This document shows positions 1-64,000 of a DNA stretch of 64,000 nt, in pieces. Source of the stretch: Selaginella tamariscina (Eukaryota > Streptophyta > Lycopodiopsida > Selaginellales > Selaginellaceae); contig PUQB01000248.1 of NCBI GenBank assembly GCA_003024785.1, positions 288,258 through 352,257 on the forward strand, written 5' to 3'. The notes beneath the pieces were generated by a model that had not been told where the DNA came from, searched no databases, and worked only from the letters and a program-made list of their open reading frames with translations. A program made the translations under genes and the position numbers. The stretch's first letter is position 1. Each line of letters begins with the position of its first letter.

Positions 1-1206
1 ACAATGTGCACATCTTGAAATCACATCTCGCGTTGACCGCATGAAGCCAATTGACACCACACCACAGGCATGTGTACAACTCGATGTGATCAAGCAAAGG
101 ACTTCTTATCAGCAAATACTACCTTCAGAGTCCACTTGGCAGGTATTGTGTGCAAGTGCAAGGACTCAGCTATTAATCTATTAATGAAAGATATACCATA
201 TTCATAATCCATCAGGACTGAAACATGAGTTCCTTTTACCATACTTGAGAACATAAACATAAAATGCTCAGCATCAGGCAACTCAATCGGGGCCTTATGC
301 CTGCACAAGCATGGAAGAACAAAGGAGCTTCAAGGAAGTGTTGACTACACACAGGAGTCAAATTTCTCATAAGTGATGCAATGTACATAGTGCATGGGTC
401 ATACATTACTCTGCATTTCCGGTTGAGAAAGCATCTCAACTTCTTTTGCAGTCTCGATAGTGGCTACTTGATGTTGATTTGCACATGCTCTTGTAACATG
501 TCCCCAACCTATGACCACGACCATGACCACGCCAACTAGCGCATTGGCCTCAGCCCTCCCATGGCATGAGGACTTGGCCTCCATCTAGACAACACCCACT
601 TTCATCATGATAGGATCAAATGTTGAAGAAGTTCCAAGAACATGCGCCATCACATGAACAGGACACACACTCCCCATGAGTTCTCACCAAGAACATGCGC
701 CGGCACATGAATAGGACACACACATTGTGATGCTCCTAATGAGTTCTCAAATCTTGTGCAATCCTCAGGGCCTCCTCCATAGTTGAGGGACAAAATCCCT
801 CCACCAAGCCAGTTAAGTTAGGGCGAAGAGCTGACTACAACAAGCCCAACTACACACATTTTGTCATACTCGGATCCACACGATTGACTAGGTTTTGGAA
901 CTTGATCCCGAATTGCTGAATGGTCTGTCCCGACACTTGCTTCAAGTCATGGAGTTTGCGAAAAACTGTAATAGAATCCTTAGGCTTAAGCTTACTTAAA
1001 TCATTGGGACAAGCTATTCCAATCTTGTTGATCGATAACAGGGACACTATTGTATCATTGTAAGCCAAGTCCTTGCAAACACGTTGGGAACTCTCGCAAT
1101 TGCTAAGATTCAAACCATTCATAGTAATAAGCAATCCCTTAAAAGTGTTCCCACCAATGATACATGTCCACTTCAACTTCCCCCTTGAAAAACTTTGGAC
1201 AAACAT
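1..1206 (-). pseudogene. Ty3/gypsy gag-protease remnant (element continues past left edge)
   Basis: Read on the minus strand, 1206-850 encodes a gag-like stretch of about 118 codons. It contains a Q-F-G-x-K-F-Q-N-L-V-N-R pattern, as in the capsid region of plant retrotransposons and parallel to the gag at 42.65 kb. Below it, 584-399 ends in a degenerate zinc-knuckle half (GHVTRAC), and 308-90 resembles a retropepsin whose D-T-G active site has become D-Y-E-Y-G. The order LTR, gag, protease is that of a minus-strand gypsy element whose pol lies beyond the window. The pieces are in different frames with stops between them, so it is decayed. Family assignment is by motif only. Confidence 0.6.
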
Positions 1207-1215
1207 GTGGATTTA

Positions 1216-2116
1216 TATCAGAGTTTTTACCTTGTGTCACAAAGGCGGCTTGCCAAGTGCCAACCATGGAATCCTCTCTCTAAAAACCCCACGAAATCTG
1301 GTAAAATAACCCATATTAAGAACCCAACCCTTAGGAACTTAAGCCCCTAGCTGACCAAGTTCACAAACGAGGCTCACCTTGTGAATTAGGACACACGAAC
1401 TAGCCGAGCTACGGGTATTGTTCCTAGCTTGGCGTGGTTGAGACGACTAGAGCAAGGCCTCAACCACTAATTTTGCAGAACATGAACTCGGGCAATGCCT
1501 TTGAGCATGCGAGTAGGTTTTCGAGCCAAGGAATCTTACTAACTCCTTGGAAGTAACGTACCCATGTCTCAAAGGCGTGATCCTGCCAACGATAAGGATA
1601 GTCTAACCCAAAGGTGGGTTGTACCCATGTCGTGTGGAAGTTAGGGTGGCACAACAGAGGGTTGCGCCTTGATGACACAAGCTTAGCTTGCACTTGTAGG
1701 AGGTTAACGAGCTCTCTTTTGAACCCAAGAAGCCTCACTACATATATTCTTGTGACGGACCCCCCCTGTTTTCCTAAGTGAGTTGGGCTGGCACGGAAAT
1801 GTCAGCCCTTAGAGAAAATGGTTGTCCTAACCTAACCCCTAGGGGTTTAGGTGGGGTTAGGTCAACCCTAGGGGTGTCCCTAACCCTTATTTGCGAAGAA
1901 CCCTAACCTGGAATGTCAAAACGGAAGAGAGTTTTTAAAATGTAAGTTCTAGTTTTGCCTAGAGTTTCCTACAAATACTTAATGACATCCGGCCATACCA
2001 TCACTAGATACCCAAGTGCACTAAACGGGCATGTTTCTTACTATATTTAGGATTTGTCACACAACTCAGTAAATAACAATAGTCAAACCCCAAAGTAAAG
2101 GGTAAAAACTATGACA
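1216..2116 (-). mobile_element. 5' LTR of the left Ty3/gypsy element
   Basis: This ~900-bp block is collinear with the LTR at 58621-59590. Both share the phrases around 'caaaggcggcttgcca', the polypurine/polypyrimidine tract near 1756-1762 and the end 'aaaactatgaca'. On the minus strand it starts TGTCATAGTTTTTAC and ends GTAAAAACTCTGATA, a nearly perfect inverted terminal repeat like the TGTCA...TGACA ends of the right copy. Gag-like coding begins directly downstream, which makes this the 5' LTR. I see no convincing primer-binding site. Confidence 0.6.
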
Positions 2117-3177
2117 ATTTAAAATTGAAAGGTGTTAATTGGCACTTTGCTACATATTGGTGTTCTACTACATACCTTGATGAATTTCTCATATGAGATT
2201 AGTTTGATTTGCCACACTCAACTATAACGCATTGAACAATTACAACCACCTTTTTTTGTTTGCCATCACGCTTGAAACAAATGAAGAATAATAACAAGGG
2301 GAGAGGGAGACAAAGAGGAACACAAAAAATTAAGCCTTTAAAAGACTACCCAACTTTTCCACCAATGAGAGAGGCGTGATAGTGAATACCAAATATGATC
2401 TAATTAAGTTTGTCTTATACAAGGCATTTATATTAAGTGTCAATGCCAAGATTAATATAGTAAATCCTAGTGTCTATATTAGTGCTTATATGGCACAGAT
2501 ACCTAGGAATTTACGTGCCATATATATAATATGAAACTTTACAACGTGATTACCATTTAAAGATGATTTCATATGTGCATTCACACTGTGAAATCACATA
2601 CAGTAATTAACCCTCAGTAACCAGATTTTAAATAAGCTTAAATTTACCCTCCTATGAGTTTTTTCTTATTATTTAAATCAGATTTTTCAAACATATTAAT
2701 ATAAATAACTAACATTTTTAATTTAATTTATTTTATATAAAATAATTTAATATAATTGACAGCCCTACAATTTAATTTATAGCTGCTAAATATAATGTTT
2801 ATGTATGTACTTATTTTATTTTAAAATAAAATTTATTAAATTTAAATTAATAACGTAAGGATAAAAGGGTTAAATGTTTTAAGACCCAAAAGATAACACG
2901 AAGAGACTAAAATAATTAAAATTAAATTATATAGTTTAATTTAAAAATAACAAGATACACTCTAATGTTAAGTTTGACACTGCATTGATCGAAATAATCG
3001 TTACAAAATCAATATTATTTGTGATGTGTGACATATTTTGAACAGTGTAAATGGCATATGAACCAATAATAACACCATTTAAATGTTTAAACAATAACAC
3101 CATTTTGACGTTATTTAAACTGTAATTGGTATTTTAAATTTTAAATTTATTTTATCGTTTTTAAATTCTTTTAAACG
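2117..3177. other. AT-rich intergenic DNA
   Basis: No open reading frame or repeat unit that I recognise. The stretch becomes increasingly AT-rich towards 3177. It should hold the polyadenylation region of the minus-strand GH31 gene, but I cannot pick the site. Confidence 0.5.
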
Positions 3178-3754
3178 TCACACCGTTTTCAAATAAATTT
3201 GAAAAGGCTTGCCCAACGGCAGGTTAAGGCCACTCAACTCATGTATCCCATGGTTACCCGGAACCAAACCCTTCCATATCGAGTTAACAAATAACTCACT
3301 GACATTTCCTGCTAATCCAGAACCAACTATAACCACCGTATTAACAATGCACTTCTCCTCCATAGCAAACTCTCCATATCTTACCCGCGACCCAATAAAA
3401 ACCCTATCTCTGCTCTTCTCCGCAGCAAACTCCACCACAGTCGACCGTCCACGTGTAAGCTCCATCTCGACGTCCTCTCCGTTGTCGAGGAAAAGGCTCC
3501 CACTACCGTTGCCCTTCTCCGGAAAGGCTACCAAAAGGGTGAAAGGGCTCCTTCTCACCTCCGAGGTCGTCATCGCCTCCTGCTGCATGGGGACGATCGA
3601 GCCTCCCCGAACGTGAACGTTCGTGGAACTCAATAGAGCCGGGAGAGTGCGTGTGGAGCCGTGTGACGTAATCACTCTGGAGTGATTGCTGAAGTCGTAC
3701 CACGTACCCTCTGGAAAATACGCTTCCACAGAGCTGGCACCTGCAATGAACAAG

Positions 3755-3801
<47 letters not shown>

Positions 3802-6049
3802 AGAAAGACAAACCTTTGTATAGAACAGGAGACACCATAACAGAGTTACCGAGCATGAACTGGGAATCGATTCCCAGGGTCCGGGAGTCCTCGGGAAACA
3901 CAAAGAAGAGGGGTCTGGCAATGGGCCAACCCCGAGAATGGGCAGAGTACACAAGAGTGTATAGATAAGGAAGCAACCTATAGCGGATCGAGAGTACATT
4001 CCTGGCGGATTCCGCCACGGATGCCCACATATACAGCTGGTGAGGGAGGGCGTGGATGTCGTTGTGGTTCCTGGAAAACGGGTAGAACGCACCGAGCTGT
4101 ATCCAGCGGTTGCAGAGCTCCTCAGTTGTATTCCCGATAAACCCGCAGATATCCGCGCCAACCATTGGGATTCCCACCATTCCCGAGTTCAAAATACTCA
4201 CTATAGAGTATCTGAGGTCCTCCCACGTAGCACCGTTATCGCCGCTCCAGTGGGCGGTATACCGCCCAGAGCCGATGAAAGTCGATCTGGACAGCAGAAA
4301 CGGCCGCTTTCCGGTCGTCTCCTTGAGGGCTGTGTTTGTTACTGTGGCCTCTGCAAGCCCGTACAGATTGTGCGCGTCGTACTCAAGGACTCCCCCGTAA
4401 TGTGTCGCACTGGGAGAAACTGTTCTCCATCCAATGGGACGCTTAACCCCGTTGTTGTTTATAACAAAAGGAGGGTTTTCCCACTGGGAACTCGCATTAA
4501 CCGAGCACACCAAGCAGCAGTCCGTGAAACAGTCAGTTTGGTTCCCCACCACACACGCGGTACCGGAGCAAAAATTTGAAGCCTCGTTCATGTCGATCCA
4601 TAGCCCGTCGAACGGGATGATACCGTGGAAATCCGATATCTCCCTCGTCCAATACGAGCTAGTCTTCGGGTTGAGGAAGTCAGGGAAATGTACTGGTCCC
4701 GGCCATACCTGACCCATGTATGGCTTCCCGTACATGTCCTTGATGAATATATCTACCTCCTTCCCTCGTTCATATGCTGTGTAGTTGTCCTCCACTTTGA
4801 TACCTATAGAGAAACGTATGTGCACGCGTGCGTGTGTGTGTGAGAGAGAGAACTCACCTGGATCGATTATTATTACGTATTTCTGCTGGTTAGAGTGGAG
4901 CCGCTCCACAAAGGACTGCAACTTGTCCTTTGGGAAGTTAACTGGGTCGAGGGTGAAGTCCTTATAAGAGTCCATATAATCGATGTCTGTCCACATCACT
5001 TCGAGTGGTATACGTGCTAATGTATAGTTTGTAACCACGGACTGCAGCTCCTCCACGTTCTTGAAACCGTACTTGCACTGGTGAAAACCTGTCAATATAA
5101 TATAATATGTATATATTGTGTGTGCGTGCACACACATGTGTATAAGTGACTTGCCTAACGACCAGTAAGGCATGGGTGCAGGTTTTCCAATGAGGTCCGT
5201 AAGCTGCTCGACTACTGATAACGATGTGGGTCCAGCAAAGAAGTAAAAGTCGAAGACGCCACCGAGGACTTTGTATGTTAAGGTGTCCGGTCCATATTCG
5301 ATATCCATCCCGTTACTGTTGAGTAGAAGAACTCCATGTGAATACCCTTTATATGTAAGATTAGCACTCTCACACACACGCACGCACGCACACACCTTTA
5401 CGCACGTCCATGTAGAAGGGCCACGAGCCATACAGATTGACGTCCGTAGTCTGTGCGGAAGTGTCCGATGTCCATAACGAGTAAGTGGCGTTCCGGAGCA
5501 GTGTAAACCCTCCTTTTCTGGTGCTCTCCCCGAGTCCGTACAGCCGTGCATATCTCGGAACTGTTGTGGATACCTCGAGGTACTGGTCCTTGAAGGTGAG
5601 CCCTGTACCGGAACTGAATACGGCGTCGCCGGTGGACGTTCTAACGATGGAGAACGTGAATGGATCTTCCGTGTATACAAACTGTAAAGTCCGGAGAGAG
5701 GAGTTGTCCAGCCTTCTCGGCCGCGGGATGAGTGTATCTGGGACTTCCCATCTTGGCAGTCTCAAATCTGTTATGTGGACTCTCACACTGTCGCTCGATT
5801 CGTAACTATGGAGAAGAGGAAATGAGAATCACGCACGCACACGTACGCGCACACGTACCGTACAGTGAGTTTGAGATTCTGTATATCGGGCCCGTAAGTG
5901 TTGGAGGGTGTACGGATCTCGAGATGTGCAACAATGTCCCCGTGATTTTCTGTGATAGATTTGAGCTTGTATCCTCCTAAACTATAGACACTTACAAATA
6001 ATAATTGGAGCACCAGCACAACCTTGAGAAAAGCTGAATAATTGGCCAT
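3178..6049 (-). CDS. Glycoside hydrolase family 31, secreted alpha-glucosidase / alpha-xylosidase
   Basis: Six exons close in frame: 6049-5859, 5805-5396, 5346-5155, 5088-4858, 4803-3814 and 3740-3178, giving 858 residues and a TGA stop. The start at 6049 precedes a hydrophobic signal peptide ([18 protein letters not shown]); an in-frame ATG at 6070 would add seven residues. Domains in order: N-terminal mutarotase-like sandwich (V-R-V-H-I, R-W-E-V-P), the (beta/alpha)8 barrel with nucleophile motif [10 protein letters not shown] (Asp ~412) and acid/base motif [10 protein letters not shown] (Asp ~529), then C-terminal beta domains. Length matches plant family members (~900). Secreted plant GH31 enzymes act in the apoplast on maltose/starch products or trim xyloglucan; sequence alone does not let me choose between the two. 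The third intron has a GC donor. The last intron holds a (TA)n tract. No frameshift or stop was found. It is divergent from the Spb1 gene. Confidence 0.93.
3758..3799. repeat. (TA)n microsatellite in the last GH31 intron
   Basis: About 20 TA units lie inside the intron 3741-3813. Slippage here would change intron length but not coding sequence. Confidence 0.9.
5089..5154 (-). other. GC-AG intron of the GH31 gene
   Basis: On the minus strand the exon ends ...TTAG and the intron starts GCAAGT, ending TTGACAG. Only this GC donor joins the codons into P-Y-W-S-L-G-F-H-Q-C, the conserved GH31 sequence. The nearby GT would put the next exon out of frame. Confidence 0.85.
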
Positions 6050-6369
6050 AACACTTTGTATATACACCATGTGTATATATCGACGTTATCTTCCCGTGGT
6101 TGGACTTTGTTGGACTTTATTGGATAAATTGCTAATTTTGATATATCATTGTCACAAAATATTATATACATATATATACAGAGAGACACCCTAGTATATG
6201 TGTCATACATAATCATACATATGAAATTAGGGGGCATATACTATCCATTGTAAGGGTATATACCAGAATTCAAACAGGTTAACATGGTAAATTCTAGCCG
6301 GCCAAAGAAAACCTAAAACAGAGGTTTAGGGTTTCAGGGTGTAGGGTTTGTGTGCGGCTGCGAGGAGGA
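6050..6369. promoter_or_regulatory. Bidirectional promoter region between GH31 (-) and Spb1 (+)
   Basis: About 320 bp separates the two divergent start codons, so both 5' untranslated regions and core promoters must lie here. The GH31 side is AT-rich with TATATA-like runs (6163-6182). The Spb1 side is more GC-rich and carries the telo-box. No experimental start site can be read from sequence. Confidence 0.6.
6326..6350 (+). promoter_or_regulatory. Telo-box pair upstream of the Spb1 start codon
   Basis: TTAGGGTTT at 6326-6334 is the complement of the plant telo-box AAACCCTAA, and a second partial copy TAGGGTTTG lies at 6342-6350. They are 20-45 bp before the ATG at 6370. In plants telo-boxes near the transcription start mark ribosomal-protein and ribosome-biogenesis genes, which fits an Spb1 homologue. 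Confidence 0.6.
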
Positions 6370-9300
6370 ATGGGGAAGGCGAAGAAGGGAAAAAATAGGT
6401 TAGATCGGTATTACCATCTCGCCAAGGAGCAGGGATATAGATCGCGAGCGTCATTCAAGCTTGTGCAGCTCGATCGCAAGTACAGATTTCTCAATACAGC
6501 GCAATCTCTTATAGATTTGTGTGCTGCTCCTGGAGGATGGATGCAGGTATGTAACTATTTACTGTTTTATTCAAGATGATTAGTTAAGAATTATGTATGT
6601 TAAACTTATACAAACTTATACATTTATACATATATGAATGTATGATAAGTATATTTATGTACTTGTGTATGGTACTTTTTAATGCTACTGGAATCGGTAT
6701 ATACGCATTATGTAGTAGAGCTGAGTTTTATTTTAAGTATACTCCAGAAATTGGATACATGTCCACGGTAATACTCTTATTTCTTTGAAATGTACAGGAT
6801 GTATACTTAATTATTTCAAAATGTCTCTTATGTTGTTCTAGTAATATTAGTTCGAAATATTAACTGTAAACGAGTATACCAGTGCAGTAAGTGACATGTA
6901 TATAATGAAATTACTTAAACAGGTCTTTTATTAAATACTGAGCTGTACTTTAATTGTCGTATTTAAGTCATAGTAATAAACATAGATATACTATTATACT
7001 CCAGAACTTGTATGTATATACGGGTTTGAAATATAAAGGTTCTGTGGATTAATATAAAATGTATATTTGTTATATACAGGTAGCTGTGAAGAGCATGCCG
7101 GTGGGAGCTGTGGTTATTGGGGTAGATCTGGTCCCAATACGACCTATTCGTGGTGCATTAACACTACAGGAAGATATTACAACTCCCAAGTGTGCTACAG
7201 AGATTAACAAGCTTCTCAGGCAACATGGACACTCACTTGTTGACGTTGTTCTTCACGACGGTTCCCCAAATGTGGGAGGTGCATGGTCCCAAGAATCTAT
7301 GACACAAGCTGCCCTCGTTCTGGACTCTCTCAAATTGGCTACCAAGTTCTTAGCACCAAAAGGAACATTTGTAACAAGGTACACACTCTGTCATATACGC
7401 AAACAACTAGAGTAACGCACACTAAGTTCTTGCACCTGTATTTATTGTACCATACATGTGTAATGTTGCGTGTAATTCTGTGGCAGGTCTTTCGTTCTGA
7501 AGATTACAAATCTTTGAAATATGCTTTTGAAAAGGTAATATGGCTATTACGTACGTTTATGTATATACTTGTGGGCACATCAATATACTGTTGTTTTGGC
7601 AGCTGTTTGACAAGGTTGAAACTACGAAGCCATCAGCGAGTCGAACAACTTCTGCTGAAATATACGTTGTTTGTCAAAAGTATAAGGGACCTGGATATAT
7701 TGAACCGCAACTTCTGGATTATAGACAGTTGTTTAAAGAGATTCCTGAACCTCCCAAGGTAAGTTCGCTATGTAATTTCAGCTATATATTATGAGAGTTC
7801 TATTTACGTATTGAACTAAGTTTTATTTTATATCTTATCAGGTTGTTGACGTTCTTCGAGGAACGAAGCAAAAGCGTCACCGCGATGGGTGAGTGAGAAT
7901 ATAAAATAGTAATTTTATACCAGTTACATGACTTTAATGATAAAATAATCATTTATTTGCATACGTTTTATAATATCAATCGATATATTACAGGTACGAT
8001 GATCCAAATACAACTTTTCGGAAACCATGCGAAGCAGCAGAATTTATATGGTCCGATAAGCCTCTAGACTTGCTTGGAACCATAACCTCCATTACCTTTG
8101 ATGACGCTAATAGCACTCCCATAAAAGAGCATAAAGAAACAACTGATGAGGTATGATACATTTGTATAGTTACGTATGTATATGTGTGTATATATATCAT
8201 GTGTGTGTGCGCGCTGCACGTGCTTTATGTTTATTTCCTGATGATGATTTGTGTTTGTATAGATACAAGCTTATGTGAAGATCTTCGCGTCATTGGAAAA
8301 AAGGAGTTCAAGCAAATACTGAAGTATGTAGTCTCATCTATCTTATACATCACATACATGTGTATATAAGATATACATGCATACATATATCCGTACACAC
8401 TCATGGATATTTTATTGTGCATATATAGATGGAAACATGTATACATTCATAACATTTATATGGATCAAACACCATGTATACACACTTGTACTGAGTTTTA
8501 ATGTTTTTAGGTGGCGTTTAAACGTTAGAAAAGCACTATCTACAGATAATAAACCAGAGAATAAGCTGCTAAAGCTGCAAAGGCAGAAGATGATGAAGAC
8601 ATGCTTGAAAAAATGGAGGAACTTAAGTCTATGATGGATTCTAAGAATAAGCAGGCCAAGAAAAAGGAGTCAAAACGAAAGCAGAAGGTCCGTATATATT
8701 TACACCAATGTTTGTGTCCCTTGCGGAATCGAACCAGACATAATATACATAAGCATGAATAACATTTATTTTATATGACTTATGAATATTTTTTTTTTAG
8801 CTTAAAACGCGGACAAGAACAGGAATGCAAGTTGACGTTACTGGGGAACAATACGGCGATATTGAGCTTTTTTCGCTTGCTTCTATCAAGGTTTGTGTGC
8901 GTGCGTGCGTTTGTGTGATGATATTTAATTGTACGGTCTCTTATGTATGCATATAGGTAAATGGATATGCATGTGCGTGTATTGTTGTACGTTGCATCAC
9001 AGTCCTGTACGCAACGTAGTTATATATGGAAGTACATGGAGTGGTGATGTGTTAAACAACTGGCTTAAGCCTCTCCTTGTAGTGCATGATGTGGTGTATA
9101 TAATGTCTATGTATATGTTATTAAGAATGATATGGTATGATCAGGCTAAAAATACGTTGGACCGAGTTGAACAAGATGCTGCAAAATCTGACGACGAGCA
9201 TGAGAGTGCAAGTGATGATGAAATCCTCAATGGTGCAAAGCCTTCTAAAGATGAAGATGAAAGTGATTTGGATTCCGATGCTGAGCGTGAGAGGTGGGCG

Positions 9301-11960
9301 TATGTTTGTCTGTATACATAAGTACCATTAAAATGTCCTGTACATCTAATGTATGTATCATTTATTATGAGGTACATGTATGTGTCTATGTGCATTTGTA
9401 TGGTCGGATGATTTAACATCATAAGTATTATACGACATATATATACATTCAATGGACAAACACCCATGCATATGATCCATGGCACATGCATCCGTAGTTT
9501 GTATCTGTCTAAACATGTATATAATGTATGCGTGAGGTAGTTTATAGACATCAACTTGAACATGTATACATGTATATAGGCTATACTTTGTAAATATGAT
9601 TTTTTGCAGGTATAATGCGGAATTGGAGTCATTTCTGGACCGGGCATACGATCGTTATAGGAGTAAACGAGAAGGAAGTACTGCACGTCGCAAGCGTGCT
9701 AGGATGGGTGACTCGGAGAATGATAAGCTTTTGGAGGTAGATATTCACACATATACATACACACATGTGTACTTCTATAATATGCTTGGCGTATGTATAG
9801 TAAATACTAAGTTATTGTTTTGAAGGAGGAAACGGATGATATAATGGAGGAGATTCAAGGGACGACGAACAATGTGAAGAGGAGGAACCAAATCCTCTTC
9901 TTGTCTCCGTTCCTAAACAGAAACTAACTACAGAACAGATTGCACAACAATGGTTTAGTCAGGGTATTTTCCAAGGATAAACGAACCACAGGAAACTGAG
10001 GACGAGATTAAAGGCTCACAAGGTATGGTTACTTATATCGTATGTATGCATATATTACATCATGGTTATGTCTCAGCATATATCCATGTTTGTGTATGTA
10101 CAATATACACATATCATGATGATGCACACACATACTCGTTTAGACATCGTCTTATGAAATACTTATGCAGGCCAAAACCAATCAGGAGCACAGGACGTTG
10201 ACAGTGATGAGGAGATTAAAAACTTAAAAGGTATGCATGCGTGTGTAGTGATTGATGTACATTTGTGTGTATAAACAAATAGATATTTGACCCTCTTTAA
10301 CTTATGCTATAGCTCACACACACACACAAACTATTATTGTTGCATATAATCTCGTTTTGTGCGAACTGTAATTGATTAACTATACTGGTAACCATTATAC
10401 GATAACTATATATAATTTAATCTTGATTAATGTATTTATTGCTTCTATTATATATTAATTATACTTTTACAGTTAAAACGCAACAAGTGAAAGAGAGTAA
10501 CCACAAGAAGAATGAGGAACTACCAAATGATGATTTCGAGATAGTACCAGCAGAAGATTCTGACGAATCTTCATCGGAAGAGGAAGAATATGGCAGTGAT
10601 ACCAAGGCAGAGATTCTAGCATATGCAAAGAATATGCTGAGGAAGAAAGACAGGGAGAGGATCGTTGACGATTCGTACAACAGGTACATGTTCAGTGACG
10701 AGGCTTACCAAATTGGTTTGCAGAGCGATGAGAAGAAACATTTGTAAAATTAACAAGCCTTTCACGAAAGAGGAGGTGCGTACCATGTTTGTATATGCAT
10801 ATATGTACGTGTGTGGATTTTCTTAGTTTATAAATGTGTAGATATCTGTATTTACTTTTTCTATATTTACATATAACATTGGTTTTAATAGAATATTTCA
10901 AATGGTGAAACTGTATGTGCTCGTGAAACTGTATGTTGTGTGTGAGGTCTATATGTATGCATATTCATATTCGTCTTCGTGAGTTAGTAGACACATGTGA
11001 TATGCACTCAACCACTACAATTTTTTTTATCTAGCTAACTAACCTCCCCTACCTGCGTATCGTATATATAAAGAATACCTCTGTGGTAAAGACAGACAAG
11101 ATATATATAGTTATGATTATATCATATATATATTTATGATATATACGATAGGTGTGTATGTTGATTTGTATGTGTTGTAGGTCCTGGCTATGAAGGCGCA
11201 GTTCAAGGCCATAGATGCAAGGCCAGTGAAGAAAGTGGCAGAAGCGAAGGCACGTAAGAAGAGGAGAGTAATGAAGAGAATGGAGCAGGCCAAGAGCAAA
11301 GCTGCTGCCATTGCTGACCAACCCGATATCTCTAACAAGTCCAAAACAGGTGTGTATGCATGCGGGTTTTATATCATATTTGTGTGTATTATAATTAGGA
11401 AAATTCTTTAATTTATATGTGTATTATATTAAATTAGTATAAGTATGGCTCGTTCTTTAAACTCTTTGAAATATATATATATAGTTATAGTTCCCTCTCT
11501 CTCTCTCTCTTTACAATATACAAAAGTATGACAAACTGAACTATCTACACACACAGACACACACACACACACACATATATAGTTCAAGCAGTAAACCTTT
11601 ATAATTATAATACCATTATAATTATAGTATAGTTTAGATTTATTATAATTACTTAATAATTAATGTAAATTATAAACAGGATGATGGAGAAGGTGTATAA
11701 GAAGGCCGCAGCCAGTATATAAAGAAGCCCAAACGTGAGGTCGTAGTTGCAAAGAAGGGCGTGAGAGTGAAGAGTGCTGGGAAAGGCAAAGTGTGTGGAC
11801 CGTCGGATGAAGAAAGATGCTCGATCAAGGGGTAGTGGTAACCGGTAAGGGTGGTAAACCTGGTGGTAAACCTTGGAAGGGTGGTAAACCTGGTGGTAAA
11901 ACAGGTGGTAAACCTGGTGGTAAACAGGTGGTAAACCTGGAAAGGGCAGGAAGCCGGGTA
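6370..11960 (+). pseudogene. Spb1/FTSJ3-type AdoMet-dependent rRNA 2'-O-methyltransferase, copy 1, frame-broken
   Basis: Spb1/FTSJ3 proteins methylate pre-rRNA of the large subunit in the nucleolus. The N terminus ([20 protein letters not shown]) and AdoMet motif I ([11 protein letters not shown]) are diagnostic, followed by the catalytic region (D-x-V-L-H-D-G-x-P-N-V-G). After these come an acidic middle part, the Spb1 C-terminal domain (A-E-I-L-A-Y-A-K-N-M-L-R-K; A-R-P-V-K-K-V-A-E-A-K-A-R-K-K-R-R) and a basic tail. Exons I can place: 6370-6546, 7080-7378, 7487-7534, 7602-7758, 7842-7888, 7994-8150, 8263-8323, 8511-8687, 8801-8890, 9145-9293, 9610-9736, 9826-10022, 10171-10230, 10473-10775, 11181-11349 and 11680 onward. 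Single-base lesions break the frame at about 7377, 8270, 8565, 9850, 9980, 10703, 10743 and in the last exon. It is either a recent pseudogene or a locus with assembly indels. Confidence 0.85.
11844..11945 (+). repeat. Gly-Gly-Lys-Pro minisatellite in the Spb1 C-terminal exon
   Basis: Repeats of ggtggtaaacc encode G-K-P-G-G-K units in one frame. Spb1 proteins normally end in a short Lys/Gly-rich basic tail, so this looks like an expansion of that tail. The frame here is disconnected from the upstream domain by a one-base shift. Confidence 0.7.
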
Positions 11961-14900
11961 AGAACTGATGGTTTACGAATTATAATAACTAATTATAGTA
12001 TATATTATTTTCTTACTTTATTTATATAATTATAAGTCAATAACGTATTAGTCGCCCCTGAGTACATGTATATTTCTTTATATAGACTATTTACATATGC
12101 TTTTAAATATGGCTTTCCATATTATAATTATATATATTAATTTATTTATATATACGTATAAAAAGGTGTATACACATAATAATAAATGACATCACATTTT
12201 GTCTAATTCAATAGTTTTTATAAAAAAAACTATAATGAATTAAGCAGAGTTACTTTTATTTAAATTGGAACGTAATATACTCTGAAAGTTTTCACACCCG
12301 TATATATATATATATATATCTTTCAAAATTTAAAAGCAACGTGTACCATGTGGGATGGAGATTAAAATGAAACTAAATTATTTAGAGAACTTCATATAAT
12401 ATTTAAAATGTTTAAATATAAATTTTAACTAAGAAATGATATTTAAAATTTATTATTTTATTCATTTAAAGCAGAATAGAATGATATTATATATATATAA
12501 TCTATGGAATGAAACAAAATAAATCTAATTTATAAATAACAAAATGTTAGTAATAATTATAATCTTGTAAATAATTATAATATACATGTTTAAAGAACAA
12601 TGTTTTGAAGTTAAATACTACGACTTCTTAATGTGATATTATATGTGAGCCATAGATAAATAGTAGAAAACAACTGACTTAAACAAACAAAAAAGAAAAA
12701 AACAACAGGTAAACTAACTTAGAAAGAAAAGAATGAAAATATTTGCACTAAGAAAAAAGACTTGTATTCAACTTAGATTAGAAAATTCTTTATTATATAT
12801 AAATAAATTATCCTATATTTGGTGATTTTTAACTTCTAAATGGAATATACATAAAATATGTTTTATAGAATCTTTATAAGACCACAATTTAACTTTACAT
12901 ATATTTAATGTTCTACACAACATTATGAAACTTTTTGATGTGAATTTTAAATAAATTCAAAATGGACATAACTTAGGGTTATTTGCATCAGCCCTTAACT
13001 TAGCATGCAGTTAAAATTAAGGGTGCTCCCTTAAGAAAAAAGTTAAGAGTTTTTTAATTTGTATTAACCTTTAATTTAAATTAAGAAATTGTGTTAATGC
13101 CAGTGGATTCACATAAATACTTACAGTGAAAATATCAAGGACAATGAATTTGAATATTGCCCTTAATATAATATACTTTATATTTATATTAAATTAAAAT
13201 TATTAACTTAATTATTTTTATAATGAATTTAACATATCTACATTTAATTTAACATTATTATGTAATAAATATTTTTAAATAATTTTCAGTTTATAATAAA
13301 TATTATTTTTAATTTGTAATAAAATATTTTTAACTACTTTAAAATATATTTATAATATCCACGATTTAAATAATATGTGCATCCTTAATTTTTATTAACA
13401 TTTAAAGTGATTTTAATTATTATAAAAAATATAAAATATGGTAAGATGCTTATACAATACATATTGGATTTTATACTCATAAAATTATATATATAATAAA
13501 AAAATTCTAAGGGAATTGGGAATTTTGGCATTATGGTTGTGGCATTGGAATCGTAAGACATTGGAATATCACGTATTGAAACATAGTATTTAGCATGTGG
13601 ACTAACCTTAATTGCAGTATTTTGATGTGTTTTATATTAACAAAAAAGATAATGTTTCTGGGTACATTTTATAGATAATAAATTTTTTATATATTTTGAA
13701 TATGTTTAAAGAAGTAAAAACTTTATGAAAAATATTATATATACATATGCATGTGTGTTAACATGTGTGTATATATGTATTTGCATTCCATATTTTTATT
13801 TATTTAATAAAAAACATGCAAAATATATTTCTTCAAGTCTCTCTCTCGATTTTTGTATATACACACATACGCATAGGTACACGCATGCAACATACACATG
13901 CATACACACGACCTTGCAACGACACAATAGAGACCTCACAGAAATTAAGGCAAAAACTAAGACAAAATGCGAATATACTTTTAAAAAATTCATTTGTATT
14001 GTTTTTTTAATTTTAATTATATAATAAAATAAAAATATAAAAATATACAAATATATTTTTCATGTATAAAATACACATTGGGCATGAAAAATATATATTT
14101 TATTTTATTTTAAAGTTATGAATCGTTAATGGTGGTTAAGGACTCCCTCGTCTCTTAAATTTTCTTTATAATTTTGTATTGTTCTTTTGAAATAAGTTAA
14201 GGGATTATTACGAATTCATTATTCTTAACAGTCGAACCCTTCAAAAAATCTTAAGTAAGTCCAATTTAATGCCATTAACAATTAAATCCTTAAAAAGTTA
14301 AATAAGTGAAACTTAACTTAATAGTAAGTACGAATGTATTTTCCTTAGTTAAGCCACTTAAGTACGAATGCATTTTCCTTACTTAAGCCCACTTAAGTTA
14401 AGCTAAGGGCTGGTGCAAAACGACCCTATACCCTCCACTAAAAGGCCACCACACATTGAATGTGCGATAGACATCCTGCATCACAAAGTTCTCATATATA
14501 TATATATATATATATATGAAGTGGCCTTAGTAAATCATGTTATTTGCCTGTTGAATTTATTTAAAATTCATTTAAATTTTTATTATATTCTCATTAACAA
14601 ATTAAATATAAAGGAAATTATTAAGTTAAGCCCTTATTCTGATTATACTTAATTCATAACATGTAAAAAGCTTTACAATTCCTTTTAAACTTAAGAGGTG
14701 ATCATTTCCGGAGTGATGATATTCTATTTAAAATACCTTTTCATAAACACATTATTATTATAACTAATAAATACTTATGGGGAGTGAACATTAAATAAAA
14801 ACATTATTATTATTATTATCAACTAATAAATATTCGTTGATTATTGACTTTCTTCCTTATCAAACTTTGGGTTTGACATTTCCTTGAGCGCAGTTTGCCG

Positions 14901-15174
14901 AGCGCATGGATTTCTGTCATACTAGAATATTCCATTCCGTATAGAATATTGATTTTTGTATAAAGAATATTCTGGTGCGGTGGGCAGGCAATCATGGCGG
15001 CACGGTAACGGTGTCAAGTTTCACAAATTTGGGGGATTAATCTGACATATATATTTATATTTTTATATTTATATTTATGTTTTTAAAAAAAAAAATTATA
15101 TTTATAACTATAATTATATTTTATATAAATACCGCATCAAACTAAATAAAAATTACAATATAAACATAACTCAA
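11961..15174. other. AT-rich intergenic region
   Basis: No gene recognised. It includes a ~250-bp stretch (12385-12640) that recurs, inverted, at about 47430-47645 beyond the second Spb1 copy, which shows that the duplication extends past the gene. (TA)n tracts lie at 12300-12320 and 14494-14517. Small open frames at 13.7-14.0 kb are AT/GT-repeat artefacts. Confidence 0.6.
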
Positions 15175-18100
15175 TCATAAAGATTCGTTTCCACCATCTA
15201 GTGCCTCGTCGTTAATGAATGCATTGTTACGATGTCGTGAACGTTTCTCCAAAATCTGTCTGTCGTAAACTTCGAACTCTTCAACCATTTTCTTTGCCAT
15301 CTGATTAGCATAGTCTAGCAGGACAATACTGAAAACATGTTAAAGTTTAAAACCAAAGAAATGACAAACAAATCTCACTCATCATCTGATGACTCGTCTA
15401 ATCTCTCTTCTGCTGACTCATCTGATGACTCGTCATTGTGCTCCACGGACTTCTTTGTAACAACATCCTCATCGTTTCGAGAAGGCGGATCCTGGTCTCA
15501 TCGTTGTCGCTAGCCAAAAACAAATCCTATGCTTCTGTTTCCATGGCCCTCTTCCACTCATCAAAAGGAAACGACTTGATCATCCCCACCACCTTTAGCT
15601 GCTGTAACACCTGGAATGACCTTCCTAAAGACATCTCTAGCTTTAAAACTAGATCCTTGTTGATGTCGATTCCATAACCATGTCTCCCTATGTGAAAAGC
15701 TGCAAGAATACTAGCTTCGGTTCCCATTGTTAGATCCACGACAATTCCACCAGGCTTTGTGAGCTTCTCCACTAGCATCGCAAACAACTTGGGAGATTTC
15801 AGACCAATTGAAATCCTGAAAGTTGCAATGTTAGAAAATGAGAAATAACAAACAACATTGTACCTTTTGGCTCATCAAGAAGAAGAGTGTAGCGAGTGTC
15901 CAGGATCTCCTTGTTCTTCGCAACCTTAGAGTAGGGGGAACCAAAAAACACATGGCAATGATGCTTTCCTAAAAAACAAACATTAGAAAATGACATTCTC
16001 AAAAGAAGAATTACCTTTCTAGAGAAACGGTATCCTCAGAACCTTGTCATGTGCACATAACTCATCTGCAAAAACTTTAGCTTGCAAGTTTCTGTAGTGT
16101 TCTTCAAAGCTGGAACATCATCCGGTTGCACAAACACCACCATGTGGCCAGCTTTGTCTAGTATCCCGAAAGCAAGGTTCACCAAGTTCTTCAGCAAAGC
16201 ATCCGAGAACTTTGTGTATTGATCCACCATCCAGCAACGCATCCGGTAGGCGGGTCGATGACAATGAGATCAATAGCTCCCTAGATGCATTTCGGTGGAG
16301 GCTTCACACCAAACACATGAATAGTCCAACTTGACTTGTGACTCACGTCCAATCCTCAAGCTCCTTCAGTCCCGATGGAAAAGGCCTTCCGGCTTTGAAT
16401 ACTGGACTACAAGGTTCTCTAAATCTACATGAATGATTTCCAGCTTTCGTTTCTCTTCTCAGGCATCACCATCCTCAACATATCATCTTTTTCCAATCAA
16501 GCCGAGATGAAGGATGGGGCTAAAAGAAGAAGCTTGTCCCTTGCTGACCTTGCTTGCCGATCTGACATACCTGATATCCATCTTTATATGGAGCTTCCAC
16601 ATTGTCATTCTTCCATAATAGCTCTCGCCGATCATCCTTGTGTATCTTATAGCTGGCCATCTCCCATTTGGGACAGTCACCAGGAAGGAAATCTAGCTAG
16701 AAAGGATAGTGTTCCACTTCGTAATCACTGATATCGCGTAACAATCGGCTCCACATGCTAGAATCCCGGCAACATCCATTCACTCTTCGAAATCTTTAGG
16801 GAGTGCATCGTTTTTCCATTTAAAAAACCTGCAAAAATAGATAAAAATTTATAAAGAAACAAAAAAAAAAAGACTTACATGAATGCCATTCTTTTTGCAG
16901 ACTTTTCCAGCTCAAATAGTCGAGAAGGTGGAATTGTCGCACCGAACTCCTTGTTCTCGAGCATGCTCTGGTACATATCCAACTTGATTTCATTGTGCAT
17001 CTTCATATACCAGGCCATAAACTCGTCAACGTAACTGCTTGCATGCTTGATCACAAACTCTTTAGCTGCCTCCCGACCTGGCACGATAAATGAGTAAAAA
17101 TGAAAAATATAAATACTAAATTACCTGAACCAGTAAGTAAAGATGTGCAAAAACTTGATGAAGTCCTTATCAGGCCAGCCGGTGACACCTTCCTTCTTGT
17201 CTTTCTTTGTCATGTTCACTAGCTTTTCAAGAACGCCATGTTCTTGAATGTGCACAAGCTTCTCAAGGATATCAACCTTGACGTTGGAAGGAAGCTGGGA
17301 CTTCGCGAGCATTTGAAGCTTCTCCAGAGTTATTTGCTTCATCGATGGTTTGATAGTGATATCTATGATCGCCTTAAACCAATCTTCATCGACCACCAGA
17401 TCAGCAATGGTGAGGAATTTGTTCATCCGAACGGTGAATGTCTTTAAACGTTGGAGAGGATCTGAGATTCTGTCTGGTTTGGTTTCCTGTTTGCAAGTTT
17501 TGTAGCGATTTGTCACTTCAGTTGATTCTGCAAAAGAAACCAAAAATCAAAAAACAATCAAAAGAAGAAGAAAAGATTATCTCCCAAAAAATCTTCACCA
17601 ATGTCGTCTTTGGATACTCGTACCAAACGTCTTCTTTTCTGTTCGATCTCCACATTTCCACAACTTTTTATCTTCCTCCGGCATCCCACAAGAACATGAT
17701 CGGTAAAAAGATTTGCAGACTTCACACAACAATTCCGTAAGAACTGCAAGGTGTGAATGATCGTTGTAGGAACCACATGAGCAGTTGCTCTGCAAAACAA
17801 AAACAACATTTGTTTAGTATTTAAATAATGAAAAACAAGTCACTTACTCATTCAACCGATTGCAAGCAGCGATCAGTCTCTTCTACTCCTGCGTTGTGGA
17901 TGCTATGAGTGTTGCACGTACACGCAAAGTCCATTTCAAGCCTGGCTCTTCAGCAAGTAGAGTGTTCAAAGCAACCTGACGATGATTCCCATCCCACACC
18001 AGAAACTTTGCATCTTTCAGAAATCGATACCACGCAGAAAATGCTGGCTTATGCAAATCCGCTTCAAACTCTCTATCGACCTGTGCTTCTGACTCATTCC

Positions 18101-18766
18101 AGCTTCGGTGTTCGTTTGCACTCAATTGTGGTTCGAAAGATAAAGTGAACACCGACGTCTCTTGGTAAATCCTTCAACTCTAATCCATCCAACAAGGTCT
18201 TTCACGCCGTCCTTAGTGACATTCCTCAAACGTTGGTGTGGGAGCAACCTGTGAACCGGGATATGCGGAGGCTCGCCAAGCTCAATTGGAACATAGTGGT
18301 CTCGTCCTTGTAGCGATGTGTCAATATCCGTGTCATTCGAATAACAAGATCCCGAAGAAGCTTGGATGGAGCCTCAAGTGTCAGCCATTCCGGAATGCAT
18401 ATGATTGGGCAACATCCTCAGGAGCATCTAGTTTCCTCTTTTTGTTGAACGCTCTATTACCAAGATCAATGTCCGACACTTCCTCTACATTACCATGTTC
18501 TACAGAGCTTCTTACAATCTCCCTATCTCTAGGCATTCATTCACTCACCACAGCATGTTCATCAATGATTTTGCGAACTATCCACAGATTTAGTGTTCGT
18601 CGGCATCATCTCTTCGCGCTGCAGTTGTTGCTTGGCACCTCCTCGGCCTCCTTTTCTTGCCACGAGGTTTTGGAGCCATATTTGCAAGAACTTCTTGGAT
18701 GATATGTTCCTGAATTGTCAAAGTCTTGTATTTATCTTGCAGTCTCTTACTTTGTCTTTGCCCCAT
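15175..18766 (-). pseudogene. ParB-like domain fused to amino-type (N6A/N4C) DNA methyltransferase, multi-exon, frame-broken
   Basis: The start at 18766 opens a basic, nuclear-localisation-like N terminus (MGQRQSKRLQDKYKTL; PKPRGKKRRPRR). Around 18320-17960 is a ParB/sulfiredoxin-like unit: I-P-V-H-R-L-L-P-H-Q-R-L-R, then a V-K-D-L-V-G-W-I helix, then FLVWDGNHRQVAL, which matches the ParB pattern 'DG-x-x-R'. The middle (17543-16875) is helical and unrecognised. At 16280-16036 comes IDLIVIDPP(Y), catalytic motif IV. At 15787-15660 lies S-P-K-L-F then KPGGIVVDLTMGT and GRHGYGID, the AdoMet motif I. Motif IV before motif I is the beta-group order of DNA aminomethyltransferases. A Ser/Glu/Asp-rich segment and a last exon ending at TGA 15175 follow. 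Introns have GT-AG ends. Five or more single-base shifts (one inside DPPY) and several in-frame TAGs interrupt it. The class is clear; activity in this copy is doubtful. Confidence 0.75.
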
Positions 18767-18779
18767 TCTACAATTACAA

Positions 18780-19560
18780 CAACTAATAAGAGTGTGTGTG
18801 TGAGTTATTCTAATTTATGGACACACATTTACTATATATGTATGCCTATCAATATATATGGACACCACACATACACATATTTGTGCATGTGTAATGTTGT
18901 TTGTGTGTGTGCTCACTGTATAATGTTACTTGTGTGTGTATATGTGTAATGTTGCTTGTGTGTGTGTGTGCAATGTTGTTTGTGTTTTGTGATGTGTCTG
19001 TGTGAGAGAGTGAGATTCCGAATATGGGTATATTCATATCTCTTCACATGTATGTATATCAGACGAAAAAGCGTCATCTCATATATACAAGTCTTAAATT
19101 CATATACTTATACATTACATTAGTAAGTATAATATAAAGACTTGTTATATAAAGAATACTAAGACTATATATATATATATATATATATAAACAAGTCTTT
19201 TTAAGTATGTATTTATATATATAAATAGACACAACACACACACATGTATACAAGTCTAATGCTGTATATATAATATCATAATGTGGTACGTGTGTGTAAA
19301 ATGTTGCTTTGTGTGTATGTGTAATGTTGCTTGTGTGTGCATGTGTATAATGTTGCTTGTGTGTGTATGTGTATGATGTTGCTTGTGTGTGTATGTAAGA
19401 TGTTGCTTGTGTGTGTATGTGTAATGTTGCTTGTGTGTGTATAAAATGTTATTTGTGTGTGTGTGTGTGTGTGCGAAATCGGCAAGAACTCATGCCGCCG
19501 GAGAGTGGGAATGTGTGTGTGTGTGTGTGTGTGTGCGTTCGTGAATAGAGAGAAATCCTA
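18780..19560. repeat. (GT)n microsatellites and ~22-bp minisatellite upstream of the methyltransferase gene
   Basis: Variants of gtgtgtatgtgtaatgttgctt repeat about seven times at 19280-19460 and again, more loosely, at 18885-18990. Pure (GT)n tracts lie at 19450-19470 and 19511-19534, and (TA)n at 19168-19190. Minus-strand His/Thr-rich open frames here are simple-sequence artefacts. Confidence 0.8.
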
Positions 19561-20450
19561 CTGAATTCGCACATATATGCACAGAAATTGTTGTTGAATT
19601 TACACACACATACATAAGATTTTACCTGCAGCTATGTTGTCATGACGCTCACATTAGCCTCATGTTGCCACAAATGAAGAACAAGAGCGGCTGCGAAAGA
19701 AGACCTCTCGACAATGGAGAATGGAGAAGAAGAGTGGGGCATTCCTAAACCTTTACCCTAAAACCTAACCCTTAACCCTTTGACCCTTAACCATAAAACT
19801 ATGTTTAATCAAACCATGCAACAGTATATACAATACTTGCGATAAATAACATACTATAAAAAAGGATACAAATACAAACACATATTTAAGTAATGATTTG
19901 TATGTTAAAAAAATATATTATAATATTAAACAATATTCGTGTAAAACTATATTTATAATGTTTACAATAGTACATATTTATATAAAATATTGGTTTAAAT
20001 GGCTATATAATTATAGTAATAAAGTAACAAAATATAAACAAGTCATAAATATGTTAGATGAAGATTAGACACACATTTATTTAAAAGACAATAAAGATTG
20101 CTCTATCTCTACGTGAAGTGTTATCCTATATTAGCATCTAAGATTTATACGTTCCTCAAATTAAATATCCGCCCAAGTTGAGTCATGATTGTGAATTCTT
20201 GGAACGGTAATATCCGATATTTACCAAAAGATGATTAGGTAATGCTGTTATTTTTTTGTCACGTTTGTGATAACTATTTGCACAATGGCTATGATTGTTT
20301 ACGGCAATTTGGATCACGATGTTCATGTGATAGATGGTGTTGGAATCGTTCTTATTAATCAGATCAGAAACTTCTTTGGCATTTTTGATTGACAAAGTGT
20401 TCACCTTTTTAAACTTATCCATGGGTAATCTACTTTAGAGATCGAAATAA
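19561..20450. other. Intergenic DNA with degenerate telomere-like AACCCT block
   Basis: 19740-19795 holds degenerate CCTAAACC/AACCCTTAACCC repeats. The rest is AT-rich with no recognisable gene. Confidence 0.5.
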
Positions 20451-21160
20451 ATGAGGACCAAGATGCTGGGAGGAAGGATACCGGGATATGTTTTTTTACC
20501 GAATGGAGAACCATTGTTTAAGCTTGTCGTTGCTTCTGACTCTGAATACTCAACGTTGAAGGACCTTTTCACTTCTAATAGCTGCAAAAAGGGAAGAATT
20601 CTTATCGAGGGTTCCATGATCATTCATACAAATGAATTGCCTGTTGCGTATGGTGGGGATGTCATTTTTGAGCTCCCTCCTTCCGAGTACAAATACAAAG
20701 GAATGAATCAGAAAGAGGATGGACATACCTGGACAACAGGAACGACCAACAACTGGAATTTCCAAGCAAGGGTGTCTAGGAGCAAATGTTTGTGAGCCTT
20801 TGCTGTATCAACCCGAACTGCGCTGCTTCTAAGGCAGGATTTCCAAACTGCACTAAATGGAAAGGATGTATTGTTTCCCTACCTACAACATTATAAAATA
20901 TAATATATTTAATATTCATCATCGACAAACTGGTAAAAGGATTGACATGTTTTTTCTGTAAAGAAAATCCATTGTGCCTTGAAGTTTGTCATGCTGTGGC
21001 GTTCTGTGGTTTCCAGACGACATAACCAAGACTAGATTGTTTATTCACCAGGGAAAACATTCACATCCAGTGGGTTATGGTGTTTCTGCATTGAGCAAAG
21101 AAGAAATGATGCAAGTTGTAACTAAAATGGGCATGGCTATAGTCCCATTTCCTAATAATT
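20451..21160 (+). pseudogene. Cys/His-rich protein fragment, possibly transposon-derived
   Basis: An open frame of 114 codons (20451-20795) is followed in shifted frames by a cysteine-rich segment: C-L-G-A-N-V-C, then C-C-I-N-P-N-C, F-P-N-C-T-K-W and C-K-E-N-P-L-C-L-E-V-C-H. It ends near 21080 with TKTRLFIHQGKHSHPVGYG. The spacing of Cys pairs and the terminal G-K-H-S-H-P resemble zinc-binding modules in front of some transposase domains, but I cannot name the family. At least two single-base shifts and one AT-rich insertion or intron (20890-20960) interrupt it. The first 114 residues match nothing I know. Confidence 0.4.
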
Positions 21161-21614
21161 AGCAATTTTTAGCTATTTAATTAGCATTTTCTAATATTTA
21201 AAGGAATATTCTTTAGAATATATGTTTGAAAAGAGAATATTCTTTAGAATATTCTATTTTGTATTCTACCCTTTAATAAATTATAGCATTCATTAAACAA
21301 AAATTAATAACATTATAAAAGTAGAAGGTATTAAATTATATAATATATTGCCTAATATAACAATTAAGGAAGAGCATAAGAGGTACATTATATAAATATT
21401 GATGTTGTTATAAAATATTAATATTTAAATATAACATTATTAATTAAAATTTGTAGTAGTAATAATATATATATAAAATCCTATAATAATATAGTCAATC
21501 TTCCCATATCATTTTTTAAATTTATATAGTTAAGTATACAATTTGGTACTATTATTAAGAGTTTATAATAATTATGAATATTAAATATATGATATTTATA
21601 ATTTTGTAATTGCT
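21161..21614. other. AT-rich intergenic DNA
   Basis: Very AT-rich; no gene or clear repeat seen. It should include the 3' end of the minus-strand transposase copy. Confidence 0.5.
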
Positions 21615-23636
21615 TTAAGCTTCAGAAAACATACATTCCCTTGCAGTTTTGTTAATCGTGACTTTATCAACGCTTCTTGACATCCACCCATATCGAATGG
21701 ATTTAACATTTATAAAACATGCTGGGTCTTTTTGATTGGGAGACCATGTTTTCTCTAGGCATCCATTATATCTTTCGCTCTCCTTCTCGTGTCACCTTTT
21801 TGTGGTTTGAACCATGCAACCTTAACAATACTATTTTTTGTGATTACTTCAGGTGTGTCGATAATTTGACCCATCCAAATAGGCTGATTATATGACGCAT
21901 CTGGAGTAATGAGAACCATCATTAGTTTTTGAAGATCCTGGCAACAATCAAAGTATGCTTTAGGTTTTGGTTCCTTTGTCCAACAAAGTGTGGGGTTTGC
22001 ACTTCCACATCACTACTGGCTTCTATGTCGTCTATGCTCAGTGATGTCATTTCAATCTCCTCTCGCCACCTTGTTTTAGGCCAGAAGGGTGTTGCAATTC
22101 TGTACTTGTGACAGTAGGCCCTTCCAACTCTCGAACAACAGTCTCCCAATAGTCGACCACATGCTTATATAGTTTTGAGTAACCAGTTGCCTTATCAGAA
22201 TTCTTTGGCATCGATTTTTGAACCCATGCCACATATTTTTTGATGCCATCAATAATAACCTCTTGTTCCTTGAGCTGGGCACTCAATGGAATAGGGTCTA
22301 GTTGTCCTTCTGGGAGAAGTGGCTTTCCATCCTCTCCACTTTTGAAGAGCATTAACCCCTCTTTCGGTAACCACTCCTGCTCTGATGGCCGTAACTTGTA
22401 CTGCATAATAGGTATACCATCTCGTATGGAGAAAAAAGAATTGTAGCGGCACAAGGTGACTAACTAAAGAATCACTCCCTTCTTTTATATACTCCTTGAG
22501 AAATTTTTTGAAGTCTGGCACCTCAATCACAAGCAAAGCACAACTTTTTTTGGAGATGCAATTTTCAAAAAGATTCATCATATGCGGTAAGGTAAGTGCA
22601 CTTGTCCTTTTTGTAGAGTTGGAGACCTTGCTGAAGAACGCATCAATATCTTCATGAGTGTGACCAACCATAAGGAAACTGAGCGTGATTGTTTCAAACA
22701 CACCTTTGGCAACAAGCATTGACAAGTATGCTAACACATATCTAGAAAATAAAAGTAAGTATGAGCTTGAGAAACCCTTAAGTAAAATGATTTACCTATT
22801 TTTGTTCTCGCCTGCACAATTATCCATCTGTAAAGCAAATGACGAGGAAGCTTATTTGATGTTGAGGACACATGTACACTATTTGAGCTAGATCCCTCCA
22901 CTGAACCAGAACTCTCAACAGGGCCATCTATTTTCTGTGCAGGCTGTTGACAATGCCTCTCATATTCCCCAAGTAGCCTCAAGTGTAGACGTGTTCATGA
23001 GAGCATTATGTAAAGGTTGAAGGTGTTGTTTCTTCTTTGAGATCACTGATAAGACTTGTCTGTGAGTGGGCTTCAAGGTTTCTAAAACACATGGCTAACG
23101 ACCCAATAGTGAAATTGGAGTCGCTAGACCAATGTGGAAGTGAAAAGTGTCCATATGACTCACAACCGTGTCCATGTGTTAGCACACCTGTCAATGAAAT
23201 CGGAAGTTTCATGACATTTCCAAGGCACTTTGGTGTTGCAAAGAGTTTGGAATGCTGGTCTTTGAATGATCCATCTTGTCATGGATCAAGCACAGGTACT
23301 CTGATGGGCGTGACACAGAAAGCATGCGTGTGCATAGTACTGAGACCGGCAAGTTTGTTGTGCAATCATGTGGGCCTCCATCTTCTTTTGAATGGCAGTG
23401 ATCTCCACCAAGGTTTTTGCACAAGCCTCTGCAGCCTTCAATGATGTACAAGTGTCACACTTGGAAAAGCTAGAGTGTTTTGCAATCTCCACATCCTTAA
23501 AATGAGTATTCCATATGTTGTTGAAGGTACCAGTGCAGATTGTTTGGAGCCCCATCAAACTAAGGCACTTGTTCACATTTCACACAGCTTCAATTGAGTG
23601 TAGATTGAAGGCAAAACCTTGAGATTTTCACACCCC
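21615..23636 (-). pseudogene. DUF7869-type transposase, left copy, 5'-truncated
   Basis: This is a second copy of the gene at 30353-32550, in the opposite orientation. It begins abruptly at 23636, at the place matching 30816 of the right copy, and abuts the palindrome array. It keeps the RNase-H-like core: the counterpart of Q-M-D-N-C-A-G-E-N-K-N near 22830-22800, then FLMVGHTHEDIDAFFSKVS at ~22700-22630. It also has a C-terminal module that the right copy lacks (W-M-G-Q-I-I-D-T near 21870, then G-W-M-S-R-S-V-D-K-V to TAA 21615). A one-base shift near 23320 breaks it, but near 22950 it keeps the frame that the right copy has lost. Such proteins are thought to be DDE/RNase-H-fold transposases. 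Confidence 0.75.
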
Positions 23637-23655
23637 TTCAGTGACTCCAGAAAGG

Positions 23656-25045
23656 GGGCGGGATTAATCTCGCCCACCATGTAAGTGATGGTTAAATGAA
23701 TTTCCCCACCCTTCCCAATTCTCTCCATTGGTATGTTGAAAACCTTCTACGTCTCAGACAGAAACGTTTGGGATTGGTCCGAACTCACCAATGGAGAAAA
23801 CAAAGGAAGGGTGGCGGGATTCATTCCTCCAACAGGCATTGAAGGCTCGGCGGGATTAATCCCGCCGCCCAGGGCCTTCACTCGGTCCCTATGCGGCGGG
23901 ATTAATCCGCCGGACGCCAATTCCCTGCGCGGAATCGGGCGGGATTAATCCCGCCGCCTAGGCACTTCAGGCAGGCCAATGGCGGCGGGATAAATCCCGC
24001 CCGATTCCGCGCAGGGCATGCGTACGCGGCGAGATTAATCCCGCGTCCCAGGCCCTTCACTCAGGCCTTAGTCGGCGGGATTAATCCCGCCGAACGCCAA
24101 TGCCCTGTGCGAAATCTTGCGGGATTAATCCCGCCGCCTAGGCCCTTCAGGAAGGCCAATGGCGGCGGGATAAATCCCGCCCGATTCCGCAGGGCATGCG
24201 TACGCGGCGGGATTAATCCCGCCCACCATGTAAGGGATGGTGAAATTAATCCCACCACCCTTCTCAGTTCCCTCCATTGGTATTTTGTAAACCTTCTCCG
24301 TCTCAGACAGAGTTAGTCGGGATTGATTCAACATACCAATGGAGGAAAAAAAGAAGGGTGGCGGGATTAATCCCGCCACCGGGTAATGAAGGTTCGGAGA
24401 GACTAATCCGCCGCCCTCTCGTAAATCATGCGCTCACACATATATATTGGCTGCGGCATTTTGAACAGGGATGGGTGGGGGCGGGATTAATCCCGCCGCT
24501 TATATCCTGCGGAAGTGCCTGAGCGGCGGGATTAATCCCGCCGCCCTCCGCGAAGGGCATGAGCGTGGGGCCGGATTAATCCCGCCGTTCATGTCCTGCG
24601 TGAATTCCCTGGGCGGCGGGATTAATCCCGCCGCCTTACGCGCAGGACATGTCATGCAGGCTCTTCGGTTAGCCTTCCGTGCAGGATCTTTCATGCAGGC
24701 TCTTCGGTTAGCCTCATGAGCGGCGGGATTAATCCCGCCGCCCATCCCCTGTAAATGCCCTGTGCGGAATCCGGCGGGATTAATCCCGCCCATTAGGGCC
24801 TTCACACAGGCCATTGCCGGCGAGATAAATCCCGCCGCATTCCGCGCAGGGCATGGGTGAGCGGCGGGATTAATCCCGCCGCGAGGCCCCTCACACAGGC
24901 CATGGGCGGCGGGATTAATCCCGCCGCCTGCCTGCGTGAGCGGCGGCGATTAATCCCGCCGCCATGGCCCAACCATATAGCGGCGGGATTAATCCGCCGC
25001 CGAGGCCATAAACCTATAGCGGCGGGATTAATCCCGCCGCTCGAG
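23656..25045. repeat. Left array of the 18-bp palindrome GGCGGGATTAATCCCGCC (~25 copies)
   Basis: The unit is a perfect dyad centred on ATTAAT, with GC-rich flanks that are often also complementary. Copies occur every ~35-70 bp, for example near 23850, 23940, 24070, 24205, 24360, 24480, 24525, 24605, 24720, 24860, 24905 and 25018. Variants keep the dyad or alter the centre to ATAAAT. Spacers are mostly unique. A ~200-bp block (23656-23870) is duplicated at 24205-24395 and contains its own inverted pair (ctccattggt / accaatggag). A 23-bp tandem duplication lies at 24654-24718. The array starts where the left transposase copy stops. Confidence 0.95.
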
Positions 25046-25130
25046 GGGCTTAGCGTGTGTGCGAGAGATAAAATTAATAAATAAAAAAATTATACAGATA
25101 AAAACACACACATATATATATGTGTGTGTG

Positions 25131-25161
<31 letters not shown>

Positions 25162-25789
25162 GGAGTGTACGTGTGTGTGCAAGAGATAGATAAATAAATA
25201 AAATTATACAGTACTGGTACACATAATATATGTGTGTACATAGGTATATATATGTGTGTATATGTATATCGTGTGTATGCGTGTGAGCGAAACAAATAAA
25301 ATCATACAGATAAACAAACACACACACACACATATATATACACAGGAGTGTGCGTGTGTGTGCGAAAGATAAAACTAATAAATAAATAAAATTATACAGA
25401 TAAACACACACATATATATGTGTGTATATAGATATATAATCCATAGAGAAAGAGAGAGAGTCTGTGAATATATAAGCATATATATAAACTAGTGTTGTAT
25501 GTATGTATATATGTATATAGGTATATATATATGTGTATATGTATATTGTGTGTATGCGTGTGTGAGCGAAACAAATAAAATCATACAGATAAACAAACAC
25601 ACACACACACACACATATACATACACAGGAGTGTGCGTGTGTGTGCGAGAGATAAAACTAATAAATAAATAAAATTATACAGATAAACACACACATATAT
25701 ATATGTGTGTATATAGATATATAACCCATATGAATATATAAGCATATATATAAACTAGTGTTGTATACTATTTGTTAATATGCATTGAT

Positions 25790-25839
<50 letters not shown>

Positions 25840-26106
25840 GCAGTGTGCGTGTGTGTGGGAGAGATAGATCAATAAAAAAAAATTTACAGATACTGGTACA
25901 CATAATATATGTATGTATATATGTATATAGGTATATATATATATGTGTATATGTATATCGTGTGTATGCGTGTGTGAGCGAAACAAATAAAATCATACAG
26001 ATAAACAAACACACACCCACACACACATATACATACACAGGAGTGTGCGTGTGTGTGCGAGAGATAAAACTAATAAATAAATTTATACGCACACTCCTAT
26101 ACATAT

Positions 26107-26137
<31 letters not shown>

Positions 26138-26160
26138 GATCTCACCTGTGTGCACAGCCG
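25046..26160. repeat. Higher-order GT/TA/CA repeat block
   Basis: A composite unit of several hundred bases recurs. It contains gagcgaaacaaataaaatc, (CA)n, gtgcgagagataaaactaat and (TA/GT)n. The marker gagcga occurs near 25285, 25564 and 25976. Tyr/His/Thr-rich open frames on both strands are simple-sequence artefacts. Confidence 0.85.
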
Positions 26161-26189
26161 CCGCCGCCGATTTCACAGCCGCCGCCTCT

Positions 26190-26345
26190 TGAAACCCTAA
26201 GAATATACCTAAACCCTAAAGGAATTAAATATATATATTAACCCTAATAGAATATTCCTTCTGAGAATATACTTAAACCCTAAAAAGAATAAAATATAGA
26301 TTCGCCCTAAACGAATATTCTTTCATTATATTATTAGCGCGTGCG
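26190..26345. repeat. Degenerate AAACCCTAA repeats
   Basis: Scattered AAACCCTAA/accctaa units are mixed with gaatatt motifs. They read as decayed telomere-type sequence in the orientation opposite to the TTTAGGG tracts at 26.5-27.1 kb. Confidence 0.5.
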
Positions 26346-26524
26346 TGTGCGTGGGTGTATCACATACACCCCAAAAATATAAATCATGCAGGGATTTAAC
26401 ATGTGTGTGTCCATGAGAGTGTTAAAGTTTCATGTGTATCAATACATACATACACATTGCATATATTAATACACATAATATATACATACACACGTGTATA
26501 CACACAGACATACATACATATTAC

Positions 26525-27110
26525 ATGGGTTTAGGGTTTAGGGTTTAGGGTTTTGGATTTAGGATGGATCATGCATGGTGTGTATGTATGAGAGAAGAGA
26601 GAGTGTTGAAAAATTATTTTTGTACACATTGCATATATTAGTACACATATATACTTACACATATTATACACAGATATACATACATAGTATATGAGAGAAG
26701 AGAGACAGTACATATTATGGATCATGCATGGTGTGTATTATACACACAGACATACATACATATTAGTACATAATATTAGAGAGACCGAGTACATATTATA
26801 GATCATGCATGGTGTGTATGTTTGAGAGAAGAGAGACAGTACATATTAACATGGATCATGCATGGTGTGTATGTATGAGAGAAGACAGAAAGTACACATA
26901 TATACATACAGAGTACACATATATACATGCACACGTGTATACACACAGACATACATACATATTACATGAGTAAATTCATTGTGTTACATATTAGGGTTTA
27001 GGGTTTAGGGTTTAGGATGGATCATGCATGGTGTGAAGAGAGAGTGTTGAAAAATTATTTTTGTACACACATGTATACACAGGGTTTAGGGTTTAGGGTT
27101 TAGGGTTTGC
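26525..27110 (+). repeat. Interstitial TTTAGGG tracts with a ggatcatgcatggtgtgt minisatellite
   Basis: Three short runs of gggttta lie at ~26528-26552, 26993-27016 and 27081-27106. Between them a ~40-bp phrase (atggatcatgcatggtgtg plus tgagagaagagag) recurs near 26563, 26707, 26805, 26855 and 27016. TTTAGGG is the typical plant telomere unit. Confidence 0.85.
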
Positions 27111-27362
27111 TCCCAACAAGCTTAATATAAATATTACACATGTAAATTCAATGTGTTACATACACACAGATTGAGTACATATATCATACATGCGTTGAAC
27201 ATGATGTTTTCAATAAAGAAGCAACATATTTCTTCAGTTTGGTTTAGGGTTGTGCATGTGTGTGCATATGTGTTTTTGTAAGTTCTTGTAATGCGTGTGT
27301 AAATTTATGATTGTGTTTATATATGTGTGCAAAACAAACATCGAATAATTAAGAAAATAATA

Positions 27363-28016
27363 TTAATAAACACACTATGAACATATTTTAAATTATACAT
27401 AATAATATATGATTTTATCTAATATATAGCCATATATAGTTTTAATAATATATATTAATTTAATATTGATAAAAAGGTTTAACATTGAAATATTCTTGAA
27501 ATAATAAGAAATTAATTGAGAAAATCCCATTAATATATACAAATGTAAATTAAGTACTCAAATAATTAACTAAATTAATTATCATAATCATGTTTAATAT
27601 TGGAATATTCTTGGAATAATAAGAAAATAATAAAGAATATCCCATTAATATAAAGAAGATTAATTACTCAAGTAATTAAGGAAATGATATATATATATTA
27701 TTAAAACTATATATGACTATATATTAGATAAAATGATGTATTATTATGTATAATTTAAAATATGTTCATAGTGTGTATTAATTTAATATTGATAATAAGG
27801 TTTAACACATGAATATTCTTGAAATAATAACAAATTAATTGAGAAAATCCCATTAATATATACAAATGTAGAATAATTACTGCAATAATTAAGAACAAGA
27901 CTAATTTAATTATGATAATCAGGTTTAATATTAGAATATTCTTCAAATATTAATAAAATATTAAAGAATATCCCATTGATACTAGGAAATGAAAACTAAA
28001 TACTCGAGTAATTAAG
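27363..28016. repeat. Compound direct and inverted repeat
   Basis: 27363-27452 is the near-perfect reverse complement of 27691-27781 (shared phrase actatgaacatattttaaat). A ~230-bp unit at 27453-27685 recurs in direct orientation at 27776-28016 (shared phrase gagaaaatcccattaatata). A third partial copy of the inverted arm follows at ~28020-28080. No coding potential seen. Confidence 0.8.
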
Positions 28017-28352
28017 AAAATAATAATAATAAACAGACTATGAATATATTTTAAATGATACATAATAATATATCAATTTATTTATTGTATAAGTATATAT
28101 TTATATATATATATATAATATAAATATACTTGAATACTAAGAATGTAGAATATAGTCTAAAATTTCGTAATATTAAACAGCTTGAATCACTTGAATAACA
28201 TTAAATGCAATTTTAAAATACTCATTGGAACTGGAGAGTATATATATGTCAGAGTGTCGGATATTTGTGTCAACTCATCTTAAATTTTATTTTCTGTTCT
28301 TTTTAAAAAATTTGAATTTCTGACATATGTATTGTCGGTCTGACATGTAAAT

Positions 28353-28540
28353 TTGAAAATGCATTTAATTTCCCACTCAAATTCAGATCTGGTTCTTTCT
28401 CCGGCAAGGGTTTCTTCATTTCTGTATTTTTCACTCTTTAGATCTTCTTTTTTCTTCATAGTGATCATCTCAGGAGCGAGATTAAATTGGGTGCTATTCT
28501 TTATAGGAAAGCACGGCGCCTTCAGTGCTGTTTACAAGTA
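28353..28540 (+). other. Possible exon remnant with a kinase glycine-loop-like end
   Basis: A 62-codon frame ends F-I-G-K-H-G-A-F-S-A-V-Y-K immediately before GTAAGT, a good splice donor. The pattern recalls the G-x-G-x-F-x-x-V-Y-K nucleotide loop of protein kinases with one residue inserted. No further kinase exons were found before the palindrome array at 28.7 kb. Weak evidence. Confidence 0.2.
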
Positions 28541-28699
28541 AGTATTATAAACAAATTTAAAAATACTTATAAAGATTCACTCTCTTACATTCTCTCTTAA
28601 AATTACAATTTAGGGGTTTAGGAATGCATTAGGATTATAATATATTCCGTTAGGGATTTATCCCGTTTAAATATCCTTTTAACTTAATATTCTAGGTTA

Positions 28700-29570
28700 A
28701 CCGGGGGGCGGGATTAATCCGGCCATTTCTTTTTCGCCTCTTCGAAGAGGTGGCGGGATTAATCCCGCCACCATCTCTCGGGCAATGCTTCTCCGCCACT
28801 GAAAAAGAGTGGCGGGATTAATCCCGCCGATAACCTTCTCAACTGATGAAGAGTTACCAGAATTTATTAGAAAGAGTTGTCGGCGGGATTAATCCCGCCA
28901 ACCATTTTAGGAGGCAGGGAAGGGGTGGCGGGATTAATCTCGCCACCACATCCCTGTTTTAAGGATTTGGGGACAGGATTTATCCCGAGATCTCTTTGAA
29001 ATCATAGTTTTGGAGAGAGTTATGTGCGGGTTTAATCCCGCCACCCATTCCCCGTCGTAAGAATTGTGGGCGGGATTAATCCCGCCTTGGACTCCCTCCG
29101 ACAAGGAAGAGCCGGCGGGATTAATCCCGCCGCCTCTTCCTCCTCGGGGGGAGTCCGGCGGGATTAATCCCGCCGACTCCTCCTCGGGAGAGAGTCGGCG
29201 GGATTAATCCCGCCGGACTCCCCCGAGGAGGAAGAGGCGGGATTAATCCCGCCGGCTCTTCCTTGTCGGAGGGAGTCCAAGGCGGGATTAATCCCGCCGA
29301 CTCTCTCCGAAGGGGTTGAGTCGGCGGCGGGATTAATCCCGCCGACTCTCCTCGTCGGAGAGAGTCGGCGGGATTAATCCCGCCGGACTCCCCCGAGGAG
29401 GAAGAGGCGGCGGGATTAATCCCGCCGGCTCTTCCTTGTCGGAGGGAGTCCAAGGCGGGATTAATCCCGCCGACTCTCTCCGAAGGGGTTGAGTCGGCGG
29501 CGGGATTAATCCCGCCGACCGTTCCTCGTCGGAGGGATTCGTGGGCGGGATTAATCCCGCCCATCAGTTG
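28700..29570. repeat. Right array of the 18-bp palindrome GGCGGGATTAATCCCGCC (~19 copies)
   Basis: The same dyad as in the left array, every ~40-60 bp, for example near 28752, 28810, 28882, 29113, 29157, 29194, 29236, 29282, 29328, 29367, 29455 and 29544. The distal part is more degenerate; the part next to the transposase gene is more regular. There the spacers themselves repeat (gactccctccgacaaggaag and its complement), so neighbouring units form longer inverted repeats. It ends ~130 bp before the transposase-associated open frame at 29704. Confidence 0.95.
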
Positions 29571-29703
29571 TATTAATCAAACATGAGATATTATCTCTAA
29601 ACATAATTATGTATTATTGCATATGCATATTATTAAGTAACCGTAATTCAGATTTCTTAGAAATATTGCATAAACAGATATCATAAATAATACAATTATT
29701 TAT

Positions 29704-30318
29704 GTGCAGGACAATATGTTTAATACTGGAGATAAAGTATGTCTTCTTCGGAACAACGAGATAGTTGGCACTGGAACTGTGGAAGTTCGAGATAATAATG
29801 CATCATGTCACAATATTGCCCAAGGATCTTGTGTGTACGTATGGGTGAACACCATTTACAAGCATGTTGAGGTTCTGGGAATGGAATTTGAGGAGGGTTC
29901 TCCTGTATTGTGGAATTTGGATGAAGTCAAGGCTGACACAGAATATGCAGAGTCACAAACAAATAGTAGCACGAGTTTACCAGATGATGGCTTGCCTGCT
30001 GTGATGGATGAGGTGATTCTCTTTCTTCGTGAGATTGAAGTCGGAAGAGGCATCATCACAGCTATAAATCCAATGGAAGCAGTGTCAGAAGAGAAACTAG
30101 GGTCCGACTTCGTGGGTGTAGTTGTGACAGAGGTTTCACCTAATGGCACATTGTATCCTGGATCCCTCGTGAGGTGGCGAACATCTGAATTAAGACGGCA
30201 AGATGGTTCAACATATTCTGGGTTGGATTTCAATAATAACAACCCGGAAGAACAACTCATATTTGGAGGTTCCTTGCATTGGTCCTATTGTAAGAAAAAG
30301 GCGATTCATGGGTTGTAG
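29704..30318 (+). CDS. Transposase-associated N-terminal protein or exon, DUF8039-like
   Basis: A 204-codon open frame lies directly upstream of the transposase frame on the same strand and overlaps it by ~115 bp in a different frame. Its first ~55 residues (NTGDKVCLLRNNEIVGTGTV ... C-H-N-I ... V-Y-V-W-V) resemble the small beta-rich domain found in plant transposon proteins (DUF8039-like), and a second similar unit may lie around residues 115-160. It may be the first exon of the transposase, but the splice sites I tried do not close in frame with the next one. A start at 29704 or at the second ATG (29716) is possible. Confidence 0.5.
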   Translation: MQDNMFNTGDKVCLLRNNEIVGTGTVEVRDNNASCHNIAQGSCVYVWVNTIYKHVEVLGMEFEEGSPVLWNLDEVKADTEYAESQTNSSTSLPDDGLPAVMDEVILFLREIEVGRGIITAINPMEAVSEEKLGSDFVGVVVTEVSPNGTLYPGSLVRWRTSELRRQDGSTYSGLDFNNNNPEEQLIFGGSLHWSYCKKKAIHGL

Positions 30319-30352
30319 ATCTTCCCCTGCAAGTTTCAGCAAGAGGGTAAAG

Positions 30353-32550
30353 ATGGATCCTACATCTTCCGAAAGTGTTACGAGCATTTCCACGATTGAC
30401 TGTTGCAAGAAGAAGTGTTGTCAGATGGCAGACCGGAATGAAATTACCCAATGTAGACATGTCTTTCGTATGCTCACCCAAAAGCAAAGGCATGAGTTTG
30501 TATATGCTGCACTAACTGGGTGTATTGATGGAATGGCCTCGGACACAGGTTATCAGAGTACATCCATGGTATTTAATAAGGTGGCCATCTGCTTCAAAGC
30601 TTGGTACAGTATATACGGGATCCCAAAGACCACGTTCTACCGTCGGAGGGATGAGTGGCTAGATGGAGCGCGAACCTCAGTTCATGGGAACACTCGCTTG
30701 GTCAAAACCCGCTCTCACATCATGGCAGCCATAGAGATACTCAAGGCTTTTGTGGAAGCAAATGCAGACAGGATGCCTCACAAATGCCGAACCACAAATG
30801 CAGGGGTCAGGGAAAATCTCAAGGTTTTACCTTCAATCTACACTCAATTGAAACTGTGTGAACATGTGAACAAGTGCCTCAGTTTGATGGGGCTCCAAGC
30901 AATCTGCACTGGTACCTTCAACAACATATGGAATACTCATTTTAAGGATGTGGAGATTGCAAAACACTCTAGCTTTTCTAAGTGTGACACTTGTACATCA
31001 TTGAAGGCTGCAGAGGCTTGTGCAAAAACCTTGGTGGAGATCACTACCATTCAAAGGAAGATGGAGGCCCACATGATTGCACAACAAACTTGCCGGTCTC
31101 AGTACTATGCACACCGCATGCTTTCTGTGTCACGCCCATCAGAGTACCTGTGCTTGATCCATGACAAGATGGATCATTCAAAGACCAGCATTCCAAAGCT
31201 CTTTGCAACACCAAAGTGCCTTGGAAATGTCATGAAACTTCCGATTTCATTGACAGGTGTGCTAACACATGGACACGGTTGTGAGTCATATGGACACTTT
31301 TCACTTCCACATTGGTCTAGCGACTCCAATTTCACTATTGGGTCGTTAGCCATGTGTTTCAGAAACCTTGAAGCCCACTCACAGACAAGTCCTATCAGTG
31401 ATCTCAAAGTGAAGAAACAACACCTTCAACCTTTACATAATGCTCTCATGAACACGTCTGCACTTGAGGCTACTTGGGAATATGAGAGGCATTGTCAAAC
31501 CTGCACAAAAAACAGATGGCCCTGTTGAGAGTTCAGGTTCAGTGGAGGGATCTAGCTCAAATAGTGTACATGTGTCCTCAACATCAAATAAGCTTCCTCG
31601 TCATTTGCTTTTACAGATGGATAATTGTGCAGGCGAGAACAAAAATAGGTAAATCATTTTACTTAAGGGTTTCTCAAGCTCATACTTACTTTTATTTTCT
31701 AGATATGTGCTAGCATACTTGTCAATGCTTGTTGCCAAAGGTGTGTTTGAAACAATCACGCTCAGTTTCCTTATGGTTGGTCACACTCATGAAGATATTG
31801 ATGCGTTCTTCAGCAAGGTCTCCAACTCTACAAAAAGGACAAGTGCACTTACCTTACCGCATATGATGAATCTTTTTGAAAATTGCATCTCCAAAAAAAG
31901 TTGTGCTTTGCTTGTGACTGAGGTGCCAGACTTCAAAAAATTTCTCAAGGAGTATATAAAAGAAGGGAGTGATTCTTTAGTTGGTCACCTTGTGCCGCTA
32001 CAATTCTTTTTCTCCATACGAGATGGTATACCTATTATGCAGTACAAGTTACGGCCATCAGAGCAGGAGTGGTTACCGAAAGAGGGCTTAATGCTCTTCA
32101 AAAGTGGAGAGGATGGAAAGCCACTTCTCCCAGAAGGACAACCAGACCCTATTCCATTGAGTGCCCAGCTCAAGGAACAAGAGGTACAAGAATGTCCAAG
32201 GAACATGAGAAACATTACAACCAAGCAAGATTCTTCAAGGTCGGATCAACAACGTGGAGGTGGTTCAAAGAGGGAAGACTGAGGCCTTCATTGTCTCTGC
32301 AGGCATGCAATCTCTAGGGTAACAATTTCTACTGTTCCGTCATGCACTTGTGCAACTTTTCAGAAACCAAGAACTAGAGCCCCTGCCAACACATATATTT
32401 TGTGTACACTCATGTTCTTGGATTGGACCCAACGATTACTTACTTCTTACAGAGGCGAACCCTTACTCCAGCAGAAGTGCATCGGTTATTAGTTGATTGC
32501 AAACGCAATGTCGAACCTGCGACTTTTTAAGTTTAGTCGGTATAGTAAAG
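30353..32550 (+). pseudogene. DUF7869-type transposase, right copy
   Basis: From the ATG at 30353 a long frame encodes a Cys motif (C-C-K-K-K-C-C), then V-A-I-C-F-K-A-W-Y-S-I-Y-G-I-P, then H-G-N-T-R, then K-C-D-T-C. This is the N-terminal pattern of transposon proteins carrying DUF7869. After a one-base loss near 31495 the frame continues to Q-M-D-N-C-A-G-E-N-K-N. An intron (31649-31702, GT-AG) follows, then VLAYLSMLVAKGVFETITLS and GHTHEDIDAFFSKVS, the RNase-H-like catalytic core. The 3' part after ~32190 differs from the left copy. A possible last exon ends at a TAA near 32530. These proteins are inferred to move DNA transposons in the nucleus. The left copy keeps the frame at 31495, so the parent gene was intact. 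Confidence 0.75.
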
Positions 32551-34919
32551 TCTAGTCGGCAAATAATTAGCGTTTTTCACTTGTTGGTCGGCATTTTATA
32601 TTGAAAGTTAAAGATAATCTACTTGGCAAAATATTCTAGATATTCCCATTTATTTGACAGAATATTCCTGGATATTCGGGAATATGAGAAAAGCCCGTTG
32701 TACGAAGCCCGGTTTTTGCTAATCCTCTTGTATGTACATACAATAATGTATGTGTGTGTGTGTGTATGTGTGTGGTGTTGTTTTAATTTTAATTTTAATT
32801 TTAATTTTTTATTCGTACTTTATGATTGAGGTACCTCAATCATATAGCTAAGTACAGTATTATGCATGTACTTATATGATTGAGGTACAAACTGTATATA
32901 TATTATTTAACTACTTTATTTATTATAATTAATTACATATGCATATATAAAATTATTTTATATTTAACTGTATTATTTCAGTATCCTGGGAGGAACAGAA
33001 ACTATGATCAGAGTTCCATCTTTCTAACTGACATATAGCAGTTATTTGGCAACACAATCAATATTATTCCACTTGAGGTACGCTTTATATATTTAAAATT
33101 TATATTAACTTAAGAATGTCATTTTACTAGTTCTATATATTATTCATATAGTTTCAGTATTTATTATTTTTATTGATTTTTATTGTTAAGGATGACAACT
33201 TCTTAAGGAATGGAATGAATAGTTGAAGAATGACAAGAAACTCTACATATCAAGAAGAAACATTCAGATAATCGAACGGTGTGTGTGCGTGTGCGTGTGT
33301 GTGAGAGAGAGAGACAGAAAGATGCTTACTCTTGATACCAGGCTCTTGAATTCTACGACCTGCCTTTGTCAAACTTAGACACTCTTCAACTCAAGCTATC
33401 AGTTTCGGTAAGTATATATCATCATCATCATCATCATCATTTCTATTTGAACTTGATAAAGAAAAGAATAACATGAAGATTTAAAATGGCATAAATGAGA
33501 AATGAACACATACATACAAATGAAATATATGGAATTCATGAAAAGAATTCTTTGAGAATATTCTCGTGGGACTTCATTAAATAATGATATTAAAAAGTTT
33601 TAATAATGTGTATTTAACTTATTGTCTTCGTTTTATATTGTCGTTGTTAGTTTAAAAAAACGGAAGAAGTTTTGTAGCAATATATTATGGACTTGAAGGC
33701 AATAAGGAGTTTTCATAATCTAACCTGTCTTCCTTAATGACAATTAATTAACTTAATTATTTGAATAATTTTATATGCATATAAATTAAAAAGACCTTCA
33801 GATTTCATTTGTATACATGATTTGTTATATATAAATTTGTTTTTAAATAAATTTTTCTTAATTTTTAATTAAATTTTAATTAATTACCATTAATATAAAA
33901 AGGGGGGTTGGACTGTGAAAGCGTTCCAGAAAAAAGGAGATTGAGAGAGGGAAGACAAAGACGGGAAACGAAGTGGTTCTACACACGCAACTAGAAAAAT
34001 GCAACACACGGGAAAAAAATTGCACCATTACAAACAAATATACCTTGCTGTTAATTCTTACGATTAACGACAACAAGTCAAGTCAACATTATCATTCTAT
34101 TCAAGCACATTGAATTTTCTTCTTCACTTTTTTCTGCATTTGATTGGTTGGTGGTATGTTATATGTATATACCTTTTGATACACATTATTGTATACACAT
34201 GTTAAAGTAGCAAACATGCACTATTGTTTAATTAATCCGTTCATTAATTTTGCTTTGTCTTTGTCTAGTCGTTGGTGGGAAGAATCTGAAGGACACATGA
34301 TGGATGTCGAAACAGGATCCATACGTCATCCTTCACTACGGAGATCAAACGTTGACTGATATGGTTATATGCTCATTATTAAAATATCATTTCATTTCAT
34401 ATACAGTATGTGTCTATACACACACGCAACTCGATCCCGTATAAGTCTACGTGTGGTTGCGTGTAAAGTAATAGATCACAAAGTGTAAATCTCGAGTTCA
34501 CTGAAAGTATACATACATACAGATACATGTAAGATGTAGCTATACATACATACATACGTCGATTCCAAAATGTATATGCATATTACATCTGCATATTAGA
34601 ATGTATATATGTAATAATTAATAATATTATAATATTATACATCTTATTACATCTGCCTTACAGAACTCAAGATGAAATCTCCAGAACTCAACAATCTCAA
34701 CAGGAGCCAGTTTGGATCTATGGGTTGCAGCATTTCATATGAATGAAGCTTCAGCTGCTACTTATGTTACAAGTGTCTGATGAGCGGGTGTATTTATTTG
34801 TATACACACACACACACACACGCATCTATATGTATATACATACAAACATACACGTGGATTCAAGTAAATACATATTAATATAGAAGCTTGTTATTGAAAG
34901 GCAGAAATATACATAACAG
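32551..34919. other. AT-rich intergenic region with microsatellites
   Basis: Contains (GT)n near 32750-32775, (TTTTAA)n at ~32781-32808, (CAT)n at ~33419-33440 and (CA)n at 34804-34821. No gene recognised. The 3' end of the minus-strand ROCO gene should fall just below 34920. Confidence 0.6.
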
Positions 34920-37900
34920 TCATTGATGTTGTTGGCACAGCCAAACATGCCGCCCATTCTGTATTCTCCTACGTAACCCCAAGTCACGCTCCAGATCCCT
35001 TCCCTTCAAAAACATATCATGAGATTCATGAAACTCTTTCAGCTCGTCTCTCGTCGGAAATCCAGACTTGAGGTGTTTATCAACGTTGCCAAACACTGCC
35101 TCCATTACTGCTTGAATTGCTCCATCCTGGGACCCTTGGGAAATGCAGATGCCGGAGATGGAATGACAACACCAAAACCCGCAATAGCGACCACCTTGAG
35201 TGCAAAGAACATAATTCTGAGTGCTGGAACTAACACTGGAGCTGCTTTCTTGAACCACTCCGGACTTACAGTGATTTCTATACCTCGTTGGTTCTCCACT
35301 GGATGACAACGCCGGTGGCTTTCACATAAGAAATGAAGCCTCAGAGTCGAGCCGAATGCAGATTGAGACAGCTTCTGGAGGAAGTTGTTCTCGTCTGTTA
35401 TGTATGGGTACTTGGGTGCCTCAAAGTCCATATGGAGCATGAGCTTAGAGAGAATCTCACCTAATTGCATGTGTACAGCATCCATTTGTTTCTTGACAAC
35501 CAACTCCAGTCTGTGAATCTCGCTTGTTATCCTGGCTTCTGAAGTTCTTATCTGCCTCACTTTGTCACCAATGCTTAACTCGCTGGTACCATCCGTGGTA
35601 CTATGCTCACTGTCACTAGTCGTTGCATCTAAACACTCTTGTACCTCGGACCCGATGACATTCAGGTTGCTCTGCTGTGCTGCAAAGTATTTATCCCGTT
35701 CACTCGGCAACAAGAGCTCATAAATTGGATTACTCTGCAAACTTGGCCAAGTATGTTCATACAGCAAAGTGCGACCATCCATGCTGAGCTCTTCAACAAG
35801 TGAATTTAGTGGACACACATCCTCAAAGCTTGAACTTAAGTTGCTCTCGATTTGTTGCGGCCTGATGACTTTCTCTTCCAGTTCCAGTGCAGGACATCCC
35901 CAGTTCGGAGCTCCACAAACTTCAGCAATGCACAGGTTCACGCGCTGGAAAAGGTCCTCGGCATGCTCCAGTAGGTACGTCTCACAGTCGAATGGTATTC
36001 GAACAAGTACATCCACCCAATGCATATCATACCACTCTTCTCTGCTGCCTCCAATCTTGACAATCACATGAATTCTGTTCTCCACCAGGTAGAGCCAGCC
36101 TTGTCCAACCCTATGTTGAGAAAACATACCTGCAAGTGTCACTTGAAGCATGTTGAAGATCCCAGATGGCAGAATTGTTGTCTCAGAGTGTTTGCAATCG
36201 AATCTCCTTCCCCAGAAACAGTAACTGCTGACCTCGGGCCTCCCACGTTCTTGCTCCCATTGCTGGAGAGTTTCTTCCAACAAAGGCAAGATCTTCACAT
36301 GAGTTTCCTCCTGGTTTGGTAGCACCACACCTAGCTTCTGAAGTGAAGACAGTATGTAAGGAATGTGAGTTGCTTCACACCTGGTTGCGAGTTTTGCATG
36401 AACACTCCTGATGGACTGCACTGCCGGAGGTCGTGGGTCATTCAAGTTCCTTCCTAATCGAGGCAGAAAAACACCAATAACATCTCGCAAGAACCACTGA
36501 ACATCCAGGACAACAAACTGTTGTGTCTCGTCTGGTGTGTCATCTTCAAAGTAGACCAGTTCTCCACTATCGTGAAGATGCATGAGACATGCCTTAAACT
36601 GGTTATCGTTGAAGTTTCTCATGTTGTGCATGTACCTGAACTTCTCAAGTGACACCACCTTGGGTTGCTGTGTAGCATTCAACTGATTCATGATGTGATT
36701 GCAAACTGATGGAACTTTTGGTCTCTTCTCCAACACTCCTTCCAAGGCTCTTTCCAATGCTCCTTTGAGTTGTCTAACTTGGGTGACACTTGTAGCCACA
36801 ATTCCATATACACTAATGCTTTCTGTATCTCCAAAGTCAATGCACTGCGAGTAATCTTTGATTACCTCTTTACATCGAATCCATGCGAACTCTTTCATCG
36901 TCGTTGTACTTGTGGATCTCTCGCTAGTCGGAAAGTAATTGAGAAGTATCATACTCTTGGCCTCTGTGGGACAAGGAACGATGTGCAACAATGAATCTCA
37001 GCCAATATTTGAGTTGTTTTTCTAGCTCTGCTGGATCGTCTGCAGCTGTAGGAGCCTTACAAACGAGGAGAAACAAATCTTTATCACTGCCTCTTACAAA
37101 GTAGTGATGAAATGCATGGTACTCAGATTGGCCAGCTAAGTCACACACAATCAACTTCTTATCTGTAAAGCATAAAGCTTGAAGCTCTATTCCATAAGTC
37201 GATTTTGATGACTGAAAAATGCTGGGGACCCCAACCCTTCTGGCAAGGTTCTTCCGAATGGTTGTCTTCCCAACTCCAGTGTCTCCACATATGAAAAGCT
37301 TAGCATTTGAAGGTGCGGTTAGGCCTTCGTCTAAAAGACCTCCTTCTCGATAGAGTTTGTTCCGCTTCAAGATTTGCAAACAGCTTTGGTGTAACACTTC
37401 AGACTTCCACTGATCAAGGTCCAATGTCACCAATGGACAATCGATATTCCTGTTCAAGAAATCCACAAGCTTCCGTTGTTCTCCAAGCGGCACCATGTGT
37501 TCCACTGACAGTCAGGTGTCTCAGCCTTGAAGTCGATATAGCTCGCTCAAAACGTTGCGAGCTCTCGAGCAAGAACTGGCCGGAGTAGATGTACAATCTG
37601 AGATGCGTCAACTTGGAACTGAGCAACGACTCCATGTCGAGACGATGAGAGGTATCCAAGAAGAGTGATTTGAGCTTAGATCATCCTCGTGCAATGTTGT
37701 CTCCAACACTTGAACAAAATCATCATACCTACATTCTAAAGATAAATGTTGCAGTTTGCTACATTTCAGGGCATCTAGAAACTGCCTGTACCCTTCAGTT
37801 TCCTTGTCCTGGTGTCCTATACTTAAGCTTCGCAATGTACAGTCAGGATGCCTGAGAACATTTGCCAGATCAAGGTAACTGCTCATCACCCATTGAATTT

Positions 37901-38452
37901 CGAGGTCGTATATGTTACACTCTGGAGAGGTGAGATGGTTCAAGAAAACCTCTTTCCTGACCCATGTCCCTCTTATAGAGAGCCTCCAATTGCACCAAGG
38001 ACCTCGTCATTATCCGACCACGTGTCAAGCTCCTCGATAACACACTTTGAATCCCTTAGCGCAGTGATAAAAGCCTGAGCAGCGTCTTTACTTACCCCGA
38101 TGCTTAGACATCTGAGCTTGTCTAGCTCATGGAGCCAATTGAAATCCTGGGCATACCCAATCCAGAGTGTGTCGAGATGTTTCATCTTATGTGCATATGC
38201 ATACATAAAATCACCATACCAGCTTCGATCACAAAAGGCAAGGTGCTTGACTATGAGAGGAGTGCTGTCGAGATCCGTGAGATTGGGGTTTTCGTCAAAC
38301 ATGAGCGCTACTGTTTCGTGCTTGGACAGTGCATCTTCGACATCCTCAGCTGAATAAACTTTCACTACATTGCTGTTGCTGTTCCAAAAGATCCGATCAA
38401 AAGTGCGTCCTTGTGACAGATCGTTGAGCTCCTGGTCGGGCAATGGCTCCAT
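34920..38452 (-). pseudogene. ROCO-family (LRR-Roc-COR) GTPase gene, frameshifted
   Basis: ROCO proteins couple a Ras-like Roc GTPase to a COR dimerisation domain; the plant member TORNADO1 acts in patterning. From ATG 38452 there are ~250 residues of irregular leucine-rich repeats (L-R-C-L-S-I-G; L-R-S-L-S-I-G-H; L-Q-H-L-S-L-E-C; L-T-H-L-R-L-Y). Then comes Roc with P-loop GDTGVGKTT (~37280) and switch II DLAGQSEYHAFHHYF (~37130). A COR-like region fills the 628-codon open frame 36991-35105. The C-terminal part has a hydrophobic segment (VLVPALRIMFFALKVVAIAG) and ends L-R-R-R-I-Q-N-G-R-H-V-W-L-C. No introns are needed. The frame shifts by one base near 37960, 37680, 37505, 36990 and 35130. 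Domain calls are firm; whether the locus is functional is not. Confidence 0.8.
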
Positions 38453-38728
38453 TAGAACATGTCAAACTCCGTTTCTAGAGGTTTGATAAGGAAGACAATG
38501 GACGAATATTCATTAGTTAATAATAAGGTTTTATTTAATGAAAGTATTTTAAATTTTAACATTGTTACACGTTATAAATTAAGTATAATTAAAATAAGGG
38601 TTTAACTTAATAATTTCTTTATATTTAATCTGTTAACGAGAATATAATAAAAATTTTTTTATTGAATTTTAAATAAATTCAATAAATAACATGATTTATT
38701 AAGGCCCACACATTAAGGCTCAATATGG
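38453..38728. other. AT-rich spacer, ROCO promoter side
   Basis: Lies upstream of the ROCO start and ends at the hAT insertion site. No distinct element seen. Confidence 0.4.
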
Positions 38729-38736
38729 GTCCTTTT

Positions 38737-38752
38737 CAGTGTGTAACAAAGT
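38737..38752 (+). repeat. hAT left terminal inverted repeat
   Basis: CAGTGTGTAACAAAGT, perfectly matched by the right end; preceded by target duplication GTCCTTTT. Confidence 0.95.
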
Positions 38753-39109
38753 CCGAGGCTCCTTTGTACCCCGCCGGAATTGCCGGTACAACAAAGTTAC
38801 AAGGATATACGACCGGTGCAAAAAATCTCGTATAAGGCTAGATCCGGTACGTTTGGATGTTATAAGGAATCCTGCCGGTACATTCACCTACCTTTTAAAG
38901 ATTAGGGTTTCATGGTTAATTATGTTTAATTAATTCTAATTAACAAGATTAAATAAATAATCATCAATCTTAGTTAACACTAATTAAACATAGTTACACT
39001 AAGTAAACCATGTCATTAATCTAAGGTTAGAATATTCTTTCACAATGTTCATGTGGGCTCTAAGGTTAGAATATTCTTTCACAATGTTCACGTGGGCGTG
39101 GGCGTGGGC

Positions 39110-41400
39110 ATGAACATAGATTTTGGTGGGGAGATCATCTGGGAAATGGAGAGGGTGCCTGCAGGTAGGAGCAAGGCTGCTGCAAAAGCCATTGCTCAAT
39201 CAAAGCAATCTTTGTTAAGTTTTGCCCCATTGTGGAGAGAGGAGGTTTTGTAAATGAGGACAACCTGGAGGGGACTGAGCCTGAGGAGGGATGTGAAGTG
39301 GGAGAAGGTGATGCTGCATCAGTAGAGGAGAAGGAGAAGAAAATTCGTAGGGGGAAGTGGCAACCTGCATAGGTCATAAAATGGCGGTGGTTGCATTTTG
39401 ATCAGAAAAATGGTAATAATTTTCTTGATTTTTCATCTAATCCTACTTGCATTACAGCACTGATCTTCTGCTCAATATGCCGTGCCAACAAGAATTGCAA
39501 GAATCCATTTGGTACATCAGGTTCCACCAACATGAAGACTTCAAGTTTCCATGCTTATGGGCAAACAAAAGATCACAAGCATTCCATTTACATATTGAGG
39601 TGAAAGCTGGCGGTCAATCCTCCATGGCAGCTACAAATGATCGGCAACAAGAGGCAGCAGAGAAGGGAGTTATTTGCTTGTTTAGGACTGCTTATGCTAT
39701 TGCACAAGGTTTTGTTCCTCTTCGCAAATACCCATTGCTTCTGGAGGTACAACAGTTGAACGGAGTTTATGTTCCTAGCATGTACAAGAACGTGATGGCC
39801 TGCTCACGCTTCATCACTTTCATCAACAAGGTGAGCTAAAGTCTGATGATAAACCTTGACTGAATTTTGTTGTGTAGGTGCTCTTAGATCAAATTTTGGA
39901 GAAAGTTAAAGCTAGCCCATTCTTTGGAATAATGCTAGATGAGAGCACGGATATAAGGTAAAGCTGATTAGTGATATTCTTGGTTCTAAATTTGTTAATG
40001 CAGTACCAGTAAACACCTCATCTTTTACGTGACCTACATCCACAACGCAAGGGTGTTGACAAGCTATTTAGGCTTGTCAATGGTGAACAATAGTTCTGCA
40101 GAGGTGATTTTTAACACCACCATAGCTTCACTGCAGGATTGGGGGCTGGATATGAGCAGGTTCGTGGGGTTTGGTTCAGACGGCTGCAATGTTATGACAG
40201 GAAACAGGACAGGGGTTGCAGCAAGGTTGAAGGAGGTCAATCCATTCATGACCTCCACACATTGTCTTTCACACAGAGCTAACTTATGTGTGGAGGACGT
40301 CTACAAGAATCCAGCAGTTCATAATCTTTGCGATGAAGTGGATCAGGTGGTGAACAAGGTAGCCAGTTTTTTCTCAAGGAGTTCTAGCAGGTTGCAGCAG
40401 CTACAGGCACTACAGGACGAGCTAAACTTCAAGGTGCTGAAGGTGTTGTGGATCCAGCAGACACGTTGGTTGAGCAGGGGTGGAGCCATTACCAGGATGT
40501 GTGAGTGTCTGGAACCACTACTCAAGTTTTTTAAGGACGGGAGAACAACTCAAACAAGGAAGCTATGACCGTCTCAGGAGTTTCAAGTTCCTTTATGCAC
40601 TCCACTTTCTAGGAGATATCTTGGCAGTGGTAAATCAGCTGAACCTGGAGTTTCAAGCACAGACTATGGACGTGACTAGTGTTGCACCTTTATGCAAGGC
40701 AACTATGGCCAAGATACAGGTATACTATTTGGATAAGCAGGTGGATTTGAATGGTTTTCAATTGGATAGCAGAGGATATCCTATAATCCCAGATGGTGGA
40801 CGCCGCAATGGTCCTTTGGATGAGCTCAGGTCATCAGTTAAGGGAAACGAATACAGAGACGTGGAAATGATCAGGTCGATTCACGGAGAAGATTTGGAGG
40901 AGGTACTAGAGTTTCAAAAGAACTTTGGCACTAGTCTTTTGGAGGGTATAAGGACCAGGTTACAGGACTCTGAGGCGACTGGTATTCTCTCCAAGTTCCA
41001 CTTTTTAGCTCCTATCAACTTACCTTCATCAGTGCGTGAGTTGAAAGCTTTTGGTAAGTTTGAGGTTCAGGAACTTGGAAAGTTCTACACAGGGATGATC
41101 AATGAAGCAAAGCTGGCTGAAGAGTACAGTTTATGGAAGATAATAGCTTCCGAGGAGTGGAAGGGGAAAAACTTTCGTGGATGTTTGGGGAATGATTTAT
41201 GCTCACAGTATCTGGACGAAGAAGTATCCCAACTTGCTGAAGTTGGCAATGGTCGGCATGGTTCAATGCTGCAACACTGCATCATGTGAGCGTGGGTTTA
41301 GTAGAATCAACTTGGTGAAGAATAAGTTCGAAACCAGATGGGACGGAGATGGTTGACGAGCTTGTGAGATCCCATTGAGGGTCCGCCAATAGCTGAGTTT
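39110..41400 (+). pseudogene. hAT transposase (DUF4371-like), frame-broken
   Basis: An N-terminal zinc-binding part (C-S-I-C-R-A-N-K-N-C; BED/TTF-like) lies at ~39420-39560. The RNase-H-like catalytic core starts with FFGIMLDESTD (39918-39950) and continues through GFGSDGCNVMTG (~40170) and T-H-C-L-S-H-R-A-N-L. The C-terminal dimerisation motif N-T-A-S-C-E-R-G-F-S-R-I-N-L lies near 41270-41310. Two introns close in frame: 39831-39877 and 39958-40003, both GT-AG. Lesions: a TAG near 39370, a shift near 39605 (possible splice), a shift near 40540 and a shift before the C-terminal motif. Intact ends with a broken transposase indicate a non-autonomous or recently dead copy. Confidence 0.85.
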
Positions 41401-41619
41401 GATTTCAAAACAGTGGTGCAAGCATGGAAGGAAGGTGCAGCTTATAGGCATATTTATACAAGCTAAAGTGACGGTTTGTAGATGTTTAACTTCCTTATAA
41501 TTTTCATATATTAAGGAATTTTCCGAATGAGATTTCCTCTTTTAAGGATTATGCCGGTACAAAAAAAATATATCCTATTCATTTTAAGTATTCAAGGATT
41601 TTTTCAGTACACTAAAAAT

Positions 41620-41635
41620 ACTTTGTTACACACTG
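41620..41635 (-). repeat. hAT right terminal inverted repeat
   Basis: ACTTTGTTACACACTG on the plus strand; followed by target duplication GTCCTTTT at 41636-41643. Confidence 0.95.
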
Positions 41636-41938
41636 GTCCTTTTGAATTCACATAAAGATTCTGTAGAATAAATTTTACATATATTTTAGAGTTGCACTAA
41701 AATCATTCTCAAGATCACATATTAATTAGATTTATACTTTTGAAATTTATCATAATATATACCCTAGAAGTTTTATATTTACGTATATATATCCCTTTAA
41801 AAGTTGTAAATTTACATATATATATCCTTGAAAAAACTTTAATTATAATATTTAATTTTGTTAAAAAATTATCATAATAAAAAATGAAATGTTTTAAAAA
41901 TAATTATATTTATTGTGATATAGAATTTTATATAGGTT

Positions 41939-42099
41939 TGTAAGATCCATGTGTACGGTTGCATGTGCACATATTATTATTAGCGTAGTGGATTTTGATA
42001 GTCGTCGGATTTGATTTAATCTGGACCACTCGCTCTTATATATAAGTTAGGGTTTCTGAACTAATGGATATACACATTTCTATATTTCGAGCTCTCACA
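41939..42099 (+). repeat. 5' LTR of the 41.9-46.6 kb gypsy element
   Basis: 161 bp, TG...CA ends; contains a TATATATAA box and the phrase agttagggtttctgaacta, shared with the 3' LTR. Confidence 0.9.
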
Positions 42100-42245
42100 T
42101 TGGTGGAGGTGAGGGCACCTCTAATTGTCCCTACAGAGTGCTCAAATTTGTGTTTTTTTTATCAATTTTCTTTGTCTTCTTAGGTGTAGCTTTTCCATTG
42201 TCTATATCTATTCCTTTCTTGTAGATTCTATCTTTTCTTCATTTA

Positions 42246-43155
42246 TGGATCCACAACAGGCAAATCCCTTGTCTGTGGAGCAGTTACTCATGCAGTTGTT
42301 GGATGCCATGTGTATGTAACTGAACAATCATTCTCAGTTGATGGCAGCATTCACGATCCAGGGTACTCCTCCTACTCATGTTGCAAACCCCCTGTGTTCG
42401 ACCGGATTTCTTTTGTGGAAATCCTGGAGATAATGTGTATCATTGGTTTGACCACTTCATTGTGGGTGCCACATATCATTCATGGGACGGTGCTCAGTGT
42501 TTGCGCGAGTTTCCTACTTGTCTTCAAGGGACGATGTTGCAGTGGTACAATGGTCTGGACGTTGCGACTCGTGGAGATTGGAACATTCTTCCAGAGATCT
42601 TCAAACGTGCATTTGGGCATACGGACGACTGTGATGATGCTTTTTAGCAGTTGCATCGTATTCGTCAGGAGCCATCTGAGTCGGTGATGCAGTTTGGTGT
42701 TCGCTTTCGAAGCCTTTTGCTGCGTGCAGAACCTAACATGTCGGAACGCATCAAGTTAGGTATGTTGTGGCCAGCACTTCGTCAAGACCTTGACGATGCT
42801 TTGAGGCTGGCACAACGGTATGAGTCATCACCTCTCCCACTTGCGCCTTCACGTGCTCTCGTTCCACTTCATGTTGGGGATGGACCTGCTCCGATGGAGG
42901 TTGAGGCTGTTGCCGCTCGTGTACCAGCACAAGGTGGGGCCCGTGGACGTGCAGTTCGTTGTTGGGCGTGTGATGAGGTTGGACACATATATCAGCGCTG
43001 TCAACGGTTTCCCGATTGGTGTCCCCATTTCCAGGATGGAGGCCATGGCGTCAACAATGTCCAGTTGGTGCTGCTGCAGTGGAAGGTTGTGATGCGGTGG
43101 ATCTTCCGGGAAACGACGAATCGCACGAGTAGAGGAGGGTTCTCGTGCGAATAAA
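42246..43155 (+). pseudogene. gag of the 41.9-46.6 kb gypsy element
   Basis: Starts at ATG 42246 (MDPQQANPLSVEQLLMQLLD). After a shift it runs through the capsid-like region (F-P-T-C-L-Q-G-T-M-L-Q-W-Y) and L-H-R-I-R-Q-E-P-S-E-S-V-M-Q-F. It ends with a CCHC zinc knuckle C-W-A-C-D-E-V-G-H-I-Y-Q-R-C near 42960-43000. An in-frame TAG at ~42645 sits where these gags usually have Trp or another coding residue. Gag packages element RNA; this one cannot be translated as one protein. Confidence 0.8.
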
Positions 43156-43275
43156 TTAGTGACCCCTCCATCTTTCTTTCGGGAGTATCATCAAGGGGTT
43201 CACTTGGTACCAAATCACCCGGTTTTTACTTTTCAAGCTTGATATAATCACACACCACGTCCTGTTTTCGTTTCA

Positions 43276-46200
43276 ATGTTGGTGGATACAGGTTCGAGTT
43301 TGTCCTATATTTCTCAATATGTTGCTACACGTTGCAGCCTTCATTTGCGTCGTGCGGTAGAACCAATCTTCATTTGTACGACAACGGACACACTCATGCT
43401 TGTTCGTGGGATGAAGTGGACATTATTGTTCGTGTGGATGATCGTGAGCTCGAGCTTCAATTTTTACGGGTGGTGCCGAATCAAGCTTTTCACCTTATTC
43501 TTGGTATGGATTGGTTGACTCGCAATCATGCCAAGTATGACTTTGAAAAGTCTCCTCCTTGTTTGACTCTCCCTTGTCTTTCTTCCATTCCTCTTACTTC
43601 TATTCCACTTCGTCCATCTGCTTTCACCTCTGCTTCCATCACTTTTGTCTCACCCCTTTCCAATTATTTTCTCTTCATGCCCTTCCTTTTCTTCTCTGGA
43701 TCCATCAGATGATCGTCGTGCTGTAGTTGTTGATCAACTCAAGAAGGAGTATGCTGATCTTTTCAACTTCGACTTGTCATCTGGGGTCAAGATTGCGACA
43801 CGCCACCCTATTCCAACTGGAGATGCTAGGCCAATCAAGGTACCTGTTCGCATCGGTCACCAAAGGAGCTCAAGATCTTACGAGTGAATGTCAAAGAGAT
43901 GTTGGAGAAGGGTGTTATCCGGAAATCTCGGAGTCCTTGGGCGTGCGAACCTCACCTTGTGATGAAGCCTGATGGGAGCGTTCGATTCTGCATTGACTAT
44001 CGCCCATTAAATGAGGTAACCATCTCAGATGTGTACCCACTTCCTCATACTGCAGACCTTTTGATCGACTGGGGCGGAGCCATTGGTTCACCAAGTTAGA
44101 TCTCGCATCTGGGTATTGGCAAGTTCCGATGGCTGACATGGACATTCCCAAGACTGTTTTTCGGACACCATTTGGCCTGTACGAGTTCTTGGTGATGCCT
44201 TTCGGTTTCATCGATGATGTTTTGATCTGAAGCCATCTAAGTGTGTGTTTGGATCAAAGGACACCACTTATCTGGGTTATCGCATTTCACGTGAAGGTTT
44301 GCAAGTCGATCCTGACAAACTAGTTGCAGTTTTGAAGTTCCCTACGCCAAAGGGTGTGAATGATGTGCAACGCTTTCTTGACAAGGTACAATATCTGGGT
44401 CGTTTTGTGGATCATCTTTCAGATCGTACTGCACCGTTACGCGCGTTGTTGAAATCGTCAATGACTTCTTTTGTTTGGTCTAAGGATTGCAAGCAGGCAT
44501 TTGCAGATCTCAAAGAGTTGTTGACGACTCCTCCAGTTTTGGCGTATCCGGATTACACCCGTCCTTTCATCTTGCGTGTAGATGCTTCTGACATTGGCCT
44601 CGGGGGTGTATTGATGCAGGAGAGTACGAGTGTTCCTGGCCAACGACATCCCATTGCGTACATCAGTCGTACATTGCAGTCAGCAGAGGTGAATTACTCC
44701 ACGACAGAAAAGAAGTGTCTAGCAGCAGTTTGGGGTTTTGAGAAGCTCCATGCCTACTTGCATGGTTCGCGGACGTTGTTGGAAAGCAATCATACAGCTG
44801 TCACCTCGTTGTTGAAGCAGAAGAATTTAATTGGGCGTACTGCTCAGTGGGCCTTGAAACTTCAAATTTACGACTTTGAAGTTGTTCATCACCCAAGAAG
44901 TTCCATGGCTGATGCTGATGCTCTTTCTCGGGCTCCTCTTCCACCTTCTCTCTCTTCTGTTGCCCCAGAGGAACCAGTTGTTCCAGCTTCAGTGGACTTT
45001 TTGGACGAAGATTCCGTACCATCAGCAGTTGATGTGCTTGACATTCAGTGTCCGCAGAATGCAGAGTTAGATTTGCTGTTTTTGGATGAGGTTCGGGAAG
45101 CTCAAAAGGTTGAACGTGGATTCGAAGGCTTCGTGATGGGTTTGTGAATCCTGCATTGCTTGCTGATGACTTGCCTTTTAGGCATTTACATTCGCAGTAT
45201 CGCCTTCAGGATGACCTTCTTTATTTTGTGGGGACTGATCCAGATGATCCTTTGCGGTTGGTGGTGCCTTCAATCTTCATTCCACGCTTCCTCCATGCTT
45301 ACCATGACTCTCCTATTCTTGGCGGGCACATGGAACATCGTCGGGTGATGGAGAAGCTGCGCAGATCTTTCTATTGGCCAGAGTTGTGAGGAGATATGAT
45401 TCGGTATGTGCGTAGTAGCTATGTGTGGTGTCAAGCTCGCAATACTCCCCCATGTGCTTCGGAAGGACGATTGGAGTCAATTGCAGTTTCTCATCCGTTT
45501 GAATTGGTGGCATTTGATTTGATGGGACCTTTTCCGCGGTCAACTGCTGACAACGAGTACGTTATTATTGCTTCTGATTACCTAACTCGTTGGGTAGAAG
45601 TTGGTGCTCTTGCTAGTGCGACTGCTTCTGCTGTTGGTCAGTTTCTCCTGAATCGGGTTGTGTTTTAGCATTCTTGTCCGGAGCGAATTCTCTTGGATAA
45701 TGGTCCTGCATTTATGGCTGAGGCATTTCATGTTTTGACATCTCGACTAGGGATACGCCACACTTTCACAAGTGCTTATTATCCTCAGACAGATGGTTTA
45801 GTGGAACGGTTTGTCAGAACCTTCAAGGGATGATCGCGAAGTATGTGAACTTTCAACATTCGGATTGGGATGGTTATCTGCCGTCTCTCCGATATGCTTA
45901 TGTCACTGGAGTTTAAAGTTCCATTGGTACTTCCCCATATAAGCTCTTGTATGGTCATGACCAGTGTTGCCAACGGAGTTGGGTTTGCCTTCTCGGTTAC
46001 CGCGAGCTGCTGATGCTAGGTCGGGATGGTATCTGACGAGCATTCTTCCATTGGTTTGTGCGGAGTCAATAGAACACTTGGGCCGCGTACAAATAGGACA
46101 ACAACAACGCTACAACTCGCATCATCGTCCTCCTGCGGAGTACAAGGTTGATGAACTGGTGTTGGTTCGTTTTCCCAAGTTTATGGTACGTGGTTTAGTT

Positions 46201-46395
46201 AAGAGTCTCCTTCCTCAGTGGAAAGGACTGTATCGAGTGCTATGGCAAGTAGGGCCACAAGTTTATGAGGTTCGGCACGACATTCAAACCGATCCTCCAA
46301 AGATTGTACATGTACAACGATTGAAGCATTTTGTGCAACGGGAACAAGTTGTGCCGCCTACAGATCACCAATGCCTCCTCCTGATGTTCCTCTAG
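43276..46395 (+). pseudogene. pol of the 41.9-46.6 kb gypsy element, reverse transcriptase deleted in part
   Basis: The protease begins with LVDTGSS at 43279. The RT has V-R-F-C-I-D-Y-R-P-L-N and L-A-S-G-Y-W-Q-V, then jumps at ~44208 from M-P-F-G directly to F-I-D-D-V-L-I, so the block between the MPFG motif and the catalytic Y/F-x-D-D is lost. RNase H (L-R-V-D-A-S-D-I-G-L-G-G) and A-D-A-L-S-R fill 44245-45147. The integrase has H-x-x-x-H and C-x-x-C remnants, core D (A-F-D-L-M-G-P-F), D-N-G-P-A-F and Q-T-D-G-L-V-E-R. The last frame ends near 46395. In-frame stops at ~45387, 45667 and 45914 look like G-to-A or C-to-T changes. Confidence 0.85.
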
Positions 46396-46455
46396 ATCCA
46401 GGCCCGTCTACAAGAGAACCCTAACCAACTTACACCCTTCCGAGAGGAGGGATGA

Positions 46456-46616
46456 TGTAAGATCCATGTGTACAGCTGCATGTGCACATACTATTATTAG
46501 CATAGTGCATTTTGATAGCCGTCGAATTAAATTCAATCTGGACCACTTGCTCTTATATATAAGTTAGGGTTTCTGAACTAATGGATATACACATTTCTAT
46601 ATTCCGAACTCTCACA
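46456..46616 (+). repeat. 3' LTR of the 41.9-46.6 kb gypsy element
   Basis: 161 bp, same ends as the 5' LTR; preceded by a purine tract. Confidence 0.9.
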
Positions 46617-47429
46617 AGTTATATTTTGGACTTAAATATAATTATAAATTTTTATTAATTTTTTAAAAATGTTTTTTAATTTTTAATTTGAAATTCATAA
46701 AGTTTTAAATTAAAGTTTAAAAAGTATATATATAAATATAAAACTTCTAAGTAAATATAATAAATTCCAAGAGTATAAATGTAATTTTTCCTTAATTTAA
46801 AAGCTAAAAAGCACCCAATATACTTATATATAGGAAAGGGTTTTTTATAAGTTGATTACAAATCCTTATTATTAATGTAAATATTTAATAATTCATATTT
46901 CATTCATTCTTTCTTACTTTAATTTACATTTCTCTTTTGTTGGAATGAATGTGACATTGTTTTTTATATTAATGGTTCACATGTAATATCATATTTAGAA
47001 GACGTAGTATTTAACTTCAAAATGCTGTCCTTTATAATATTCTTATTAATAAACTATATTTATTATTGTTTCGTTCTATAAATTATATATATATATATTA
47101 TATATATATATATAAATTCATATTATTCTATTCTATTTTAAATGAATAAAATAATAAAAATTTAAATAAATAATTAATAATAATCATTTCTTACTTAAAA
47201 TTTTTATTAAACTTTTTTAATTATTATATGAAGTTATTATTTTATATATGGTATGTTATAATTTACAGTTTGAGTTTAATATATTTTATAAAACATAAAA
47301 ACTCCTTTTATAAAATTATATCATCAACCAGGACTATTTAATTATAAACACAATATTTCAAATAATTTAATTATATCTTATTGATGGTTTTTTTTATTTT
47401 TAAATACTAAATTCTATATGGCAATATTC
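46617..47429. other. AT-rich intergenic DNA with a dispersed repeat
   Basis: 46930-47070 contains phrases (cacatgtaatatcatat, gtatttaacttcaaaatg) that also occur at 12.6 kb and 47.46 kb, so a small dispersed or internally duplicated repeat lies here. No gene seen. Confidence 0.5.
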
Positions 47430-50400
47430 ATAGCTCACATATATACATCCATATATCATATTCAGAAGTCATAGTATTTAACTCCAAAACACTGTGCTTT
47501 AACCATGTATATTATAGTTATTTACAAGATTATAGTAATTACTAATAAAATAATAAGTTTTAAATAAATGATTAAAAATAATTATTTATTAATTAAAATT
47601 TATGTTAAAGATTTTTAAATGTTATATGAAGTTCTCTAAAGTTTAAAGCACCAGCCATACTTATACTAATTTAATATAATACACATATATACTTAGAGAT
47701 TTTTCCTAATATATAATACACACAAATATGATATAAAACCCACACGCACGCACACACACCTGTTTTTGGACTTATTAGAGATATCGGGCTGGTCAGCAAT
47801 GGCAGCAGCTTTGCTCTTGGCCTGCTCCATTCTCTTCATTACTCTCCTCTTCTTCCGTGCCTTTGCTTTCACTGGCCTTGCACCTATGGCCTTGAACTGT
47901 GCCTTCATAGCCAGGACCTACACACACATAGAAATCAACATACACACATATCGTATATATCATAAATATAGATATGATATATATCATAACTATATATATC
48001 TTGTCTGTATGTATGTATGCATGGCTCTACCACAGAGGTATTCTATATACGATAAGCAGGTAGGGAGGTTAGTTAACTAGATAACAAAAATTGTGAGAAG
48101 AAACATTGTAAAATTAACAAGCCTTTCACGAAAGAGGAGGTGCGTACCATGTTTGTATATGCGTATATGTATGTGTGTGGATTTTTATTAGTTTATAGTT
48201 GTGTAGATATCTGCATATTTACGTTTGTCTATATTTCTATATATTTCTGATCGACATATAACATTGGTTTTAATAGAATATTTGAAATGGTGTATGTGCT
48301 CGTGAAACTGTGTGTGTGTGTGTGTGTGTGAGGTCTATTTGATATATGCACATCAACCACTGTCGTCGGCAAACCAATCCGGTAAGCCTTCATCACTGAA
48401 CATGTACCTGTTGTACGAATCGTCGACGATCCTCTCCCCGTCTTTCTTCTTCAGCATATTCTTCGCATATGCTAGAATCTCCGCCTTCGTATCACTGTTT
48501 CTGATGAAGATTCGTCGGAATCTTCTGCTGGTACTATCTCGAAATCATCATTTGGTAGTTCCTCATTCTTCTTGTCTTTACTCTCTTTCACTTGTTGCGT
48601 TTTAACTGTAAAAGTATAATTAATATATAATAGAAGCAATAGATACATTAATCAAGATTAAAATTTATATAGTTATCATATAATTTTTACCAGTACCTCC
48701 AAAAGCTTATCATTCTCCAAGTCAACCATCCTAGCACGCTTGCGACGTGCAGTACTTCCTTCTCGTTACTCCTAACGATCGTATGCCCGGTCCAGAAATG
48801 ACTCCAATTCCGCATTATACCTGCAAAAATTCATATCTACAAAGCCTATATACATGTATACATGTTCAAGTTGATGTCTATAAACTACCTCACGCATACA
48901 TTATATACATGTTTAGACAGATACAAACTACGGATGCATGTGCCATGGATCATATGCATGGGTGTTTGTCCATTGAATTACCTCATTATAAATATGATGA
49001 TATATAGATGTACAGGACATATGTAATGGTACTGATGTATACACACAAACGTACACCACCTCTCATGCTCAGCATCGGAATCCAAATCACTTTCATCTTC
49101 ATCTTTAGAAGGCTTTGCACCATTGAGGATTTCATCATCACTTGCACTTTCATGCTCATCGTCAGATTTTGCAGCATCTTGTTCAACTCGGTAGAACGTA
49201 TTTTTAGCCTGATCATACCATATCATTCTTAATAACATATACATAGACACATATGTACATGTATATACAGATACATCATGCACTACAAGGAGAGCTTAAG
49301 CCAGTTGTTTAACACATCACCATTCCATGTACTTCCATATATAAAATACAAACCGCCTGTGATGCAAACGTACAACAATACACGCACATGCATATCCATG
49401 TACCTATATGCATACATAAGAGACCGTACAATTAAATGTCATCACACAAACGCACGCACGCACACACACAAACCTTGATAGAAGCAAGCGAAAAAAGCTC
49501 AATATCCCCGTATTGTTCCCCAGTAACGTCAACTTGCATTCCTGTTCTTGTCCGGCTTTCAAGCTAAAAAAATAAATCATAAGTCACGTATATCACATAC
49601 ATAAATATGTGTGTGTCAATGTTATTCATGCTTTTGTATATTACGTGCGTGTAAATATATACGGACCTTCTGCTTTCGTTTTGATTCCTTTTTCTTGGCC
49701 TGCTTATTTTAGAATCCATCATAGACTTAAGTTCCTCCGTTTTTTCAAGCATGTCTTCATCATCTTCTGCGTTTCCAGCTTTAACAGGTTCATTCTCTGG
49801 TTTATTATCTGTAGATAGTGCTTTTCTAACGTTTAAACGCCACCTAAAAACATTAAAACTCAGTACAAGTGTGTATACATATGTATACATGGTGTTCGAT
49901 CCATATAAATGTTATGAATGTATACATGTGTCCATCTATATATGTACAATAAAATATTTATGAATGTGGACGGATATATGTATGTATGTATATCTTATGT
50001 GATGTATAAGATAGATGAGACTACATACTTCAGTATTTGCTTGAACTCCTTTTTTCCAATGACGCGAAGATCTTCACATAAGGCTTGTATCTATGCAAAC
50101 ACAATCATCATCAGGAAATAAACATAAACACACACGTATATATATACGTAAGTATACAAATGTTCATACCTCATCAGTTGTCTCTTTATGCTTTTTATGG
50201 GAGTGCTATTAGCATCATCAAAGGTAATGGAGGTTATGGTTCCAAGTAAGTCTAGAGGCTTATCGGACCATATAAACTCTGCTGCTTCGCATGGTTTCCA
50301 TTTGGATCATCGTACCTGTAATATATGATTGATTTTGTAAAATGTATGCAAATAAATGATTAATATTATCACTAAAGTCATAACTGGTATAAAATTACTA

Positions 50401-50640
50401 TTTTATATTTATCACTCACCCATCGCGGTGACGCTTTTGCGTCGTTCCTCGAAGAACATCAATAACCTGATAAGATATAAAATAAAACTGAGTTCAATAT
50501 GTAAATAGAACTCTAATAATATATAGCTGAAATTACATAACGAACTTACCTTGGGAGGTTCAGGAATCTCTTTAAACAGCTGTCTATAATCCAGAAGTTG
50601 CGGTTCAATATATCCAGGTCCCTTATACTTTTGACACATA
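47430..50640 (-). pseudogene. Spb1/FTSJ3-type gene, copy 2: truncated inverted duplicate
   Basis: Matches copy 1 from ~7672 to ~12640 in inverted orientation. It lacks the AdoMet-binding N-terminal exons, starting inside the exon that encodes Q-K-Y-K-G-P-G-Y-I-E-P. Recognisable exons: 50640-50552, 50463-50410, 50315-50175, 50090-50035, 49852-49680, 49560-49480, 49210-49065, 48835-48690, 48605-48350 and 47905-47765. Copy-1 bases ~9740-10388 (two exons) and ~11450-12385 (last exon) are deleted. A 272-bp segment is inverted. Several exons here keep frame where copy 1 has lost a base (for example A-L-C-E-D-L-R-V near 50080 and E-G-L-P-D-W-F-A-D-D near 48380), and the reverse holds elsewhere. It cannot encode a methyltransferase. 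Confidence 0.88.
48091..48362 (+). other. 272-bp internal inversion in Spb1 copy 2
   Basis: This segment aligns in the plus direction to 10731-11017 of copy 1, whereas both flanks align in the minus direction. It carries the exon end E-K-K-H-C-K-I-N-K-P-F-T-K-E-E in an intact frame on the plus strand. Confidence 0.85.
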
Positions 50641-51141
50641 CTAACATACAAATACTAACATACTAACATACTAACATACATATACATACATCATATATAT
50701 AATATATATATATATAGACACACACACATACGTACGTACATATATACATATTTCTAATACATTGTTTTTGTATCAACATTAATTATATGTTAGCATAGTA
50801 GTATAATTATCATAAGTAGAAAACTTAACATTAAGATTAAAAATACATCTAACTAAATTTTATTTGTAGTCTAAATTCAAGATATGTTTAATCTCTATTT
50901 TTTTTTAAAAATAAACACTTATATATTAAATTCTTAAATACGAAATAATTAGAAAGTAACAATGTCTTAATAAAAAGACTTCTAAATATACTTTGGACCA
51001 CTTTTAAATATACCTTTGTATCGATTCCGTATATATTTTCCTAGGTAACTCAGACTTACAGCGCAAAGGTACACATATGCTGTATATATGTACACATGAT
51101 AAAAGGCCATCCAAATTCTGCATAATTAAATAAATATATTA

Positions 51142-51195
<54 letters not shown>

Positions 51196-52353
51196 ATATA
51201 TTATATATATATAGACACACACACACACATACATTTTTGTATACCATGTATTAAGCATGTCTGTGTGTGTATAGTATGCCGATTTATATGTAAGGTATGT
51301 ATATAAAACAATATATTAATTAAGTTGTATACTAACATAATAACTATTTATTAACATAACAAATAAGAATGCTTAATATGTGATAATTGGCAAGTTTGAT
51401 ATGTGTGTGTGCACGTGCGGGTGAGCGTGGTGTGTGTGAGAGAGAGAACCCGTACTTGAATTGTTCACTCTCATTTTCAATACCCGCTTTAAACAGTGGT
51501 TAACTTACATAAAATAAATATTCATTAATATTTATATTAATATAAAAATTATGTTAATTTATAAAAAGAATTTTGATTTACAAATTGCAAATTTTATTAG
51601 TTATGAATTACGCAGAACATAATTAACACATTCTTAACAATAATAAGAATATTTCTTATGCACAGGAATATATAATACATGGCTTCCACATGTAATTTTT
51701 TAAATCCCAAGAAATTCCAACTATTAAATATGCAAGTGCATTCTCATATTTTAACTGTGGAAAATTTGTCAACATTAAATCCTTCAGTGTTAATGATATA
51801 TATAAAAAACATAAAACACGGTTACATACATAACATATCTTTACACACACACACACACACGCACGCACATATACGCCAGGCACACCCACGCACACATGCA
51901 TATATTATGTTAAGATACATTATCTATATACAAAGTACTATGTACAAATACAAGTCAAGTGCACACTTACAAACATGCGTAGTTAATAAGTTCCACCCAC
52001 TGTCGTTCATTTTTACAAATTTGATGTAATAAATAAGTCATGTTTAATGGTTTGTGAAAGATTATTGTTAAAAATAATATTTATTTTATTAATTAAAAAT
52101 AATTTTAAAATCAAAGAATAATAATAAATTGAAAGAACACCTATACTTATTCTTTTTAGTATTTTCATTAAAAACTCGTATAAGTTAATTTTTTATTTTA
52201 ATGTTAAAAGTATTAATTTCTTATTTAGGTTTAATTGCTATTAATATTATTATCATAATGCATTGTTTTATAAAAGCAAATTTTCAGTATTGTGTGACAT
52301 GAGAACAGGTGTATTATATATAAGATATTTACCAAACCATCGTTAAAGTGTGT

Positions 52354-52399
<46 letters not shown>

Positions 52400-53847
52400 G
52401 ATTTCTAAGTCATTAATAAAATTAAAAGTATCAATGTGCTTCAATATAGATATAAAAACACTAAATAAATAAATAATGTAAAATGCTCATTATATAATAA
52501 ATTGCACATTCCAGAAAGTGAATTATAAATGTCATTAAGAGATTTAACTCGAAAATAATTGATTATAAATTAATTTAATTTAAAAATAATTAATCATATA
52601 ATTAATATGTATTGTACAATGAAATGTTACATATATAAATGTATGTTTTATATAATAGTTGTCCTAAATTGTTCTTATTATCTTGAATTCTTCGATACAA
52701 TAACTTTAAATATAGACAGATAAGTTATTTGTATATATATATACAAATGTATGATTATAGATTTATTGTATTATCTAAATTAATATACATAGTAAATATG
52801 ACTAATTAATAAGTTTCATTCACTTTATTTGGTTAAATAAACTTTATATAAATAATATAGTTATCCATTTTAAAATTTAATTTTAATTTTTGTTCAAAAT
52901 AATTTTAAATCAAAGATAATGAAAATGATATTTTATTAAAACATTGATACTCCCATAAGTGGATTTCCAACTATTAATAAGCCAAAAGAAAATAAAAAAT
53001 CTTTAATAATTTACTACATGAAATTGAGTTTTTCATATAAAATTCAGTTATTCTTATTCTTATTATTATTATTTAGATAATGACAAATTGTATTATCTAT
53101 TAAAATAAATATTAAAGGCAAGAATATGTGTGTAAAATTACAATTATCATTAATGGACAAAGATACTTAACAAAGGTACACACTTAATTATTCTATATAA
53201 TTGTATTAAATCGTTCTTCTTGGCTTTTTATATATTTATTATATATTACTTAAAATAAATTGATAATCCAGCCTCCTTTTTAAAAAAGATTAATTAAGTT
53301 AATTATTTTAATGCTTTTATGTGCATTTTGAGTATATAAATTAGAAAAACCTTCAGGGTTAATGCATTTTATCTATATACACGATTTGAAATATATAATT
53401 TTTTTTTAATATATAATTTTTAATATTTAATATTTATAAATTAATTAAATTTTAATTAATTATTACTAATACAAAATGGGGTTGGATTGTGAAATCATTC
53501 CATAATTTATCAAACTACTTTTAAGATTTTAAAAATTAAATTATAACAAGTCAAATTGCAAGTCACATCGTAATTATTTAGGTTTTAAATTAGTTAATGA
53601 AGGTATTATGCATTATATAATAAATATATAAGAAACCAAAACAAATAAGAACATTTAATACAAATATTATATAGAACTTCTAACAATTTTAATTTAGCAT
53701 TAACATTTAAGATTTTAATTAAATATTTAAGATATTTTAAGTGTATTTTTCTTCTTTGTTTTTAAAAGAAAATTCCTTACCTATTCTATATATTGAATGT
53801 TAATATGCATAAATCCTAATCACTTCTAGTAGTTAGTATTATTATTA

Positions 53848-53887
<40 letters not shown>

Positions 53888-55560
53888 ACATTTCAAGTGT
53901 TTTGTTTTGATTTATCATTCTTGTTTTTAAAGTAGGTATTTATATAGTAAGTCAAACTATAATGATTTTAATATCATAATTAATGTTTAATATTTAACCT
54001 TTATAAACTACAAAATATTAATAATTAAAATGAAGCAAATTTATTTTAAAATTTCATATAATATTTTCTAACATAAATATTTATGTAAGTAAATCAAAAT
54101 ATTCACTTCTAAATTATTTAAACTTAAGTGAATTATTCTTGTTTTGGAATTTGAAATGAAATAGAATGATATTAAGTAAAAACATAATTTTAATTCATGA
54201 AAAACTGTAACAAAATAAAATAAATAAATATTTAAATTATAACAAATTGGAATAAAATAAGAAATGTTAGTAAATGCTATAAATAACTATCGTATATTAT
54301 ATAAGGATGTTACATGCATGGTATAATGATGTTATTTACATGCAAGTATACATACATACGTATAAAATTAAACTACACGTATATAAGATACAATTAGGCA
54401 TGTGTTTTTACAAGAGTTTATTTACACACACGTGGAGGTGCCTTTCATGGCATAGTACAAGTTCATTTTCCATAATATGCTGGAAAGTGTCCATCTCTAA
54501 AGGTTGGTGAAGATTAAACCATGTGTGTGTGTGTGTGTGTGTGTTGAGTGGTGAGTGAGAGAGAGAGAGAGGAGAGTGTGTGTGTGAGAGTGATGGAATA
54601 GTGCAGCCATCGACATTATAAATCTTCTAATTACATGTATTATTCACTTAAAATATTTAAGATTAAGCACATGAAAGTTTGATATCTAGTATATAAGAGG
54701 AACATCGTTTCAACAGATAGGATAAGATTATATGATGCAAAAAATTTAAAAGATAAAAAAACAGCATCAAACTGGTAGGAAAGTAAAGAAGATTTGAATT
54801 TGATCCCTTCTAATATAAAAATTGATCATATGTCACTTCTTATATATTATAAACATAATTATATATGTATGTGTACACATCTATGTCTACACTTACACGT
54901 TCATATTTTACAATATACAAACCTGAGAGGGAGTATAATAAATAGTATATATCTTTAGATTATATTATTAATATAATCATTCTTTTATTCAATAACTTAA
55001 AATAAACACAAGTTATTAGCCTTATTTATCATTTTTACAATTTTTTTTATTTTATTTTTATTTTTAATATTTAATATGTTTAGTCGAGGATATATTTCAA
55101 TAAAAAAATATAAGTAATAAACAAATAAATAAATAAGCAAATCTTATTTTATCCCTGAGAATTTAAAATAGTTCTATAGAATATATATAATAAATTGGCT
55201 GACAATGTAAATTGTATATAGTAGTCATACTCCTTTGTATCTTTACTTATATATTTATCTAATAACAACAATAACTAAGAATACTCTCTCTATACATACA
55301 CACAAATACAAAGACCTGAATCTAAGTATGTACATATAAACAAGCGTATACATACTAATTTCACGTATTATAATAATTAATGAATTTAATGATTTAAGTA
55401 GTAATTAAAAAAGCATAAATAGAGATGCTATTGACTTAAATAAGTTTAGAAATGAAATGATTTTGAAAAGAGTTAAATGTATTGTTAAAATAAGAAAATA
55501 TAGACTTTAACTATATATAATTACTTTTAATTTATTATAGTATATAACTTATAGCAACTA
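50641..55560. other. Long AT-rich region without recognisable genes
   Basis: Begins with tandem tactaacata units (50640-50690) at the duplication breakpoint. It holds (CT)n at 51144-51192, (CA)n at 51218-51230 and 51844-51862, (TA)n at 52364-52395 and 53838-53883, and (GT)n at 54521-54543. The 54.1-54.3 kb part loosely resembles the AT-rich tail at 12.4-12.6 kb. All open frames are short and repeat-derived. Confidence 0.6.
51144..51192. repeat. (CT)n microsatellite
   Basis: About 24 uninterrupted CT units. Confidence 0.95.
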
Positions 55561-56502
55561 TGTCATATTCATCTCCATGTGACACTGCCTTCCACGATGT
55601 GGGCTATCATGCCATAGCTTTTAGATTCAAGAGTTGCACCAAGTGCCACAAACGTGGCTCCTAAATGCCAACTCTAGAACCCCTTGGTGAACCCTCAGGA
55701 ATTAGGTAATGTGAACTCGTCAAACAAGATCCCACGCCCATGGTTGGACAAGGACACAAATGTGCCTTGCTTGGCCATGAGTGCTACACCTAGTTTGATG
55801 TGGAGGAGGAGGCTGGAGACAAGCCTCAACCTCTACCTCTTAGAATGTGCATTTTGACAAGACCTTCCAGGCATAGATTCACCAACGTTAACCCTAAAGG
55901 TGGGACGTACCCCTGTCATCTGGAAGTTAGGGCGGCACAATAGAGAGTTGTGCCTTAACAACATAAGCTAAAGCTTGCACCGACAAAAGAGCAACGAACT
56001 CAGTCATGAACTTAGGAGCTTTCCTACTTATACTCTACCTTATTTATGTGACAGAGCCCCCTCTTTTCCTGAATGTGTAAGTGGGCTGGCACAAAATTAG
56101 CTAGCCCCTTATTAAGTTATGAGAGAGTGTTTAACTTAGCCTAACTCTAACCCTAAAACCCTACCCAAGGGGGTGGGGGTTTTAGGGCATGGGCTAGGGC
56201 AACCCTAGGTTAGGTCAACCAGGGGTGTTTCTAACCCTATTAAACACGCCAAATTCATCTACATTAACTAATTAGCCTAACTGGGACATCAAAATTAGGG
56301 GTGGGTTTCTAAAAGGTAAGTTCTAGCTTTGCTTAGAGTTTCCTGTAAATACCTAATGACACCTGACCGAACCATCACCAGATACCCAAGTGCATTAAGT
56401 GGGCATGTTTCCTACTATATCTAAGGTCCATCAACATAGTATAGTAGGTAACAACAGTTAACGTCCAAAGTAAAGGGTCGAGTCACAGTAAAAACTATGA
56501 CA
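55561..56502 (-). mobile_element. Diverged solo LTR of the 1.2/58.6-kb gypsy family
   Basis: Begins TGTCATATTC and ends aaaactatgaca, the terminal motifs of that LTR family. It shares internal phrases (ttatttatgtgaca, cacctgaccgaaccatcacc-type text, ctagatacccaagtgca-like). No coding region is attached on either side. Five-base flanks do not match, so a clean solo-LTR structure is not proven. Confidence 0.55.
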
Positions 56503-57244
56503 ATAATCAAGATTAGATTCTTAATGCAACCTCAAGAAGGAAACTGAGTTGATTAAGTTTATACATTGACGAATAGATTATTTATATATGTATATACATT
56601 ATATACTTGTTATGTAAATATCATTGATACATACATACATACATACATATATATGTGTGTGTGTGTGTGTGTGTGTTCTGGGTTATCATTCAAATTGTTT
56701 CTTATTTAATATTTTGCCATGTAATCTCTTTCATTACGGCATGCCAAATTTTAACTTTGAATAGTTGTATTAAATTTAAGGTAATTACCCTAACAAGGAT
56801 TTTCACGTAGGTAACTATATATAATATTCTTTTTAACACGGTTTTTCTTTTAAATTACCTTAAGTTTAATGAAGGGCATACATTAAAATTAATTACTACA
56901 GAATTATATATCCCCAATAAAACTTTTGCTAAAAGACTGATTTTAAAGGTGTTAAACCTTTTATGTCTCCTTAATAAGTGATTCACATTTTGAATTAATT
57001 AGTTCCACCACATCAAAACACTCAAAATTAAGGTTTAATTCTATGTAAAAATGTTTTAAACGTGAAAGTATTAAGCTTTAATCACAACATACATTATATA
57101 TCATGCACACATTTACACTTATTTGTAGTTCTTTTTTTCTCTCTCACTCACACACACACACATATATACTTGTTTGTATCTTTCTCACACACAAACATTA
57201 TTAACATTTTCTTTATAAACACCGTCATTAACCACGTGAAAGAA
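56503..57244. other. AT-rich spacer with microsatellites
   Basis: (CATA)n/(TG)n around 56627-56674 and (CA)n around 57149-57162. No gene seen. Confidence 0.5.
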
Positions 57245-58620
57245 TGATAGAGTTTTTACCCAAGGGCCAACACATGACAACACGTGGCTGCTAGGCGGCC
57301 ATCCGATGTCATAACCCTGTATGAGCAGCGTTAAGTCTTCCAGAACAACCCCAACAACCCCTAGGGTTAGACTCTAATGCCTAAGTGGACAACAGACTTA
57401 GGGTTTAGCTTAAGTCTCCCTAGAATGTCTGCCCCCAAAACCCTTGAGGGATAACCCTAGTTGACTTAGGGTTTAGCCTAAGTCTCCCTAGAGTGTCTGC
57501 CCCCAAAACCTTTGAGGGATAACCCTAGTTGACTTAGGGTCCTACCCTAGAAGACCTAGACAGGCTCATGCCCTAACCCCCATCAAGGAGACGTGTGTTC
57601 CACACATACCCTCAATAGGGTTAAAGCATCACCCTACATCTTGAGGAATCACCCTCAATTAAGTACAACCCTTAAAAGACACGAGGGGTATCTTAACCCA
57701 CAACTAACCCCTAAGGGTCTGAGTGGCCAAGTCATACCCTGGCTCTAGGGTTAGTACCTAGAGAACACACAAGTGTCCGCAGTTAGCGGGCATGAGTGAT
57801 CCCTAAGCATTCCTTAGAGGCTAAGGTTGGAAAACCCTAATTCCCCATAGGGAACCATGCCTATGTCTAAGAAGACCCTCGCTAAGGAGCTTAGGTTGTT
57901 CAACCCTCAGACATGCTCCCACATCCTGAGAACAAATTTAAACACCCTTAACCATGTGTGCCAGTAAGCACACTTGGCAAAGAGACCTAGCCTCCCTTGG
58001 GCATGTGCCCAAGGCTTGGCCCTAGTCCTAGAACACAAACATGTGCTTGTCAAATTCACCAACCCCTCGGCCTTAGGCTCGAGACACAACCCGTGGTCAT
58101 GCCCTGAGTGTTGCACTTGTATGAAACCCATCCTAGTGTCACATGTGTGTGTGGCACCGTTTCATAGGACAAGGCTATCTTCATAGCCCCCTTAGAGACA
58201 AGAGTTAGACCTAGTACCACGATCGTGGCTCACCAGATGCCAACTCTTAGAGCCCACACTCGGATACCCCTTTGGGAACATGTCTGCCTGAGAGCTCATC
58301 CCTTAGTCTTAACGATTACCCATATGTGCGAGTGGGTTACCGAACGAAAGGAGTTGGCTAACTCCCTAGATGCGGCGTACCCAGGCGCAACAGTGCAGAT
58401 TTGCCAACGATAAGGGTAGGCTACCCCTAACATGTGACGTACCCCGCGGGCGAGTGGGACATGACGGCATAGCAAGTATGCCTTGACAACATGAGACAAA
58501 CCCATGCCGGTGGGGAGGAAGGAACCAGAGACCTCTCAGTCTCTGGCCTGCTTGCCCCACACCTACTATACCTTATTTCTGTGACGAGCCACCCCCCTAA
58601 AATGCCATTCTAATAAGTGG
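57245..58620 (-). mobile_element. LTR-like repeat, related but longer variant
   Basis: Starts with tagagtttttaccc, like the 58.6-kb LTR. It contains the shared YPYRWQ-coding phrase (58.4 kb) and the polypyrimidine block 'gtgacgagccacccccc' (58580). It stops exactly where the next LTR begins at 58621, suggesting nested insertion. A 68-bp unit is tandemly duplicated at 57395-57530. Base composition is much richer in GC than the flanks. Confidence 0.5.
57395..57530. repeat. Two tandem copies of a 68-bp unit
   Basis: The marker gacttagggtttag occurs at 57395, 57463 and (partly) 57531; the intervening text is ~95% identical. Confidence 0.85.
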
Positions 58621-59590
58621 TGTCAGAGTTTTTACCTGGTGCCACAAAGGCGGCTTGCCAGGTGCCAACCCTGGAATCCCCTCTCTGGAAACCCCACGGA
58701 ACTGGTAAAGTAACCCGTATTAGGAACCCAAGCCTTAGGAACTCAAACCCTAACTGACTAAGTCCACGAACGAGACTCACCTTGTGAATCAGGATACACG
58801 GACTAGCCGAGCTTTAGGTGTCGTTCCTAGCTTGGCGTGGTTGAGGCGGCCGGAGCAAGGCCTCAACCACTAGTTTTGCGGAACGTGAACTCGGGCAATG
58901 TCTTTGAGCTTGCGAGCAGGTTTTCGGACCAAGGAATCTGACTAACTCCTTGGAAGTGACGTGCCCCTATCTCAAAGGCAAGATCCTGCCAACGATAAGG
59001 ATAGTCTAACCCTAGGGTGGGTTGTACCCCTGTCGTGTGGAAGTTTGGGCGGCACAACGAGGGTTGCACCTTGACGACACAAGCTTAGCTTGCACCGGTA
59101 GGAGGTTAACGAGCTCTCTTTTGAACCCAGGAAGCCTCACTACATATACTCTACCTTATTTATGTGACGGACCCCCCCCCCCTGTTTACCTAAGTGAGTA
59201 AGTGGGCTGGCACGGAAATGCCAGCCCTTAGAGAAAATGGTTGTCCTAACCTAACCTAACCTAACCCCTAGGGGGGGGTTTAGGACGTGGGGTTAGGGCA
59301 ACCCTAGGGTTAGGTCAACCCTAGGGTGTCCCTAACCCTTATTTTGACAAGCTATAATTTGCGAAGAACCCTAACTGGAACGTCAAAACGGGGGAGGTTC
59401 TCTAAATGGAAGTGCTAGCTTCGCCTAGAGTTTCTTGCAAATACCTAACGACACCGGCCGGACCATCACTAGATACCCAAGTGCACTATGCGGGCCTGTT
59501 TCTCTACATCTAGGGTTCGTCACATAATCCAGTAGGTAACAACAGTCAAACCCCAAAGTAAAGGGTCGAGTCATAGTAAAAACTATGACA
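58621..59590 (-). mobile_element. 3' LTR of the right-hand chromodomain gypsy element
   Basis: On the minus strand it starts TGTCATAGTTTTTAC (59590) and ends GTAAAAACTCTGACA (58621), a 15-bp imperfect inverted terminal repeat. A purine tract AAAGGCGGGGAGTG lies immediately before it (59606-59591), as expected of a polypurine tract. Pol ends ~380 bp upstream. It is a full-length relative of the 1216-2116 LTR. Confidence 0.75.
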
Positions 59591-59968
59591 CACTCCCCGC
59601 CTTTGAAAATGTCAACGTCCTCGTTGACGTCTAACTCCAAGACTAGACTAGGTTAGGAAAAATTAACTGAAAACTAACGCTAATCACTCTATGCGGAGTC
59701 AGCAAAAAGTTCACAAGTTTTATTACCCCCCTTGCATTACGCGAAGCCAAATACTTCAGAACCGTCGTTCACTGAGTGAGAACTCAGCTGCCGGAGGTAC
59801 CACCTGCGACAAGAAGTCATTTGGAGACCTTTTGCACGTCTGCAAAGTCTGTCACCCGACACAGACAACAAGTTAGTTAATTTCTTTTAGTTAACTAGAA
59901 TTTATATCGGAGGCCTCTAGTTAATGTTGTCTGTCGGCCCCTAGGTTAAGAAGAAATAACTTTATTCC
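59591..59968 (-). other. 3' untranslated internal region and polypurine tract of the gypsy element
   Basis: Lies between the pol stop and the 3' LTR. It holds the purine tract next to the LTR and no further coding frame. Confidence 0.6.
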
Positions 59969-60742
59969 TTAATTAGTTTGAGACCTTGCCTCAAACTCAT
60001 TCACCAACTCCATCGCGTTTTGTAGATTCTCCAATGGTTCCCATGTCGATTCGCACGCCGGATAGCCTTTCCATTTGACGAGATACTCAAACTTACGTTT
60101 TCGTGGTCCATAAACCTTCCTTTTGCCCAATATGGATTCGACTTCGTACTCCGTACCTTCATGAACCAGCTCAGGGGGCGGACGTAAGTTTTCATATCTT
60201 TGCGGATGTTTCTCATCTTTGTGGAATGGCTCGAGCAAATTGACATGAAACACATTGTGTATTGTTCCCAACTCTGGAGGAAGATCCAACTCATAAGCCA
60301 CTTTCCCTACTTGCTTCACCACCTTGTATGGACCTATGTAGTGCGATAGAAACTTCCTCGAAAGAGTCGTTGGAACCTTCAGGTTTTTGGTACTCAACAA
60401 TACCATATCCCCAACCTGATACTCTACATCCCGCTGCTTATCGTACTGCTGACGATACCTTTCCTGTGCTGCAGCCATCGCTTGACGAGCAGCTTCCCAT
60501 GTTCGATACAATTGTCCCGTGAACTCTGCTACAGATGGAACTCGATTGCTATCGTCTTTCGGTAACACCATACTCTGAGGAATACCACCCTTATTCCCAG
60601 TTAACACTTCCATCGGGCTACATCCGATTGCAGTGTGTGTCGAGTTATTGTAACATATCTCAGCCATATCTAAGTGTTCAGCCCAATCAAGTTGATCACC
60701 TTGAACATAGCATCTGAGATAGTCCTCGACTTGTCGGTTCAC
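59969..60742 (-). CDS. Integrase C-terminal part with chromodomain (gypsy, chromovirus type)
   Basis: A 257-codon open frame. It begins in the integrase core's last helices (after the D-D-E region) and continues through the GPY/F-type region (S-H-Y-I-G-P-Y-K-V-V). It ends with a chromodomain (E-Y-E-V-E-S-I-L; Y-L-V-K-W-K-G-Y; S-T-W-E-P-L-E-N-L). Chromodomains steer integration to particular chromatin in plant chromoviruses. The stop precedes the 3' LTR by ~380 bp. This is the best preserved part of the element. Confidence 0.88.
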   Translation of the reverse strand: MNRQVEDYLRCYVQGDQLDWAEHLDMAEICYNNSTHTAIGCSPMEVLTGNKGGIPQSMVLPKDDSNRVPSVAEFTGQLYRTWEAARQAMAAAQERYRQQYDKQRDVEYQVGDMVLLSTKNLKVPTTLSRKFLSHYIGPYKVVKQVGKVAYELDLPPELGTIHNVFHVNLLEPFHKDEKHPQRYENLRPPPELVHEGTEYEVESILGKRKVYGPRKRKFEYLVKWKGYPACESTWEPLENLQNAMELVNEFEARSQTN

Positions 60743-61259
60743 CCTCTCCGTTTGACCATCGTTTGCGGATGATAAGCCGTACTAACTCAGCATCGTACCA
60801 AATGCTTAAACAACGTTCCCCAAAACTTCCAGTAAACGAGGATCCGATCTGAGATCATCGTTTCCGGTAGTCCGCACTCTTATGACTTCGTGGAAGAACA
60901 ACTTTGCTGCTTGAATTGCATTCACTGTCTCTACAGTTGGAATGAAATGAGCAACCTTTGAAAACGATCGACTACCACCATGAGCGCATTAAAACCACAA
61001 GATTTTGGCAATCCCATGATAAAGTCCAAAGTAACACTTTGAAATGGCCGCTCTGGAATCGGTATACATGCAACTTCCCAGCTCGTTTTTGCGATCGGCT
61101 CTTTACTTGTTGACATGTGGGGCATGTCTTGACATACTTGGCAACATCATCTATCATACCCGGCCAATAGAATCCCTGTTTCAACAAAGCCAACGTCTTA
61201 TGCCTTCCACCATGCCTGCCAAAGGAACGTCGTGATGCTCTCTTAGCCTCTCCCTCCAT
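60743..61259 (-). pseudogene. Integrase zinc finger and catalytic core, frame-broken
   Basis: 61259-60972 encodes the H-H-C-C finger (H-G-G-R-H ... F-Y-W-P-G-M ... C-P-T-C). In an overlapping frame 61125-60931 gives the core V-T-L-D-F-I-M-G-L-P with the first catalytic Asp and A-L-M-V-V-V-D-R-F. A one-base shift lies near 61060, and more shifts lead into the next frame at 60742. Confidence 0.8.
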
Positions 61260-61800
61260 GTCCCTTCTGGAACATAGAGTCTCTTTTCTTTATAATAAAG
61301 AACTCCATCTCGTACTGCAAAATGGCCTGTTTGAGTGCATCCATTCGACTTTCTATTCCTGCTGGAATATTACCATCTCTTCGTAATTGATGAACTTGTT
61401 TCCTCTTTGCCACCAGGCTCAAAGCTTCCTTGCAAACTTGTCCTGAGGATACGCCGTCACAAATTCATCCACCAAAGTTGACACGGGTGCTGACATAATC
61501 GAAGATGACCCTTTCCTACTGAGTGCATCAGCTACCACATTGTCCTTTCCCGCTTATGTTGATTTCAGGCTGAAATCGTGCCAACTTCTGCTGCCATCTA
61601 GCATACTTTGGCGATAGCTTCGGCTGCGTTTCAAAATACCTTAGAGTTACACTATCTGTCCAAACCACAGTGCCATGACTTGGAAGATAATGACGCCAAT
61701 ACTCCAAGGAAGCAACAATAGCATACATCTCCTTTTCGTGAGTAGGCCATCGAGTTTGCGCGGCATCTAACTTCTTCGAGAAAAAGGACACTGGATGTCC
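61260..61800 (-). pseudogene. RNase H domain of the right gypsy element
   Basis: 61791-61528 encodes S-F-F-S-K-K-L-D-A-A-Q, W-P-T-H-E-K-E-M-Y-A-I-V and V-W-T-D-S, typical of the gypsy RNase H. The frame then shifts before the tether to integrase; 61260-61527 is coding-like but interrupted. Confidence 0.8.
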
Positions 61801-62904
61801 TTTTGTTGCAATACACCACCAATTGCAAAGTCGGAAGCGTCACATTCTACTTCAAAGGGATCTTCAAAGATGGGCAACTGCAAAACTGGCTCAGAAGAGA
61901 TAGCCTCTTTGAGTTTGACGAACACGTTGGCACTCTGGAGTCCAATGCCATGGAATGTTTTTCGTAAGATCTGTCAATGGGGCCGCTATTTCCGAGTAAC
62001 CCTTTATGAATCTTCGGTAATACCCTGTCAGACCAAGAAATGATCTAACTTCATGCACATCTTTTAAGTCATCCACTCAGTAATAGCTTGAATTTTCTTT
62101 GGGTCCATGGCAACCTCCCCACCTGAGATCAAGTGTCCCAAGAAATCTATCTTGGTTTGACCAAATGCGCACTTGCTTTCTTTAGCATACAACTGGTTCT
62201 CTCTCAACCTCTGAAACACTTTTTAAGTGTTCCACATGTTCCTCAATTGTCGAACTGAAAATCAGAATGTCATCAATATACACCACTACGAACTCGTCTA
62301 GATAGTCTCTAAACACATCATCCATCATTGTGCAAAAAGTTGCTGGAGCATTGCACAACCCGAATGGCAAGACTAGAAACTCAAATGATCCATAACGCGT
62401 TCGAAAAGCGGTCTTCTCAATGTCATTCTCTGCTACCCGAATCTGATGGTACCCGATCTCAAGTCTATTCTTGAAAAATACTTTGCTTTTGATAGCCTAT
62501 CAAATAAGTCGTCCACTCGTGGAAGAGGATACTTATTTTTGATAGTTATCGCGTTCAGTGCTCGATAGTCCACACACATTCGCATCGTACCATCCTTTTT
62601 CATTACAAACAAGATAGGTGCACCATAGGCGATCGACTAGGTCGAATGTGTCCTCGACCATCAATTCTGTCAGCTGTCTCTTCAATTCTACTAACTCTTG
62701 AGGATTCAACCGATATGGGGCTCTTGCCGGTGGAGACGAACCTGGCAAAATCTCTATCCTGTGGTCCACAACTCGACGTGGAGGTAACTCGGGCGGCAAG
62801 TCTTCTGGCAACACATCCTTAAACATGTTCAAGACTTCCAAAATAGGTTTAGGAACAGATTCTTGACCATCTCCTATTTTGACTTCACCAGTATCCAAAA
62901 CCAT
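61801..62904 (-). pseudogene. Reverse transcriptase of the right gypsy element
   Basis: 62904-62533 carries the RT entry region (V-D-H-R-I-E-I-L-P-G). 62370-62182 carries MPFGLCNAPATF and the catalytic V-V-Y-I-D-D-I-L-I-F-S. 62076-61891 carries [15 protein letters not shown]. The three pieces lie in different frames, so several indels separate them. Confidence 0.85.
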
Positions 62905-62986
62905 TGCAAGAAAACACGTTCTTGATGTCTAACTGCCTTAAGCAACTGAGTTAAGGTAAGGAACATAGGATTCCAATCCTTATCAG

Positions 62987-63522
62987 TTAGCGTTTCCATT
63001 TTGAGCGTGTCTTTTCTAATGTCTCTTTATCTGCTGCAAGCGTGATTCGATTGTCTCCAGAACCCCTCATTTCGATTACATGTTTATGGAACCATTCCAT
63101 ACCCAAAACAAAGTCAAACCCCGTCATATTCAAGACAACTAAGTCTAGCTTAGCCTTCCAATCTTTGATTTGGACAGGAACTGCCCTTGCTATATTATTA
63201 GTATTTTGAGAACCTTTGCCAAAATTGATCTTTATTTCACACATCTTTATTACATCCAAATTCAATCGACGAGCTAGACTAGTCGATATGAAGTTGTATG
63301 TTGTCCAGTATCGATCATCATTCGGACTCGGTCCCCTCGTATCCTTCCTGTCAAATATAGCAAAGGGTCAGTTTTGTCTTGAATAGCGAATAAGGCAGGT
63401 TGTGTCTGGCACAACATTACCTCTTCTGACTCATCTTCCGGATCTTCAAGCGTTTCTGGTTCAGCAACTTCCTCTTCTACCATCGCCTTGAAATGTCCTG
63501 ATTGTTGTGAGGGTGCCGACAC
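62987..63522 (-). pseudogene. Aspartic protease of the right gypsy element
   Basis: Contains M-M-I-D-T-G (active site, ~63320) followed by a shift, then L-N-L-D-V-I-K and F-D-F-V-L-G-M-E-W-F, the usual second half of gypsy proteases. Confidence 0.75.
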
Positions 63523-64000
63523 TCTTTAGCAAAATGACCAGGCTTGTTACAATTATAACATTTCACAACCCCGCCTGCGGAACGCGGGGAGCAGACTTTG
63601 GAGCCGATCCTTTGGCTGCTGAGGAGGTGGTAACGCCAATGGTTTCCGAAATCCGGTGGGTCTTGATGTGTCCGAAAACTTGGAACTGCCACAAAACTTG
63701 CACTTCGAATTGATGGCGATTGATCTGGTCGCCTATCAAACCTTCTGAACCCAGACTTTGGAGGAAACTTCCTTGGTTTAGGTTTTGCTTCCTCCCCTTT
63801 GTACAAGTCTTCTAACGACATGCCATAAGCAACCTTTTGAGCTGCCTCTTGACATTCCCGATAGCTTGTGGCTTGTACCTTAAGATTTCTCTTTCGCGTC
63901 TTCTCATTCAAGCTAGCCATGAAGCAACTTCGAGCTTCATCATCGCTCATATTTGGCACCAATCGCCGTACACTTTCGAATCGATAAACGTGGTCCATAG
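63477..64000 (-). CDS. gag C-terminal part with zinc knuckle, cut by the window edge
   Basis: An open frame reaching the right edge. It contains a capsid tail (A-R-S-C-F-M-A-S-L-N), a basic linker and the CCHC knuckle C-Y-N-C-N-K-P-G-H-F-A-K-E-C near 63565-63525. The rest of gag and the 5' LTR lie beyond 64000. Confidence 0.8.
   Translation of the reverse strand, partial: MDHVYRFESVRRLVPNMSDDEARSCFMASLNEKTRKRNLKVQATSYRECQEAAQKVAYGMSLEDLYKGEEAKPKPRKFPPKSGFRRFDRRPDQSPSIRSASFVAVPSFRTHQDPPDFGNHWRYHLLSSQRIGSKVCSPRSAGGVVKCYNCNKPGHFAKECRHPHNNQDISRRW

Follow-up and report, generated by a model that had tools for sequence, protein, structure and literature searches.

One of the loci in the analyzed window, a stretch of 64,000 nucleotides from Selaginella tamariscina, carries a gene with motifs of bacterial-type DNA amino-methyltransferases in what appears to be a plant nuclear context, which raises the question of how such a gene reached this genome and what its product may do. 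The preliminary description offered two origins, horizontal acquisition or carriage by an undescribed mobile element now decaying at this locus, and our results fit the second. Judged from its sequence, the gene is part of a multicopy cut-and-paste element and not a lone acquired gene; its membership of a transposon is almost certain, and the locus is very likely a degenerate, 5'-truncated copy of a land-plant MULE-like DNA transposon with terminal inverted repeats (TIRs). The plant origin of the assembly itself is supported by a LEAFY SAM domain (E 7.8e-38), found in none of 14 control genomes.

The disrupted gene and its methyltransferase domain

The locus at 15175..18766 (minus strand) reads as a single intron-bearing, disrupted gene whose product would begin with a DGNHR-box unit, continue through a helical middle, and carry a methyltransferase domain of the beta class, as identified by motifs, Pfam, and comparison with a copy of the window's own family (W). 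Reading of the minus strand bore out the motifs and the order claimed for them earlier: MAPKPRGKKRRPRR (~18680-18637) precedes VWDGNHRQVAL (within 18373-17886), the helical middle (17531-16878), IDLIVIDPP (~16271-16248), KPGGIVVDLTMGT...GRHGYGID (15811-15530), and an acidic tail, with coding blocks separated by GT..AG gaps that were read from the sequence alone. The N-terminal unit (17886..18373, minus strand), with HIPVHRLLPHQRLRNVT and FLVWDGNHRQVAL, occupies two reading frames and is ParB/Srx-like by motif only. The helix-rich blocks (16878..17531, minus strand) are kin to blocks of two further families, A and B, as found by tblastn of pieces; they are followed on the same strand by a block with motif IV and the central methyltransferase part (16039..16692) and by a block with the SAM-binding motif I (15530..15811), which is recognized by Pfam N6_N4_Mtase and PDB profile matches and after which comes the acidic tail. 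Compared with the W copy, the gene shows 93.2% identity over 3942 aligned bases (K2P 0.072) and 39 indels; 21 of the 23 indels in exon ranges, which are approximate and hand-set, are not multiples of three. At E<=0.001, the stitched window protein matched none of the 7993 best-sharing candidates in a protein search, and Rfam at the gathering threshold gave no match in the whole window.

That these parts form one gene rather than two is supported by 16 of 20 A/B loci, in which a WDGNH box is followed on a single strand first by motif IV and then by motif I; the remaining four loci are without a WDGNH box, and the one W copy that was read has the same three-part order. Since the helical block of this W copy is spread over more than one frame, it may be damaged too.

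The domain is, with hardly any doubt, of the methyltransferase fold. The stitched window protein matched Pfam N6_N4_Mtase above the cut-off (34.1 bits against 26.7, E 3.4e-8), though over the motif I half only (profile positions 166-216), and the family A protein matched the same half with 39.6 bits. PDB profile matches of this half comprise MboIIA, DpnA, and CcrM, and the top NCBIfam match of the domain is PRK13699 (E 0.0038). The motif IV half is covered by phrog_67 (residues 1-177, E 7e-6) and by plasmid methylases, whose alignments span residues 1-174 (E 1e-4 to 2e-4 for the best three). An hhalign comparison of a four-member profile with one plasmid methylase ran end to end (96.6%, E 4.9e-10), which, together with phrog_67, bears out the beta arrangement, that is, motif IV before motif I. 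Phage tblastn yielded generic methylases (best E 0.03 among the best 20 of 103 records).

Motif IV generally takes the form (D/N/S)PP(Y/F/W). The tyrosine of the DPP(Y) proposed earlier proved to belong to another frame, and in its own frame the motif is DPPT, both in the window and in 67 genome copies that are identical over 54 residues; DLPN is found in all 20 A/B loci, and the motif thus departs from the general form in all three families. Forms named in PMC8885841 are DPPY, SPPY, NPPY, and DPPW. Because of DPPT in W and DLPN in A and B, catalysis is uncertain and an active enzyme should not be assumed; the domain is therefore described as a relative of the N6_N4_Mtase family, with only putative membership as an active enzyme. 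We consider activity of the predicted W methyltransferase possible but somewhat doubtful, and that of the A and B proteins unlikely. A transposon gene whose methyltransferase is dead, and whose product would bind DNA or SAM as a helper of transposition or counter silencing by displacing host marks, is a serious contender, to which we give slightly less than an even chance. It agrees with the replacement of DPPY by DLPN in 20 of 20 A/B loci and by DPPT in W, and with the retention of motif I and overall constraint, whereas the D-P-P retained by W speaks against it. This reading is a variant of the last step of the mechanism proposed below, and the two probabilities overlap.

A two-gene transposon in three families

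A two-gene TIR DNA transposon is present in the 300.7-Mb plant genome in three families, W, A, and B. At least 150 matches to PF01555 were found (150 of 150 scored were above the cut-off, from 739 candidates), and the W motif IV stretch gave 143 matches among 150 scored, from 152 candidates. The examined copies measure about 7.8-9.1 kb (A1-A3, 8.1 kb; W, 9068 bp). MULE or Mutator-like transposons carry TIRs and target duplications of 8-11 bp. TIRs with target duplications of 8-9 bp were found in four of the six copies examined for ends, namely A1 (cttcacaa, 8/8), A3 (gagatcatg, 9/9), B1 (cgtgcgat, 8/8), and W (GATATATGA/GATGTATGA, 8/9); A2 has no clean duplication (6/9 by eye), and the left end of B2, also among the six, is not fixed. 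The window retains the methyltransferase-side terminus (14869..14975, minus strand), with the TIR end at 14869 and subterminal GAATATTC motifs (14925, 14965); its terminal sequence is the same as that of the W copy on contig C473.

Better-kept copies combine the fusion-protein gene with a divergent transposase gene, whose product has DDE-like motifs and, at its C terminus, a putative SWIM-type finger; gene content and ends rest on sequence, and the transposase class on motifs. The window holds a remnant of the N-terminal part of this transposase (20487..21156, plus strand), recognized by tblastn to A (41.9% identity, E 1.3e-13; 41.4%, E 3.7e-7) and by a DNA match to W (85.5% identity) that stops at 21108; the remainder of the transposase and the 5' TIR of the window copy were not found. 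The motif SDE(S/A)GA occurs on the strand opposite the methyltransferase gene in 14 of 20 A/B loci and also in W, and motifs identified by eye are D (LDHTHR), D (SDE-GA), C..H (RSCLFH), and E (NxSE). MULE transposases have a C-terminal SWIM zinc finger. The SWIM profile (cut-off 19.6) scored 20.2 bits in an A copy and 18.9 in B, and the W transposase has CxC..CxH, yet no SWIM profile match. Since the element transposases did not match PF10551 (MULE) and hhalign gave a probability of just 0.4% against a canonical MULE from this genome, the transposase is named MULE-like and not classed as MULE; we consider this affinity likely from its motifs. Its protein search found one protein among 7995 candidates, and the AlphaFold model of a transposase exon was poor (mean pLDDT 39.7).

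These observations bear on two other origins. A single host gene gained by horizontal transfer, comparable to the 4mC enzymes of Marchantia and rotifers and now a pseudogene, would explain the resemblance of the domain to plasmid and bacterial enzymes, and such acquisitions are documented (PMC8885841, PMC12344493); it is strongly disfavored by the many copies, TIRs, target duplications, and linked divergent transposase, and is very improbable. An endogenized virus is more improbable still. In its favor, PMC3089641 reports a Wolbachia prophage methyltransferase whose N terminus is predicted to be ParB-like. Against it, the ends of the present element are TIRs with target duplications in four of six copies, none of the 13 scanned element ORFs matches a viral structural family above the cut-off, and two scans of IMG/VR viral contigs, with one query piece each, gave no confirmed relative.

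The transposon's accessory protein appears to be under constraint, with pN 0.267 and pS 0.850 over 620 codons when, for each block, a single A copy was compared with a single B copy; we give pN and pS alone because A-B synonymous sites are saturated.

Elsewhere in the window, a separate fragment (32186..32727, minus strand) consists of a family A 5' terminus (95.8% identity to A) fused to a DUF7869 gene. Among 40 scored matches to this 542-bp end (1195 candidates), 39 share this part only and the 40th is the window itself, to which the junction is confined. The DUF7869 genes (22-32 kb) had been considered as the element's transposase, an idea dropped because the common 542-bp end is a family A fragment and because of the confined junction.

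The DGNHR unit, the intergenic arrays, and a proposed role

The box of the DG(N/x)(H/R)R type is a ParB/sulfiredoxin feature, and each of the five sequences in the alignment (window, W, A, B, and fern) has WDGNHR. The ParB-like unit of the preliminary description stands as to its box, but not as to a profile match: ParB-named families in Pfam, NCBIfam, and PHROGs and ParB among PDB sequences gave no match, and hhalign of the DGNHR profile against one plasmid ParB failed (2.5%). DndB alone gave short, sub-threshold matches (E 0.0016 to 0.016), and the AlphaFold model of the DGNHR exon was poor (mean pLDDT 42.3). We regard a ParB/Srx fold as a tentative assignment, a little short of even probability. 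The profile search found one relative among 7998 candidates, the Adiantum nelumboides hypothetical protein L7F22_058580 (P0002; E 8.5e-8), with 29% identity to the family A unit. It shares a homologous DGNHR unit with the element protein but is a predicted protein of 186 aa without the methyltransferase part.

Between the divergent genes of the window copy lies a TG/CA-rich minisatellite region (18830..20450), and the equivalent regions of A, B, and W contain repeat arrays. GCCGACTG occurs 27, 27, and 25 times in A1, A2, and A3 and 6 and 11 times in B1 and B2 (expected 0.17-0.18 each), a motif picked after the A array was seen and supplied in A mostly by tandem units; it is absent from the flanks of these five copies and from the window copy.

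In the mechanism that we propose, element DNA would be recognized either by the transposase or by the N-terminal and helical portions of the fusion protein, perhaps at the subterminal motifs and the intergenic palindromic arrays. The methyltransferase domain would then bind SAM and mark element DNA on an amino group, which may let the element escape silencing or time its transposition. The A and B domains (DLPN) may do no more than bind, as pseudoenzymes. A plausible role is that the element directs such marks to its own DNA. A bolder version, which we consider improbable, is a class of plant DNA transposons marking themselves with bacterial-type 4mC/6mA by a pairing like that of parS and ParB: the DGNHR unit would recognize a family-specific palindromic array situated between the two divergent genes, focus the methyltransferase on the copies, and so control silencing or transposition timing. 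CpG observed/expected, tried as a sign of self-methylation, was uninformative.

Known relatives and significance

Transposons with DNA-modifying genes are a known theme, of which the present combination is a new version. Retrotransposons with cytosine methyltransferases, including SymbioLINE-Dnmt, SymbioDIRS-Dnmt3, and charophyte elements, as well as DIRS elements with Dam-like N6A enzymes, are described in PMC5890265. Like the present element, these are selfish and encode their own DNA methyltransferase; in contrast, they belong to the retroelements, and their enzymes are of the C5 or Dam-like kind, whereas the Selaginella element is a DNA transposon bounded by TIRs that has a MULE-like transposase and in which the amino-methyltransferase domain is of the beta class and fused to a DGNHR unit. 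No reverse transcriptase was matched by Pfam in the 13 scanned element ORFs. Fungal DNA transposons bearing TET/JBP and the Vandal MuDR elements of plants, which encode anti-silencing proteins (PMC12730594), likewise combine a DNA transposon with an accessory gene that affects DNA marks or silencing; the present accessory protein differs in having a methyltransferase fold and not a dioxygenase, and Vandal is likened by description only.

For the domain itself, the plasmid DNA methylase H21 (WP_107535750.1) aligns over the whole domain with motif IV before motif I, but is a stand-alone bacterial protein of 226 aa. The N4-cytosine methyltransferases of Marchantia and bdelloid rotifers are likewise bacterial-type amino-methyltransferases in eukaryotes, but are host genes, that of rotifers with SPPY, and are likened by description only (PMC8885841, PMC12344493). 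The Wolbachia enzyme has a similar module order but is a prophage gene, also likened by description only (PMC3089641).

The fern homolog suggests that the DGNHR module extends past this genome. Transposons that bring along epigenetic enzymes illustrate a route by which non-native DNA marks can reach the genomes of eukaryotes, and a multicopy plant DNA transposon with a bacterial-type amino-methyltransferase gene is a testable source of 4mC/6mA in plants. With their differing motif IV states and arrays, families W, A, and B provide a ready-made series in which targeting and catalysis can be tested.

Families, structure and constraint of the transposon group

The gene for which the preliminary description had claimed ParB-like and methyltransferase motifs, all of them present on the minus strand at 15175-18766, belongs to a plant genome, since the LEAFY SAM domain is present. 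A PF01555 search of this genome gave at least 150 matches (150 scored of 739 candidates), all 150 above the cut-off and most at 37-38 bits; the window gene is therefore a repeat. Twenty ten-kilobase stretches were fetched, 12 assigned to family A and 8 to family B, with A and B about 65% identical at the DNA level, whereas the window's own family, W, stands apart from both. Locus L009 is 98.2, 97.4, 97.3, and 96.8% identical to L011, L019, L013, and L018, respectively, over ~7.4 kb (among the matches listed), three extended A copies share 98.2-98.7% over ~8.1 kb, and two extended B copies share 93.1 and 97.0% in two stretches. For the W motif-IV exon piece, 150 matches were scored from 178 candidates, with the window coming first; at least 49 have one identical score and lack an internal stop. 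A 54-residue stretch across W motif IV found 143 matches when 150 of 152 candidates were scored, and 67 of these matches are identical.

The elements carry two divergent genes, one encoding a protein composed of a DGNHR-box unit, a helical middle, and a methyltransferase domain, and the other, on the opposite strand, a transposase. The order WDGNH box, motif IV, motif I is found on one strand in 16 of the 20 A/B loci, the remaining four being without the box, and in several A copies the coding blocks of the methyltransferase gene are open throughout. Family A ends in short terminal inverted repeats (TIRs; GAG..G.CAAAAA..GGGCTT, by eye), with GAATATTC clusters in the subterminal regions. The only W copy read, on contig C473, spans 9068 bp between imperfect TIR ends TCGAGCGCAG...CGTAC.GATTTCCGTC, and its open blocks measure 237, 314, and 212 aa, with the helical block spread over more than one frame. 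Target duplications are 8/8 in A1, 9/9 in A3, 8/8 in B1, and 8/9 in W; A2 lacks a clean duplication (6/9 by eye), and the left end of B2 is not fixed.

Comparing one A with one B copy per block, pN and pS were 0.267 and 0.850 for the methyltransferase gene (620 codons) and 0.203 and 0.796 for the transposase (442 codons). With synonymous sites saturated and protein identity still at 49-71% by block, the accessory protein seems to be retained by selection, as is the transposase.

Accessory protein and transposase

The N6_N4_Mtase profile matches the stitched window protein (X at frame changes) with 34.1 bits (cut-off 26.7) and the C-terminal block by itself with 24.5 bits, both matches being confined to the part of the Pfam profile around motif I. 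Profile matches to solved structures, namely MboIIA (3.3e-6), DpnA (1.5e-5), and CcrM (1.5e-4), again concern the motif I half. For the motif IV half, support comes from phrog_67 (residues 1-177, E 7e-6), from plasmid methylases aligning to residues 1-174 of the domain, which has 195 residues (three with E 1e-4 to 2e-4, the rest weaker), and from hhalign of a four-member profile with one plasmid methylase, end to end (96.6%). The DPP(Y) read previously is a frame effect; W has VVIDPPTG, and all 20 A/B loci have FDLPN (A) or LDLPN (B). Motif I is retained as WDIGSGTGSS or GSGTGSL in A/B and as VVDLTVGTGAS in the W copy. Catalytic activity is thus uncertain in W and less certain still in A and B.

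The N-terminal unit contains the WDGNHR box, but the only matches that link it to the proposed ParB superfamily are those to DndB, all below threshold (E 0.0016 to 0.016). The fern Adiantum nelumboides supplies its sole relative among 7998 candidates scored, a predicted protein (E 8.5e-8), and two IMG/VR scans, with a single query each, confirmed no relative.

In the transposase, segments resembling the MULE DDE core (LDHTHR; SDE-GA; RSCLFH; NxSE) were recognized by eye, with SDE(S/A)GA on the opposite-strand gene in 14 of 20 A/B loci. The C-terminal CxC..CxH finger scored 20.2 bits against SWIM in A (cut-off 19.6) and 18.9 in B, with no match in W. MULE profiles gave no match and hhalign with a canonical MULE from the same genome failed, hence the name MULE-like. 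P0001 is the sole related protein among the candidates scored (E 7.8e-41), and it too has a SWIM match, though below threshold. Canonical MULE transposases of this genome (L046-L048; 16 of 77 matches at one score, 95 bits; open frames of 433-673 aa) are a separate and probably recent family.

Palindromes between the genes

In the A1 intergenic region, the core CCCAGTCGGCATGCCGACTGGG recurs in 11 exact palindromes, spaced by ~40 bp. GCCGACTG, a motif picked after the A array was seen and with tandem units of that array making up most of the counts, occurs 27, 27, 25, 6, and 11 times in A1, A2, A3, B1, and B2 (expected 0.17-0.18 each), between the two genes and, singly or in pairs, close to an end; the independent evidence is its occurrence in B and near the ends. 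None was found in the flanks of these five copies. The W copy has two other exact palindromes between its genes, CGGCAGGAATTCCTGCCG and GGCAGGAATTCCTGCC, whereas GCCGACTG is absent from the window copy, whose intergenic palindromes are all A/T. Such palindromes are possible candidate targets.

The window copy and its setting

The W copy aligns with window positions 19268 to 14860 (90.0%; 4502 columns, gaps counted) and 21108 to 19454 (85.5%; 1701 columns). The methyltransferase-side terminus lies at 14869, the transposase is truncated at ~21.1-21.16 kb, and the other TIR of the window copy was not found. The methyltransferase gene of the window copy agrees with that of W at 93.2% of 3942 aligned bases (K2P 0.072), and of 39 indels, 23 fall inside exon ranges (approximate, set by hand), 21 of these not being a multiple of three. 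C-to-T type differences from W (39/277 at CpG, 110/1412 elsewhere) are consistent with a methylated and silenced copy.

The transposon group is represented a second time at 32186-32727, by 542 bp from the end of a family A element. Two gene stretches, 22258-23640 (-) and 30799-32185 (+), are 97.6% identical, and the right one matches DUF7869 (95.8 bits). It is fused to the family A terminus at 32185/32186, a junction that, of the 40 matches scored from 1195 candidates, only the window shows. Each stretch adjoins a minisatellite with the palindrome GGCGGGATTAATCCCGCC (~23848-25046; ~29069-29561), and together they may represent a further mobile element that carries a palindromic array. The window also contains a Glycosyl hydrolase family 31 gene (3755-5758, minus strand, 377.4 bits), a ROCO-type protein (35108-37511, minus strand; Roc 39.2 bits, COR-A 37.0 bits), and short interstitial arrays of the plant telomere-type repeat TTTAGGG (26527, 26991, 27081).

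The preliminary description had suggested, as one of two options, a mobile element decaying at this locus, and the window indeed contains one dead copy of a transposon group that exceeds what was reported there. By its sequence features, this is a real group of plant transposons, with numerous similar copies and an accessory gene predicted to encode a beta-class methyltransferase domain. No DNA transposon with an amino-methyltransferase appeared in the titles and abstract openings of the open-licence literature searched. Transposons carrying C5 methyltransferases, Dam-like enzymes (DIRS), TET/JBP dioxygenases, or SET domains are described within a set of seven papers (PMC5890265, PMC12730594, PMC8885841, PMC12344493, PMC3089641, PMC10853773, PMC12695648). 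Transposons with DNA-modifying cargo are thus already known, and, as far as those titles and abstract openings go, the amino-methyltransferase version is new.
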